Shown: in pieces, positions 1 to 46,766 of the stretch | Numbering within the stretch: the first letter of the stretch is position 1 | Layout of the letters: each line of letters starts with the position of its first letter | Source: Magnetococcales bacterium | GTDB lineage: Bacteria; Pseudomonadota; Magnetococcia; Magnetococcales; DC0425bin3 | DNA length: 46,766 nt | Assembly (NCBI GenBank): GCA_015228935.1 | Contig: JADGCO010000025.1 | Span: 1 to 46,766 of the forward strand | Direction: 5' to 3' | The notes under the pieces: generated by a model | What the model saw: the letters and a program-made list of their open reading frames with translations, nothing else | Databases searched by the model: none | Told to the model about the DNA's origin: nothing | Translations under genes and position numbers: made by a program

Positions 1-270
1 GGGGATGTCCTCAATACCCAAACCGAGTTGCCCGCCGAACAGGCCGGCAAACTCTCCCTGCCCGAAATCCACGGACATGTCCGCTTCGAGCATGTCACCT
101 TCCGGTATCGTTCCGATGGTCCGGAAGTGCTGAGTCAGTTGTCCTGCGATATTCCCGCCGGGCAGGTGGTGGGCATCGTCGGTCCATCCGGTTCGGGGAA
201 AAGTACCTTGACCAAACTCGTTCAAAGGTTGTACGTCCCGGAAAGTGGACGGGTTCTGGTGGACGGCATG
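1..270 (+). pseudogene. Type I secretion ABC transporter ATPase, 3' fragment (broken)
   Basis: The frame is open from the first base, so the gene began upstream of the window. It encodes the start of the nucleotide-binding domain of an RTX/HlyB-type type I secretion ATPase: an FEHVTFRYR strand and a perfect Walker A, GPSGSGKST, near bases 180-206, then KLVQRLYVPESGRVLVDG. After about base 265 the similarity stops. The Q-loop, ABC signature, Walker B and H-loop are absent. The frame runs on to a stop at 448-450 through sequence that codes, in another frame, for the HlyD-like partner. I infer a deletion that fused the middle of the ATPase gene to the start of the adaptor gene. The product could not hydrolyse ATP productively. 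The family assignment is firm; the loss of function is inference. Confidence 0.8.
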
Positions 271-1279
271 GTTGTTGATAGCTTTTTTCTTGTTGGCAAT
301 CCTCTGGGCTTGCATCGGGCAGGTGGAAATTTTCGCCACGGCCCAGGGGCGGATCATTCCCACCGGTCGGTTGAAGGTCATACAACCCCTGGAAACCGGG
401 GTGGTCAGGCGCATCCTGGTCAAGGAGGGCCAAAAGGTCGCAGCCCATGAACTGCTGATCGAACTGGATCCGACTGACAACACCGCCGATGTCGTCCGGT
501 TGGAACGAGAGTGGCTGGAAGCCTCGACAGAGTCCATGCGTCTGCGGGTCATCGGGGAAGCAAAAAAGGACCCATTGGAAAATTTTCATCTCCCTCCCGA
601 ACTCTCCCAGGAAATTGCCGACCGACATTTCCGGTTATTGGCACGACAATGGGATGAGTATCAATCAAGACTGAAAGAGTTGGATGGCCAGCGCAAGGAG
701 CTGGTAGCGCGGGTTGGCACTGTCGGGGCCGAAATCAAAAAATTGGCACTGCTCCTGCCCTTGGTCCGGGAACGCGCCCATGCCAAGGAATCTCTGTACA
801 AACAAGGTATAGCTCCGCGTATGGACTATCTGGAGTTGGCCCAGAAACTCGTTTCGACCGAAGAGGAGTTGACCAGTAAAAATCGCGAGCGGGAAGAGGC
901 CAAAGCAGCCGTGGTCACTCTCGGACTCAGAATCAAACAAGCTGAGGCACAGTTTTATCAAACCACCTGGAGCCAATATCTGGAAGCGGACCGCAAGGCA
1001 GCATCCCTGGAACAGGAACTGGAAAAAGCCCGCTTCCGGCACCAGCGAGGCCAATTGCGTGCCCCGGAGGCGGGAACGGTTCATCAACTCAAGGTATTCA
1101 CGGAGGGCGGCGTTGTGGCTCCGACACAAGAGTTGATGTGGATTGTCCCTGGCGAACCAACCCACCTGACTCCCGGCATGAACGTCAGTTCGGAAATCGC
1201 CACCGGAAAACGTCGCATCATCGAATATCTCATTTCACCGGTTCTCAAACTCCGTGCGGAGAGTTTCAGGGAACGATAA
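262..1279 (+). pseudogene. HlyD-type membrane fusion protein, deleted at the 5' end and internally
   Basis: The open frame from about base 245 encodes a single transmembrane segment (TAWLLIAFFLLAILWACIG), a first lipoyl half (IPTGRLKVIQPLETGVVRRI), a long coiled-coil hairpin (about residues 95-260) and a second lipoyl half (APEAGTVHQLKVFTEGG). It ends with the usual HlyD tail, LTPGMNV...TGKRRIIEYLISPVL. Two parts are missing. The cytoplasmic N-terminus is replaced by the ATPase fragment, with no start codon of its own beyond a chance GTG at 245. The beta-barrel segment of roughly 100 residues that normally lies between MWIVP and LTPGM is absent around bases 1150-1165. About 340 residues remain, against roughly 430-480 in typical relatives. 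It formed a secretion pair with the upstream ATPase and is now probably non-functional. Confidence 0.75.
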
Positions 1280-1421
1280 AACAGAATGAAAAATTATTTT
1301 CATTCCATTAAACCGAGTCCACTTCGGAATGTATATTTTCCCAAAAAAAAGATGAAAGACTGGGATGGATGCCCAGGAGGGAAGCGGCTCTGCCCTCTAA
1401 GTGAACGCAGTGCAACACACT

Positions 1422-3614
1422 TCAATAATGGCGTTTTTCATGGCATTCAAGAAGGTTCAACAGGACGACCGGAATTTCGCGCAATAATGTTCCGGGTATG
1501 GAGACGACGGTTGTTGGTTCGAGGGAGTGATACTGAAAACGTCTCTCTCCAAGAAAGATGGAACTCTCTTCACCAAAGGTCATGCCAACCCCCAACACTT
1601 CCAATCTGTTGCCGTCCAAGCGTCGTTCCACTTGGCCGGATTGAACCAGACAGAGATCGTGCGGATCCAGGGATGCCAGGGATTCGCCATGGGGTGCGGA
1701 AAAATGCTGCATCTTCATCTGCTGGGCAATTTTGTTGAGGGTAGGCGTGGAAATGTTCTCCCCGAACAGCCGGGTATTTTGCATGAACTTGCGGTTGTCA
1801 TTCAAATTTTTGATGACCGAGTTCAAATCGTTCCGTTGGATGAACTCCTGATACGACCCGGCCGGCAGTCGCAAGGCTTGCACAAAACTGACGGAACGCG
1901 AGGTGTTTTTGGCAGGAAGACCATGCAGGCTGTGGTACTCGCCGAGCATGGCCCCGGCAGAAAGAATATTGTAAACCCCGGCATCCGCACTGATCTTTTC
2001 CACAATCCCGGTCAGGATCAGGTAGATCATGGAATTGACATCACCCTTTTTGATGATGATCGAGCCTGGATTGAAAGTCACGATGGGATTGTTCAAGAGC
2101 TTGCGCAGGTTGTATTGGGCAACTCCGGGAAAATAGGCTGTCAAAAAAGCGGTGGCGGTATCGCGCAACGGTTCCGAGTAGTCGGGAATCAAAACGTCCA
2201 TCACGCCGAAAGGGGCACTGGAGCCGATCTCCTTTTGGCGGGTGGTGAGCGGGTTGGAGGTATGCGCCAGAATGATGCGATTGGAAGCGTCATCCTTGAA
2301 ATCTTCTGCCTGGCCATGGATCATGCCGCCCCCGATATCTATTTTTTTGATATCGGCTGGCATCAGATACAGATTTTTCACCGCTTCAAGATAGGTTGAC
2401 GAAACGCCATCCTTTCCTGTCCCGGTATCCAACATTTTATCGAGAACACTGAAGGAAGAAATATCCGCCATATGGCTGTAGGATCGGAACTCTCCTTCCC
2501 AAAAGGTACGAAAATAATAAGCACAGGTTTCCACAGGATGCGGGGAAAAAATCGGTAATACCTCCAGACCTTCGATATCGTTCCAGGTTCCGGCAACGAG
2601 GTCACGGACGGCAAAAAAATCAGCCAGACGCTCTTCGGAGATGATCAGGAGTGCGGCCAGTTTCCGGAATACCGAATGTCGCACCAGCGGGGGTGCAAAA
2701 TATTTGATGCGATGATCGCTGCGAATCAGGGTGATCAGACCGGCAAAGTGATCGTCATGGCTGTGGGTGTGGAAAATGCCCTCGATTTCGTTGACACCAA
2801 TACCCAGGGCCATGAGGCTGTATTCAATGTTGGGTCCGGCATCGACAAGGTAGATTTTACCTTGAAACATGAGAATGCTGCCCATGCTCGGTCGATTGAT
2901 GTCCCAGCCGTCGCCCTGTCCAGAGTGGATGACAGAAAAATATTCCCGTTTGACGTTATGGAAATTCAGTGGATAAGGTGAAGGGTAAATGTTTTCCTGG
3001 GTCAGATTGAGATCGACTGTGACCTTTTCATCCTTATAGGAAAATTCGTATATGTTCAATCCTTTACGGCAAATGAACAGTTGATTGCGAATTTCCACGG
3101 GGTGCGTCGAAACCGGCAGGGAGGCCAGCAGCTCGCTGGAAGGTCGAATCCTGCCAAAGGCAAATTTAAGCTTGATGCGCATCATGATTTCCGCCTGATC
3201 GGCGGGGATGCCCGTATCTTCGATCTCGCCCTGGTTGATCAGGCCATAGTTGCCACGAAAAATGTACTGCATTTGAGCTTCGATGGCATCAGGGTGTCCG
3301 ATCAGAAGGGGTTTGACACCGGTATTGTTCGGATGATTGGGCAGCAGCATGCCCTGCCGATAGAGCATTTGCAGTACCGGGAATTCGCCCAGATTGGTCA
3401 GACGGCCATTCTGGAGCATGACATCGGAGAGCAGGATGGCATTGGGACCGGTTTCGCAGGGTACGCCATTGACCTCGGCGGGGACAATCAACCCCTTTTT
3501 CATCAAATGTTTGACCGTGTCAGCGGGGCAGCCGCAAAGAATATACAAATCGGCTTCCGGGACTTCAATCCAGAAGACCCCGTCCATCACCTTGACTTTG
3601 CGTAAACTGTTCAT
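1422..3614 (-). CDS. Metallo-beta-lactamase-fold hydrolase with two C-terminal cyclic-nucleotide-binding domains
   Basis: This is a 730-residue cytoplasmic protein with no signal peptide or membrane segment. Residues 1-200 are unassigned. The middle is a metallo-beta-lactamase fold: a VDAGPN strand near 257, the metal motif HxHxDH at residues 284-289 (HSHDDH), and later candidate ligands such as IHG (near 433) and LAHT (near 449). A first cyclic-nucleotide-binding fold spans about 505-600 (FNPGSIIIKKGD, LGEYHSL...SRS) and a second, more degenerate one about 617-725 (GMTFGEESSIF). This arrangement matches proteins annotated as cyclic-nucleotide-regulated cyclic-nucleotide phosphodiesterases. 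The substrate here is inference. The ATG start at 3614 has only a weak ribosome-binding site. The neighbour on the same strand is an HD-GYP protein, so both genes may serve second-messenger turnover. Confidence is high for the domains and moderate for the activity. Confidence 0.85.
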   Translation of the reverse strand: MNSLRKVKVMDGVFWIEVPEADLYILCGCPADTVKHLMKKGLIVPAEVNGVPCETGPNAILLSDVMLQNGRLTNLGEFPVLQMLYRQGMLLPNHPNNTGVKPLLIGHPDAIEAQMQYIFRGNYGLINQGEIEDTGIPADQAEIMMRIKLKFAFGRIRPSSELLASLPVSTHPVEIRNQLFICRKGLNIYEFSYKDEKVTVDLNLTQENIYPSPYPLNFHNVKREYFSVIHSGQGDGWDINRPSMGSILMFQGKIYLVDAGPNIEYSLMALGIGVNEIEGIFHTHSHDDHFAGLITLIRSDHRIKYFAPPLVRHSVFRKLAALLIISEERLADFFAVRDLVAGTWNDIEGLEVLPIFSPHPVETCAYYFRTFWEGEFRSYSHMADISSFSVLDKMLDTGTGKDGVSSTYLEAVKNLYLMPADIKKIDIGGGMIHGQAEDFKDDASNRIILAHTSNPLTTRQKEIGSSAPFGVMDVLIPDYSEPLRDTATAFLTAYFPGVAQYNLRKLLNNPIVTFNPGSIIIKKGDVNSMIYLILTGIVEKISADAGVYNILSAGAMLGEYHSLHGLPAKNTSRSVSFVQALRLPAGSYQEFIQRNDLNSVIKNLNDNRKFMQNTRLFGENISTPTLNKIAQQMKMQHFSAPHGESLASLDPHDLCLVQSGQVERRLDGNRLEVLGVGMTFGEESSIFLGERRFQYHSLEPTTVVSIPGTLLREIPVVLLNLLECHEKRHY

Positions 3615-3788
3615 TTTCTATTGTTCCATCCGCAGATGTCTTGCCAGGCAGAACCGGAAGCTATTTAGAAAGCAAGCAATATGCCAACATGTCTGACTGG
3701 ATAAATTTACATGGTGAGGCTGGATAAAGGGTGCATCTCCCATATCGGAATCCGCGTGAGCATGCAAGACTGCGATGATTTTAATAAA

Positions 3789-5981
3789 TTATTCAGTACT
3801 GTGTGCCTGGACAAAAGGGTGTTCTTCCGTTTCCGGATCAGCATAAGTATGCATGATTTCGATGATGTCCGGTAAATTTTCCATGAAAAGTTTGACGATT
3901 TCGGGATCAAAGTGGGTTCCGGCGGATCTTTGAATTTCTGCGGTGGCTTCTTCAGGACTCCAGGCTTTTTTGTAGGGTCGGGCTGTGGTCAGGGCATCGA
4001 ACACATCGGCCACGGCGCAGATGCGACCGACGAGGGGTATTTCTTCTCCCTTCAGACCACTGGGATAGCCGGTACCATCCCAGCGTTCATGGTGGGTGAG
4101 GGCCATGACATGGGCTGTCTTGAGAGGCTCGTCTTCGTAGCCGAACAGCATGCTGGCACCGATTTCGGCATGTTTGCGCATGATGTCGAACTCATCTTTG
4201 GTCAATTTTCCTGGTTTGCGGAGGATGGTGTCGGGAATGCCGATTTTGCCGACATCGTGCATGGGTGCTGCATGGAGAATGAGTTCACACTCGGCGGGTG
4301 ACATACCGGCGGCCTTGCCCAACACGGCGGCATAATGGCTCATGCGCACCACATGAAGACCGGTTTCGTTGTCGCGAAATTCGGAAGCTCGTCCCAGACG
4401 GCGGATGATTTCCAGCCGGGTTTCCCGCAAGGCCAGGGTCGTTTGTTCCAGAATGCCTTCCATGCGACGCCGTTCGATGATGCCGGCCAGGGTATGGGCA
4501 ATGGTTTGGAGGACACCTTCCTCCTCATCACTGTTGCGTTGAACCCCTTCAGCGCGAAACAAAACCATGGCTCCCAACAGCCGGTCGTTGTAGGTGATGG
4601 GGATGCAATATCGACCACATGGGGGAATGTTGGTCCGTTGTTCCATTTCTGGAGTGACGAAGATGATGCGATGCTCTGCCAGAGCGGGTTGCCACAGGAA
4701 ACGGGCCAATTCATCCTGGGCTTCCAGCAATTTATCCTCGTTCGTGTCATCTGGCAGGATGCCTCTCTGGGAACCAGGCACCATATGTCCCGAAGCAGAA
4801 TCGACGAGGTAGATCAATCCTTGTCTTGGGGAAGAGAGCCAGGGGATGGATTGGATGATATCCAGGGCAACATTCAGTTGGACGGACAGGGAGAGGGGTT
4901 CCAGAGCTGTTTCAAGCAGGGCGCTGATCGTGATCCGGACCTGAAAGGCCCGGTCCTGTTCCTGTTCCAGGCGTCGGCGGCTGGATATGTCGCGAATGAT
5001 GGCAGAAAAAAATCGCTTCTCTCCAGAGAGCCAGGATGCCATTGAGATTTCGAGGGGAAATTCGCTGCCATCCCTGCGCAACCCGACCAGTTCTCGAATG
5101 GAGTCCGATGATTTGAAGCAGCCGGTTTCGCTCACGCGCTGCATGCCCAGTGCATGGGCCTGACGGTACCGCTCTGGAATGATGAGGGCCAGTTTTTGAC
5201 CAAGGCTTTCCGCTTCCGAGAAACCGAAAATGACTTTGGCCCCGGTATTCCAGAACAGAATTTTTCCTTCAAAATCGGTTGAGATGATGGCGTCTTTGGC
5301 GGATTGTGCCAGGGAACGGAACCTTTCTTCGCTGGCGCGCAGGGCATTTTCGGCCCGGATGCGTCCGGTGACATCATAGATGGTACCCATGATGTGTTCC
5401 GGTCTGCCATGTTGCCCAATCTGGACTTCCGCAACTTCCCGCACGGTTCGGATGTCTCCATTGGGTCGCACAATGCGGCGTTCCTGACGAATGGGACTTT
5501 TATCTCCGTCCTGCTGTCTTTTCAGCGCGGTGTGAAAGCGCTGTCTTTCTTCAGGCTGGAAAGTATTCAGATAGGCTTCCAGGGAGGGGAGAGAGCCGTC
5601 GGGAGAGAGGCCAAAAATGCGGAACACCTCATCTGAGCAGGTAAAGGAGCCGGTTTTCAGATCCCAGTCCCAGTTGCCCAGATGCGCGATGGCCTGTGCC
5701 CTGGCAAGACTTTCACGATTTCGTTTCAGTGTTTCCTGGGCCTGGGATCGAGTGTCGATTTCAGCGCGCAGCTTGTACACGAGCTTGCGCACGGAAAAGA
5801 GGTGCCAACCCAGCAAAACGACCAGGGGGATACCCAAAAGGGGCAACAGGTCGATGGTACTCTGGAGTGCGGGGGCCAGGGTCCAGTCTGCGTAAAGCGG
5901 GTTGGTCCACCCCAGGCATGCTCCGCCTGGTACGCTTGCCGACAGCGCGACGATCATGTCTCTGACAGATGATCTTGACAA
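3789..5981 (-). CDS. PAS-PAS-GAF-HD-GYP cyclic-di-GMP phosphodiesterase
   Basis: A 730-residue protein. A hydrophobic segment lies at about residues 42-60 (LLPLLGIPLVVLLGWHLF), followed by a short coiled coil, a PAS/PAC domain at about 95-210 (GNWDWDLKTG...DEVFRIFG), a second PAS at about 215-340 (AIISTDFEGKILFWN), a GAF-like domain at about 350-510, and a C-terminal HD-GYP domain at about 520-690. The last carries the full metal and signature motifs HDVGKIGIPD and HHERWDGTGYP, so active hydrolysis of c-di-GMP is likely. The frame opens with TTG at 5981, preceded by a purine-rich AAGGGG; an internal ATG at 5957 is an alternative start. With two diguanylate cyclases in this window it provides the opposing activity. 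The signal sensed is unknown. Confidence 0.92.
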   Translation of the reverse strand: MSRSSVRDMIVALSASVPGGACLGWTNPLYADWTLAPALQSTIDLLPLLGIPLVVLLGWHLFSVRKLVYKLRAEIDTRSQAQETLKRNRESLARAQAIAHLGNWDWDLKTGSFTCSDEVFRIFGLSPDGSLPSLEAYLNTFQPEERQRFHTALKRQQDGDKSPIRQERRIVRPNGDIRTVREVAEVQIGQHGRPEHIMGTIYDVTGRIRAENALRASEERFRSLAQSAKDAIISTDFEGKILFWNTGAKVIFGFSEAESLGQKLALIIPERYRQAHALGMQRVSETGCFKSSDSIRELVGLRRDGSEFPLEISMASWLSGEKRFFSAIIRDISSRRRLEQEQDRAFQVRITISALLETALEPLSLSVQLNVALDIIQSIPWLSSPRQGLIYLVDSASGHMVPGSQRGILPDDTNEDKLLEAQDELARFLWQPALAEHRIIFVTPEMEQRTNIPPCGRYCIPITYNDRLLGAMVLFRAEGVQRNSDEEEGVLQTIAHTLAGIIERRRMEGILEQTTLALRETRLEIIRRLGRASEFRDNETGLHVVRMSHYAAVLGKAAGMSPAECELILHAAPMHDVGKIGIPDTILRKPGKLTKDEFDIMRKHAEIGASMLFGYEDEPLKTAHVMALTHHERWDGTGYPSGLKGEEIPLVGRICAVADVFDALTTARPYKKAWSPEEATAEIQRSAGTHFDPEIVKLFMENLPDIIEIMHTYADPETEEHPFVQAHSTE

Positions 5982-6511
5982 GATTTAACCCCTTCTTCCC
6001 TCCAGGCATCTCCCGACACATCTGATCACGGAAGTATAGCAGAGGCAACCCCTGTTGACAGGGTTGGCGGAAGCGCGATCTTCCAGGGATGATGGCACCG
6101 AAAAAAAAACAACTGCCAGCAAACGAGGAAGAGAGGAGGATGGGGGAAGATGGGATGAACAGGCACGAAGGGCAAAGGATCGGGCAGGAAGCAGCCCGTC
6201 CTTGATTTGACTCTGAGAACATGGATGTGGCAGGGTAGCGCCGTCCCTGGCGCTGTGAACACCAGCTCTCCCGCCGGTGAGGGGCTGACTATAACACTCC
6301 CTTTTTGGAAACTCCATGGCATTGTGTGCCTGGGAGACATTTTTTTTTTGGGAGCTTGGAACTGTCTGAAATCATTTGACACCCACGATGGTTGCCTCTA
6401 TCCATGAAGGGCTGAGCGGGGAGGGGAGCATTCCGAACCGCCATGCTTGCAGGCAATTCAGTCCGGCCCCATCCTGAGGAGGGAGCCGTATCATCCAGGG
6501 ACAAACATGCC
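5982..6511. other. Intergenic region between the HD-GYP gene and tyrS
   Basis: About 530 bases lie between two divergent genes and must hold both promoters. No convincing gene was seen. A perfect six-base-pair hairpin (AGCGCC/GGCGCT) lies at 6237-6254. There are several homopurine and homopyrimidine runs, including an A9 near 6103 and a T9 near 6341. No T-box leader, riboswitch or clear -35/-10 pair could be recognised by eye. Confidence 0.4.
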
Positions 6512-7768
6512 ATGACCAATGAAACAGACGGAATGAATTCAGCAGCCAACACGGACATTGAGACTCAGATCCGGGCATTGATGTTTGGCGCGGATTTTGG
6601 GGATCCGCAACTGGGCCGCAACATGGAACGGGAGCTGCGGGAGCGGTTGCACCGGGCACGAAAGGAAAACCGGCCATTGCGTGTTTATGCGGGATACGAT
6701 CCCAGCGGGCCGGATATTCATTTGGGACACACCATCACCTTGCGCAAACTGCGCCTGTTCCAGGATTTTGGCCACGATGTCACCTTTTTGATCGGGACCT
6801 TCACGGCCCAGGTTGGTGACACGAGCGACAAGACCAGTGGTCGCCCGCGCAAAACCCGGGAAGAGGTCCAGGCCGCATCCCAGACCTATGCCGAACAATG
6901 TTTCAAAATTTTGGACAGGGATCGGATCCAGGTTCGGTACAACGGTGATTGGCTGGAAAAAATGACCCTGGCGGATGTGATCGGCCTCAGCTCGAATTTT
7001 ACGGTGCAACAATTTCTTGCCCGGGATAATTACAAAAAACGCCTGGAGGCCGGCAATCCCGTGGGGTTGCATGAGTTCTTGTATGCGCTGTTGCAAGGGT
7101 ATGATGCCGTGCATTTGCAATGTGATGTGCAGTTGGGGGCCACGGATCAGCTTTTCAACATCATGGCGGGTCGCAAGCTTCAGGAAGCCCATGGTCAACT
7201 GCCCTGCATCTGTCTGACCTATCCCATTCTGGTGGGTACCGATGGCAAAATGCGGATGTCGAAAAGTGCCGGCAACTATATTGGCCTTGCCGAATCTCCG
7301 GAAACCCAGTTTGGCAAGACCATGAGTCTGTCGGATGAGACCATGTTGGATTTCATGCGTCTGGTGACCCGCTGGACCCCGGACCAGGTGGAAACGTATC
7401 GCTCCCAGGTGGCTGATGGTCGGCTGCATCCCATGGCGATGAAAAAAATATTGGCCCGGGAAGTGGTTGCCATGTACCACGGCGAGGCGGCTGCGGAGCA
7501 GGCCCAGATTCATTTCGAGCATGTCCACCAAAAGCAGAATCTGCCCGAGTCGATGCCCGAGTTTCACGTTGTTCCGGGTATGAATCTCATTGAATTTTTG
7601 GCAGCCAGGCAATTGATTGGTTCCAAAAGCCAGGCCCGGCGCTTGATGGATGGTGCCGGCCTGAAAATCGATGGTGAACCGGTGCGGGATTACAATGCCA
7701 CTTTGGAGCGTGCCTGTGTGTTGCAGGTTGGCAAGAGAGGTTTTTACCAGATCCGGATGGATACATAG
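6512..7768 (+). CDS. tyrS: Tyrosyl-tRNA synthetase
   Basis: A 418-residue class Ic aminoacyl-tRNA synthetase that charges tRNA-Tyr in the cytoplasm. The ATP-binding HIGH motif appears as HLGH in YDPSGPDIHLGHT, and the KMSKS loop as KMRMSKSAGN. The C-terminus has an S4-type RNA-binding domain (LIGSKSQARRLMDGAGLKIDGEPV). The length and the substitution pattern fit the TyrZ-like type of about 400 residues. The frame extends upstream to 6443, but the conserved part begins well after that. ATG 6512 (MTNETDG) is preferred, and ATG 6533 (MNSAANT) is possible. The gene is followed by 83 bases and then the flavin-reductase-like gene on the same strand. Confidence 0.96.
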   Translation: MTNETDGMNSAANTDIETQIRALMFGADFGDPQLGRNMERELRERLHRARKENRPLRVYAGYDPSGPDIHLGHTITLRKLRLFQDFGHDVTFLIGTFTAQVGDTSDKTSGRPRKTREEVQAASQTYAEQCFKILDRDRIQVRYNGDWLEKMTLADVIGLSSNFTVQQFLARDNYKKRLEAGNPVGLHEFLYALLQGYDAVHLQCDVQLGATDQLFNIMAGRKLQEAHGQLPCICLTYPILVGTDGKMRMSKSAGNYIGLAESPETQFGKTMSLSDETMLDFMRLVTRWTPDQVETYRSQVADGRLHPMAMKKILAREVVAMYHGEAAAEQAQIHFEHVHQKQNLPESMPEFHVVPGMNLIEFLAARQLIGSKSQARRLMDGAGLKIDGEPVRDYNATLERACVLQVGKRGFYQIRMDT

Positions 7769-7851
7769 TGCGGTATGGCCGCAACCAGTTACGTGCAAAA
7801 TGTTTTCGCGGTCTGCGTTATTTGGTTCAGGTACAGTCAAGGAGTGGCATG

Positions 7852-8469
7852 ATGGAGATTGATTTGCGGGGCTTGTCGGCCAATCAGGTATACTACCATA
7901 TGAATCAAACCCTGGTTCCGCGTCCCATTGCCTGGGTGTTGACGGAAAATTCCTTGGGGGGACTCAATCTGGCCCCGTTTTCCTACTTCAATGGCGTGAG
8001 CAGTGATCCTCCTTTGATCATGTTGGCCATCGGTTTGAAGGCGGATGGGACTCCCAAGGACACCCGGGCCAATATTCTGGCCCGGAAAGATTTTGTCGTG
8101 CATATCCCTTCCTGGGAACACAGGGTCATGGTCAACGACAGTTCGGCATCTTTGCCGGAAACTGTATCGGAGGTGGAACGACTGGCCTTGGCGACGGTTC
8201 CTTTTCCCGGGTGTCGTCTTCCCCGGTTGGCCACCTGTCGGGTGGCATTCGGCTGTCAATTTTATTCACAACAGGAGATCGGACCGGAATCCCTGGCCAT
8301 GATTCTGGGGCGTGTGGAAACCATCCATCTCGATGATGCCGTTGCCGAACGGGATGCCAAAGGACGCTTGTTGGTCAATACCGGGGGGATCGATCCATTG
8401 GCCCGCCTGGGAGGAGGAGAGTATGCCCGCCTGGGGGAGAGTTGTCCTCTTGGGCGACCAAGAGTGTGA
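7852..8469 (+). CDS. Flavin reductase-like, FMN-binding split-barrel protein
   Basis: About 205 residues of the flavin-reductase-like family (DIM6/NTAB type). Visible features are the N-terminal TLVPRPIAWVLTEN, the FMN-contact strand LAPFSYFNGVSSDPPLIMLAI, a DTRANIL loop followed by VVHI, and a C-terminal GGIDPLARLGGGEYARLGE, which is the usual end of the family, so the gene looks intact. Members bind FMN and many reduce flavins with NAD(P)H or act as oxidoreductases of unknown substrate. An AAGGAG at 7839-7844 suits ATG 7852; ATG 7849 is three bases earlier. The frame is open upstream to 7768, directly after the tyrS stop, but that stretch lacks family similarity. Co-transcription with tyrS is likely. 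The actual substrate is not known. Confidence 0.88.
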   Translation: MEIDLRGLSANQVYYHMNQTLVPRPIAWVLTENSLGGLNLAPFSYFNGVSSDPPLIMLAIGLKADGTPKDTRANILARKDFVVHIPSWEHRVMVNDSSASLPETVSEVERLALATVPFPGCRLPRLATCRVAFGCQFYSQQEIGPESLAMILGRVETIHLDDAVAERDAKGRLLVNTGGIDPLARLGGGEYARLGESCPLGRPRV

Positions 8470-8618
8470 CTCGGCACCCAACCCAGAAGCCAAACGTCTA
8501 TTTCTTGCCGGACTTTTTGTCGGGTGTCATTCATTTTGAATCTGGTGCGGAATTGGTCGCCGAAGTCTTGGAGAATGATCAGTCTGGTCAGGGCATTGGC
8601 TTTGGACGGCAACTTGTT
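8470..8618. other. Non-coding stretch after the flavin-reductase-like gene
   Basis: This region separates the flavin-reductase-like gene from the transposase-like remnant. A - strand frame crosses it but has no recognisable similarity or composition. It could be further decayed flank of the same element. No terminator hairpin with a T-run was identified. Confidence 0.3.
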
Positions 8619-8788
8619 CAGCCGACACAAGACTTTTTAGATGGTATCCTTATTGTTTTTTGAAAATACCTCATCCAGTGACTGGGCATCCAAGCCGTTC
8701 GACCACCTTCTTTGCGATGAATCAGGACCAAGTCTGCCTTAGGCGGGACCCATTCTATCGAAGGCCGACGCCGGTGTCATGCGTTCCA
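8619..8788 (-). pseudogene. Doubly deleted remnant of a PD-(D/E)XK (Rpn/YhgA-type) transposase-like element
   Basis: Reading the - strand, three blocks match the fuller element at 27.6-28.5 kb in the same order and orientation, with two internal deletions. Block 1 (about 8752-8787) matches the leader at about 27573-27607. Block 2 (about 8690-8752) encodes PPKADLVLIHRKEGG and matches the PPKADLILIQRKEGG segment at about 27788-27842. Block 3 (about 8619-8690) encodes LDAQSLDEVFSKNNKD and a stop, matching the C-terminus and 3' flank at about 28483-28550. No functional protein can be made. The sites show that at least two copies of the family existed here. This was aligned by eye; the block edges are approximate. 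Confidence 0.8.
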
Positions 8789-8880
8789 TGCCTGGTAAAC
8801 AGCCTGGTTGGTGACTCGGAGATGCATTTGTGTTTTGGCACGAAATTATTTCAAGATCCTGTTTGTCGTGGAATGAACGA

Positions 8881-9882
8881 TCACGGTGACTCCCTGGCAC
8901 AGACCAATCGGTCCCTGCCTTCGTTTTTGGCCTGGTATAAACGGGCGTCCGCTGCCTTGACCAGGCTGGTGGGGGAGAGGTCGTGGGAAGGAATCATGCT
9001 GATTCCGCCAAGGCTGATGGTGACATGATTGGCCACCTTGGAGTGGTGGTGCGCCAGACCCAGTGCCCGGATGTTTTCGCGCAGTTTATTGCCGACCACG
9101 GCCAGGCCATCCAGATCGGTTCCGGGGAGAATGCAGACAAACTCCTCGCCGCCATAACGGGCCACCAGATCGATGGTCCGGGTCATGGTGTGGGCCAGAG
9201 CCTGGGCCACCTGCCTGAGACATGCATCACCTGCCGCATGTCCATAATGGTCGTTGAAGGGCTTGAAAAAATCGATATCCATCAGAATCAATGACACAGG
9301 GGTCTGATCACGCAAGGCTCGGTGCCACTCCTGTTCCAACTGCTGGTCGAAATGGCGACGGTTGGGAATCCCCGTCAAACCATCCAGCATGGCCATGTTT
9401 TGCAGGATGGTATTCAATTCCAAAAGTTGATTATTCTTCTCCTCCAATTGGGCGTTGAGCTGCCGCATCTCCTTGTTCAGGTCCTGCTGGGCAACCAGGC
9501 TTCTGCGCAGGGCCAGATGGGTTTTGATGCGTGCCTGCACAATCGAGGGGGAAATGGGTTTGGTGATATAATCCACGGCCCCCATGGCCAACCCTTTGGT
9601 TTCATCCTCGATTTCACCCATGGCCGTGATGAAGATGACTGGAATTTCCTGCAAGACGGGATCGGCCTTCAGCCGCTGCAACACCTGATAACCATCGATA
9701 CCGGGCATCATGATATCCAACAAGATCAGATCGGGGGGTGGGGTGGAAAGAACCCGTTGCAAAGCCTGTTCGCCGCTCTTGGCCAACAAGAGGTCATAGT
9801 CCGGCTCCAGCAAATCCTTCAGCACATTCAGGTTCAAGCGTTCATCATCGACGACCAGGAGAGTCTCCTTGCCTGTTGTCAT
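8881..9882 (-). CDS. Response regulator diguanylate cyclase (REC-GGDEF)
   Basis: 333 residues, cytoplasmic. An N-terminal receiver domain has the acidic pair VVDDE, the phospho-acceptor Asp in LILLDIMMPGIDGY and the conserved KPIS lysine. A coiled-coil linker (residues about 130-165) leads to a GGDEF domain with the active-site sequence RYGGEEF. An RTID placed five residues before GGEEF is a canonical I-site for c-di-GMP feedback inhibition. The domain therefore looks active in making c-di-GMP from GTP when the receiver is phosphorylated. It lies 92 bases downstream of the hybrid histidine kinase gene on the same strand, whose Hpt domain is the obvious phosphate donor (inference from proximity). 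ATG 9882 is the start. Confidence 0.94.
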   Translation of the reverse strand: MTTGKETLLVVDDERLNLNVLKDLLEPDYDLLLAKSGEQALQRVLSTPPPDLILLDIMMPGIDGYQVLQRLKADPVLQEIPVIFITAMGEIEDETKGLAMGAVDYITKPISPSIVQARIKTHLALRRSLVAQQDLNKEMRQLNAQLEEKNNQLLELNTILQNMAMLDGLTGIPNRRHFDQQLEQEWHRALRDQTPVSLILMDIDFFKPFNDHYGHAAGDACLRQVAQALAHTMTRTIDLVARYGGEEFVCILPGTDLDGLAVVGNKLRENIRALGLAHHHSKVANHVTISLGGISMIPSHDLSPTSLVKAADARLYQAKNEGRDRLVCARESP

Positions 9883-9974
9883 GGATCGGGTTCCTTTTGT
9901 TTGTCAACGGTATTCCGGTTTGTTGGTCATGATGGCAGTGGATGGAATCATGGCAAATACGGGTCGATACGGCC

Positions 9975-13043
<3,069 letters not shown>

Positions 13044-13044
13044 G

Positions 13045-14190
13045 TCACGTATTCTCGGTGATCAGGGCAATGGTCATGGTCTGGTTATGCAGCTTGCAGG
13101 TTCGGGTTGTTCCCAGAGGTCCGATTTCGCCATGGGCGTAAAACCCTGTTACTGTAATATGCCGACCCAGGGTGTTGTGAACAACCTCCCATTCGTCGGC
13201 AATCTGGTCGCCCATGATGAGTTTGCGACCTGCACAACTGATCAGCAAACCCAGTCCCGGACGTCTTTCCGGGTCGTCTTTCAGGATGCAAGCAGCCGCT
13301 TGTCCGGCACCACTTACCAGTTTGGCGGTGGTGACATGCATGAGACGCATGTGACCATTCGGATCGACGTCTCCTCCCAGAATGACACCGCCGCGTTGGC
13401 GGTCGATATCGAGGACCGTGCGAATCAAACCGGAGGTGGCCGAGTTGGAGTGGCGCATCTCGAAGGGAAAGCGCAATCCGGAGTCTGGCAGATCCTTGGC
13501 GTAGTTGCCCAGATAGCGGTTGTAGAGGTCCAGCGCCGGTTCGCCATCCAATTCCAGCAGCACATTGCCTTCACAGCGTGTCACCTTGCGCAAGGGGCCA
13601 AAAGGCACCCAGCCGCCTTGGGAGCAACTGCGAATTTTGAGAGACAGTCCATAAAGACCCACGGCAACCACCTGTTGTGTGGTAATTTTGTTGGCGGAGA
13701 TTGCCAGGGTTTGTTGATCGGTGTGGGCATCCCATGCCAATCCACCGACGATGGTCATGTCGGTTCCGACCACGCTGCTCACGCCGGCGACCAGGGCGCA
13801 GCCATTGACCGCTTTGCCGGGCGCAAACAGCAGCACGGCCCGCAAATCCTGTTCCGGCAACCCTTTGCCTGCCAGAATGCCGCTCTGTCTGGATGCATCG
13901 GGAGAGGAGACCTCGGCGGTGGCGACCCGGACGCTGCCCTGGGCGAAGCGCACGGCGGTGATCACACACGACGCTTCGCGCACGCCCTGATTGGAAATTT
14001 CGCCTGCGGTCGATACACCCACGCAATGGGCCGTTGGAAAGGCTGCAAGAAGCGCGGAGATCACCACGGGGTCCATGAAATATTTTTTGTCGGCAAACAC
14101 AAGTACGAGCATCGGCTCCAGTTTTTGCAACGGCTCCAGCAGCAGGGTGGCGAAAGCCCCTTTGTTGAATTGCACTTGTCTGATTTCCAT
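13045..14190 (-). CDS. FIST domain sensory protein
   Basis: 381 residues with the FIST N-terminal and C-terminal domains. The N-terminal part has the typical [18 protein letters not shown] and later [15 protein letters not shown]. The C-terminal part has [25 protein letters not shown]-like sequence followed by [12 protein letters not shown], a hallmark end of the family. FIST proteins are proposed to bind small ligands such as amino acids and feed signals to kinases or cyclases. No signal peptide or membrane helix is seen. The stop at 13045 is one base from the start of the hybrid kinase, and the diguanylate cyclase follows, so this is the first gene of a three-gene signal pathway (ligand, kinase, c-di-GMP). 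The ligand is unknown. Confidence 0.93.
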
Positions 14191-14523
14191 GCTTTTCCGG
14201 AACTCCTACAGAATGTTCGCCTGGTGGAACCAGGCTGTCTGCCTGGCGGGACACTGTACAAGGTACCAGAATCCGACGCCAATGTCATGATTTTCTAAAC
14301 ATTAAGATATATTAAGCCATCGCCAGAAACGCCAAGAGAACAGGTTTTGGGTTCGCGGCTGGAAGTGTTCGAACGTTTCATTTTTCGGGCAGTGGAACAA
14401 ATCGGTTCTTGAATATCGGATTTGCAAGTGGTAGACTATAAAATTTAGACTGTTGTTGGATGTGGCAACGGCCATCTGTTTCTTGTCGATACATCCTCGG
14501 AGAGTGCAACGGGATCGTGAGTC
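14191..14523. other. Divergent promoter region between the FIST gene and the HAMP-PAS-GGDEF gene
   Basis: 333 bases between two genes transcribed away from each other, both linked to c-di-GMP. It must contain two promoters. It is more AT-rich than its surroundings around 14290-14330 and 14430-14460. I could not assign a convincing promoter pair or operator. A - strand frame that crosses it continues antisense to the next gene and was judged a shadow. Confidence 0.4.
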
Positions 14524-16461
14524 ATGAATTTTTTCAACAGGCTGCTGATCTGGCAAAAATTTACTCTCGGATTTATCATCATCGGTTTCTTCTTTTCCGG
14601 TATCGTCATTGTTTACCATTTCAGCATGAAACAGGTGGAAGAGAGTTATGAACAATTGATTGATGTGGATTTTACCAGATTTACCCTGGGATACCAAATA
14701 TCCCATTCTCTCGCCCAGATGAGAGATGTGGAATACAATTTTCGGATCAACCCGAGCGATTCTCTTGCGGAAGATCATCAAAACTATTTCAAGGATTTTT
14801 TGGATAAACTCGCCAGACTGACCTCGCTGGAAGAGAAATCCGGCAATGAAGAGGACTTGAAAGCTCCCAAAGGCATTTTCAAGCAAATCAACGTTTATCG
14901 GGATGCTTTTACCGCCACGGTCAATGCCTGGAAGGTCAAGGGGTTCAACGATCACGCCGGGTTGCGTAAAAAAATACTGGATGATGCACAAAGGTTTGAG
15001 CAAATATTCAAGCAGGTTAATAATATTTGGGATGCTCTCTATCAGATTCGTCACTATGAGAATGCTTATCTGCGGACCAAAAATAAAGACTATGCCGAAC
15101 ATCTTCCCAGGCTGATTGACGAGATTCAGCAGAAGCTTGTCGCCAACGCGGTTTCCGACGACAAGGCAGCGGCTGACAGTCTCGCAACATACCAGAAGGA
15201 TTTCCTGGCCATGGTGGAACAGGACAGCCTGATCCAGGAACGCATCGAAACCATGGAGGAGGCCAACCAGGCGATTGAATTTTTGGTTGAGTATCATTTC
15301 GGGCGGGTCAAAGAGGATATGAAAAAGGCCTCTGGTGCCACGCAAAAGTTTGGCCGGGACCGGACCAGACTGGCCTTTATCATGGCTAGTGTATTAATAT
15401 TGTTGATGATTTTAATCGCGTTTCTTCTTGTCAACAGTCTGGTTCACCCGATTTCCAAGGTGACGAAAGCCATGCTCCATGTGGCCGGAGGCAACATGGA
15501 TTCCCAGGTTCCGGTGATGGGCAGCGACGAACTGGGACAAATGGCAACGATTTTCAATCAAATGGCCCGTCAATTGTCCGATGCTCACACCGGGTTGCAA
15601 AATGAACAGGAAAAATTGATGACCATCCTGCTCAGTGCCCGGGAGGGGATCATCGGCACCAATCGGGATGGCAAGGTGGTCCTGGTCAATCCGGCAGCCC
15701 TGCGACTGCTGGGAAAAACTGAAGAAAAAATCATCGAAGATGGATTTCTGCACATATTGGACGATCCGGATTATGTGCAGAAATTTTTGGAAAGATCCGG
15801 CTTCGACATGCCGGAAATCGTCGTCTACGGCGGAAAGGTTTTGCACTTTTTTGCGGCATCGATCAAGGACAAGACCGGGGAAATTGTGGGTTCCGCAGCC
15901 CTGATCCGGGATGTGACCGAAGAAAAAAAACTGGAACAAATGTTGCGGGATCTTTCCTACACCGATGGTTTGACGAAACTTCTCAATCGACGCCGCTTCG
16001 ACGAACTGCTGCTGGCAGAGTTTCAGCGGGCACGGCGGTATGGTCTGTCCGTGGGACTGTTGCTGTTCGATGTGGATCATTTCAAAAAGTTCAATGATAC
16101 CTATGGCCATGATCAGGGCGACCGGGTCTTGCAGGCAATTGCCGTGACCATGAAAAATTCATTTCGGGATGTCGATTTTTGTTGCCGGTATGGTGGCGAG
16201 GAATTTTGTATCATCACCCCCAACACTTCCATGCCCGGTCTTTTCATCGCCGCCGACCGTTTTCGGGAAAAGGTGGAGGCCCAGGTGATCGACGGTCTCA
16301 AGGTCACGATCAGCATCGGAGCCGTTGCCTACCCGTTGCATATTCCGGATATCCAGGGACCGGCGGAAATGTTGAAAGCTGCGGATGACGCCTTGTATGT
16401 TGCAAAAAAATCAGGGCGCAATCAGGTGTGTGTCGCCCAACAAAAAGAAAAAGAAGCGTAG
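14524..16461 (+). CDS. Membrane sensor diguanylate cyclase (4HB-like sensor, HAMP, PAS, GGDEF)
   Basis: 645 residues. Transmembrane helix 1 is at about 12-34. A mostly helical periplasmic region of about 245 residues follows, then transmembrane helix 2 at about 284-305. A HAMP domain follows (NSLVHPISKVTKAM...SDELGQMATIFNQMA), then a PAS domain (about 370-475, EGIIGTNRDGKVVLVN) and a GGDEF domain (about 480-640). The active site is RYGGEEF, and RDVD five residues before it is a canonical I-site, so a feedback-inhibited active cyclase is expected. The periplasmic part resembles the sensor of the chemotaxis protein at 22.4-24.8 kb in size and character. The gene sits 32 bases upstream of the monoheme cytochrome c and may share its transcript, which would place the conduit genes next to a c-di-GMP sensor. 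Confidence 0.94.
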   Translation: MNFFNRLLIWQKFTLGFIIIGFFFSGIVIVYHFSMKQVEESYEQLIDVDFTRFTLGYQISHSLAQMRDVEYNFRINPSDSLAEDHQNYFKDFLDKLARLTSLEEKSGNEEDLKAPKGIFKQINVYRDAFTATVNAWKVKGFNDHAGLRKKILDDAQRFEQIFKQVNNIWDALYQIRHYENAYLRTKNKDYAEHLPRLIDEIQQKLVANAVSDDKAAADSLATYQKDFLAMVEQDSLIQERIETMEEANQAIEFLVEYHFGRVKEDMKKASGATQKFGRDRTRLAFIMASVLILLMILIAFLLVNSLVHPISKVTKAMLHVAGGNMDSQVPVMGSDELGQMATIFNQMARQLSDAHTGLQNEQEKLMTILLSAREGIIGTNRDGKVVLVNPAALRLLGKTEEKIIEDGFLHILDDPDYVQKFLERSGFDMPEIVVYGGKVLHFFAASIKDKTGEIVGSAALIRDVTEEKKLEQMLRDLSYTDGLTKLLNRRRFDELLLAEFQRARRYGLSVGLLLFDVDHFKKFNDTYGHDQGDRVLQAIAVTMKNSFRDVDFCCRYGGEEFCIITPNTSMPGLFIAADRFREKVEAQVIDGLKVTISIGAVAYPLHIPDIQGPAEMLKAADDALYVAKKSGRNQVCVAQQKEKEA

Positions 16462-16493
16462 AAAAACATCCACTTTTACGGTGAATCAAAGAT

Positions 16494-16871
16494 ATGAAAT
16501 TGCAAATCATTTCCAGATCAGGATCCTCTCGCCGTATCATGCCCATGCTGGTCGTGAGTATGGCTCTTGGCTTTGGCTGCGTGGCCGGAACGGCCCAGGC
16601 GGAAATGGACGCCGTCACGGCCCTTGAAGTATTGAAACGCAATGATTGTACAAAATGCCACTCCGTGCAAAAATCAAAAAACGGTCCTTCGTACACCAAG
16701 GTTGCCAAAAAATACAAAGGCGACGCCCAGGCTGAAGAAAAACTGTTTAAACATTTAACCAGCAATCCAAAAGTCAAACTTGAAGATGGCACTGAGGAAA
16801 ATCACAAAAAAACAGATTTTGACACTCCGGAACACCTCAGAGAATTCATTCGCTGGATTTTGTCGCTATAG
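16494..16871 (+). CDS. Periplasmic monoheme c-type cytochrome
   Basis: 125 residues. A signal peptide ends near AGTAQA|EMDA, with an n-region extended by about 15 residues (a second possible start is the ATG encoding MPMLVV). One heme-binding CTKCH lies in RNDCTKCHSVQKSKNGPSY, which is class I cytochrome c layout with a distal region ending HLREFIRWILSL. No clear methionine ligand in the usual GTKM form is seen near the C-terminus, so the sixth ligand is uncertain. Mature size is about 90 residues. It is the first of four electron-transfer genes on this strand and is a candidate soluble shuttle between the inner-membrane nine-heme/cytochrome b protein and the decaheme protein (inference). Confidence 0.9.
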   Translation: MKLQIISRSGSSRRIMPMLVVSMALGFGCVAGTAQAEMDAVTALEVLKRNDCTKCHSVQKSKNGPSYTKVAKKYKGDAQAEEKLFKHLTSNPKVKLEDGTEENHKKTDFDTPEHLREFIRWILSL

Positions 16872-17066
16872 CCAGGCAGATTTATGGTCCTGTCCTGATT
16901 GATTATCCGTGCCGGTCTGACGGGCCGAAATTTTTGAGTGTCCCGGGAGGACATGACAGGGAGAGTTGGTATGTTCAATCAGGTTGGTTCACTCAGATGG
17001 AACAAGTCAAAAATTCATGCCGATCTCATGAACCAGAATGGTGGGAGATGGGGAGGACATTGAGTG

Positions 17067-18101
17067 ATGTTACGCCATGCAGTGGGGGTTTGTTTGGGTA
17101 TCGGGTTGTTTCTGAGTGTTGCGACGGCTGTCGCTGGTGAAGATACCAGAGGCGACGACGGCAAGACTGGGAATGACAAGAAAGTACGACAGGATGCCGT
17201 GATGCGGGGAGATGCCGAATGCACTTTCTGTCACGATGAAGAGGATTCCACATCTTTATTGGCCATTGGCAAGACGAAGCACGGCACCCTGGCGGACAGC
17301 CGAACGCCGACCTGTACGAGTTGCCATGGTGCCAGTCGGGAACATTTAAAGAAGGAATCCGGGCAGGATAAGCGCCCCAAACCTGACATCACCTATGGGC
17401 GCCGCTCACCCAAAATTCGACCCGATGCCCGCATTGACGAAAATTTTGGCAATTTCAAGACCACCGATACCCCGGCGGCCACCATCAACAAGACCTGTAT
17501 GACCTGTCATCAGGGTGACAAGCTCCTGTTCTGGTCAAGCAGTGCCCATGTCAAGCAGGAAGTGGCCTGCACCAATTGCCATGATATTCACACCGATCAT
17601 GATCGGGTGTTGGACAAGCGCAGTCAGCCCAGCGTCTGTTTTGGTTGCCACAAGACCCAGCGGGCCATGTTCAACAGGCCTTCGCATCATCCTGTTCCGG
17701 AAGGAAAAATGTCCTGTTCCAACTGCCACAATCCCCATGGTTCGACAGGGCATAAATCCCTGCGCTGGGACAGCATCAATGAGACCTGCTACCAGTGTCA
17801 CATGGAAAAACGGGGTCCTTTCCTGCACATGCATCCACCCGTGGCGGAAAATTGCCTCATCTGCCACAACCCGCATGGCACCGTCGTGGCCGACCTGCTC
17901 AACTACCGTCCCCCGTATTTGTGCCAGAATTGTCACAGCAGCACCACCCATCGAGGTCAGGTTCCGGGTTTGCCGGGTGTCCGGACCACAAACATGTCAC
18001 AACTTGGGACGGTGGCACGGGGTTGTGTGAAATGCCATGTCAATATTCATGGCAGTAACAGCACCGAAAATGCAACAAGAACCGGACGTTTCCAACGCTG
18101 A
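17067..18101 (+). CDS. Periplasmic decaheme c-type cytochrome (DmsE/MtrA type)
   Basis: 344 residues with a signal peptide (LGIGLFLSVATAVAG). Ten CxxCH motifs can be counted: CTFCH, CTSCH, CMTCH, CTNCH, CFGCH, CSNCH, CYQCH, CLICH, CQNCH and CVKCH. The spacing and the repeated CxxCHNPHG sequences are typical of the DmsE/MtrA/PioA decaheme family. These proteins sit inside an outer-membrane barrel and carry electrons across the outer membrane. ATG 17067 follows GGGAGGA at 17051-17057; a GTG one codon earlier is also in frame. The barrel gene begins 26 bases after the stop. Whether electrons flow outward (reduction of iron or other acceptors) or inward (iron oxidation) cannot be told from sequence. 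Confidence 0.95.
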   Translation: MLRHAVGVCLGIGLFLSVATAVAGEDTRGDDGKTGNDKKVRQDAVMRGDAECTFCHDEEDSTSLLAIGKTKHGTLADSRTPTCTSCHGASREHLKKESGQDKRPKPDITYGRRSPKIRPDARIDENFGNFKTTDTPAATINKTCMTCHQGDKLLFWSSSAHVKQEVACTNCHDIHTDHDRVLDKRSQPSVCFGCHKTQRAMFNRPSHHPVPEGKMSCSNCHNPHGSTGHKSLRWDSINETCYQCHMEKRGPFLHMHPPVAENCLICHNPHGTVVADLLNYRPPYLCQNCHSSTTHRGQVPGLPGVRTTNMSQLGTVARGCVKCHVNIHGSNSTENATRTGRFQR

Positions 18102-18126
18102 TGAAACATCAGGGAGATTAAGTGTC

Positions 18127-20301
18127 ATGCGCATGAACGGAAATGCACGCTTCATTTGGACGACCGGGGTTGCTGTTTTGTTGCTGGGGTCTGGGACAGC
18201 CTGGTCCGGGGAGGAAAACAAGGCCGATCCGGGTGGCCCGTTCGGAATGTGTCCGACAGCGGTTCCCTATACGACCCCGGAAAGCTTCCTCACGCTTGGG
18301 GTCGGTTATCTGGATGGAAATCGCAGAAAATTCAGTACTTTCGATGGAAAAAGTTCGACCACGGGCATGTTTCTTCTGGACGCTGGATATCTCAGCCGGG
18401 ATGAAGCGACGGGCACCTGGAGTGTCATCGAAGGCCGTAATCTGGGCCTGACTGGCAATCGTGATGTCAAGCTTTCTTTTGAAAGACAGGGTATATGGGG
18501 AGTTCGGGTCGATTACATCGAAATCCCGCGTCTGGCACCTTACGATGTCAATTCCAAGACCGAGGGGTTGGGTACCTCCCAGCAAATCATTCCCAAGACC
18601 GCCACTTCAGATGATGGATCACCCCGGCAGATCAGGACGGATCGCGACCGTCTGGTCGTCAATACGTTTCGTACCTGGAACAAAAACATCAAGTTCAATC
18701 TCAATTTCAGAAACGAGACCAAGGAAGGTACCCGTCAGTGGGGGCGGGGTGGTTTCAACGAGTTTGCCCTGGAGCCGATTGATTGGACCATGCGCCAGTT
18801 GGAACCGACGGTGAGCTATACCGGCAAGCGTGGTCAATTGTTGGGAGGTTATAACGGGAGCTGGTTTACGAACGAAAACAATACCCTGGTGGATTTCATC
18901 CTCAAGGGGGACAACCCTGCCTTGTTGGCCAGCCACAGCTATATCACCCAGCCCATGGACAATGAAGCCCACCAGGTGTTTCTCAGTGGCGGGTATCATT
19001 TGCCGATGGATTCGCATGCCACCTTTAAAATCTCCCATGGTCGGGCAATGCAAAATGAACATTTGCCCACCAATGATATTGCCGGCCTCTCTCTTGCCTA
19101 TGCCCCTTCGAAGCTGCGAGGTCGGGTCGATACGACCATGATTCAATTGGGATTGACCACGCAACCCCTGGCCGATCTCAACATTGTGACCAAATTGCGC
19201 TATCATGATGACGATGACCAGACACCGGCATGGTTGGTGGTGAATACACCCACGACCCAGGTTCACGCCACACCCCTCTCGATCAGAACCACATCCGGCT
19301 TGTTGGAAGGAACCTATCGGTTGCCCTATCAGATCAGCCTGACCGGGGGCATTGAACTGAAGGATCAAAAACGGCAAATACCGTTTGGCAATGATGCGAA
19401 CAAAGATGGCCTGGATGATGAGCGGTTCATCCCCTGGCGTACAGATATTGATGAAACGACCTATCGTTTGCAGGTGCAAAGACACATGTCGGAAACCATC
19501 AACGGGGCGTTGGGGTATGAACATACGGACCGGAACGGGTCGCAATATTTGAATTCCACAAAAATCATGGGCAATGATTTTGGCAAGATCGCGCCTTCCT
19601 TCATTGCCGACCGGGAGCGGGACAAGGTGCGCCTGGCCCTGGATTGGCGGCCCGTTGAACGGCTCGGGTTCCAGTTGGTTGTGGAAGATATTGTCGATCA
19701 GTATGGACTGAATCAGATCCCTTACGGGCAGAAAAAGGCGCACAGCCAGCTTTATTCGGTTGACATGGATTATGCCCCCACAGATCGCTGGCTGTTGACC
19801 GGTTGGTACTCTTACGACACCAACAAGACCTGGCAGGATGCCGGTCGCTGGAGTTCCACGGGTGTCCATGAGGCAGACAGAAGTTCGATACTCAAGGACA
19901 TGGGCAGTTCCGTTGGCTTGGGCGTGCGCAATCAGTGGCATGATGGAGTCAAACTGGGTGCCGATTTTCAGTGGACCCGGGACAAATCCAAGTATGAAGA
20001 TACCATAACGGTGGATCCAAAAAGTGTCCTTCCGGCCTATCCGGCTGGCGTGACCCCTTTGCCAGATATCGTCACCCCGACAACACGCTTGAACACCTTC
20101 ATCGAATACAAGGGCATGGGTCCAGGTACGCTCCGTTTCGACTATCTCCATGAACGCTGGCATACCAATGACTGGACCTGGAAATTCAGCGACGGCTCTC
20201 CCTACGTTTATGGCACCACGACCGATGGAACGCTGATTTCCACCATGGATGGCCAGACATCCAACTTTTTTGGGCTTCGTTATACGACCCGTTTCAAGTG
20301 A
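18127..20301 (+). CDS. MtrB/PioB-family outer-membrane beta-barrel protein
   Basis: 724 residues. A signal peptide ends near GSGTAWSG|EENK, followed by a long series of alternating amphipathic strands and polar loops ending in aromatic FFGLRYTTRFK, with a terminal Phe-Lys rather than a bare Phe. The family assignment rests on features such as LTLGVGYLDGNRRKF, repeated strand pairs (VKLSFERQGIWGVRVDY) and the gene order directly after a decaheme cytochrome. MtrB/PioB barrels sheathe the decaheme wire. The N-terminal CxxC present in some Shewanella homologues is not seen; a single Cys is in GMCPTAV. The frame is open back to 18037 but overlaps the decaheme gene; ATG 18127 gives the signal peptide. 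The stop overlaps the next gene by four bases. Confidence 0.9.
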   Translation: MRMNGNARFIWTTGVAVLLLGSGTAWSGEENKADPGGPFGMCPTAVPYTTPESFLTLGVGYLDGNRRKFSTFDGKSSTTGMFLLDAGYLSRDEATGTWSVIEGRNLGLTGNRDVKLSFERQGIWGVRVDYIEIPRLAPYDVNSKTEGLGTSQQIIPKTATSDDGSPRQIRTDRDRLVVNTFRTWNKNIKFNLNFRNETKEGTRQWGRGGFNEFALEPIDWTMRQLEPTVSYTGKRGQLLGGYNGSWFTNENNTLVDFILKGDNPALLASHSYITQPMDNEAHQVFLSGGYHLPMDSHATFKISHGRAMQNEHLPTNDIAGLSLAYAPSKLRGRVDTTMIQLGLTTQPLADLNIVTKLRYHDDDDQTPAWLVVNTPTTQVHATPLSIRTTSGLLEGTYRLPYQISLTGGIELKDQKRQIPFGNDANKDGLDDERFIPWRTDIDETTYRLQVQRHMSETINGALGYEHTDRNGSQYLNSTKIMGNDFGKIAPSFIADRERDKVRLALDWRPVERLGFQLVVEDIVDQYGLNQIPYGQKKAHSQLYSVDMDYAPTDRWLLTGWYSYDTNKTWQDAGRWSSTGVHEADRSSILKDMGSSVGLGVRNQWHDGVKLGADFQWTRDKSKYEDTITVDPKSVLPAYPAGVTPLPDIVTPTTRLNTFIEYKGMGPGTLRFDYLHERWHTNDWTWKFSDGSPYVYGTTTDGTLISTMDGQTSNFFGLRYTTRFK

Positions 20302-22286
20302 TCGGCATGTTGGTATCGCTCATCCGAGGTGTCACCCTGTTTTGTTTGTTTGTGGGTGGCAGCATGTCACCAGTTTTGGCCGAGGGGGGAGCAGAAGATG
20401 CCTTGTGCAATACGGCGTGTCTAAAATGTCATGATGGGAGCAAAAAATATGAAATCCTGGATGCTTCACCCAATGCTGGCGAAACCGGCAAGCGTTTCCT
20501 GACGGCAATTACGCCGGAATTGTATGGGCGGGGGGTCCATGCGCGTCTGTTGTGCAAGGATTGTCACGATAAAATCCGCAATCTGAATCCTCCGCACCAG
20601 AGTGGTGCAGCGGAAAAGATCGACTGTGCGGCTTGTCATGTACGTTTGGCCAAGGCGATGCAGGAAGCCGAGACGGTGGTGGCATCTTCCCGCATGGAAA
20701 CGGTCATTCGTCATACCATCAACTACCGACGTTCGTTCCATGCCCGTCCCAATAAAGACAACCCGGATTTTCCCAATGCAGTTTGCCATGAATGTCATGA
20801 TACCCATTTTTTCAACGTGCCGGTCGAGAAGCATGGCCCGGACTATGACAAATGGCGGCTGACGATTCCAGAATTGTGCGGAAAGTGTCACGAAGAGGCT
20901 TTAGAGGATTACGCGGCTTCGTCTCATGGTGTTGGGATCCTGGAAAAATCAAATTCAAAGTCGGCCAACTGTTCTGATTGTCACACGACATATTCGACTA
21001 CCGGGGCACATTTGGCCGTTTTCAAGCTGATGAGTTCAGAGACGTGCGGCGCGTGTCATCCAAAAAGCCTGGATACGTATCGTCAATTTTATCATGGCCA
21101 GGTGACACGCCTGGGTTTTCATCATACGGCCAAGTGTTATGATTGCCACGAAAGCCATAAAGTATTGCCTGCCAAGGATCCCAAATCCACGGTTCATCCC
21201 GACAAGCGCCTGCGGACCTGCCAGAAATGTCATGATGGTCAACATCGTCCGCTGGCTACAGCCGGTTTTGCCTCGTTTTCGCCCCACGCCAACGAGAACG
21301 ATTATGATCACTATCCGCAGCTTTGGTACGTGTCCCGTTTCATGCGAGGGTTGATGTGGAGTGTTCTCTCCTTCTTCACGCTTCACTCTGTCCTTTGGTA
21401 TTACCGGGAATGGCGGGAGCGGCAACAGTCGCCTGTCGTTTTGCCTTTGAATGTTTCCCTTCCTGGTGTGGCAACCAATCCGCATGTGCAGCGCTTTTCG
21501 CTGTTCTGGCGTGTTCTGCACTTATTCTTTGTCTTGGCGGTGATGGTTTTGTTGTTGACCGGTACGACATTTTTGAACGCGCATCTGGCCTGGGCACCGC
21601 CACTGGCGCATCTGTTGGGTGGTGCGGAGCGTATGGGGTTGCTCCATCGGGCCGCAGCTCTTTGTCTGGTCGGTATTTTTCTCTTCCATCTTGTGTTTGT
21701 CCTGCAAAGTCTGTTGCGCAAGCGCAACTTTGCCTGGTTTGGCCCGGACTCGCTGCTGCCCAATAAAAAGGACTTTCTGGACTGCCGCGACATGTTCAAA
21801 TGGTTCTTTGGCCGGGGACCCAGGCCCGGATTTGATCGCTGGACCTATTTTGAAAAATTTGACTACTGGGCAGTTTTCTGGGGAATGACGATATTTGTCG
21901 GCAGTGGTCTGGTGTTGGCGTTTCCCCATGTGGCCGGACGGTATCTGGATGGCTGGGTATTCAATGTGGCCATTCTGGTTCATGGGCGAGAGGCGTTGCT
22001 GGCTACGGTATTTTTATTCACAATCCACTTTTTCAACAATCACTTCCGTCCTGCCAAATTTCCGCCACCGGATATTTCGATGTTTACCGGAAATCTCTCC
22101 CTGGCAGAGTTGCGGCGCGATCATCCGGCACAATTCGAGCGTTTGCAGAGTCGTGGTGAGTTACAGAGTCTACTGGTCCGTGGCCCGTCAAGGGGTATGC
22201 TCCTGGGGGCCAGGCTTCTGGGAGCATTGTTGCTGGTTGGCGGCCTGACGTTGCTGTTTTTGATGGGGAGCCGGTATTTTTGGTGA
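20298..22286 (+). CDS. Nine-heme cytochrome c fused to a cytochrome b-like membrane domain
   Basis: 662 residues. A signal or anchor segment (LIRGVTLFCLFVGGSMSPVLA) precedes a periplasmic part with nine CxxCH motifs: CLKCH, CKDCH, CAACH, CHECH, CGKCH, CSDCH, CGACH, CYDCH and CQKCH. From about residue 355 there are about five transmembrane helices with paired His residues (for example LHRAAALCLVGIFLFHLVF and VHGREALL...FTIHFFNNHF), as in di-heme cytochrome b of the b561/formate dehydrogenase gamma kind. This is the expected form of a quinol-linked inner-membrane entry or exit point for electrons. The start is GTG 20298, which overlaps the barrel gene stop (GTGA), implying translational coupling; ATG 20307 is an alternative. 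With the three upstream genes it completes an inner-to-outer membrane path. Confidence 0.9.
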   Translation: MIGMLVSLIRGVTLFCLFVGGSMSPVLAEGGAEDALCNTACLKCHDGSKKYEILDASPNAGETGKRFLTAITPELYGRGVHARLLCKDCHDKIRNLNPPHQSGAAEKIDCAACHVRLAKAMQEAETVVASSRMETVIRHTINYRRSFHARPNKDNPDFPNAVCHECHDTHFFNVPVEKHGPDYDKWRLTIPELCGKCHEEALEDYAASSHGVGILEKSNSKSANCSDCHTTYSTTGAHLAVFKLMSSETCGACHPKSLDTYRQFYHGQVTRLGFHHTAKCYDCHESHKVLPAKDPKSTVHPDKRLRTCQKCHDGQHRPLATAGFASFSPHANENDYDHYPQLWYVSRFMRGLMWSVLSFFTLHSVLWYYREWRERQQSPVVLPLNVSLPGVATNPHVQRFSLFWRVLHLFFVLAVMVLLLTGTTFLNAHLAWAPPLAHLLGGAERMGLLHRAAALCLVGIFLFHLVFVLQSLLRKRNFAWFGPDSLLPNKKDFLDCRDMFKWFFGRGPRPGFDRWTYFEKFDYWAVFWGMTIFVGSGLVLAFPHVAGRYLDGWVFNVAILVHGREALLATVFLFTIHFFNNHFRPAKFPPPDISMFTGNLSLAELRRDHPAQFERLQSRGELQSLLVRGPSRGMLLGARLLGALLLVGGLTLLFLMGSRYFW

Positions 22287-22328
22287 TTGATGCTGGCTGG
22301 TGGCCTGACATTGCTGTTTTTGATGGTG
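22225..22328 (+). repeat. Imperfect 60-base tandem duplication at the 3' end of the cytochrome b fusion gene
   Basis: The segment at 22225-22268, coding for the last transmembrane helix, recurs at 22285-22328 exactly 60 bases later with about six to eight differences. The longest identical piece is TTGCTGTTTTTGATGG. The second copy lies after the stop codon and is not translated as part of the gene. It suggests a recent tandem duplication followed by drift. Confidence 0.85.
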
Positions 22329-22387
22329 ATCTGGCCTTATCGATAAGATGAAAACATTCAGGTCATGGCCATGAAATTATCTGAAGA

Positions 22388-24787
22388 TCAGGTGATCTGA
22401 AGATAAACCTGGTCCAATGCCCCGAACAGGTCGGCCAGGGTGTTTTCCAGGGTTTTTATTTTGGATTTTGTTTCTTGGCGTATGTCGGCTGTGTCGCCTG
22501 TCGCGGAGACGATGAATTCCAGGCAAAGGGTGGCCTGTTCGTGAAAGGTCTGGTGAAGTCTGGACGCTTCCGGGTGATCGAGCAGAGGAGTACCAGCCAA
22601 TGGACAAGTGGTGGCAGTGGGCATGAATATGCCGGGACCTGATTTTTTCCCACGCAGGGAGCGGTGCAGCGTTTCCAGGATGCGCAGGTGACTGCTCTTG
22701 ATATCCTGAATATTCAAAAGCTTTTTCTCCATATGGACGGAGCGGCCAGCGGCATCCAAGGCATCGCCGGCCTGTTGGCCGTGGCGGGTGAGCAGATTGG
22801 AATATTCGATGGAGCCACGCAACAGGTTGGTCAGGCCCATGGACACCAGCATGTTTTTTTGCACGTGAATCGATGCGCTGTAGATGTCGCCGGCAAAGTT
22901 GCGCACCGAGTCGGCTTGACTGGAGGCAGCACGGCTGTTTTCGGCAACCAGGCTGACGGCAGAGGCGGCTTCCCGGGCGGCAACGGCAATGCTTTGCGTG
23001 GAGTTGGCCGCAATGGTGGCCGACTGGGCAACTTCGTGCGAGGCTTGCAGCAATTGCTCGGCATGGTGCTTCACGTCCACAGTGGCCACTTCGACATGGT
23101 TCATGTTTTGGACAATGTTTTCAATGGATCGGGACTGTTCGTCCATACTGGACTGAATGTCGTCATTGATGCGCGCAATTTTGCTGATCATGCCATTGAG
23201 ATTGTTGGTGGCTTCCGACACGCCCCGGACGTTGTCCCGGATTTTTTCGGCCAGGTTGGCAATGTTCAGGGTCACGTTGGCAGTCTGACGCGCCAACTCC
23301 TTGACTTCGTTGGCCACCACGGCAAATCCCTTGCCGGCCTCGCCGGCTCCGGCTGCTTCGATGGAGGCATTCAAGGCGAGCATTTTGGTCTGGTCGGCGA
23401 TATCGTTGATGTTTTCCACCATGTTGGCGATGGCGCTGGCTCCCTGAATCAGACTGGACATGACCTCGATGGTCTTTTTGGTCTGGTCACTGGCGGTGTT
23501 GGAACGGGCTGAAGCGTCCTGGCATAAATGGCGTACTCCCTGAATGGCTTTCGATACATGTTCGACATCGTCGCCGACACTTTGAACGGAACCCTCCACC
23601 AATTGCAGACTGTTATACACTGCGCCAATGTTGGAACTCATTTGATCCGCAGCAGTAGCCATGGTATTGACACTTTGGGATGCGGAATCAGCATTTTCCG
23701 CAATGGGCATGATGTTGTCGGAATGCAGGGATTGAATGGCCTGTGAGACCGACGTGATATTGTCACTGGCCTGATTGATGCTCACTTGGAGCTGTTGCAC
23801 CTGACCATCGAGCGTGTCGTTTTCTCGGACCACCTGCCGGGAAATTTGCAGGTTTTCCAGGGAATCCTTGTCCAAAGTCGCGTTCAGACGCACCTGTTCG
23901 CGAATGATGGCTCCCACATTGCCCGATTGCAGCATGGTGACAATGGCGTTGCGGGTCAGGTTGCTGACCATCTGGTTGAATATTTTTGCAATGTCACTCA
24001 ATTCATCACGGCCCATGACGGGAACCTGATGGCTCAGGTTCCCCTCGGCAACGGTGCGCATGGCATTGGCGATGGTGTGGGTGGGATGAACAAGGGAGCG
24101 GACCAGGAGTGAACCAACCAGGGTGGAAATCACCAGGGCCACCAGCATCACGACCAACAATCCCTGTTTCAGGTCGGACATGTTGACCACCAGGATATCC
24201 ATGGCCATTTGCACGGCATTCTCTTCCTGGGTCAACAGAGGCACCAGGTAAAATTCCAGGTACTCGGCGGCTTCGTCAAACTCACTCTTCAAGGAAAATC
24301 CCTCTTCCTGCTGTCCATTGACAAAAGCCTGGGCCATTTTTTTGCCGAGCTTATAGAAATTATCAAAATAAGAACGGATCTCGGCAACAGATTTGAGAAT
24401 TTTTTCGTTTTTCGACTGAGTGTAAAAATTCTTGTATTTATCCAGATCATCGATAAAATTTTTATAGTAATCCATGGAACCGCTGAAAATATCGGGATTG
24501 TTCCGGTCTGCCTTGTTGATGGATACTTCAGTAAGATAATACCGTGTCTGGAGCAGGTCTTTACTGAGATTCTGGGCCAGAATCACCATGCGCAATCGTT
24601 CCTGGCGTATATTTTTGACTTCACGGAATACAGCATCGCTGGCGACCCAACTCCAGATTCCAACGAAGATCAATAAGCATAATGGAATGACCACGCCTAT
24701 GGTCACACGCTGACCAATCCGAAAATTGTTCAGATTGATGAATTTCATCTCTGCGAGATGTTTAAGATGAAAATATTTCAGATTCAT
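22388..24787 (-). CDS. Methyl-accepting chemotaxis protein with a probable CZB-like zinc-binding tail
   Basis: 799 residues. Transmembrane helix 1 ([17 protein letters not shown]) is near residues 32-48, then a helical periplasmic sensor of about 165 residues, transmembrane helix 2 ([21 protein letters not shown]) near 210, and a HAMP domain ([14 protein letters not shown]...[14 protein letters not shown]). A long signalling coiled coil follows, whose hairpin tip reads [23 protein letters not shown] and [11 protein letters not shown]. This tip would contact CheA/CheW. After the coiled coil, about residues 690-799 have [43 protein letters not shown], resembling a chemoreceptor zinc-binding (CZB) domain with Cys and His ligands. 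ATG 24787 follows AGGATTTGTTTT. The receptor may serve redox- or metal-related taxis, a useful function for a magneto-aerotactic cell (inference). Confidence 0.93.
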
Positions 24788-25194
24788 AAAACAAATCCTG
24801 ACAGTACCAGATTGATGGATTCTATCCTGGTGATCAAGTCAAACCGATGATAAACCAGTTTCACCAGTATTAACTTGGGAGTACAGGAAAAGGTCGCACG
24901 CAGGCACTCACCATGGTCTTGGGAGACGGCATTAACCCATGGCCGACACGGTTTGAGCCATGAGCCATGCAGGAGGTGTGCCTATCAATGGAGATGTGTC
25001 ACCATGGATTGCAGCAGACTGGACTGAGGCAGTTTGAGAGCAATGCATTTTTTATTCAAGTCCAGAACAGGTCGCTCCGATAAGATTTACAAGGCACGGG
25101 TATGGGCTGACCCTGTAAAAATGAACAGCTTACCTCCAGCCAGGGATGGGAATACGGGTTGATACCCGTGATTCAAGAGCAGGGGGTTCAAGTT
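24788..25194. other. Intergenic region upstream of the 25.2 kb gene
   Basis: 407 bases between the divergent chemoreceptor gene and the small unknown gene at 25195. No gene, repeat or terminator was recognised. Short related words (CATGGTCTTGGGAGACGGC, CCATGGCCGAC, GAGCCATGAGCCATG) occur but without clear structure. Promoters for both flanking genes must lie here. Confidence 0.35.
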
Positions 25195-25785
25195 ATGGAA
25201 ATCACCAGCATGCAAATCGGCGCCACCTTCCAGATGGAACAAAATGCGCGGTCTCAGGAAACGGTTGGTAAGGAGACGAACCAGAATGAAGCCGCCGGGC
25301 GCTCTGCACCTCAGCAATCCACCTATCCGGTACAGAAGGATACCGTTGATGTTGCAAAGGTTCAATCACCACCTCTGAATAACGGATCCAAGGTCGAGGC
25401 AGAAAAAGCACCGCCGCCGCCTCCGTTGGGCGATGGTCACAAGGGTTCTGCCCAGAAGGGTGTGGCCTCTTCTTCCAAGCCGGTACAAGATGGCATCTTG
25501 CGTCCCTGGAATGATGCTGCTGTCAATCAAATCCAGGTGCCGGGTATCGTGACGCCCGACAAAGAGAAGGAGCAGGTCGAGATTCAGACCAAGGCCGAAC
25601 CGGTGGTCAAAGCCATCAAGGAAAAGGTTGAACATCTTTTCAGGGTCTATCCCAACGGGGGTGCCCAGAGTCGTGCGGAAAAGATGGACGTGGTGCCGCA
25701 TATCAAATCTCAGGCGACTGCAACCGGTTCTGCGCCACTGGCCGCAGCCCGGAAACAGGCTGCATCGGTTGACATGTATGCCTGA
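25195..25785 (+). CDS. Unknown Pro/Gln/Lys-rich soluble protein
   Basis: 196 residues starting at ATG 25195 (MEITSMQIGATFQMEQN), which has a GGGGG eight bases upstream. An in-frame start 12 codons earlier lacks such a site. I do not recognise a family. Composition is low in hydrophobic residues, with a proline run (KAPPPPPLGDG) and a charged segment EKEQVEIQTKAEPVVKAIKEKVEHLF that could form a helix. The rest looks disordered. There is no signal peptide and no Cys. It ends 60 bases before a strong bidirectional terminator. The codon use looks like that of neighbouring genes, so it is probably real and lineage-specific. Confidence 0.6.
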   Translation: MEITSMQIGATFQMEQNARSQETVGKETNQNEAAGRSAPQQSTYPVQKDTVDVAKVQSPPLNNGSKVEAEKAPPPPPLGDGHKGSAQKGVASSSKPVQDGILRPWNDAAVNQIQVPGIVTPDKEKEQVEIQTKAEPVVKAIKEKVEHLFRVYPNGGAQSRAEKMDVVPHIKSQATATGSAPLAAARKQAASVDMYA

Positions 25786-25846
25786 TGACGAATACTGCAA
25801 CGACGGGTGTACTCTGTTTTCTTGAGCCGGCGTTGGGTATTGGACG

Positions 25847-25883
25847 AAAAAAAGCCGGAACCTCCTGGGTTCCGGCTTTTTTT
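25847..25883. terminator. Bidirectional intrinsic terminator
   Basis: A perfect inverted repeat pairs AAAAAAAGCCGGAACC (25847-25862) with GGTTCCGGCTTTTTTT (25868-25883) around the loop TCCTG. It has a GC-rich stem with a T-run on either strand. It lies between two convergent genes (25195-25785 + and 25944-26219 -) and can serve both. Confidence 0.95.
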
Positions 25884-25943
25884 ATTGATAGTGCCGGATG
25901 CAGACTTGAAGCGGCCTCCTGCCCCCAGTCTCTCCAGCCTTGG

Positions 25944-26219
25944 TCAGGCAACCCAATGGCGTTTGGTTGCAGATCCAGCCGGTGAGACAGATTTTTCTTG
26001 AGCGGATTGGGTTGCCGAAGGGGCAATCGGTTTTGGATCGAATTTCAGGCAGGCCAAACCGGATGCGGATCGGACCTCATGCGAGGGAAGCGTTCGGCTT
26101 TTGAAACCCATGACAACACATCCCCTCGGATGATCGGCATCCCAGGTGACACGGAAATGTTTGCAGGCCAGACAATCGGCGGTTTGACCTTCGGGGATGG
26201 GGGAAATGTTTTTGGACAT
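25944..26219 (-). CDS. Small Cys-containing conserved protein, possible metal binder
   Basis: 91 residues. The core has DCLACKHF, RGCVVMGFKS and ASGLACLKF: four Cys (CxxC, then two single Cys) with conserved-looking glycine and aromatic neighbours. This gives the appearance of a small zinc or iron-sulfur knuckle. I recall similar small proteins in Deltaproteobacteria and Magnetococcales but no established function. The last 25 residues are a Ser/Ala/Pro-rich tail. ATG 26219 (MSKNISP) has AGAGG nine bases upstream; ATG 26225 (MAMSKN) is also possible, and the frame is open to 26288. It is convergent with the unknown gene at 25195 across the shared terminator. Confidence 0.7.
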   Translation of the reverse strand: MSKNISPIPEGQTADCLACKHFRVTWDADHPRGCVVMGFKSRTLPSHEVRSASGLACLKFDPKPIAPSATQSAQEKSVSPAGSATKRHWVA

Positions 26220-26306
26220 GGCCATCGGCCTCTTGCATCTTTTTTGGTTCAGGATGCATGAATTGGATGTCGCTTGGTGATATTCCAAGCAATTAATGAG
26301 CCAGTT

Positions 26307-26855
26307 TCACCACCAATGCTTGGGATAGCGACGACTGGCGGGAATATTGTTGACCAGAAGAGCAACCAGCAGCATCAGCAACGCCCCCAGACCAGCCGGG
26401 ATCAAGGCATAAAGATACCCCTGAGCGTGGATTTGTTCGGAGCCGATGACGGCAATCAAAGCCGTGGCACCTCCCGGGGGGTGCAGGGTGCGGGTCAGTT
26501 GCATGGCCACAATGGCCAGGGAGACTGCCAATGCTCCGGCCAACCAGGGTGTGTAACCAAAATATTGATAGACAAACACGCCGATAATCCCGGAAATGAC
26601 GTGCCCCCCCAAAAGATTGCGGGGTTGGGCCAGGGGCGAGTCAATTGCACTGTATATAAGGACCGCCGACGCACCAAAAGATCCGACAATCAGAATCAGA
26701 TCATGTGGAGAAAACAGATTCTGGTGCAAATAGCCGACCAGGGAAATGCCCAGAAACGAACCCAACCACGACCAAAACATTTCCTTAGGGGGAACCGGAT
26801 TGGTTGAAGTACCCGAACCCAGCATTTTTTGGAAATATTTATTCATGAAACGCAT
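26307..26855 (-). CDS. HPP-family integral membrane protein
   Basis: 182 residues. Four hydrophobic helices are visible: WSWLGSFLGISLVGYL, LILIVGSFGASAVLIYS, a long stretch ISGIIGVFVYQYFGYTPWLAGALAVSLAIVAMQL, and the C-terminal ALIPAGLGALLMLLVALLV. The family signature HPPGGATAL follows LTRTL. HPP proteins sit in the cytoplasmic membrane; some relatives have been linked to nitrite transport, but the substrate here is unknown. ATG 26855 is preceded by AGGAGA with good spacing. A longer open frame continues upstream to 27245, but it has no family similarity and overlaps the next gene in another frame. Confidence 0.9.
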   Translation of the reverse strand: MRFMNKYFQKMLGSGTSTNPVPPKEMFWSWLGSFLGISLVGYLHQNLFSPHDLILIVGSFGASAVLIYSAIDSPLAQPRNLLGGHVISGIIGVFVYQYFGYTPWLAGALAVSLAIVAMQLTRTLHPPGGATALIAVIGSEQIHAQGYLYALIPAGLGALLMLLVALLVNNIPASRRYPKHWW

Positions 26856-26913
26856 GCCGTCATCTCCTGAAAAACATGACTTTATCCCGTCCGACAGGAA
26901 ATGACGGTATGGC

Positions 26914-27369
26914 TCAGGCGCGAATATTGACCAGGCGGGGTTGTTTGTCTGCGGAGGAGTCCTCACCATGGGTCCGGGGTGTGTTCTTGCGGTACTGGCG
27001 TAAAGCCGCCGGTACATTCCTGGCTCCCGGGTTGCTGGCAAGAGAGGAAGATACCTGGATGGAGACCGCCACTTCCTCGGCGGGTAAGTCGAGGTTTTGG
27101 TCCTGCGCAGGGGATTGCCGGGCCGTGCTGCGTTGTTGCTGTCGGGGGGAATCCTCGGCGTCTTGACGACGGGACCTCCGGTGCCAGACAACAGCCTCTT
27201 TCTGATTGGGCTGGTAGGCCTGGGCCGAGGCTGATTCCGGTACATAACGCGGGTTCAACTGCTCCGCATTGTTGGTGCGGACCTGCTGCACCGCCACTTG
27301 CAGATTGGTCTGTTCCTGCAAGGGGAGATTAGGCCCTTGAACATGGGTGCTGGGAATGGCATTCAACAT
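26914..27369 (-). CDS. Unknown Gln/Arg-rich small protein
   Basis: 151 residues with no hydrophobic segment and no Cys. It is rich in Gln, Asn, Ser and Arg (for example WHRRSRRQDAEDSPRQQQRS), so probably disordered. The start ATG 27369 follows AGGT eight bases upstream. The stop is 58 bases before the HPP gene on the same strand, so the two may be co-transcribed. I do not recognise a family. Its composition is reminiscent of the gene at 25195 on the other side of the HPP gene, but there is no clear sequence match. Coding status is moderately likely. Confidence 0.5.
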   Translation of the reverse strand: MLNAIPSTHVQGPNLPLQEQTNLQVAVQQVRTNNAEQLNPRYVPESASAQAYQPNQKEAVVWHRRSRRQDAEDSPRQQQRSTARQSPAQDQNLDLPAEEVAVSIQVSSSLASNPGARNVPAALRQYRKNTPRTHGEDSSADKQPRLVNIRA

Positions 27370-27572
27370 GGAGGATACCTCGGGCGATCTCTACCCCTTC
27401 CTTGCTGTTTGATCGCACCAACGAAAATTGCAACGACCACCAAACATGCTCGCAGCCTGCCTGACAGGCTAGACCAGAGATAATGGGTATGTCAATAAAA
27501 AATATGGCAAAAAAACATCCAAGTTTCCTCGTTCCTGACCAATAAGATCAGGTGGTGGATTTGGGATGCGTG

Positions 27573-27617
27573 GGACGCATGACACCGGCATCGGCATTTG
27601 ATAGGATGGGCCGGTGT
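27573..27617 (+). promoter_or_regulatory. Conserved leader of the transposase-like element with an inverted repeat
   Basis: A block upstream of the PD-(D/E)XK gene recurs, read on the - strand, in the remnant at about 8752-8787: GACGCATGACACCGGC, then TCGGC and GATAG. Here it also contains an inverted repeat ACACCGGC (27582-27589) and GCCGGTGT (27610-27617), only half of which survives in the remnant. Because it is the best-kept non-coding part shared by both copies, it may be an element end or a regulatory site. Confidence 0.5.
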
Positions 27618-27618
27618 G

Positions 27619-28540
27619 ATGTCTGTTGTCGCACGGAGGAGTCCTTTTTGCTCGGCCAGATTGGAAACACGCGACTTGGATAAGAAGAACGCAAATATTT
27701 GTTGGCACTGTCTGGTCGCCGAAACACTCAAAACGCTGCTGGAACCCGTCGGCATCGAGGTGCGTTCGGAAGTCCAGGTCGTTTCTGCTCCACCCAAGGC
27801 GGACCTGATTTTGATTCAACGAAAAGAAGGTGGCCAAACGGCTGAACAACGCCTTCTCCTGGCGGACGGTCTGCGAGACCTGGACGCAGACCACATTCTG
27901 GCCGAATTGAAGATTACTGAAAGCCTGAACGAAGATACTCTGTCCCAGCTTGCTGTCTACGACTACCTGTATCTGGGCACGGCAAAATTGCAACGGCATC
28001 AACTACGCAGCGTCCTCATCAGTTCCATGACACCTCGGAAGGAATTTTTGCAAAAGTTCGCTTTTGAACCCGAAAAAAAAAGCCTTTGAAACAATCAAGC
28101 ACGCTGGATTGTTCAAGCTCTCCGTGGCATTTGGTCGGATCATCTTCGGTTTATGGAGATTGCAGATGAAAGATTCATTGATCAGCCCGGCAATGGAAAC
28201 AATCACGCCAGAGTACATCTCGCAACTCGGGCAGGAATGGTTCGATTTCATCTTGAACGCAACACCCGACGAGAAACTTTTTTCCTTGCCAATAATCGAG
28301 CATCGCCTGATGCAGGAACATCGAGCCGGGCTTCAAGCCGGACACCAGGATGGTGAGCGGGACGGTGAGGCTAAAGTACTGACTCGCCAGTTGCAGCGTC
28401 GCTTTGGCAATCTGCCTGCCTGGGTCCAGGAAAAAATCGCCGCAGCTGAACCGTCATCCCTGGAAAATTGGAGTCTTCGGTTTGTGGATGCCCAATCACT
28501 GGATGAGGTATTCTCAGAAAACAACAAGGATGTCATCTGA
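27619..28540 (+). pseudogene. PD-(D/E)XK (Rpn/YhgA-type) transposase-like protein with a C-terminal DUF4351-like region, frameshifted
   Basis: Two overlapping frames form one gene. The first (stop 28087-28089) has the nuclease core: PPKADLILIQRKEG, then HILAELKITESLNEDTLSQLAVYDYLY. The second (open from 28064) continues KKAFETIKHAG...MKDSLISPAMETITPEYISQLGQEWFDF, and ends with a DUF4351-like tail LTRQLQRRFGNLPAWVQEKI...SLDEVF. They are joined at a run of nine A (28073-28081); removing one A would restore a single frame reading FEPEKKAFETIKHAG. This is either a true inactivating insertion, a sequencing error in the homopolymer, or, less likely, frameshifting on the run. The start is uncertain: ATG 27619 or TTG 27598. 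Such genes spread as recombination-promoting elements. This one lies 225 bases before mamH, so it may mark an edge of the magnetosome region. Confidence 0.8.
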
Positions 28541-28765
28541 TGAATCGTGTGCCGATGTCATCCACCCGCAGGCCGGAAACCTGCAATACGTCCGACTCTT
28601 GGGATCTTTTTGCAAACTGCGCAAAAAAAAAAAAATCCTGGGAAAAGAGGGGCGTAAGAAAAAGCCCGTGGCATGGGGAAACGGAAAGAGTAAAATGGGT
28701 CGTGCAATAATCCAGGCATCTTTGCTGTTCGAGCAGGTTTCCGACGCGGGTAAGGGAGAAGGGGA

Positions 28766-30037
28766 TTGGTGACGGGTCGGCCCAAGGTTCATGAAGGACA
28801 TCACAACACACTGCTGCTCGTGGTGGCGCTGGTGATGATCCTCATGACCCTGATATTGGCGACACAGCCCTTGTTTCTGCGGCAAATTCTCTCTCTGGGA
28901 CGGGAAAATGCCGGTTTTGTCAATGCCAACATTCAAGTCGCCACGGAAGTGATCGAAATGGTCCTCGTGGGCTACCTGGGCTATCTGTCGGACCGGTTTG
29001 GCCGGGTTCCCATCCTGTTTTACGGCTTTTTGCTGTCCGGGGCCATGGCCCTGCTGATCCCGTTTTGCGGCAGTATCGCCCTGTTCCTGGGTGTGGAGGC
29101 CCTGGCCGTCTACTATCTGGCCCGGGTCCTGATGTCCCTGGGAACGACGGCCGTCTGGCCCCAGCTCGCCACCATGACGGGAGACTACAGCACACCCGAC
29201 AATCGGACCCGGGTGCTGACCAGGGCCGGCTTCATGACCGCCTTTGGCGCAACCCTGGTCTACGCCATTCTGATGCAACTGACCCAATATGTCGGCGTCC
29301 AGACCATCATGCTGTTTGCGGCCCTGGTGGCCCTGGCCGGGGCCTGGCTGGTCCACCATTTTCTCATCGAAACCGCACCCCGCCTCCAGGACCCCCGCTT
29401 TCCCTTTCAGCGCCTGTTGACATTACTCAAGCAAAGCAAAGAGCTGCGTCTCAGTTTCCTGGCCGCCTTCTCCTCCCGCAACGACATGGTGATCATCGGC
29501 CTGTTTCTCATGACGTGGTTCATCTATTTCAGTGACATGCTGCCGGATGTCAGCAGCAACCAGGCCGCCGGGCGGGCCGGATTCGTCATTGGCTTCATCG
29601 GTCTCGTGGTCCTGGTCTCCATCCCCGTCTGGGGTCACATTACCGAACGCTACGGCCCGATCCGCTCCGTCCTGATGGGACTGCTCCTGTCGGGAGTGGG
29701 CTTTTTGACCTTCGGCCTGATCATCAACCCCTTGAGCTGGTGGTCCCTGGTCCCGGCCCTGCTGGTCGGTCTGGGTCAGGCCGGCTGCATCCTGGCCCCA
29801 CAAATCCTGGTGATGGATCATGCCGAAGAAGAGATCAGCGGCTCGGTGATGGGGGCCTTCAATACCGCCGGCTGTATCGGCATCGTTTTTTTTCTGCAGG
29901 TCGGCGGCATTCTGTTCGACTGGGTCGGCCCTACCGCCCCCTTCCTGTTCACCGGATTGTCCAACCTGCTCATCACTTTATACGGAGCGGCAAATTTTTT
30001 GCATACCGGAATCGCCACCTCCGACCAACTGGAGTGA
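28766..30037 (+). CDS. mamH: MamH, magnetosome major-facilitator transporter
   Basis: 423 residues with about twelve transmembrane helices. The MFS motif A-like loop reads LGYLSDRFGRVP between helices 2 and 3. The placement directly before mamI and mamE is the conserved start of the mamAB operon. MamH is thought to help import iron or related ions into magnetosomes or the cell and affects crystal size and number; the exact substrate is not settled. The start is TTG 28766 or GTG 28769, both just after a purine-rich GGGAGAAGGGG. No strong promoter was identified in the 225 bases between the transposase-like gene and this start. Codon use is GC-richer than in the preceding unknown genes. The 5' end of the operon appears to be here. 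Confidence 0.93.
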   Translation: MVTGRPKVHEGHHNTLLLVVALVMILMTLILATQPLFLRQILSLGRENAGFVNANIQVATEVIEMVLVGYLGYLSDRFGRVPILFYGFLLSGAMALLIPFCGSIALFLGVEALAVYYLARVLMSLGTTAVWPQLATMTGDYSTPDNRTRVLTRAGFMTAFGATLVYAILMQLTQYVGVQTIMLFAALVALAGAWLVHHFLIETAPRLQDPRFPFQRLLTLLKQSKELRLSFLAAFSSRNDMVIIGLFLMTWFIYFSDMLPDVSSNQAAGRAGFVIGFIGLVVLVSIPVWGHITERYGPIRSVLMGLLLSGVGFLTFGLIINPLSWWSLVPALLVGLGQAGCILAPQILVMDHAEEEISGSVMGAFNTAGCIGIVFFLQVGGILFDWVGPTAPFLFTGLSNLLITLYGAANFLHTGIATSDQLE

Positions 30038-30252
30038 ACCGTCCCGGTCGCAGCCGCATCCGCCAGGCCGCCGCCGCAGGAGATGTCGGGGGTGCGCAAA
30101 ACTCCTGGAGATTTCCAACACATGTGGATAGACTTCCAGGAGATGGTGTGTTTCGGGTTGTCTGGCCAGTTCCATGAACAAAGCCTGGAATCCGGCGGCA
30201 GCACGACTCGGGTGAATTGTTGGCGCTTATTTTCAATGGGAAAAATCGGATC

Positions 30253-30507
30253 ATGCCGAGCATCATAATCGGATTGGTGGCCATCTCGCTTGGCCTGTGG
30301 GGGTTGTCTGCCTGGTGGTGGTCCATGGTCGAATTTTTGCGGGGCGTGGTGCCGCTCTTCCTGGTCATGTTCGGCTTCATTGCCCTGGGAGCCGGTGTGA
30401 CCCGCATGCGGGAGGTCAGTTCACATCCTGCCCGGGAGAAGGATGCAGATACGGAAGAGCTGCGTGACCCCCCGTCATCATCCAAGCCGATGAGTGGACT
30501 GGAATGA
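30253..30507 (+). CDS. mamI: MamI, magnetosome membrane biogenesis protein
   Basis: 84 residues. ATG 30253 gives the family N-terminus MPSIIIGLVAISLGLWG, followed by the characteristic SAWWWSMVEFLRGVVPLFLV and a second helix FGFIALGAGV, then a hydrophilic tail about 25 residues long that is a little longer than in Magnetospirillum. The frame is open 12 codons upstream, but that extension is not family-like. MamI is a two-helix protein of the magnetosome membrane that is essential for membrane invagination in Magnetospirillum. The gene is 215 bases after mamH and its stop overlaps the mamE start by four bases (ATGA), indicating coupled translation. Confidence 0.9.
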   Translation: MPSIIIGLVAISLGLWGLSAWWWSMVEFLRGVVPLFLVMFGFIALGAGVTRMREVSSHPAREKDADTEELRDPPSSSKPMSGLE

Positions 30508-32726
30508 CACCAGAGCAGGATCCGAATTGCGGACGTGGCTTCCTGAAGTATCTTTTTCTCGTGGGAGGAGCGTCCATCATTCTTTTGGCCGCAACCTTCT
30601 GGTGGGGCCGGTTCACCCCGGGCGATGCCAGAGCGGCCCGTCAAAAGTTTGCCGCTGAACGGAATGCCGCACTCCCGGGACAGGGTGGCCGCCTCGCCCC
30701 CGGTGGACAGACCGGGCCGGTCGCCGTGCCCGTTGCCGCCACGGTCCCCCTGGACACACCAGGCACCCAACTTGACCCGTTGCCGAATGGTTCCACCGGA
30801 ACCCCGACCCGCTTTGCAGCCGTGTCGCGACTCCTGCTGCCCAGTGTGGTCAATGTCAGTGCCACCAATGTCCGGGGAGCAGAGATCAATCCCGCACCCG
30901 CCAATGGCACCCGGGACACCCCTCCGCCCGGTCCCGGCGGCACCAGCCCCGCTCCCACCCCTCCCCAATCGCCGGCCCTGCAATATGCCGATCCTTTCAG
31001 CGGCGTCACGACCGAAAGTATCGGCTCCGGCGTCGTGGTCACGGCGGATGGTTATATTCTCTCCAATTATCATGTCGTTGAAAAATCGAAACATGTCTTC
31101 GTCACCGTGTTCAACGCCCAGGGCAGCAGCCAGGTCGTGCCCGCCGAAATCGTCACCCTGGATGCCCGCCGTGACCTCTCCCTGCTCAAGGTCGATATCG
31201 AGACGCCCCTGCAACCGGCGGCGTTCGGTGACAGTTCGCGCATCAATGTGGGTGATCCGGTCATTGCCATCGGCAGCCCGTTTGGTCTCGACCAGACCGT
31301 GAGCCAGGGCATCATCTCCGGCAAGCGCAAGGCGATCAACATCGGGGGCGTCATGCATCGGGGACTGATCCAGACCGATGCCGCCATCAATCGCGGCAAC
31401 TCGGGCGGCCCCCTGGTCGATGGCACCGGGTATGTCATCGGCATCAATACGGCCATTTACACCACGACCAACGCCTTTGCCGGTGTCGGCTTTGCCGTCC
31501 CCTCGAACACGGCCCGGGAGTTTCTGGAAGAGACGCTGCAACTGCCAACCATCACCCCCAATCTTGGCAGATTCATCGGCCTGGGTGGTGGCACACATGT
31601 GGCCGCCCGACCACCCCCCCCCATCCTGGCCAATGCCGCCCCCCCCCATGAGGATCGGGGGCCTTGCGCCAATTGCCATCAAATATTGCCAGCACCTCCT
31701 GGTGCCCTGCCGGCGGCCTTCAACCAGCCTGGCCCCCCGGGTGCGGATGGCGGCTGGCACCGCAACCGGGCCGATGCCTGGTACATGTTCGATCCGAGTG
31801 GGGCCGTTGGCCTGAATCCCGCCATGGTCAATTCCGCCGGTGCGCAAAATGGCATGAAAATGGCATCACCCCCTGCCAGTGCCGTAGCTCCCGGTACAGG
31901 CACGTCAGCACCCCCAGAGGATGAAGCACTTGCCGGTCAGCAGATCAATACCCTGTTCGGCATGACCGTCACCCTCCTGGATGCCCAGAAGGCCGGCCAA
32001 CAAAACATTTCGCTGCCCAAGGGAGCCATGATCGAGACCGTATCGCCCGGCTCGCTGGCTGCGCAGGCCGGCCTGCAACCGGGGGATGTCATTCACAAGG
32101 TGGAAGGTCGGTGGGTGGAAAATCTGAGTGTGCTGGCAAAAAGATTACTGAATTCCAATCCGGGTGATGAGGTGCGCCTCGCGGTCGCCAATGGCGGACA
32201 ACGACGCCCCGTCTACATGCGGATTCCACCGCGTGACACCATGATCAATCTGGGCAACCAGGCCCAGGCCCAGGCCCAGGCCCAGGCTGTGGCCCTGACC
32301 GGTTTGACGGCACCCGTCGGACCCGGGCAATGGGGCCAGGCAACCCAGCCCATGCAGGCCCAACCCATGCTGGATATAACCCCGGTGCTGACGCCAGGCA
32401 ATGGTCCCGCAGCACCGGGAAACAAACCAGCCCGGACCCCGGCCAAGCCCCCCGTTCCGGCGGAATTCGAATGGATGGGCATGGAAATGGCCCCCACCAA
32501 ACCGGGGGTACAAGGGGCACGCGGCGGGTCCATCAGCGAAGTGACGGCTGGTTCGCCGGCAGCACGTGCGGGACTGCACGTGGGCGATGTCATCCTCGCC
32601 ATCAACGGAATCCCTGTTCCCGACGGTGCCGCACTGGATCAGGCCATCAAAGCGGCAGCCGGACGACAGTGGACCCTGCTTGAAGTGGAACGAAATGGAA
32701 CAAGGATGTTTTCCAAGATTCAATAA
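30504..32726 (+). CDS. mamE: MamE, HtrA-like magnetosome protease with one c-type heme motif
   Basis: 740 residues. One N-terminal membrane anchor (about 14-34) is followed by a Pro/Gly-rich linker, then a trypsin-like domain with an intact-looking triad: His190 (SNYHVVE), Asp224 (ARRDLSLLK) and Ser300 (NRGNSGGPL). A magnetochrome motif follows, PPHEDRGPCANCHQI, with the heme-binding CxxCH at residues 388-392. Two PDZ domains lie at about 483-575 and 655-735, separated by a Gln/Ala repeat (QAQAQAQAQA) and a Pro-rich linker. MamE promotes protein localisation to magnetosomes and, by proteolysis, maturation of crystals. Characterised Magnetospirillum MamE has two CxxCH motifs; I find only one here. 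The total length is like the known proteins. It overlaps mamI by four bases. Confidence 0.95.
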   Translation: MTPEQDPNCGRGFLKYLFLVGGASIILLAATFWWGRFTPGDARAARQKFAAERNAALPGQGGRLAPGGQTGPVAVPVAATVPLDTPGTQLDPLPNGSTGTPTRFAAVSRLLLPSVVNVSATNVRGAEINPAPANGTRDTPPPGPGGTSPAPTPPQSPALQYADPFSGVTTESIGSGVVVTADGYILSNYHVVEKSKHVFVTVFNAQGSSQVVPAEIVTLDARRDLSLLKVDIETPLQPAAFGDSSRINVGDPVIAIGSPFGLDQTVSQGIISGKRKAINIGGVMHRGLIQTDAAINRGNSGGPLVDGTGYVIGINTAIYTTTNAFAGVGFAVPSNTAREFLEETLQLPTITPNLGRFIGLGGGTHVAARPPPPILANAAPPHEDRGPCANCHQILPAPPGALPAAFNQPGPPGADGGWHRNRADAWYMFDPSGAVGLNPAMVNSAGAQNGMKMASPPASAVAPGTGTSAPPEDEALAGQQINTLFGMTVTLLDAQKAGQQNISLPKGAMIETVSPGSLAAQAGLQPGDVIHKVEGRWVENLSVLAKRLLNSNPGDEVRLAVANGGQRRPVYMRIPPRDTMINLGNQAQAQAQAQAVALTGLTAPVGPGQWGQATQPMQAQPMLDITPVLTPGNGPAAPGNKPARTPAKPPVPAEFEWMGMEMAPTKPGVQGARGGSISEVTAGSPAARAGLHVGDVILAINGIPVPDGAALDQAIKAAAGRQWTLLEVERNGTRMFSKIQ

Positions 32727-32750
32727 AGTTCCGGAAACATCCGGTGCCTG

Positions 32751-32790
32751 CATGCCGAATCCCCCTGGCGGAAGAGGGGGACTTGGCATG
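32751..32790 (+). promoter_or_regulatory. Long hairpin between mamE and the giant repeat gene
   Basis: An inverted repeat pairs CATGCCGAATCCCCCT (32751-32766) with AGGGGGACTTGGCATG (32775-32790) around an eight-base loop. The stem is 16 pairs with one mismatch and one G-U. No T-run follows, so it is not a standard terminator. It might be a pause, processing or stability element that sets different expression of the mamH-I-E part and the downstream genes. This is inference from structure and position only. Confidence 0.6.
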
Positions 32791-32928
32791 GCCGGAACAG
32801 GAAACCGGCGGCGGGCGTGACAGACGCGAAAAATTACGGTCAAATCAGTCAACGGATTCTGGTAAAGTGAATCCATCGCCGGAATCGGTATCCAGAAGCT
32901 CCAAAGATGCGGTGCAATCGGTTCAGCC

Positions 32929-35900
32929 ATGTCGGAAAATGTCACCAGAATGGATAAAGAGCGCTCCCGTTCAGCCCGTTTGCGTGGCATCGCGGCCTTT
33001 CGTTCCGCAGCCAAGGAGTTGGCCGAGTTGACCCGTCAACGCCGGGAAGGAATGCAGAAAGCCACCGAGGTCGCGGTTGCAGCGGCCTTGCATGTTTCGC
33101 CTGTTCCGTCTATCGTCGCATCCGTTTCAACCCCCGAATTGGCCATGCCGGCGGTAACATCCTTTGCTGACCCAGGCCAGGTGCCACCCCCAACCAGGGA
33201 GCATGATGGCCGGCCAGCAGTCAAGGCAACTTCCATGGTACCTGCGGTCATGATGACATCCACAATACCGGAAGGAAGCACAGGAATGGCATCCGAGAGG
33301 CGGGACGCTCCTCAACCGGAACGAGGCTCAATTCCGGCGTCCGCCAGGCAAGAAACCTTCCAACCGGAAATAAGCCCAACCCCGATGTCTGCCAGGCAAG
33401 AGACCCCCCAACCGGAACAAGGCTCGGTCCCGACGTCCGCCAGACAAGAGACACCCCAACCGGAAATAAGCCCAACCCCGACGTCCGCCAGACAAGAGGC
33501 CCCACAACCGGAAATAAGCCCAGCCCCGACGTCCGCCAGACAAGAGGCCCCACAACCGGAAATAAGCCCAGCCCCGACGTCCGCCAGACAAGAGGCCCCA
33601 CAACCGGAAATAAGCCCAACCCCGACGTCCGCCAGACAAGAGGCCCCACAACCGGAAATAAGCCCAGCCCCGACGTCCGCCAGACAAGAGGCCCCACAAC
33701 CGGAAATAAGCCCAGCCCCGACGTCCGCCAGACAAGAGACACCCCAACCGGAGCAAGGCTCAACCCCGGTGTTCACCAGGCAAGAAATTCCTCAACCGGA
33801 AAAAAGCCCGGGAGCGGTGTCTGCAAGGCAAGGTACTTCTCAGAAGGTGGCGGAAATTGATCTGCCCCTTGCGGCCGGTCCTGTTTCCCTGGGAGAGGTG
33901 GCCGATATTGTTCTGCCATTGCCCGGGGAAAGGGTTTCTGCACCTTCCCAACCCGACTTGAAACAACCCGTCAAGACATTGACCGAAAAACCGCCCCGCA
34001 AGCCAACAGCGGACCCCTCCATCATCGAAGAGGCAACGCACCCTGTCCTGTTGGCCCTGATGGGAAAAAAAACCGGGCGCAACCGGGCAGGCAAGACTTC
34101 GACCCCGGTCACCCCCCCCCCGGTCACAGCTCCGAACGACACGGTCGCGACGACCCCTGCCACACTGGCTGAACAGGCCCATCAGGTCGCCAAAAGGGCA
34201 GGCGCGGACAAGGAACGCAACCTGCCCGATCCAGCCCGACTGCGACACCAGGCGGAAACCTGGACGACGCACCCCGAAACGGCTGGCTCTTCATGGGCAA
34301 AACCGGAGTCGGTCGCCGTCCCCGTCCGGAAAGGGCGCCGTGCCTCCCCTCCTGCCCAAACAGTACCCTGGTCTTCCTCGACATCAGGCATTGTGCTGCT
34401 GAGTGAATCGCAGCCACCTGCGTCCAGTGACCGGGGCAAAGAGGCATCGGCAGCAACGCCGCACCCCTCGGACACGACCGATCTCATTTCGAGACGCTCC
34501 ACCCGGCAAATGATCGGCCTGGATGTCTGGAAAGGCAGCGCCTCGGGCGTGGCCGTCCTCTCCATGCCGGACTCGGCTCTCGCACCAGCCAACACCCAGG
34601 CAGCAAAAAACGGTTCCACCCCCTGGGTGGCAGCGGTCGGCGCTGCGGATGCCCAGGTTGGCAAAACCGGCCTGGCTTCCCGGTCGGCGTCAGCCGACAC
34701 GACGCCTGCCCAGGTTGACAAACCGGGTCCGATCCCCTGGTCGGCAACGCCCTGCCCAATGCCTGCCCAGGTTGACAGGCCAGGCCCGGCTCCCCGGCCA
34801 GCGATGGATGCCGGGATTGACAAACCGGGTCCGGCATCCAGGAAAGCGACAGCGGCCAGGATTGACAAACCGGATCCGGCATCCAGGCCAGCAACGGAGG
34901 CCAGGATTGACAAACCGGGTCCGACTCCCTGGACAGCAGCAGGTGCCGAAGTGGACAAGCCAGGTCCGGTTCTCTGGTCGGCGACAGCCAGCATGACCGA
35001 TATCCAGGCTGAAAATCCCGGTTTGGCTCCCTGGTTGGTGTATGCCGGACAGGTGCATGCCGCCCGCCGCAAAAGACGTGTGCCGGCCAGCACGATCGCG
35101 GCCATGGTCGGCAGCCGGATTCCCGCCCCGGCAGATGCCAAGCCGCCTCTGGATAAGACCCAGGTTGGGGTGAACGGTGCCATGCCACCGGAAAAGACCC
35201 AGGTTCGGGAAACCGGTGCCATGCCCGCCACACTACGGGCGACAACACCCTGGTCAGTCATCGCCGCCTCTCCGACAGGGAGTACATCCCCTGCGACAGC
35301 CGGTGTCCCGCAACCTGCACCTGCAAACGATCTTGCGCTCCCGCGCCAGCAAAAAAAAGGGCTGCCAGCCGCTCTCGCCCGGACAACCCCGGAACAGGCA
35401 CCTGTGACGCCGGTATCCGTGACGTCGGCACCCGAGTTGAACGCCGTGCGCACTGCGTCGGGACCCTGGTGGCCCGGCAAACCGGGACAGAGTGCCGCTC
35501 CTTCTTCCGACCAGCAGGTCCCGTTTCAGGCTGCTGCACAAGCAGAACCTGAAGAACAGAACAAGGAGACGGAACCAGCCGTTGAGACAATGACCCTCAA
35601 CAAGGCAATACCCGTCACCGGCAAAGGCAGGCCTGACTTTGTCGATCTGGTCAATCATCTGCAATGGCACGTTCCCCAACTCTCCCCCGTCGCGGCAGAC
35701 CCTGTGCCCCCCCCATCCGCCGAGGCGGATGCAGGGTTGTCGGCCTGGGGTGCGCTCGTGGCCCAGTTCGGAACCCGACGTGGTGAAGTCAAGTACGGCT
35801 TCTGCCCCCTGCCGGTCGTTGCGGTCGGCGGCGCTTCGGACCCGCTCCCGGAAGCGACAGCCCAGGAAGAGGAACCGGTGCCCCCTGCGGGCATTCCCTG

Positions 35901-38058
35901 GCGGAAATCCCGCCTGGAACCTGCCGGACTGGTCAGCCAGGCGACCACGGATGCGGTACAACCGACAATCCGGGAATTGGTCGATACCCGGGATGGCCAC
36001 CCCGCCGGCCCGAAGAAAGACTCACCGGCAAAAGAGACCCAACAAAACGCCCTGCCGGAAGAGACCAAAACAGGCACCCCGGCAGAAAATGTGCAGAAGG
36101 ATTCCACGCCGGAAGCAGCGCAGAAGGATTCCACGCCGGAAGCGGCCAGGAATCATGACACGGCCCATGAAACCGGGAAAAACGTCCCGGCACAAGAGGC
36201 CATGCAGGATTCCACACCAAAGGCGTCCCACAATGAGTCTGGATCATCCGCACAGCCGGAATCCCCCGAGACCCCGTTGACGGCCTCCTATCATAAACGG
36301 AGTACGACGCCCCGGATTCCCAACTCGGTCCGGGAACTGGGCGGCTTTGTCGGCCACCACCCCCTTGGCCAATCGATCTGGGGCCTGGTTTCTAAAAAAA
36401 CTTTCTGGAAACATCGTTTTGCAGAGACAGCAGTGCAGGAGATCAAACGCCGGGAAAACTCCTTCAAGGGACCGAAGGTTCCCTTTTTCACCCATGGCTG
36501 GCCCACCATCTACTCGACCGATGTTCTCTCCGGGCCGTTCGGCGTTCTCTGGAACGAACACGCCGCGCCAGGAGTCTCCGCCATGACCATTGGACTGCCC
36601 GCCACCGGGCAGTTCATGCCGGCAAAAAAAACGGAACATCATCCCCTTGCCATGCCGAAGTTTCACGTGGAAGGCATTCTGGATATTCTGGGACAACCCG
36701 TATTCCAATCCCAATCCTGGACCTCGGGGCGGCGTACTTCTCCAGGTCGGTTCATCGCCTATCCACCCCCCGTTCCCGGCAGAAGAACCAAGGCAAGAAG
36801 TGACTGGTGGAAAACAATCAGCCAGGGAGATTCACACAGGAGTTTTTTTCAAAACGCCCACTCCCCGGCACCCGCGTCAACCACCCCTGAAATGGCCACT
36901 GCGGACAACACGACTGAAAAGGAAAAAATCGCCGCTTCCGACCGTGCGTGGCAGCAATTGGCAGGACCAGCGGAAATTCAGAATCTGAAAGAGTTTTTCG
37001 CCGGCTTGCGCACCACCACACAAAAGCCGTTCGAGAATGATTTTTTGTCAGCGACAAAGCTTGATTTGAAAATGGAATCGACGCATAGTACGCCCTCAGG
37101 ATACGGGAAGGATGTCGTTGACGATAGAAATCTGCCTTCTTCCCCGGTCCCTGTGATTCAATTTATCGAGGACAGACTTGTGCCGGTAATAACTTTGGAA
37201 CCAGAGAGTGGTGCCCAGGTGGAGCGTACCCCGGAAAAAATCGGATCTGCGCCCGACAGCAGCACAAGAACGGTCGAAAAATCCCGACCGCAGGCAGCCG
37301 TGGATCCTGTGCCCATGCCGACAGATCCGGTCGCCCCGGTCGTCGTGATTCCGGTCGCTTCGGTACCGGTCGCCCCTGCCGCATCGGTCGCTGCGGCTCC
37401 GGTCGCTCCTGCCGCACAAGTCGTCATGGTTCCGGTCGCTCCTGTCGCACCGGACACCGTGGTTTCTGCCGTACCGGTTGTCATGGCTCCGGTCACCTCT
37501 GCCGCACCAATCGCCATAGTCCCCGCCACCATGACATCCCCGGCTCCGGTGCCCAGTATGGACGAAATCGTGCATGACAAAGCCGGGGCACAAGCCAAGG
37601 CAGAACCTTTTGCCACGGTCAAACAGGTACCTATCGGTGATGACGTGAACAACATGTCAGAAATACAGGCTGGAACAACCCGCCCCGTCGAACCAGTATC
37701 CATCAGGCAGGAATCAGCCAACGCCCTGGATCTGGATGAAATGGAAACCGTACAAGCCCCTGCCGTTAGAACAACACCGCAATCCAACAGGCAGGAATCA
37801 ACCAGCAGTCTGGATCTGGATGAAATGGGAACCGTACAAGCCCCTGCCGCCAAGGCGGTACCGCCCAAAGCTGCCCGGCAGCAAACCGCCCGGAAGCCGT
37901 CTGATGCCATCCCGGTCGAAGACCTGGCCACCGGGTTTGCCAACCTCATGGGAGATGGCGTGGAAGGTGTCGTCAAAGGGGCGTCGTGGCTGGTGGGAAA
38001 AGTGCAGAAAGTCAGGTCTGGTGAGAAAGTCAGGTCTGGTGTGGGAAAAACTCATTGA
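32929..38058 (+). CDS. Giant repeat-rich protein in the mamJ position
   Basis: 1709 residues between mamE and mamK, where Magnetospirillum has mamJ (about 430-470 residues, also repeat-rich, tethering vesicles to MamK). It has no signal peptide, no membrane helix and almost no Cys. A basic N-terminus (about 1-55, ARLRGIAAFRSAAKELAEL) is followed by an exact 16-residue repeat array (about 123-304) and a Pro/Ala/Thr-rich part with an [IV]DKPGPxxW motif recurring about every 16-20 residues (about 590-705). A less repetitive stretch at about 1117-1310, rich in Trp, Phe and Gly, may fold (VRELGGFVGHHPLGQSIWGL). A Val-Ala-Pro run follows near 1465-1530, then two copies of LDLDEM(E/G)TVQAPA, and a C-terminal helix DGVEGVVKGASWLVGKVQKV. 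ATG 32929 lacks a good ribosome-binding site; ATG 32950 is an alternative. A chain-assembly role is inference from position. Confidence 0.85.
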   Translation: MSENVTRMDKERSRSARLRGIAAFRSAAKELAELTRQRREGMQKATEVAVAAALHVSPVPSIVASVSTPELAMPAVTSFADPGQVPPPTREHDGRPAVKATSMVPAVMMTSTIPEGSTGMASERRDAPQPERGSIPASARQETFQPEISPTPMSARQETPQPEQGSVPTSARQETPQPEISPTPTSARQEAPQPEISPAPTSARQEAPQPEISPAPTSARQEAPQPEISPTPTSARQEAPQPEISPAPTSARQEAPQPEISPAPTSARQETPQPEQGSTPVFTRQEIPQPEKSPGAVSARQGTSQKVAEIDLPLAAGPVSLGEVADIVLPLPGERVSAPSQPDLKQPVKTLTEKPPRKPTADPSIIEEATHPVLLALMGKKTGRNRAGKTSTPVTPPPVTAPNDTVATTPATLAEQAHQVAKRAGADKERNLPDPARLRHQAETWTTHPETAGSSWAKPESVAVPVRKGRRASPPAQTVPWSSSTSGIVLLSESQPPASSDRGKEASAATPHPSDTTDLISRRSTRQMIGLDVWKGSASGVAVLSMPDSALAPANTQAAKNGSTPWVAAVGAADAQVGKTGLASRSASADTTPAQVDKPGPIPWSATPCPMPAQVDRPGPAPRPAMDAGIDKPGPASRKATAARIDKPDPASRPATEARIDKPGPTPWTAAGAEVDKPGPVLWSATASMTDIQAENPGLAPWLVYAGQVHAARRKRRVPASTIAAMVGSRIPAPADAKPPLDKTQVGVNGAMPPEKTQVRETGAMPATLRATTPWSVIAASPTGSTSPATAGVPQPAPANDLALPRQQKKGLPAALARTTPEQAPVTPVSVTSAPELNAVRTASGPWWPGKPGQSAAPSSDQQVPFQAAAQAEPEEQNKETEPAVETMTLNKAIPVTGKGRPDFVDLVNHLQWHVPQLSPVAADPVPPPSAEADAGLSAWGALVAQFGTRRGEVKYGFCPLPVVAVGGASDPLPEATAQEEEPVPPAGIPWRKSRLEPAGLVSQATTDAVQPTIRELVDTRDGHPAGPKKDSPAKETQQNALPEETKTGTPAENVQKDSTPEAAQKDSTPEAARNHDTAHETGKNVPAQEAMQDSTPKASHNESGSSAQPESPETPLTASYHKRSTTPRIPNSVRELGGFVGHHPLGQSIWGLVSKKTFWKHRFAETAVQEIKRRENSFKGPKVPFFTHGWPTIYSTDVLSGPFGVLWNEHAAPGVSAMTIGLPATGQFMPAKKTEHHPLAMPKFHVEGILDILGQPVFQSQSWTSGRRTSPGRFIAYPPPVPGRRTKARSDWWKTISQGDSHRSFFQNAHSPAPASTTPEMATADNTTEKEKIAASDRAWQQLAGPAEIQNLKEFFAGLRTTTQKPFENDFLSATKLDLKMESTHSTPSGYGKDVVDDRNLPSSPVPVIQFIEDRLVPVITLEPESGAQVERTPEKIGSAPDSSTRTVEKSRPQAAVDPVPMPTDPVAPVVVIPVASVPVAPAASVAAAPVAPAAQVVMVPVAPVAPDTVVSAVPVVMAPVTSAAPIAIVPATMTSPAPVPSMDEIVHDKAGAQAKAEPFATVKQVPIGDDVNNMSEIQAGTTRPVEPVSIRQESANALDLDEMETVQAPAVRTTPQSNRQESTSSLDLDEMGTVQAPAAKAVPPKAARQQTARKPSDAIPVEDLATGFANLMGDGVEGVVKGASWLVGKVQKVRSGEKVRSGVGKTH
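33295..33840 (+). repeat. 48-base coding tandem repeat (16-residue units) in the giant protein
   Basis: About 11 units encode variants of SARQEAPQPEISPAPT. The five central units are almost identical at DNA level. The flanking units diverge (RQETFQPEIS, RQETPQPEQGS, RQEIPQPEKSP). The gradient from identical centre to diverged edges is typical of growth by unequal crossing-over or slippage, and copy number probably varies between strains. Each unit has two acidic and one or two basic residues and four Pro. Confidence 0.97.
34690..35060 (+). repeat. Degenerate repeats with an [IV]DKPGPxxW motif
   Basis: Within the giant protein, at least seven spaced copies of a motif like AQVDKPGPIPWSA, AGIDKPGPASRKA, ARIDKPGPTPW and AEVDKPGPVLW recur every 16-20 residues, more diverged than the 48-base array. 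A later partner, IQAENPGLAPW, closes the series. The Trp at the end of many copies could give short binding motifs in an otherwise disordered chain. Confidence 0.8.
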
Positions 38059-38191
38059 TCTCAAAGTTCCCGGCCAACAGGGAGTGTCCAACCTCCAGGA
38101 ACGACAACAAACCCTGTTGACAAAGCAGAATACGCCGTGTGCGAACGGATATGTTTGATGTCTGGGAAAAGTCTGGTGACGAGGAGAGGCT

Positions 38192-39232
38192 ATGCAAGCC
38201 CAGAAAAACAGTGACAAACAGCTTTTTGTAGGCATTGACCTGGGAACGTCCAGAACGTCCGTCATGTCCCGCCGTGGAGTCAAGACCATGGTGCGCTCGG
38301 TCGTGGGCTATCCCAAAGACATCATCGGGGTCAAGATTCTGAACAGTACGGTCGTGATCGGTCAGGAAGCCCTGGACAATCACCCCTACCTCAGCCTGCA
38401 CTTTCCGCTGGCCGACGGGGTGCTGAAAGAAACCTCGGAAAAAGATGAACAGGCCGCACGCGAACTGCTGCGCCACGTCGTCAACTGCGCCGAACCCCAG
38501 GCCGACGAACGGGTCTTCGGCGTCCTCGGCGTGCCGGCCCGGGCCTCCCTGTTCAACAAGAGCCAGTTGTTGAAAATCACCGAAGAGACCATGGCCATGG
38601 CCATGGTGGTCTCCGAACCGTTCATGGTCGCCTACGGCCTGGACAAGCTCAACAACTCCCTGATCATCGACATCGGGGCCGGCACCACCGACATCTGCGC
38701 CATGAAAGGCACCGTCCCCAGCCACAGCGACCAAGTGACCCTGCTCAAGGGCGGCAATTATGTGGACGAAGTCTTCTCCCACGCGGTGGCCGAATCCTAC
38801 CCCGATGTGCAGATGACCCGCTTCCTGGCCCAGAAAATCAAGGACAAATACGGCTTCGTCGGCGAACCGACCCAGGAAGTCGTCGTCTCCCTGCGCAGCA
38901 ACGGCAAACCCCTGCTGCACGATGTGACCCGCGAGTTGCGCTTCGCCTGCGAAACCATCATTCCGGATATCCTGGAAAGCCTGGAAACCCTGGTGGCCGG
39001 CTTCGACCCGGAAGATCAGGCCGAAGCCCTGAACAACATCATCCTGGCCGGCGGCGGCTGCAACATGATCGGCCTCGATGTCGCCCTGGCCGAAGGGTTG
39101 AAGGATTATGGCAAGGTCCACGTCACCCGGGTGGCCGACCCGGATTTCGCCGGTGCCGCCGGTGCCCTGAAACTGGCCACCGAACTGCCCACCGAATACT
39201 GGAATCAGGTGGGTGACGTGATCGGCGGTTGA
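38192..39232 (+). CDS. mamK: MamK, magnetosome actin-like protein
   Basis: 346 residues of the actin/MreB/MamK fold. The phosphate 1 loop is VGIDLGTSRTSV, phosphate 2 is SLIIDIGAGTTDICAM, and the adenosine motif is NNIILAGGGCNMIGL; the MamK-like GVLGVPARAS is also present. MamK forms cytoplasmic filaments that position and align magnetosomes into chains, and its length is the family norm. ATG 38192 has a strong GAGGAGAGG close upstream. A 133-base gap separates it from the giant protein gene, and mamF follows after 37 bases. The neighbouring giant protein is the obvious candidate connector to the filament (inference). Confidence 0.97.
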   Translation: MQAQKNSDKQLFVGIDLGTSRTSVMSRRGVKTMVRSVVGYPKDIIGVKILNSTVVIGQEALDNHPYLSLHFPLADGVLKETSEKDEQAARELLRHVVNCAEPQADERVFGVLGVPARASLFNKSQLLKITEETMAMAMVVSEPFMVAYGLDKLNNSLIIDIGAGTTDICAMKGTVPSHSDQVTLLKGGNYVDEVFSHAVAESYPDVQMTRFLAQKIKDKYGFVGEPTQEVVVSLRSNGKPLLHDVTRELRFACETIIPDILESLETLVAGFDPEDQAEALNNIILAGGGCNMIGLDVALAEGLKDYGKVHVTRVADPDFAGAAGALKLATELPTEYWNQVGDVIGG

Positions 39233-39269
39233 TGACGCCCCGAGAACAAACCGGACAGAGTCACTGGAA

Positions 39270-39593
39270 ATGTCCATGCAACATGCACCACGGCCTGAAG
39301 GCATTGTTTCGCATATCATGGCAGGCATGAGTTACCTGGGAATCCTGGCCCTGATACCGGTGGTCGTGGGCAGAAGAGATCCATTCGTCATCTTCCATGC
39401 CCGCCAGGGTATCGTGCTGTGGATCCTGGAAGTGCTGGCCGTCTACAGTCTGGCCCTGCCCGTCATCGGCAAGCTGATGTTCCAGTTTGTCAGCGTGCTG
39501 TGCTTTGTCATCTCGGTCTTTGGCCTGTTGATGGTTTTTTTGGGAAAAACGTGGCGGATACCAGGTATTGGAGCGGTTGCTGATCACCTGTAG
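39270..39593 (+). CDS. mamF: MamF/MmsF-type magnetosome membrane protein
   Basis: 107 residues with three hydrophobic segments. The Tic20/DUF4870-like signature is visible as IMAGMSYLGIL...IPVVVGRRDPFVIFHARQGIVLWILEVL. MamF and MmsF are abundant magnetosome membrane proteins that influence crystal size and shape; this one fits either name. ATG 39270 or 39276 can start it. In Magnetospirillum mamF lies in the separate mamGFDC operon and mmsF in mms6, so finding it between mamK and mamL is a lineage feature. Confidence 0.88.
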   Translation: MSMQHAPRPEGIVSHIMAGMSYLGILALIPVVVGRRDPFVIFHARQGIVLWILEVLAVYSLALPVIGKLMFQFVSVLCFVISVFGLLMVFLGKTWRIPGIGAVADHL

Positions 39594-39638
39594 GGAATCA
39601 ATTCCCGGTCCGGTGACGGTCATGAATGGAGGTTTTTT

Positions 39639-39860
39639 GTGTTCAGGATGATCCTGACTCTGCTCGTGACCTTGTTTCTGCTGATCTTTTCATCGCAAAA
39701 CATGCATGAAGTCACAGTGCGGTTTGTGTTTGGGGAACCGGTGGAGATGCCCCTGATCGTGGCCATCGCCGGAGCGTTCATTCTGGGTTTTGCCGTGGCG
39801 GTCTTCACCTTCCTGGTACGCACGGGTACCCGAGGCAAAGGTGATGACGGATCTTTCTAG
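39639..39860 (+). CDS. mamL: MamL, magnetosome membrane invagination protein
   Basis: 73 residues with two hydrophobic helices (MILTLLVTLFLLIFSSQNMHEV and PLIVAIAGAFILGFAVAVFTFLV) and a short basic tail TGTRGKGDDGSF. It has LapA-like (DUF1049) character, as is usual for MamL, and is in the right place before mamM. MamL is required for vesicle formation in Magnetospirillum, and its positively charged tail is thought to help bend the membrane. The start is GTG 39639, preceded by GGAGG (39628-39632) at ideal spacing; ATG 39648 is less likely. The next gene starts nine bases after the stop. Confidence 0.88.
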   Translation: MFRMILTLLVTLFLLIFSSQNMHEVTVRFVFGEPVEMPLIVAIAGAFILGFAVAVFTFLVRTGTRGKGDDGSF

Positions 39861-39869
39861 GAGTCAATC

Positions 39870-40919
39870 ATGCCGACTGAAATGGTGATACTGAAACTTG
39901 AAGGGACCGTACAGGCTTCCCAGGTGGCCGGACTGGCAGGACAGACCTTCACCGTCGGGAAGGTGACCTCGACCGGAACCGGAATCCATAAATGGTTGTT
40001 CCTCAACCCCGTGCCAGGCAGCGACAGCACGGCCGTCGCCCTGAAAATCGAGGGCACCCAGCAAATCGCCAAAATTTCCGCCTTGAGTGGCAAGACGGTC
40101 GTGGTCGGCAAGTCGCCAGTCGTGATCGGTGGCCTGCACAATCTGCTGGTCCTCCATCCAGCCGGAGCCGCCGCCACCCCCGCCGTGGCCGCCACCATGC
40201 CTGCCGCCAAAGTCGCCGCCAATTCCCAGATGGTCATGCTGAAACTCGATGGCACGGCCCAGGCCGGACAAATCCCCATACTCACCGGCAAGACCTTCAC
40301 CGTGGTGGATCCCCCCATCATGGGTGCCCAGGCCCAAAAATGGCTGTTCTTGAAACCAACTGCGGCCTCCGGTCTGGCCGACCAGGGACTGATCGCCCTC
40401 AAGGTACAGCATGGGGGAACCACAACCATGCCGCATCTCGTCGGCAAAACCGTCCTGCTGGGTAAATCGCCCATGATCGCCGGCGGTGCGGGCAAGTGGA
40501 TCATGCTCTCCCCGGTCGCCACGGGAGGAACCGCATCCGGTGTCACCCCCCTGACCGTGGCCCATACCCAACCCGCTCTCGGCCCCGCCCAATCCACCCC
40601 CGTCATGCAAACCGTGGCCGCCACCAAAACCACGACCACCCTGTCACCCGTGGATGTGGCCGCCAATTCGACCGCTGCCACCTCGGCCACTGCCGTCGCC
40701 GCCAAAAGTGCCGGTGCCACGGCCATTGCCGTGGGCAGCACCAGCCTGGGCCTGAGCCTGGCCGCCTGGGGAGCCGCCCTCCTGATCACCGCCGCCGTGG
40801 GCGTGGGGGTCTACAATTACATGTCCAGAAAAAAAGCCCTTGCACAACAGCAGGATCAGGATATGGAAGAGGCCCTTGCAGAAGATGCCACGGCTGAACT
40901 GAGCCTGGAAGGTGCTTGA
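39870..40919 (+). CDS. mamD: MamD/Mms7-like magnetosome protein with four internal repeats
   Basis: 349 residues. The first 216 are four copies of a module of about 43 residues (6-48, 56-98, 121-163 and 174-216) with consensus (V/A)xLKLEGTxQ...ILxGKTxxVGKxP...KWLxLxP. A Thr/Ala-rich linker (220-285) follows. One membrane helix (about 291-316) is in a Gly/Leu/Ala-rich GSTSLGLSLAAWGAALL context like Mms6/MamD/MamG. An RKK stop-transfer sequence leads to an acidic tail QQDQDMEEALAEDATAELSLE. MamD acts on crystal growth and is bound tightly to magnetite; the acidic tail could meet iron, as proposed for Mms6. The gene symbol is by similarity of layout. It lies between mamL and mamM, not in a separate operon. 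Confidence 0.8.
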   Translation: MPTEMVILKLEGTVQASQVAGLAGQTFTVGKVTSTGTGIHKWLFLNPVPGSDSTAVALKIEGTQQIAKISALSGKTVVVGKSPVVIGGLHNLLVLHPAGAAATPAVAATMPAAKVAANSQMVMLKLDGTAQAGQIPILTGKTFTVVDPPIMGAQAQKWLFLKPTAASGLADQGLIALKVQHGGTTTMPHLVGKTVLLGKSPMIAGGAGKWIMLSPVATGGTASGVTPLTVAHTQPALGPAQSTPVMQTVAATKTTTTLSPVDVAANSTAATSATAVAAKSAGATAIAVGSTSLGLSLAAWGAALLITAAVGVGVYNYMSRKKALAQQQDQDMEEALAEDATAELSLEGA

Positions 40920-41002
40920 TTGCGGTATGCAAACAGCAACAGGAACAGGATCGCGAAAAAGACACGGCTGAACTGAGTCCGGAAGGTGCTTGATTGCGGT
41001 AT
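40889..41002 (+). repeat. Tandem duplication spanning the mamD tail and the mamM start
   Basis: The 40 bases at 40889-40928 recur at 40963-41002, 74 bases later, with two differences. Each copy holds the end of mamD (TAEL...EGA and TGA) and the TTG start of mamM. Upstream similarity continues: the second copy would encode QQQEQDREKDTAELSPEGA and a stop, matching the MamD tail. Only the second TTG leads into mamM; the first opens a frame that ends after 18 codons. Confidence 0.9.
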
Positions 41003-41965
41003 TCAAAATGCGTCGTCTGCAATGAAATGGTTGGCTGGGCCGGATTGCTCGTCAATCTGGTCCTGTCGGTCTTGAAGCTGTTCATCGGCGTCTTGTCGGG
41101 TTCCCACGCCCTGGTAGCAGGGTCGCTCTACTCCGGCAAGGACGTGGTGACCTCCGTTTTGATCATCGTCGGCCTGAAGGTTTCCAAAAAACCTCTCGAC
41201 GAAAAGCACCCGTTCGGCCACGGCAAGGTGGAGTTTCTGTTTTCCCTCGCCGTCGGCATGGTGATGATCCTGACAACCGCCTGGCTCCTGTTCAACGTGG
41301 CCACGGTCCTGCTGGAAGGGGATCACCGTCCCCCCCATCTGATCGCCCTGTGGGTGGCTGTCCTGTCAATCCTGGTCAACCTGTTTTTTCTCGGCTACTC
41401 CCGGTGCGTGGCCTTTGAAATCAACAGTCCCATCGTGCGAACTTTGAGCAAACACCACCACTCCGATATCGTCTCCTCCGGGGCCATCGCCTTCGGCATC
41501 ATCGGCTCCCATTATCTGGGGTTGCCCTGGCTGGACAGTCTGGTGGCCGTGGGCGAAGCGGTGGACCTCCTGAAACTGGGCGGCGAGGTATTCTGGGACG
41601 CCTACCAGGGTTTGATGGATATTGCCGGACCGAAAAATGTGGAAGATGACATTCGCCGCCGGGCCAACAGCATCAAGGGGGTCGTCCTGGTCCAGACCCT
41701 GCGCAGCCGGCGCGTGGGCCAGGAACTCTACGTGTCGATGGTGATCGGCGTGGACCCGGAAATGGAAATCGGCCAGGCCAAACAGGTGGCCAAACGGGTG
41801 GAAGAGGAAATCACCGAGTCCATCCCCCATTTGGGCGACATCAATGTCCATTTCAGTTCGCCGCCCGGTTCCGTACCCGAATTCAGGGAAATCAAAAAAG
41901 AGATGGATCATCTGGCCACCCTGGTCAAGACCGGGGTGATCCAGGATCTTCCCGCCGAACCGTGA
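40994..41965 (+). CDS. mamM: MamM, cation diffusion facilitator of the magnetosome
   Basis: 323 residues, with six transmembrane helices and a cytoplasmic C-terminal domain. It is closer to MamM than to MamB: the N-terminus RYSKCVVCNEMVGWAGLLVN, NSPIVRTLSKHHHSD, GIIGSHYLGLPWLD and DAYQGLMD all have direct MamM counterparts. The transport site is visible as Tyr-x3-Asp in LYSGKD and His-x3-Asp in HHHSD. MamM moves iron into the magnetosome and stabilises MamB, which is not in this window. The start is TTG 40994 with GGAAGG just upstream, both inside the duplicated segment. It ends 27 bases before mamO, and mamN, which follows mamM in Magnetospirillum, is absent here. Confidence 0.93.
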   Translation: MRYSKCVVCNEMVGWAGLLVNLVLSVLKLFIGVLSGSHALVAGSLYSGKDVVTSVLIIVGLKVSKKPLDEKHPFGHGKVEFLFSLAVGMVMILTTAWLLFNVATVLLEGDHRPPHLIALWVAVLSILVNLFFLGYSRCVAFEINSPIVRTLSKHHHSDIVSSGAIAFGIIGSHYLGLPWLDSLVAVGEAVDLLKLGGEVFWDAYQGLMDIAGPKNVEDDIRRRANSIKGVVLVQTLRSRRVGQELYVSMVIGVDPEMEIGQAKQVAKRVEEEITESIPHLGDINVHFSSPPGSVPEFREIKKEMDHLATLVKTGVIQDLPAEP

Positions 41966-41992
41966 TCTAAAGGCAGGTGGCCACCCGCAATC

Positions 41993-44236
41993 ATGAGCCG
42001 CGACAAGCAAGACAAACGCACCCCACCCTTCTGCCGCCAGGGATGGAAACTCCCCCTGGTGGTTTTGACGGTCTCCTGCATGGGCACCTTTGCCTGGGCC
42101 TTGCACCTGGTCTGGGAACATCGGAGTGACCTGGGCGGCGTCAATTATATCTATGCCTTGCAGGATCAGATCGGGCTGCCCAAGCCGGCCCTGCCCGCCA
42201 CACCAGGCGGCAAGGGACCCCCGGCAGCCGTCCAGGGTGTGATCCCCCCGCCGGTCGTGGGTCCGGCAGGCACCCCTGCCCCCAACCTGAATCCGGCCCC
42301 AACCACGGGCAACCGGGCTGGACTCTCCCCGGGCATGAATCCTCTCCCGGCCCCGGGCAACCAGGGTGTCGCCGCCCCGGGAGTCCAGGCAGGCGCACGC
42401 ACCATGCCAGGACAACCGGGCACCATCGGTATGACCCAGCCCGTGGCAGCCACCAATCCCCAGGCAGCGATACGCACCGCCCTGGTCAGTATTGCCGGCT
42501 ATCGGGATACAGGTGACAAGGCACCGGGTGAGCTGGTCGGATCGGGGGTCCTGATTGGTGGTGAAGGCTACGTGGCCACGGCTGCCCACCTGATCGAAGG
42601 GTGGAAGCAGTTGCGGGTCCTGGTCGCCACCCCCACCGGACCCAGGGAATATCCCGCCCGCCCCATGAAAATCGTCGCCGAACACAATCTGGCCGTCGTC
42701 AAGCTCTCGTCCACGGAACTGTTTCCCTATCTGCCACCGGTCGATTTCAGCATGGTCCCCCCCGGCACCCGGGTCGTCGCCTGGGGCAACGACCGGGCCG
42801 GCAGCGTGATCGCCCAGAGTGGCCTGGTGGCCGGGACTCCGACCACCGTCACCATCGGCAAACGCACCTATGCCGGTCTGATCCCCACCGACGGCCTGCT
42901 CTACCACTGGGCACAGAGCGGCGGTCCCCTGCTCGACGAGCAGTTTCGCCTGGTCGGCATCGACATGATCTTCAAGGATGGCAACGATAACATTCGCGGC
43001 TTTTTTGTGCCGGCAGCCCTGCTGCGGGCGCATTTTCGCGATGTGCTTTCCTTCCCGACCACCTCGGGCGGCACAACCGGCAACAACGGCAGCGTCACGC
43101 CCGGAGGCAATCCGTCCCTGAACACCTGGAATGGCGGCTCACCCCAGCCAGGCACCGGTTTCCCGCCCCCGGCCATGCAGACCGTGGCCGCTGTCGTTCC
43201 GGCTCCGGCACCGGCTGCCCCTGCCCCTCCCTCCCTTGCCCCACGGCGTCCCGCCGACAAATGGTGGGATCAGGCCAGGAACAACATCCAGCAGGCCTTT
43301 TATCTGCGCATTCCGGAATCCCCCTTTGACATATCATGGATGGCGAGCGGCGATGCCGGGCATGTCCGCGCCAACCAGATTTTCGGCTATCCGGTCTCCA
43401 TCTTTCTGGGCATGCTGCTGCTGGGTTTCATCTCCGGCGTCAGCGGCGGGATGATGACCATGGGGGGCGGCATCATCAAGGTGACGGGCTTGATGGCCAT
43501 TTTCGGCTACGGCATCGTCCTGGTCCGCCCGGTCGCCTACATCACGAACATATTCATGTACGGTGCGGCGGCCCTGCGCTATAAAAAAGCCAATCTGGTG
43601 GATTGGGCCAGTGTGCGCCCCATGATTCCCTGGGCCATGGCGGGCATGGTGGGCGGCTATTATGTCGGTATCCTGCTCGATGTCGCAATCATCCGCATCC
43701 TGCTCGGCCTGTTCGCCCTGAGCGTCGGGGCCAAAATGCTGCGGGAAATCTGGGAACGGCGGCAAAGACGTGACAACACGGATGCAGACTCCGCCACCCG
43801 GCAGCGCATGGATCCAGATCTGGCAGAAAGAGGTACGGGACCGACAGCCTGGAACGCCCACGAAGGCTTCGGTGCGGGCATCCTGGGGTTTCCCATGGGG
43901 GTGGTGAGCGGCATTCTGGGCATTACGGGGGGGGTGGTCGAGGTTCCTTTGCAACGCTATGTGAACAAGGTTACCCTGAGAGTGGCCATTGCCAACAGCG
44001 CCATTCTGGTTTTTTTCGCGTCTCTGGTCGGTTCGGTGGTGGCCATGACCCATGGTGGCTGGACCGGCGCGTTTGAAATGAGTACCCCCCTGGTGATGGC
44101 CATGATCCTCCTCCCCGGTGCCTATCTGGGCGGCATGCTGGGTTCCTGGCTGACCACGGTGGTCCATATGGATATTCTACGCTGGATCTATGCCGTGTTC
44201 ATGTTTGTCATTGCCGGCAGAATGTGGACCGAGTGA
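41993..44236 (+). CDS. mamO: MamO, degenerate protease fused to a TauE/SafE-like transporter domain
   Basis: 747 residues. An N-terminal anchor (about 19-40) precedes a Pro/Gly-rich linker (60-155) and a trypsin-like domain (about 160-355). His199 (TAAHLIE) and Ser309 (WAQSGGPL) keep their places, but the Asp position is Asn232 (EHNLAVV), so serine-protease activity is doubtful. Another Pro-rich linker leads to a C-terminal TauE/SafE-type membrane domain of about eight helices (from [22 protein letters not shown]). In Magnetospirillum, MamO is a pseudoprotease that binds metal, activates MamE and is needed for magnetite nucleation. A different pattern of triad loss is seen here. Its stop overlaps the mamP start region. 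Confidence 0.93.
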
Positions 44237-45033
44237 AACTGACTGGAAACACCATCGTTGCCGTCGGCATGGCCGTGGTCGCCGCCCTCGTCCTGGCCAG
44301 TATTTTCGACCTGCCGGGTGCCGACATGAGCGTGACGCCGCATCCCCCGGGAACCCCCAACGCCGAAGTGATTTTCGGGCCGGGAATGGGTGCAGGCATG
44401 CACGTCGCCCTGACGACCGCGCCGGGATTTGCCTGGCAGGAACGCCGCAATACGGCCCCCATGCCCCTCCAGCCCGATCAGCAAGGCGGCACGGTGGCCC
44501 CGGAGATTCGTCTCTCCGAAGCACACTGGCAGGGACTCGAAGCCCTGCCCCTGAGCGTGGAACTGAAACGCAAACTCAAACTGCCCATGGACCTGGAAGG
44601 GCTGCTGGTCGATGAGGTCAGCCTCATCACGGCAGCCGCCGGTTTGCGGGCCGGAGATGTCCTGGTTCAGTTTCACGGTCAACCGGTACACTCCTTGCGA
44701 GAGTTGCAGGCGGTGACCCGGCGGTATCAATCTCTCAACCAGGCGACACTGACGGTGTATCGAAAGGGTGCGCTGCTCACCTTCAATGTCAAGGCGGAAG
44801 AGAACCTGGGGTTGGCACAGGTCGAAACTGCGCCTATGATTCTGCCGGGTGACATTGCCCCCCACCGGTATCGAGGGGCCTGCACCCAGTGCCATGCCAT
44901 TGGTACCACCGGACACATTGTTCCGGATCCGGACGGCATTGTCCTGCCGCCGGGACCAATCCTGGCTGGTGTACAATCTCCCCATCGGGATCGGGGAGCC
45001 TGTGCGGTTTGCCACCAAATCATCCAACAATAG
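44233..45033 (+). CDS. mamP: MamP, PDZ-containing diheme iron-redox protein
   Basis: 266 residues from GTG 44233, which overlaps the mamO stop as GTGA; a GTG at 44224 is an alternative start. One membrane anchor (about 8-27) is followed by a PDZ domain (about 110-190, [23 protein letters not shown]) and two magnetochrome motifs, [14 protein letters not shown] (Cys217) and [14 protein letters not shown] (Cys257). MamP oxidises Fe(II) in an acidic crucible formed by the PDZ dimer and so sets the Fe(III)/Fe(II) ratio for magnetite. Layout and length match the known protein. It is the only mam gene here with the full heme pair, while MamE has a single motif. Confidence 0.95.
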
Positions 45034-45044
45034 GCGGGATTGTC

Positions 45045-45707
45045 ATGGGTAGTGGACATACACAGGGGTCGTTCTGGGACGAAATGGGCTTTTTCCTGGA
45101 TGCCACGCTTCGCTCCCTGCAACGACTCAACAAGGCGGCCATCAACTGGTACGAAGAGGCCTTTGCCATCCAGGATGCGCATCGCGCCCGGTATTTCCGC
45201 GAAAAAGGCATCAAATATGCCCGCCAGGGACGGTATGCCCAGGCGGCAAAAATTCTGGCCGATATCCGGGAATTTCTGCCGGAAGATCGCGATCTGCTCT
45301 TTCACCTGGCCTTCTGCCATCTGAAACTGGAACATCTGGCCGAAGGCATGGATCTCCTGGAAAAACTCTATGTAGAAGATACCCGGGACAGCAAGGTGTG
45401 TTCCATCCTGGGCATGGCCTACATTCAAGCCAGGGAGTATGCCCGGGCCGTGACCGTTCTCACGGATGCCGTGGCCCTGAATCCAGACAATTTCAATCTC
45501 AACTATCGCCTGGGCGTGGCCCTGGACAATCTGGAACGCTACCCCGATGCCGTGGAAGCCTTCCAGCTTGCCCTGAAAATCCGCCCCAATGAACCCCGGG
45601 TCTACCGGGCCATGGGGTTTGCCCTGGAACAGATGGGGGCGCGGGAACAGGCTGTACAGTTGTTCAAACGGGCGACACAATTGGAAGAGGGTGGGCAGGC
45701 GGTCTGA
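45045..45707 (+). CDS. mamA: MamA, TPR scaffold protein of the magnetosome surface
   Basis: 220 residues, soluble and almost entirely tetratricopeptide repeats. Five units can be followed, for example REKGIKYARQGRYAQAAKIL, AFCHLKLEHLAEGMDLLEKL, GMAYIQAREYARAVTVLTDA, GVALDNLERYPDAVEAFQLA and GFALEQMGAREQAVQLFKRA. MamA self-assembles into a coat on the cytosolic face of the magnetosome and can be needed for vesicle activation. ATG 45045 gives the normal length (about 217 in Magnetospirillum); the frame is open further upstream but overlaps mamP. It starts 11 bases after the mamP stop. Confidence 0.95.
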   Translation: MGSGHTQGSFWDEMGFFLDATLRSLQRLNKAAINWYEEAFAIQDAHRARYFREKGIKYARQGRYAQAAKILADIREFLPEDRDLLFHLAFCHLKLEHLAEGMDLLEKLYVEDTRDSKVCSILGMAYIQAREYARAVTVLTDAVALNPDNFNLNYRLGVALDNLERYPDAVEAFQLALKIRPNEPRVYRAMGFALEQMGAREQAVQLFKRATQLEEGGQAV

Positions 45708-45749
45708 TACGCGCACCACACCGCGATTTTCTGACCGACAAGGTGGACG

Positions 45750-46766
45750 GTGGCGAAGCTTTCCGAAGTGACCATTGACTGGGACGAGTCGCAGCCAACT
45801 CCTGGAAAAACCAGGAGCAATCTCTATTTTTTCCCCAATCTGACCCGACGTGACGCCGCTTTGGCCGCACCGGACGGTGTGCCACCTCGCCAACCGTTGG
45901 CGCTTTTGGACAAGGACGTTGCCGCTCCCACGCTCGAAGAACGTGTGGCGGCCATCGTGGCCCGCCTGTGGCGAGAAAATCCCTCCGGGTTGCTGCAACC
46001 GATGGCAGGTGCCTGGCGGTCGCCGGCTGCCGGAAAAGTGACGGACACCTTTTCTCCGCCCGATGCTGCTGCCAAATGGGCCAAAAGAAAAAAACAGGTT
46101 TCCCACCCGGCGGTTCTCGCAGCCATGGCGGCATTCATGAAACAGGCCGTGCAATCCGTCCCGTTGCCCGACCCCTTGCCGGCCACCCGCACGAGGCAAC
46201 CCGTCCCGAATCTGCCCGAACCCATGGCCGCACCTGCAACCACGGTGGCCGTGCAATCCATCCCGATGGAACCATCCGGACCATTGGCCGAACCCATCGT
46301 GGCCACGGTTGCCATGCATCCCATCCCGGTGATGACATCCGGACCGGAAATGGCAACCTTGCTCGTCACGGCATCGGTGCATACGGTCCAGGCAGATGCA
46401 CCGGAGCCGACGATTGAACCATTCCCGACGCTGATCGTGCCGGACAGGATCCCCCTGGATGAACCAGGGCCGACAGGTGAACCATTTCCGACGCTGTTCA
46501 GTCCGGAAAGAATCCAGCCGAACCCGTCAGGGCCGGCGGTTGAATTTTTGCCGACACGGGTCATGCCGGAGAGGATCCCCCTGGATGGACCGGAACCGGT
46601 GGTCGCGTCCCAACCCGCCCACACCGTGCCAGACGTGGATCCCATCGTGCAGTCGGAACCGGTGGTCGCGTCCCAACCCACCCACACCGTGCCAGACGTG
46701 GATCCCATCGCGCAGTCGGAACCGGTGGTCGCGTCCCAACCCACCCACACCGTGCCAGACGTGGAT
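45750..46766 (+). CDS. Repeat-rich protein of unknown function after mamA, incomplete at the 3' end
   Basis: An open frame of at least 339 codons begins at GTG 45750, with AAGG (45740-45743) six bases upstream, 42 bases after the mamA stop, and has no stop before the window ends. I do not recognise a family. The first 135 residues are mixed and charged, with a helical segment (APTLEERVAAIVARLWREN) and later AKWAKRKKQVSHPAVLAAMAAF. After that the protein is Pro/Val/Thr-rich with a 21-residue period that becomes nearly exact at the end. It has no signal peptide and no membrane helix. In position it replaces what is usually mamQ after mamA, though mamQ may still follow downstream. In style it resembles the giant mamJ-position protein. 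Confidence 0.75.
   Translation, partial: MAKLSEVTIDWDESQPTPGKTRSNLYFFPNLTRRDAALAAPDGVPPRQPLALLDKDVAAPTLEERVAAIVARLWRENPSGLLQPMAGAWRSPAAGKVTDTFSPPDAAAKWAKRKKQVSHPAVLAAMAAFMKQAVQSVPLPDPLPATRTRQPVPNLPEPMAAPATTVAVQSIPMEPSGPLAEPIVATVAMHPIPVMTSGPEMATLLVTASVHTVQADAPEPTIEPFPTLIVPDRIPLDEPGPTGEPFPTLFSPERIQPNPSGPAVEFLPTRVMPERIPLDGPEPVVASQPAHTVPDVDPIVQSEPVVASQPTHTVPDVDPIAQSEPVVASQPTHTVPDVD
46410..46766 (+). repeat. 63-base coding tandem repeat (21-residue units) at the window end
   Basis: Units start at 46410, 46473, 46536, 46599, 46662 and 46725. The first three read like TIEPFPTLIVPDRIPLDEPGP; the last three are nearly identical copies of VVASQPTHTVPDVDPIAQSEP, the final one cut by the window end. Weaker 21-residue spacing can be traced back to about 46230. 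The array probably continues beyond the window. Confidence 0.93.

Follow-up and report, generated by a model that had tools for sequence, protein, structure and literature searches.

Gene Organization of the Locus

The window analyzed here is a stretch of 46,766 nucleotides from a Magnetococcales bacterium whose genome is assembled as 4.7 Mb in 197 contigs. Four closely spaced forward-strand genes in the window encode the parts of a putative electron conduit; a diguanylate cyclase gene lies upstream and a convergent chemoreceptor gene downstream.

14524..16461, + strand: HAMP-PAS-GGDEF diguanylate cyclase with a helical sensor (Pfam GGDEF 3e-42, HAMP, PAS), 32 bp upstream of mtoD
16494..16871, + strand: mtoD-like monoheme cytochrome c, periplasmic, with predicted bis-His ligation by H56 and H104 (PDB 4xxl_A, 3.4e-24)
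17064..18101, + strand: mtoA-like decaheme cytochrome of the MtrA/DmsE family (TIGR03508 above cut-off; 6r2q_A, 1.4e-56; tree)
18127..20301, + strand: mtoB-like outer-membrane barrel, MtrB/PioB (PF11854, 8e-110; TIGR03509 above cut-off; 6r2q_B, 1e-15)
20298..22286, + strand: mtoC-like inner-membrane quinone module, predicted nonaheme c plus FdnI-type cytochrome b (9 CxxCH motifs; AF2 model; 1kqf_C)
22388..24787, − strand: methyl-accepting chemotaxis protein (MCP) with 4HB sensor, HAMP, MCP domain, and degenerate CZB-like C terminus (Pfam)
28766..30037, + strand: mamH (MFS; PF07690, 1e-48), the start of the magnetosome cluster, outside the proposed conduit system

The four conduit ORFs contain 1, 10, 0, and 9 CxxCH motifs, respectively, and the GTG start of the mtoC-like gene overlaps the stop of the mtoB-like gene. 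Outside the magnetosome cluster, where a magnetochrome protein has 2 motifs, the window holds no other multiheme ORF. The first-pass annotation of this DNA had described a conduit of monoheme, decaheme, barrel, and nine-CxxCH/cytochrome b proteins, arranged as in iron oxidizers and ending without a surface cytochrome of the OmcA/MtrC type. This description stands: the four ORFs lie where it placed them and match the expected profiles, the layout is that of an Mto system that is complete from quinone to cell surface, and the OmcA/MtrC profile TIGR03507 rises above its cut-off in none of 48 Magnetococcales genomes. Because the four-gene set recurs in 12 of these genomes, its assembly in the window is not due to chance. 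The locus is best read, with reasonable confidence, as an mtoD-A-B-C operon for an Mto-type porin–cytochrome conduit. The conduit type is already known; the lineage and the linked sensors are new.

The Conduit Proteins

The best solved relative of the monoheme protein (Pfam Cytochrom_C, 4e-6) is 4XXL, the MtoD of Sideroxydans, whose heme is described as being held, unusually, by a pair of histidines, His47 and His95 (PMC4412085). H56 and H104 of the window protein align with these two residues, and H104, which corresponds to the distal ligand His95, is conserved in all but two of the 76 monohemes in the alignment (74 of 76). The alignment places the protein with class I bis-His MtoD, the ligation itself being predicted.

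The decaheme cytochrome scores 259 bits against TIGR03508, the profile of DmsE-family decahemes (cut-off 192), and the barrel protein matches MtrB_PioB as well as TIGR03509 (274; cut-off 240). Together they match chains A and B of 6r2q, the MtrAB structure from Shewanella baltica. The barrel ORF opens at 18037; the start is most likely at 18127, since a signal peptide follows that position.

In the fourth protein nine heme motifs are followed by a membrane part, and Pfam recognizes Cytochrome_C7 and Ni_hydr_CYTB (b561; 2e-7). An AlphaFold2 model built from 41 sequences (mean pLDDT 86) superimposes on chain C of 1kqf, the FdnI subunit of formate dehydrogenase N, with Z 14.8 and rmsd 2.8 over 202 aligned positions, nearly the full length; the Foldseek match to FdnI has an E value of 4.6e-4. 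In FdnI four histidines bind two b hemes, and a menaquinone site lies near the cytoplasmic side. The modeled b part of the window protein fits the four-helix diheme fold of FdnI and the hydrogenase cytochromes b, with a heme content that is predicted. Histidines 363, 408, 450, 464, 562, and 577, which lie within or beside the membrane part, show no variation across the 41 sequences; six is two more than two b hemes require. Structure searches with the nonaheme domain return only middling matches to HAO and hydrazine dehydrogenase (Z 5–6). CbcL of Geobacter likewise joins a multiheme c domain to a membrane-bound cytochrome b in contact with the quinone pool; its partner conduits are different.

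Evolutionary Placement

The best named matches to the window decaheme are Magnetococcales MAGs. The named scan kept 80 loci out of 279 confirmed decaheme relatives, and among these 80 the closest decahemes outside Magnetococcales are beta- and gammaproteobacterial, with 50–53% identity. For the decaheme tree, L072–L081 and L147 were dropped because their genomes were already in the set, leaving 69 named loci. The tree is unrooted and has 106 rows, and its reference labels derive from gene context, not from assay. Neighbors were assigned by a 5.5-kb rule around the decaheme; L103 and L128, whose nonaheme gene lies beyond that distance, are counted under MtrC alone. By this rule, a nonaheme/b gene accompanies the decaheme in 17 of the 69 nonduplicate named loci. 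The remaining loci have a tetraheme or an MtrC-like gene in its place, or in some cases none that was recognized.

The 12 Magnetococcales decahemes form a single clade (support 100/100), nested in a clade of 27 rows (100/98) whose recognized neighbors are nonaheme-b561 genes in 17 and a tetraheme gene in 1. No neighbor was recognized in the other 9, and neither MtrC nor DmsA accompanies any of the 27. In this tree the window decaheme groups with Mto-like loci of Beta- and Gammaproteobacteria. Rows L197–L200, which represent further families within the phylum, lie far from it; the tree has no named reference for PioA or for the MtoA of ES-1, ES-2, or D. aromatica. PioC (HiPIP) is absent beside the decaheme and barrel genes, where the small carrier is the monoheme c and the neighbors are the GGDEF protein and the MCP. 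A check tree left out 11 of the 106 rows, namely six long branches, one partial sequence, and four distant ones.

The NCBIfam name of the decaheme, “DmsE family,” might suggest that the conduit works, in the manner of DmsEF, with an extracellular molybdoenzyme such as DMSO or iodate reductase. The profile behind that name also covers relatives of MtrA and MtoA, however, with both MtrC-linked and DmsA-linked members. Moreover, none of the window genes scanned with Pfam encodes a molybdopterin enzyme, and a starred branch of the tree separates the DmsA-linked decahemes from the Magnetococcales type. The first-pass annotation had named firm clustering with DmsEF partners as evidence against its reading, and none is found: a joint clade with the DmsA-linked decahemes is rejected (AU p 1.1e-6). 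Membership in the same decaheme/barrel superfamily is what the window shares with DmsEFAB, and a role as molybdoenzyme partner is highly improbable.

A joint clade with Shewanella-like MtrA, defined by context as rows with two OmcA/MtrC-type neighbors, is likewise rejected (AU p 5.2e-6). The window has relatives of MtrA and MtrB in common with Shewanella MtrCAB, but it lacks MtrC and holds a distinct place in the tree. An assignment to MtrCAB is rejected on these grounds, OmcA/MtrC being absent from all 48 genomes.

In the tree of nonaheme proteins, the operon copies of Magnetococcales again form one clade (100/100), sister to the Mto-linked copies of Beta- and Gammaproteobacteria and apart from the octaheme-linked paralogues. 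These paralogues belong to a second nonaheme/b group, about 37–46% identical, which is common in Magnetococcales, mostly beside HAO-like octaheme proteins, and is found also in G037. The agreement between the decaheme and nonaheme trees makes it probable that the operon has been passed on as a single module. Plasmid searches gave one distant Photobacterium match for the decaheme and no match for the nonaheme protein. Comparison of sequences establishes the family of the conduit, the order of its parts, and its evolutionary placement.

Distribution and Related Systems

A clear decaheme of the conduit family is present in 14 of the 48 Magnetococcales genomes surveyed; 18 have a match at E 0.001, four of them weak. 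Twelve of the 14 carry the mtoDABC set of the window, and two (G024 and G025) carry a more distant mtoD-A-B set with a NapC/NirT tetraheme, the layout of Sideroxydans. In the twelve, the genes usually run monoheme, decaheme, barrel, nonaheme, but the monoheme gene follows the nonaheme gene in G040 and G042, and the genes are spread across contigs in G018, G033, and G035. Incomplete genomes are included in the survey, so that some absences among the 36 genomes without mtoDABC may reflect missing data.

Discussion of Mto-type conduits has centered on iron-oxidizing Betaproteobacteria, and no report of them in Magnetococcales was found in the literature searched. That 14 of the 48 sampled genomes of magnetotactic cocci carry them offers a testable account of energy metabolism at the oxic–anoxic interface for cells that are hard to grow.

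The nearest described layout, as matched by description, is that of the mto sets of Gallionella capsiferriformans ES-2 and Dechloromonas aromatica RCB (PMC5566968). He et al. (2017) assign a tetraheme CymA to strain ES-1 and a nonaheme MtoC to ES-2, and they describe mtoABCD for D. aromatica (PMC5566968). As described there, the ES-2 and D. aromatica sets share with the window MtoD, MtoA, MtoB, and an inner-membrane nonaheme MtoC (PMC5566968), and ES-2 is described as having no CymA homologue and as carrying an extra multiheme gene upstream, which sets its gene order apart from that of the window (PMC3770913). From the heme count, and from the Gallionellaceae MAG homologue L103, we infer that the ES-2 MtoC is a c/b fusion of the window type. 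What distinguishes the window from ES-2 and D. aromatica is its Magnetococcales lineage and its flanking sensors.

Sideroxydans lithotrophicus ES-1, with the reported order MtoD-MtoA-MtoB-ImoA-PmcA, resembles the window in the order of its first three genes and in having no surface cytochrome in the described cluster (PMC13390432). It differs in using a tetraheme ImoA/CymA and a second monoheme, PmcA, where the window has a nonaheme–FdnI fusion (PMC13390432). Within Magnetococcales the ES-1-like set is that of G024 and G025.

Relation to the Magnetosome Cluster

The conduit had been placed about 6 kb from mamH, and the distance measured from the mtoC-like gene is 6480 bp. The accompanying idea, that external iron redox is linked to biomineralization, does not fare as well, since no linkage with mam genes is conserved. 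In this one genome the proximity, together with the involvement of iron redox in both conduit function and magnetite formation, might suggest that the conduit serves the magnetosome by supplying or balancing iron redox for magnetite. The proposed survey of co-occurrence speaks against such a role: mamK is present in 46 of the 48 genomes, with or without the conduit, versus 14 for the conduit itself. Among the 13 other conduit genomes, mamK was found in 12, in every case on a different contig (12 of 12), and was not detected in G023; the fetched flanks of the other conduit loci contain no mam genes. Two sister species, whose MamK is 95–98% identical, do without the decaheme, barrel, and monoheme; their contigs begin close to mamH and stop short of the site where the conduit would lie. 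Finally, the conduit is separated from mamH by a DUF4351 ORF within a repeat that has many copies, 70–82% identical, throughout the genome. A misassembly at this repeat, between 27.6 and 28.6 kb, is conceivable. A service to magnetosome formation is most improbable, and the nearness to mamH is best taken as accidental. This result corrects the tempting inference that proximity to mam genes signifies a role in magnetite formation.

Proposed Mechanism and Direction of Electron Flow

By analogy with its homologues, the conduit would carry electrons between an external donor or acceptor and quinone. MtoA threaded through MtoB would allow electrons to cross the outer membrane without a surface cytochrome; transfer through the periplasm would fall to MtoD together with the nonaheme head of MtoC; and the FdnI-type diheme b part of MtoC would exchange them with the quinone pool. 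Should MtoC work as FdnI does, with quinone bound near the cytoplasmic face, energy would be conserved when electrons move inward, and moving them outward would consume proton-motive force; conduits based on tetraheme ImoA/CymA differ in this respect.

A simple chain from MtoA through MtoD to MtoC is not assured, because the MtoD of Sideroxydans, with a potential given as +155 mV, is reported to make no contact in vitro with ImoA or MtoA and may feed an oxidase (PMC13390432). For the same reason, electrons in the window system may split between an oxidase and MtoC.

We find it somewhat more likely that electrons are taken up at the oxic–anoxic interface, whether from Fe(II) or from solid minerals in reduced form, than that they flow outward. 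MtoAB of Sideroxydans is described as the conduit expressed on solid magnetite (PMC12016527). The position of the decaheme in a tree is no proof of direction, since MtoA/MtrA trees are reported to separate oxidizers from reducers poorly (PMC10734462; PMC8805035).

It is possible, though rather doubtful, that the conduit works outward: MtoC would oxidize quinol, and electrons would pass to Fe(III) minerals, humics, or electrodes, providing a respiratory outlet below the oxycline. Magnetospirillum magneticum AMB-1, an iron reducer, is reported to have mtrAB without mtrC, and magnetotactic Bdellovibrionota with MtrAB and no MtrC have been read as iron reducers as well (PMC13200544). Reversibility has also been reported for Mto/Mtr systems (PMC10734462), and the conduit of the window may itself be reversible. 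The MtoC-like paralogues that adjoin HAO-like octaheme proteins also favor outward flow, their pairing suggesting a setting for quinol oxidation. On the other side, the high potential described for the MtoD homologue fits a path bound for an oxidase (PMC13390432), and the nearest decaheme clade has no MtrC neighbors, in keeping with the absence of MtrC from the 48 genomes.

RuBisCO, too, was found in none of the 48 Magnetococcales genomes, a result that favors outward flow insofar as it argues against lithoautotrophy by the Calvin cycle. Because the search was confined to RuBisCO among the routes of carbon fixation, this absence neither proves nor excludes uptake. In view of the reducers AMB-1 and Bdellovibrionota that possess MtrAB, and of the missing RuBisCO, we leave the direction of flow open while leaning toward uptake; the first-pass annotation had likewise allowed for outward use.

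Linked Sensory Proteins

The genes that flank the conduit recur with it. Full-length homologues of the window MCP, 55–58% identical, lie near the operon in G026, G032, G033, G040, and G042; there is a 55% match at G018 and, at G006, a 35% match with a hemerythrin domain. When the MCP sensor domain was searched against the 48 genomes, 11 strong places were found in nine genomes, all of which have mtoDABC (9 of 12, versus 0 of 36). These matches show 44–100% identity with E values up to 7e-57, and the next best stands at 30% and 3e-26. All but one of the 11 places fall inside a distance of 4 kb from the operon; the exception is on a different contig of G006. The sensor of the window cyclase has seven strong places (E values up to 1.5e-48), all in mtoDABC genomes (7 of 12, versus 0 of 36), on the operon contig and within 6 kb; elsewhere nothing is stronger than 7e-24. 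One or both sensor classes occur in all 12 mtoDABC genomes and in none of the 36 others, with an E-value cut for both classes that was chosen after the gap was seen. In G042 and G010 the sensor type of the MCP sits on a GGDEF protein, and G042 has both outputs.

These observations suggest that the conduit comes with dedicated taxis and c-di-GMP sensing. From the linkage and co-occurrence, the chemoreceptor and cyclase probably inform the flagellar and c-di-GMP systems about the state of the conduit pathway or about its substrate. A more specific proposal, which we advance tentatively, is that in magnetotactic cocci the MCP and cyclases, sometimes through one shared sensor domain, read the redox state or substrate of the conduit and steer swimming and attachment. 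If so, the taxis network, and not biomineralization, would be where magnetotaxis and extracellular electron exchange come together.

Alternatively, the sensory genes may be ordinary neighbors, their co-occurrence merely that of one inherited block among many chemoreceptors and GGDEF proteins. MCP-domain matches are indeed numerous across Magnetococcales genomes, and shared descent and co-inheritance make the Fisher p for the co-occurrence too small. Yet an MCP lies within 4 kb in 8 of the 12 operon genomes, the window included, versus 1 of 21 octaheme-linked loci and 2 of 69 loci outside. Moreover, both sensor classes are sharply confined to the operon genomes despite varied gene order and orientation, and in G042 one sensor type is common to MCP and cyclase. 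We consider this alternative rather unlikely. Neither an MCP nor a GGDEF protein lies within 4 kb of the tetraheme-type loci L047 and L048.

Foldseek relates the 4HB sensor to generic chemoreceptor ligand-binding domains with several ligands (best E 0.04). Pfam calls no CZB domain in the window MCP even at E 10; because it calls one only in the G006 homologue, the zinc-type residues of the window protein rest on alignment with that homologue.

Precedents make a sensory partner plausible. Growth of Geobacter on electrodes is reported to need an MCP and a diguanylate cyclase, EsnA and EsnD (PMC5585712), and the gathering of Shewanella at minerals to need an MCP together with the conduit (PMC5789149). 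Both resemble the window in joining a chemoreceptor to a c-di-GMP enzyme or to a conduit, the two being jointly required (PMC5585712; PMC5789149). The sensors differ, with GAF domains described for the first system and Cache and PAS domains for the second (PMC5585712; PMC5789149), and EsnA is described as having no periplasmic domain (PMC5585712), where the window MCP has a 4HB domain. With a chemoreceptor and a c-di-GMP enzyme accompanying the conduit, the standing question of how cells locate solid electron donors or acceptors, and settle on them, becomes open to experiment. Unlike the sensors in the accounts of Esn and of Shewanella congregation (PMC5585712; PMC5789149), those of the window are encoded beside the conduit.

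Related Conduits, Paralogues, and Neighboring Genes

Two of the Magnetococcales genomes (G024 and G025) carry a different conduit, in which MtoD, MtoA, and MtoB are accompanied by a tetraheme cytochrome of the NapC/NirT type. This arrangement was probably acquired separately from the conduit of the window.

L047:7108-11723 (also L048/L049), tetraheme-type conduit

The membrane part of the MtoC-like product (window 20298-22286) contains two more invariant histidines than the four that a pair of b hemes should need, so that a third b heme is possible. A paralogue of this nonaheme/cytochrome b protein is frequent across the Magnetococcales as a partner of an HAO-like octaheme cytochrome; the pairing is seen at L051 and in most of 20 further loci (L033, L050-L069). 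The pair may constitute a quinol-driven octaheme reductase.

L051:7330-10870, paralogue and octaheme pair

In genome G006, the C terminus of the operon-linked chemoreceptor carries CZB and hemerythrin domains, possibly an oxygen or redox input.

L041:6091-8868, G006 chemoreceptor

Two further features lie in the window.

32929-38058, 1709-residue ORF between mamE and mamK, with zero Pfam matches
27660-28560, repeat containing a DUF4351 ORF

Many copies of the repeat occur elsewhere in the genome at 70-82% (C39, C2, C48, C78, and others). Contig starts of the sister species fall near mamH, at about the same point as this repeat.

Follow-up and report, generated by a model that had tools for sequence, protein, structure and literature searches.

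The mamAB gene cluster of a Magnetococcales bacterium encodes, between mamE and mamK, a protein of 1709 residues whose final ~40 residues (IPVEDLATGFANLMGDGVEGVVKG) match the glycine-rich anchor at the C-terminus of Magnetospirillum MamJ. The giant gene is probably an overgrown MamJ relative rather than an unrelated invention. Surveys have reported mamJ only in Magnetospirillum (PMC9840458) and as absent from Etaproteobacteria (PMC6783814), and the protein that links magnetosomes to MamK in the cocci has been listed as unknown (PMC9840458, PMC6783814, PMC10653835). A 37-column MamJ anchor next to mamK in nearly every Magnetococcales genome gives the whole order a concrete candidate for this linker.

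Locus and architecture of the giant protein

The window, i.e. the whole stretch of DNA that was analyzed (46,766 nucleotides), belongs to a 4.7-Mb genome assembled in 197 contigs. The giant ORF is uninterrupted from its ATG and is separated by 202 bp from the end of mamE and by 133 bp from mamK. Both flanking genes were confirmed with Pfam and NCBIfam, in agreement with the preliminary description of this DNA, which had placed a giant repeat protein in the mamJ position. The gene order is mamH-I-E-giant ORF-K-F, followed by mamD, mamM, mamO and mamP (Table 1). The product of the MamF-like gene shares 60-62% identity with that of the gene that follows mamK in members of the MC-1 group, annotated there as mamF (PMC3934378); its DUF4870 match is weak (E 0.054). 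The mamD gene (39870-40919, NCBIfam E 8e-77) lies within the mamAB cluster, flanked by the MamF-like gene and mamM.

Table 1. Coordinates of the genes around the giant ORF and of the segments within it (window positions).
Feature	Position	Strand	Evidence or remark
mamH	28766-30037		
mamI	30217-30507		
mamE, upstream neighbour	30504..32726	+	NCBIfam MamE E 2.3e-116; MCR, trypsin and PDZ domains
Giant MamJ-like protein, 1709 aa, candidate magnetosome-MamK tether	32929..38058	+	Open frame; both ends conserved in-frame with congeners and MC-1
N-terminal basic amphipathic helix SRSARLRGIAAFRSAAKELAELTRQRREG, residues 13-45	32965..33063	+	Magnetococcales-specific head
16-residue tandem array, 10.4 copies, consensus SARQE[TA]PQPEISP[TA]PT	33313..33809	+	TRF score 637
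Degenerate ~15-residue series, unit DKPGPxPW[ST]A, residues ~578-700	34660..35028	+	
Central conserved module, residues 1113-1330	36265..36918	+	Genus-wide; N-half detectable in MC-1
28-residue duplication (S.RQES...LDLDEM)	37698..37853	+	TRF
C-terminal PVE anchor IPVEDLATGFANLMGDGVEGVVKGASWLVGKVQKV, residues 1661-1697	37909..38019	+	Common to MamJ; sole match in own genome
mamK, downstream neighbour	38192..39232	+	NCBIfam MamK E 1.5e-159
MamF-like (Tic20-type) membrane protein, predicted anchor insertase	39270..39593	+	Follows mamK directly

Much of the protein is built from repeats. The exact 16-residue array and the second, degenerate series of the preliminary description were both recovered, the former by TRF at residues ~129-293 with a period of 48 nt and 87% match; its count of 10.4 copies may be inexact, because the assembly is fragmented. 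Smaller arrays occupy residues 742-765, 1056-1078, 1475-1508, 1591-1641 and 1693-1704. The repeats had also been described as Pro/Gln-rich and mixed in charge. The protein as a whole is of mixed charge (pI 6.5), yet its 16-residue array has a net acidic character (pI 4.7). PW dipeptides are enriched ~2.4-fold across the family (82 observed vs 34.7 expected); since no defined motif emerged from them, no function is claimed for this enrichment.

The same-position proteins of two congeners measure 1404 aa and about 1150 aa, and one genome (G002) encodes a second paralogue of 1200 aa on another contig. In G002, a run of N breaks the orthologue that lies between mamE and mamK (L011:5719-6636 and 6218-9616), so that its apparent length may differ from its true length; a GIAAFR-type helix precedes the N gap at its N-terminus, in a different frame. 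The regions of the giant protein that align to congener proteins are residues 4-55, parts of ~306-535, 891-912 (one paralogue), 1084-1391 and 1652-1698. Within them, residues 1113-1330 show 37-38% identity to all three congener proteins (E 1e-32 to 3e-48), which shows that the central stretch singled out earlier is conserved; the MC-1 match is weak, and the module modeled alone by single-sequence AlphaFold2 has a pLDDT of 37, too low to be informative on its fold. MC-1 (G037, name inferred) aligns at residues 14-54, 1134-1209 and 1650-1700. The repeats of relatives are unrelated in sequence, being a 16-residue unit (PPPPLVESPIATTIAA, 4.4 copies) in G001 and the 7-residue PEAASHE (11.4 copies, 100% match) in MC-1. 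Because the ends align across relatives and the middle repeats do not, the ends are under selection and the middle behaves like a rapidly changing spacer. The long spacer considered in the preliminary description fits to this extent: relatives carry repeats too, in sequences of their own.

The RLRGIAAFR helix at the N-terminus is conserved in the window genus and the MC-1 group, with 39-64% identity to the congeners and to MC-1/G038/G039. Weaker matches, individually of low significance, occur at the N-termini of family members from other Magnetococcales families. A search of viral contigs with the N-terminus of the giant protein found no relative, and whole-protein searches of Pfam, NCBIfam and PDB returned no family similarity. 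A surface adhesin or secreted repeat protein that stands in the operon by chance would also be long, repetitive and Pro-rich. Such an origin is very improbable: residues 1-45 are charged and contain no hydrophobic signal segment, the first hydrophobic stretch beginning at residue 48; no adhesin, anchor or secretion domain was found in Pfam, NCBIfam or PDB, homology to an unrelated family such as an adhesin having been named in the preliminary description as a refutation; and both the position and the C-terminal motif are conserved with magnetosome genes.

A C-terminal anchor in common with MamJ

The C-terminus had been predicted to be helical, and the AlphaFold2 model indeed contains one helix, at residues 1664-1697, with moderate confidence (mean pLDDT 63.6). 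This helix carries a motif of the form [VI]P[VI]E.LG.G[VI]..LGD.VGGVV, hereafter the PVE motif, which recurs in the ORF upstream of mamK across Magnetococcales. The same motif ends the MamJ proteins of Paramagnetospirillum and Magnetospirillum (VPVEDLLGGIFGIAGSAVRSVLSLG...) and is present in mamK-upstream ORFs of other alphaproteobacteria, of gammaproteobacteria and of a Mariprofundus.

A profile was built from the C-termini of MamJ and its close allies (14 sequences), with no Magnetococcales sequence in it, and run against 3,927 ORFs of Magnetococcales loci. It returned 41 domain matches at E<0.1, 33 of them just upstream of mamK; the other eight are the G002 paralogue and seven small proteins downstream of extra mamK copies, with none elsewhere. 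The giant protein was recognized at residues 1661-1705 (E 5.7e-6), the best reversed decoy reaching E 1.1. When the profile was cut at the published C-terminal boundary (last 93 residues), the giant protein ranked third of 3,928 ORFs (E 2.6e-5), and all 14 matches with E<0.01 were family members (best reversed decoy again 1.1). A full-length MamJ profile likewise retrieved only family members at E<0.01, yet missed the giant protein, presumably because of its long unrelated middle. In the reciprocal direction, a profile of the window genus and the MC-1 group found the mamK-upstream ORF in alpha-, gamma- and zetaproteobacterial magnetosome clusters. Finally, hhalign aligned the Magnetococcales profile, with the window sequence as first row, to the MamJ profile over 37 columns with a probability of 95.5% (E 1.6e-8). 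A chance similarity between Gly-rich sequences was ruled out by the reversed-sequence decoys.

Recognition by MamJ-only, reciprocal and profile-profile comparisons indicates that at least the anchor module is common to MamJ, at the level expected of homology. As the common segment is short, the comparison supports homology of the anchor module and not of the proteins in full. The preliminary description had suggested an independent solution for linking vesicles to MamK filaments. The linker role remains plausible; the independence is not supported. A convergent, unrelated linker at the same locus, with a Gly/Val-rich helix that resembles MamJ merely in composition, would account for the lack of similarity beyond ~40 residues and for the differences in N-terminus, repeats and charge, and non-homologous chain proteins do exist in other phyla, e.g. 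the Mad proteins in RS-1 (PMC12748827). This reading is already disfavoured and is judged improbable, since the residue-specific PVE(D/S)L..G pattern is recovered in both search directions, decoys made by reversal, and hence identical in composition, never score, the anchor is nearly exclusive to genomes with mamK, and intermediate forms that carry it, some together with the N-terminal SPW motif of MamJ, occur in other alpha-, gamma- and zetaproteobacteria. Because the giant protein carries MamJ's anchor, it is better named a giant MamJ-like protein.

The position of the motif agrees with experimental work on MamJ. Counted back from the C-terminus, PVEDL begins at residue 72 in five MamJ proteins, which places it at 355-359 of the 426-aa MamJ, just ahead of the anchor helix 359-379 and overlapping its start. 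The C-terminus of M. gryphiswaldense MamJ (334-426) alone reaches magnetosomes, the Gly-rich helix 359-379 being the anchor, and deletions 335-358 and 378-426 abolish chain formation (PMC11628618). The anchor helix of the giant protein is less hydrophobic than that of MamJ (GRAVY 0.59 vs 1.41) and carries D/E/K; it may therefore be peripheral rather than integral.

Beyond the anchor, the two proteins share the mamE-mamK position, the C-terminal placement of the [VI]P[VI]E.L..G...G..V..V helix and an organization of conserved ends around a hypervariable, repeat-rich middle. In contrast to MamJ, the giant protein is ~4 times longer, has lineage-specific Pro/Gln-rich repeats instead of a long acidic domain, and is devoid of both the W..LLE.SPW motif and the conserved C-terminal Cys-rich tail. 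The NCBIfam MamJ model (NF040987, cut-off 100 bits) gave no match to it at E<=1, true MamJ proteins scoring 552-559 bits. Similarly, a W..LLE.SPW profile found alpha- and gammaproteobacterial members and neither the giant protein nor clear Magnetococcales members. Lacking a match to the model, the N-terminal motif and an acidic repeat domain of MamJ type, the protein is not classed as MamJ in the strict sense; in MamJ the central acidic repetitive domain is dispensable (PMC10653835).

Distribution of the anchor

Within Magnetococcales, an anchor motif profile (A3) matches 45 of 48 genomes, including all 27 of high quality, and finds a single match in the window genome (E 5.5e-16); E-values within the order are not independent, because A3 includes Magnetococcales sequences, and the independent tests are the MamJ-derived and reciprocal profiles above. 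Strong A3 matches number 73. Of these, 50 are on the same strand as mamK and <1 kb upstream of it, a placement found in 42 of the 46 genomes that have mamK; seven others lie <1 kb downstream of mamK. The 50 anchor-bearing ORFs upstream of mamK range from 186 to 1730 codons, the giant ORF with its upstream open frame being the longest. Absence or relocation of the gene in relatives had been named as a possible refutation. The family is present in essentially every Magnetococcales genome, and where mamE is directly followed by mamK the PVE gene is usually found beside another copy of mamK. The MC-1 gene keeps its place after mamE, at a distance of 8.6 kb ahead of mamK.

Proteins of 96-151 aa that consist of nearly the PVE anchor alone are encoded just downstream of extra Magnetococcales mamK copies (L045:4746-5078, L048:12183-12515, L056:4020-4346, L063:12343-12663, L051:2118-2408, L053:1768-2223, L058:2572-2931), and two small PVE proteins outscore every large member against the MamJ profile. 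Three genomes of one family encode adjacent pairs of large (578-649 aa) and small (125-169 aa) PVE proteins away from mamK (L213:6129-8326, L214:8035-10446, L215:8070-10547). Many Magnetococcales members (L045, L046, L063, L078 and others) have a second, strongly hydrophobic Gly-rich segment or hairpin after the PVE helix (e.g. GGVRGIVTGVTQIAGGSVDIVLGTLGTLGGVIV), which is absent from the window genus and the MC-1 group.

Through the anchor, maq1 and the MC-1/IT-1 hypothetical protein are likewise linked to MamJ. In UR-1, a 723-aa ORF (G019:C525) carries the motif VPVESLGTGIYNALGDMVGAVV. The maq1 gene of UR-1 has been published as specific to its family (Magnetaquicoccaceae; PMC6783814) or as not found in other magnetotactic bacteria, and a limited literature search found no paper tying maq1 to MamJ. 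Maq1 and the giant protein are alike in the PVE anchor and in locus (in MC-1 after mamE), and on present evidence they form one family. In the MC-1 group, the N-terminal GIAAFR helix of the giant protein is present as well, and its central module is weakly recognizable. Maq1 differs in its length of 723 aa and in having another Gly-rich hydrophobic hairpin, which follows the anchor.

A total of 398 Pseudomonadota genomes were searched. Among the ~350 outside Magnetococcales, three match the anchor motif, i.e. a Mariprofundus, an X2_MetaBAT genome and G156, and all three carry mamK; for the first two, mamK was assigned by way of L148 and L122, whose genomes match at identical coordinates. In G156 (L209:6609-14049), mamE is followed by the gene of a PVE protein of 140 aa that contains an (EA)n repeat, and then by mamK, and a second, 636-aa PVE protein is encoded in the cluster. 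A Nitrospinota MAG contig with mamH/I/E/K encodes two weak PVE proteins upstream of mamK (L129:7456-9729). Each Paramagnetospirillum genome has a second, shorter PVE protein, which is likely LimJ.

A candidate tether between magnetosomes and MamK

The sequence evidence makes it likely that the giant protein is a MamJ-like tether in which a disordered spacer of variable length joins an order-specific head to a conserved anchor. By analogy with MamJ, the PVE helix (~1661-1697) would insert into the magnetosome membrane, or lie against it, on the cytoplasmic side. Insertion of the MamJ anchor needs MamF-like Tic20 homologues (PMC11628618), and the MamF-like protein encoded just after mamK would probably hand the helix over to the membrane. 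A partnership between MamF-like insertases and PVE-anchored tethers is predicted across the phylum. The Pro/Ala/Gln-rich, repeat-built middle would form a disordered cytoplasmic spacer, and the N-terminal order-specific helix, the candidate MamK-facing end, and/or the central module may contact the MamK filament. On sequence, the RLRGIAAFR helix appears to take the place of the W..LLE.SPW motif of MamJ, which is missing at this N-terminus. The position of the gene and the comparison with MamJ suggest a linker function and MamK binding.

MamK of Magnetococcales DCbin4 substitutes well in M. gryphiswaldense (PMC10653835), which indicates that the MamK side is compatible across both lineages. Precedents exist for barely recognizable MamJ analogues encoded just upstream of mamK: both Mg-1g50 of Magnetovibrio blakemorei (289 aa; PMC10653835) and the MamJ-like protein of Rhodovastum G2-11 (563 aa; PMC9938234) replace MamJ function in M. 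gryphiswaldense. They are compared here by position and function. Several points count against a tether. MamK of MC-1 was a poor substitute in M. gryphiswaldense (PMC10653835); UR-1, whose maq1 bears the motif, reportedly has unchained magnetosomes (PMC6783814); the MC-1 gene lies far from mamK; and the NCBIfam MamJ model and W..LLE.SPW are unmatched.

Since small proteins downstream of extra mamK copies carry it, the PVE motif may mark magnetosome targeting and not tethering. The motif would then be only a membrane-targeting tag for MamF-like insertases and the giant protein no MamK tether; it could, for example, keep vesicles apart as a surface spacer or brush, serve as a crystal-maturation factor or form a scaffold for other Mam proteins. 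MamD and Mms5, which have Gly-rich C-terminal helices, are also inserted by MamF-like proteins (PMC11628618), some PVE proteins are encoded away from mamK, and a role independent of MamK has been proposed for Maq1 (PMC12791574). This alternative, including the roles listed, is nevertheless considered unlikely. More than two thirds of the strong matches lie directly upstream of mamK; MamD of the window genome differs from the giant protein in having no PVE motif, nor does the rest of that genome contain one; and MamJ, the sole member of the motif family with a known function in the literature consulted, is a tether.

The tether reading can be extended, tentatively and at less than even odds, to one ancient family across Pseudomonadota and perhaps Nitrospinota, in which an anchor tail is combined with a freely evolving disordered spacer and interchangeable MamK-facing heads, namely W..LLE.SPW in magnetospirilla and some gammaproteobacteria and the GIAAFR helix in Magnetococcales. 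Giant forms in cocci with a single mamK might then set vesicle-filament reach or particle spacing by their length.

Apart from the magnetosome genes, the window encodes at 17064-22283, ~6.5 kb ahead of the mam genes, a multihaem cytochrome, an MtrB/PioB-type outer-membrane porin and a multihaem/cytochrome-b561 fusion. This set suggests an outer-membrane electron conduit in a magnetic coccus.

Follow-up and report, generated by a model that had tools for sequence, protein, structure and literature searches.

A proline-rich open reading frame directly after mamA in a Magnetococcales magnetosome cluster, a candidate N-terminal part of a long MamA-like tether protein

The open frame behind mamA and its gene neighbourhood

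The window analysed here is a stretch of 46,766 bases from a Magnetococcales bacterium and corresponds to one complete contig (G000:C25:1-46766). Its forward strand carries a series of magnetosome genes, comprising a proline-rich ORF of 1709 amino acids (32929-38058), the actin-like mamK, mamM with a cation efflux domain, mamO with trypsin and TauE domains, mamP with magnetochrome and PDZ domains, and the TPR gene mamA. Apart from mamA, gene names were assigned from Pfam domains and gene order. The mamA gene (45045..45707, + strand) encodes a TPR protein of 220 aa, which is recognized by the Pfam TPR models and matches the NCBIfam model NF040959 over its full length with 195.2 bits; it is the proposed docking partner of the protein described below. 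Relatives of the 1709-aa ORF occupy the same slot before mamK in genome G003, where about 180 residues align with 39% identity, and short pieces upstream in the MC-1-like genome G037 match it as well, the C-terminal GFANLMGDGVE region being kept in both. At 39870-40919 (+) the window also encodes a 349-aa protein without Pfam match, whose glycine/leucine-rich end resembles those in proteins of other magnetosome loci.

Directly downstream of mamA an open frame, here called ORF339+, starts with GTG at position 45750, 42 nt past the mamA stop at 45707, and runs for 339 codons without a stop to position 46766 (45750..46766, + strand). The sequence AAGGTGG (45740..45746, +), read 3 nt 5' of the GTG, is a possible ribosome-binding site. 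Because the window is the whole contig, ORF339+ lacks a stop due to the limit of the assembly. Since the reverse strand also has long open frames (313 aa), openness alone is weak coding evidence for ORF339+. Using a codon scoring learned from other mam genes, ORF339+ reached 0.169, the best value of all six frames (runner-up 0.033), the other forward frames contain 7 and 6 stops against none in ORF339+, and its GC content by codon position (0.68/0.52/0.68) is like that of the neighbouring genes. ORF339+ is a genuine coding frame and no artefact. This confirms the initial annotation, which had described a GTG-started frame of at least 339 codons 42 bases behind mamA. Its suspicion that a routine gene caller could miss the frame was not confirmed; gene callers commonly accept GTG starts and genes at contig edges.

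From residue 158 onwards ORF339+ consists of nine proline-rich repeats (46221..46766, +), one unit of 20 residues followed by 21-residue units up to the end, where the last one is cut. The repeats develop from degenerate to near-perfect, with the identity between neighbouring units climbing to 0.90 and 1.00 at the contig edge, as had been noticed in the initial annotation. At the DNA level, Tandem Repeats Finder (TRF) detected a 63-bp unit in 2.8 copies with 98% match at 46591-46766 (+), and the assembly therefore stopped within this array of near-identical repeats. In the degenerate part (residues 158-281) none of 5000 shuffles reached the observed identity at lag 21, and no such period is found in residues 1-157. 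When the repeat was searched against its own genome, only short chance matches were detected elsewhere.

The protein is large, proline-rich and free of membrane-like stretches (highest 19-residue hydropathy 1.28), which bears out an earlier description of this operon member. It is mildly acidic with a net charge of -14 and is not called disordered by the charge-hydropathy index (0.152). Library searches with ORF339+ returned no family from Pfam, NCBIfam or PHROGs, including no match to the MamA model NF040959 in NCBIfam and no TPR repeats in Pfam, and the best PDB match had an E-value of 0.84. The AlphaFold model has a pLDDT of 37.9 on an alignment of two sequences and says nothing on the fold; as the alignment is so shallow, the low confidence is no proof of disorder. 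A kinship between ORF339+ and the 1709-aa protein was rejected (best E 1.4). The idea that these two proteins form a paired scaffold thus finds no sequence support, as they have only the proline-rich composition and the operon in common.

Long proteins behind mamA in the Magnetococcales

MamA was detected at E <= 1e-20 in 43 of the 48 genomes of the order. The genome G042 has three mamA matches on three contigs (C28, C32, C119). In total 40 distinct mamA loci were examined (41 locus rows, of which L022 and L091 denote a single position and were counted once), and since six of them were chosen by hand in addition to the 34 taken from genome contigs, the sample is not random. At 14 of the 40 loci an ORF of 610-1106 aa begins 2-265 bp after mamA, normally before mamQ-mamB; one of these (L096) leaves its contig at 685 codons. 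At 24 loci mamQ follows mamA directly (-21 to +237 bp) without a long ORF. Of the remaining two, L102 has other genes inserted after mamA and a similar long ORF further on, as judged by eye from the first residues, and L115 has neither a long ORF nor mamQ after mamA. No long ORF follows mamA in three magnetotactic genomes outside the order (G122, G152, G290). ORF339+, a large ORF on the same strand directly after mamA with a gap of 42 bp, takes the same position.

Thirteen of the long ORFs have their C-terminus present. For 10 of them NF040959 was the best NCBIfam match of the C-terminus with 48-155 bits. None of these scores attains the curated cut-off of 200, and neither does that of the MamA in the window (195.2). 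These matches span nearly the whole model, including the N-terminal segment of MamA, whereas the C-termini of L050, L051 and L089 gave no NF040959 match. With an HMM built from MamA residues 1-46, frames at nine of these loci ranked directly behind the MamAs among 14,318 frames, while L089 appeared only with E=13. The AlphaFold model of the L106 C-terminus (pLDDT 86.8) matches the MamA structure 3as5 with a TMt of 0.85; designed TPR proteins rank as high as MamA, and the fold by itself would therefore not tell MamA apart from other TPR proteins.

The extensions in front of these C-termini are long, aromatic-poor and often strongly acidic (net charge to -98), and their composition is conserved across the family but not their sequence. 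We read the family as a paralogue of MamA to whose N-terminus a very long, disordered extension has been added that expands by repeats. The positional family, its C-terminal relation to MamA and the membership of ORF339+ are well supported. ORF339+ is not simply an unknown protein, as it had been called at first, because in other families this slot is filled by MamA-like proteins with TPRs, which appear in print as 'HP' or 'mamA-like' (PMC3934378, PMC6783814).

The form of the window's genus and its probable other end

Within the window's genus, g1, all three members (the window, G002 and G003) have a common N-terminal motif, LEERVAAIVARLWRENPSGLLQPMA, at residues 62-86 of ORF339+ (45933..46007, +), which is predicted to be helical. 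An HMM built from G002 and G003 found ORF339+ first among the frames outside its build set (E=1e-7; 14,318 frames, leave-one-out), and BLASTP of ORF339+ against G002 gave E=2e-6. When the AlphaFold model is divided into blocks of ten residues, only those of residues 61-80 exceed a mean pLDDT of 50. The initial annotation had made its proposal dependent on conservation of residues 1-135 in related clusters, and by the HMM result the N-terminal region is kept in the sister clusters. In Magnetococcaceae the motif was not found.

Also common to G002 and G003 are a MamA-type helix at the C-terminus and two further motifs, ESV.FISRLI in the inner part and WDWESLL.P. Their ORF after mamA is open for 610-624 codons. 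G003 has partial TPRs and G002 has none, and outside the short motifs sequence conservation is very low, but N- and C-terminal motifs are kept in divergent species. In neither genome does mamQ follow the long ORF on its contig; at L086 (G002:C3) and L087 (G003:C103) mamQ-mamB are found at a distance from mamA, after unrelated genes, which suggests rearrangement within the genus.

In the window's genome mamQ and mamB are located on contig C149. Reading the sequence preceding mamQ revealed that this contig starts, in the reading direction of mamQ-mamB, with an open repeat frame ending in GWSHWGSAFLSASRNLFKATLNWYRERF, whose stop lies 20 bp before mamQ (C-terminal sequence also given as GWSHWGSAFLSASRNLFKATLNWYRERFGKKLS). 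No TPR repeats are visible in this tail. Against the motif of G002 and G003 it scored 12.7 bits (E=0.079, rank 8 of 14,318 frames), a score reached by none of 5000 shuffles; against a five-species motif the match was weaker (E=3.8, rank 54), its score being reached by 3 of 5000 shuffles. Neither a read nor a contig connects C25 with C149. The genome G008 breaks inside the same gene: L096 (G008:C116) ends in it, and L161 (G008:C68) opens with the MamA-like tail, behind which lie mamQ and mamB. Given that the tail stands before mamQ, that repeats occur at the ends of both contigs and that G008 offers a precedent, C149 probably carries the other end of the ORF339+ gene. The earlier expectation that mamQ and mamB come next probably holds, both genes being found behind a matching tail, although the contigs are unjoined and the order differs in G002 and G003.

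A candidate MamA-derived tether and its relation to known systems

Taken together, we consider it moderately probable that the long mamA-like protein of genus g1 begins with ORF339+, and that this protein is a MamA-derived tether with a MamA-docking segment at the end of a long disordered linker. In this genus the TPR body is largely gone and a C-terminal segment matching the N-terminal ~40 residues of MamA stays. According to the structural literature MamA surrounds magnetosome vesicles (PMC3905215) and self-assembles, its first helix being of importance for self-assembly, the first 41 residues, a putative TPR, are missing from the crystallized forms, and the concave face is mainly positive (PMC3905215, PMC4482739). 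The segment kept in the window's genus corresponds to the part that was removed in the MamA crystals, and docking on MamA is therefore proposed. We infer a mechanism in which the C-terminal segment would dock on the magnetosome's MamA coat in the way that MamA subunits recognize one another, the proline-rich repeats would provide a flexible spacer whose length can be adjusted, and the conserved N-terminal helix motif may bind a second partner, such as the MamK filament, an adjacent magnetosome or a further protein of the coat. As the N-terminal motif was not found in Magnetococcaceae, this proposed second contact would not be conserved across the family. The mainly positive concave face of MamA together with the often strongly acidic extensions of the family counts for a tether, whereas the only mildly acidic charge of ORF339+ and its charge-hydropathy index count against it.

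The same observations could be read differently. The long ORF might be a duplicate of mamA whose TPR domain disappeared in genus g1 and which drifts as a repeat-swollen remnant without function, which would agree with the partial TPRs of G003 and their absence from G002, with the very low conservation outside short motifs and with the 24 of 40 loci where mamQ directly follows mamA without such an ORF. A frame that stays open for more than 600 codons in G002 and G003 and for at least 339 in the window, that has the codon pattern of a real gene and that retains its terminal motifs in divergent species makes such decay unlikely. The protein may also be an accessory subunit of the MamA coat that has no second partner and co-assembles with MamA, its disordered chain forming an entropic brush or recruiting clients around the vesicle. 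The MamA-type segment or domain at the C-terminus, an extension conserved in composition but not in sequence and the location of MamA around the vesicles all fit this idea; since the N-terminal motif conserved in genus g1 suggests a specific second contact, we hold it to be rather improbable.

A further doubt concerns C149, whose tail might come from a different protein, so that ORF339+ would continue elsewhere, perhaps with a full TPR domain. The two contigs have no physical link and the match of the tail is modest. On the other hand, the tail stands before mamQ as in other families, and a search of the window's own genome with the C-terminus of G003 detected no further such tail (best E 0.387), a search that did not report C149 either; a separate origin of the tail thus appears to have a small chance. 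A MamA-derived tether with its other end on C149 remains the explanation we prefer.

In the open-access literature, a scope outside which most subscription papers fall, no description of this family architecture was found. As far as that literature goes, the architecture, its spread over the examined loci, the TPR-poor form of the genus and the probable missing end are new. A long tether derived from MamA is a concrete candidate that can be tested in cultured Magnetococcus marinus MC-1, and in the TPR-poor variant a single short segment is left as the part predicted to dock, for which peptides can serve as the test.

The closest counterparts in print come from M. marinus MC-1 and Magnetofaba australis IT-1, for which PMC3934378 lists an 'HP' that separates mamA and mamQ, and from PMC6783814, which mentions a 'mamA-like gene inside the mamAB cluster' and gives it as absent from UR-1 and related strains. 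We equate these genes with the ORFs compared here from position and lineage; G037 is taken to be MC-1. They share the position after mamA and a long, low-complexity sequence with the genus g1 protein, and also a C-terminal MamA-type segment, judged from G002, G003 and the probable tail on C149. The MC-1 and IT-1 families differ in having C-terminal MamA-like TPRs and an acidic extension, whereas the proteins of genus g1 have incomplete TPRs or none, with an extension that is proline-rich and nearly neutral. MamA itself (NF040959; PDB 3AS5, 3AS8, 3VTX) aligns with the C-terminal domain of the family over nearly its whole length, the segment before the TPRs included, but with about 220 aa and five TPRs it has no extension, and ORF339+ by itself has no MamA match.

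With MamJ of Magnetospirillum and the MamJ-like Mg-1g50 of MV-1 the resemblance is only one of how they work, by description. MamJ, an adaptor with repeats, links magnetosomes to MamK, and the MamJ-like adaptor in MV-1 had been overlooked (both in PMC10653835); mamJ and mamY were reported as not found in these bacteria in PMC6783814. The tether proposed here would likewise be a repeat-bearing protein of the magnetosome, but the gene for MamJ lies before mamK and that for ORF339+ after mamA.
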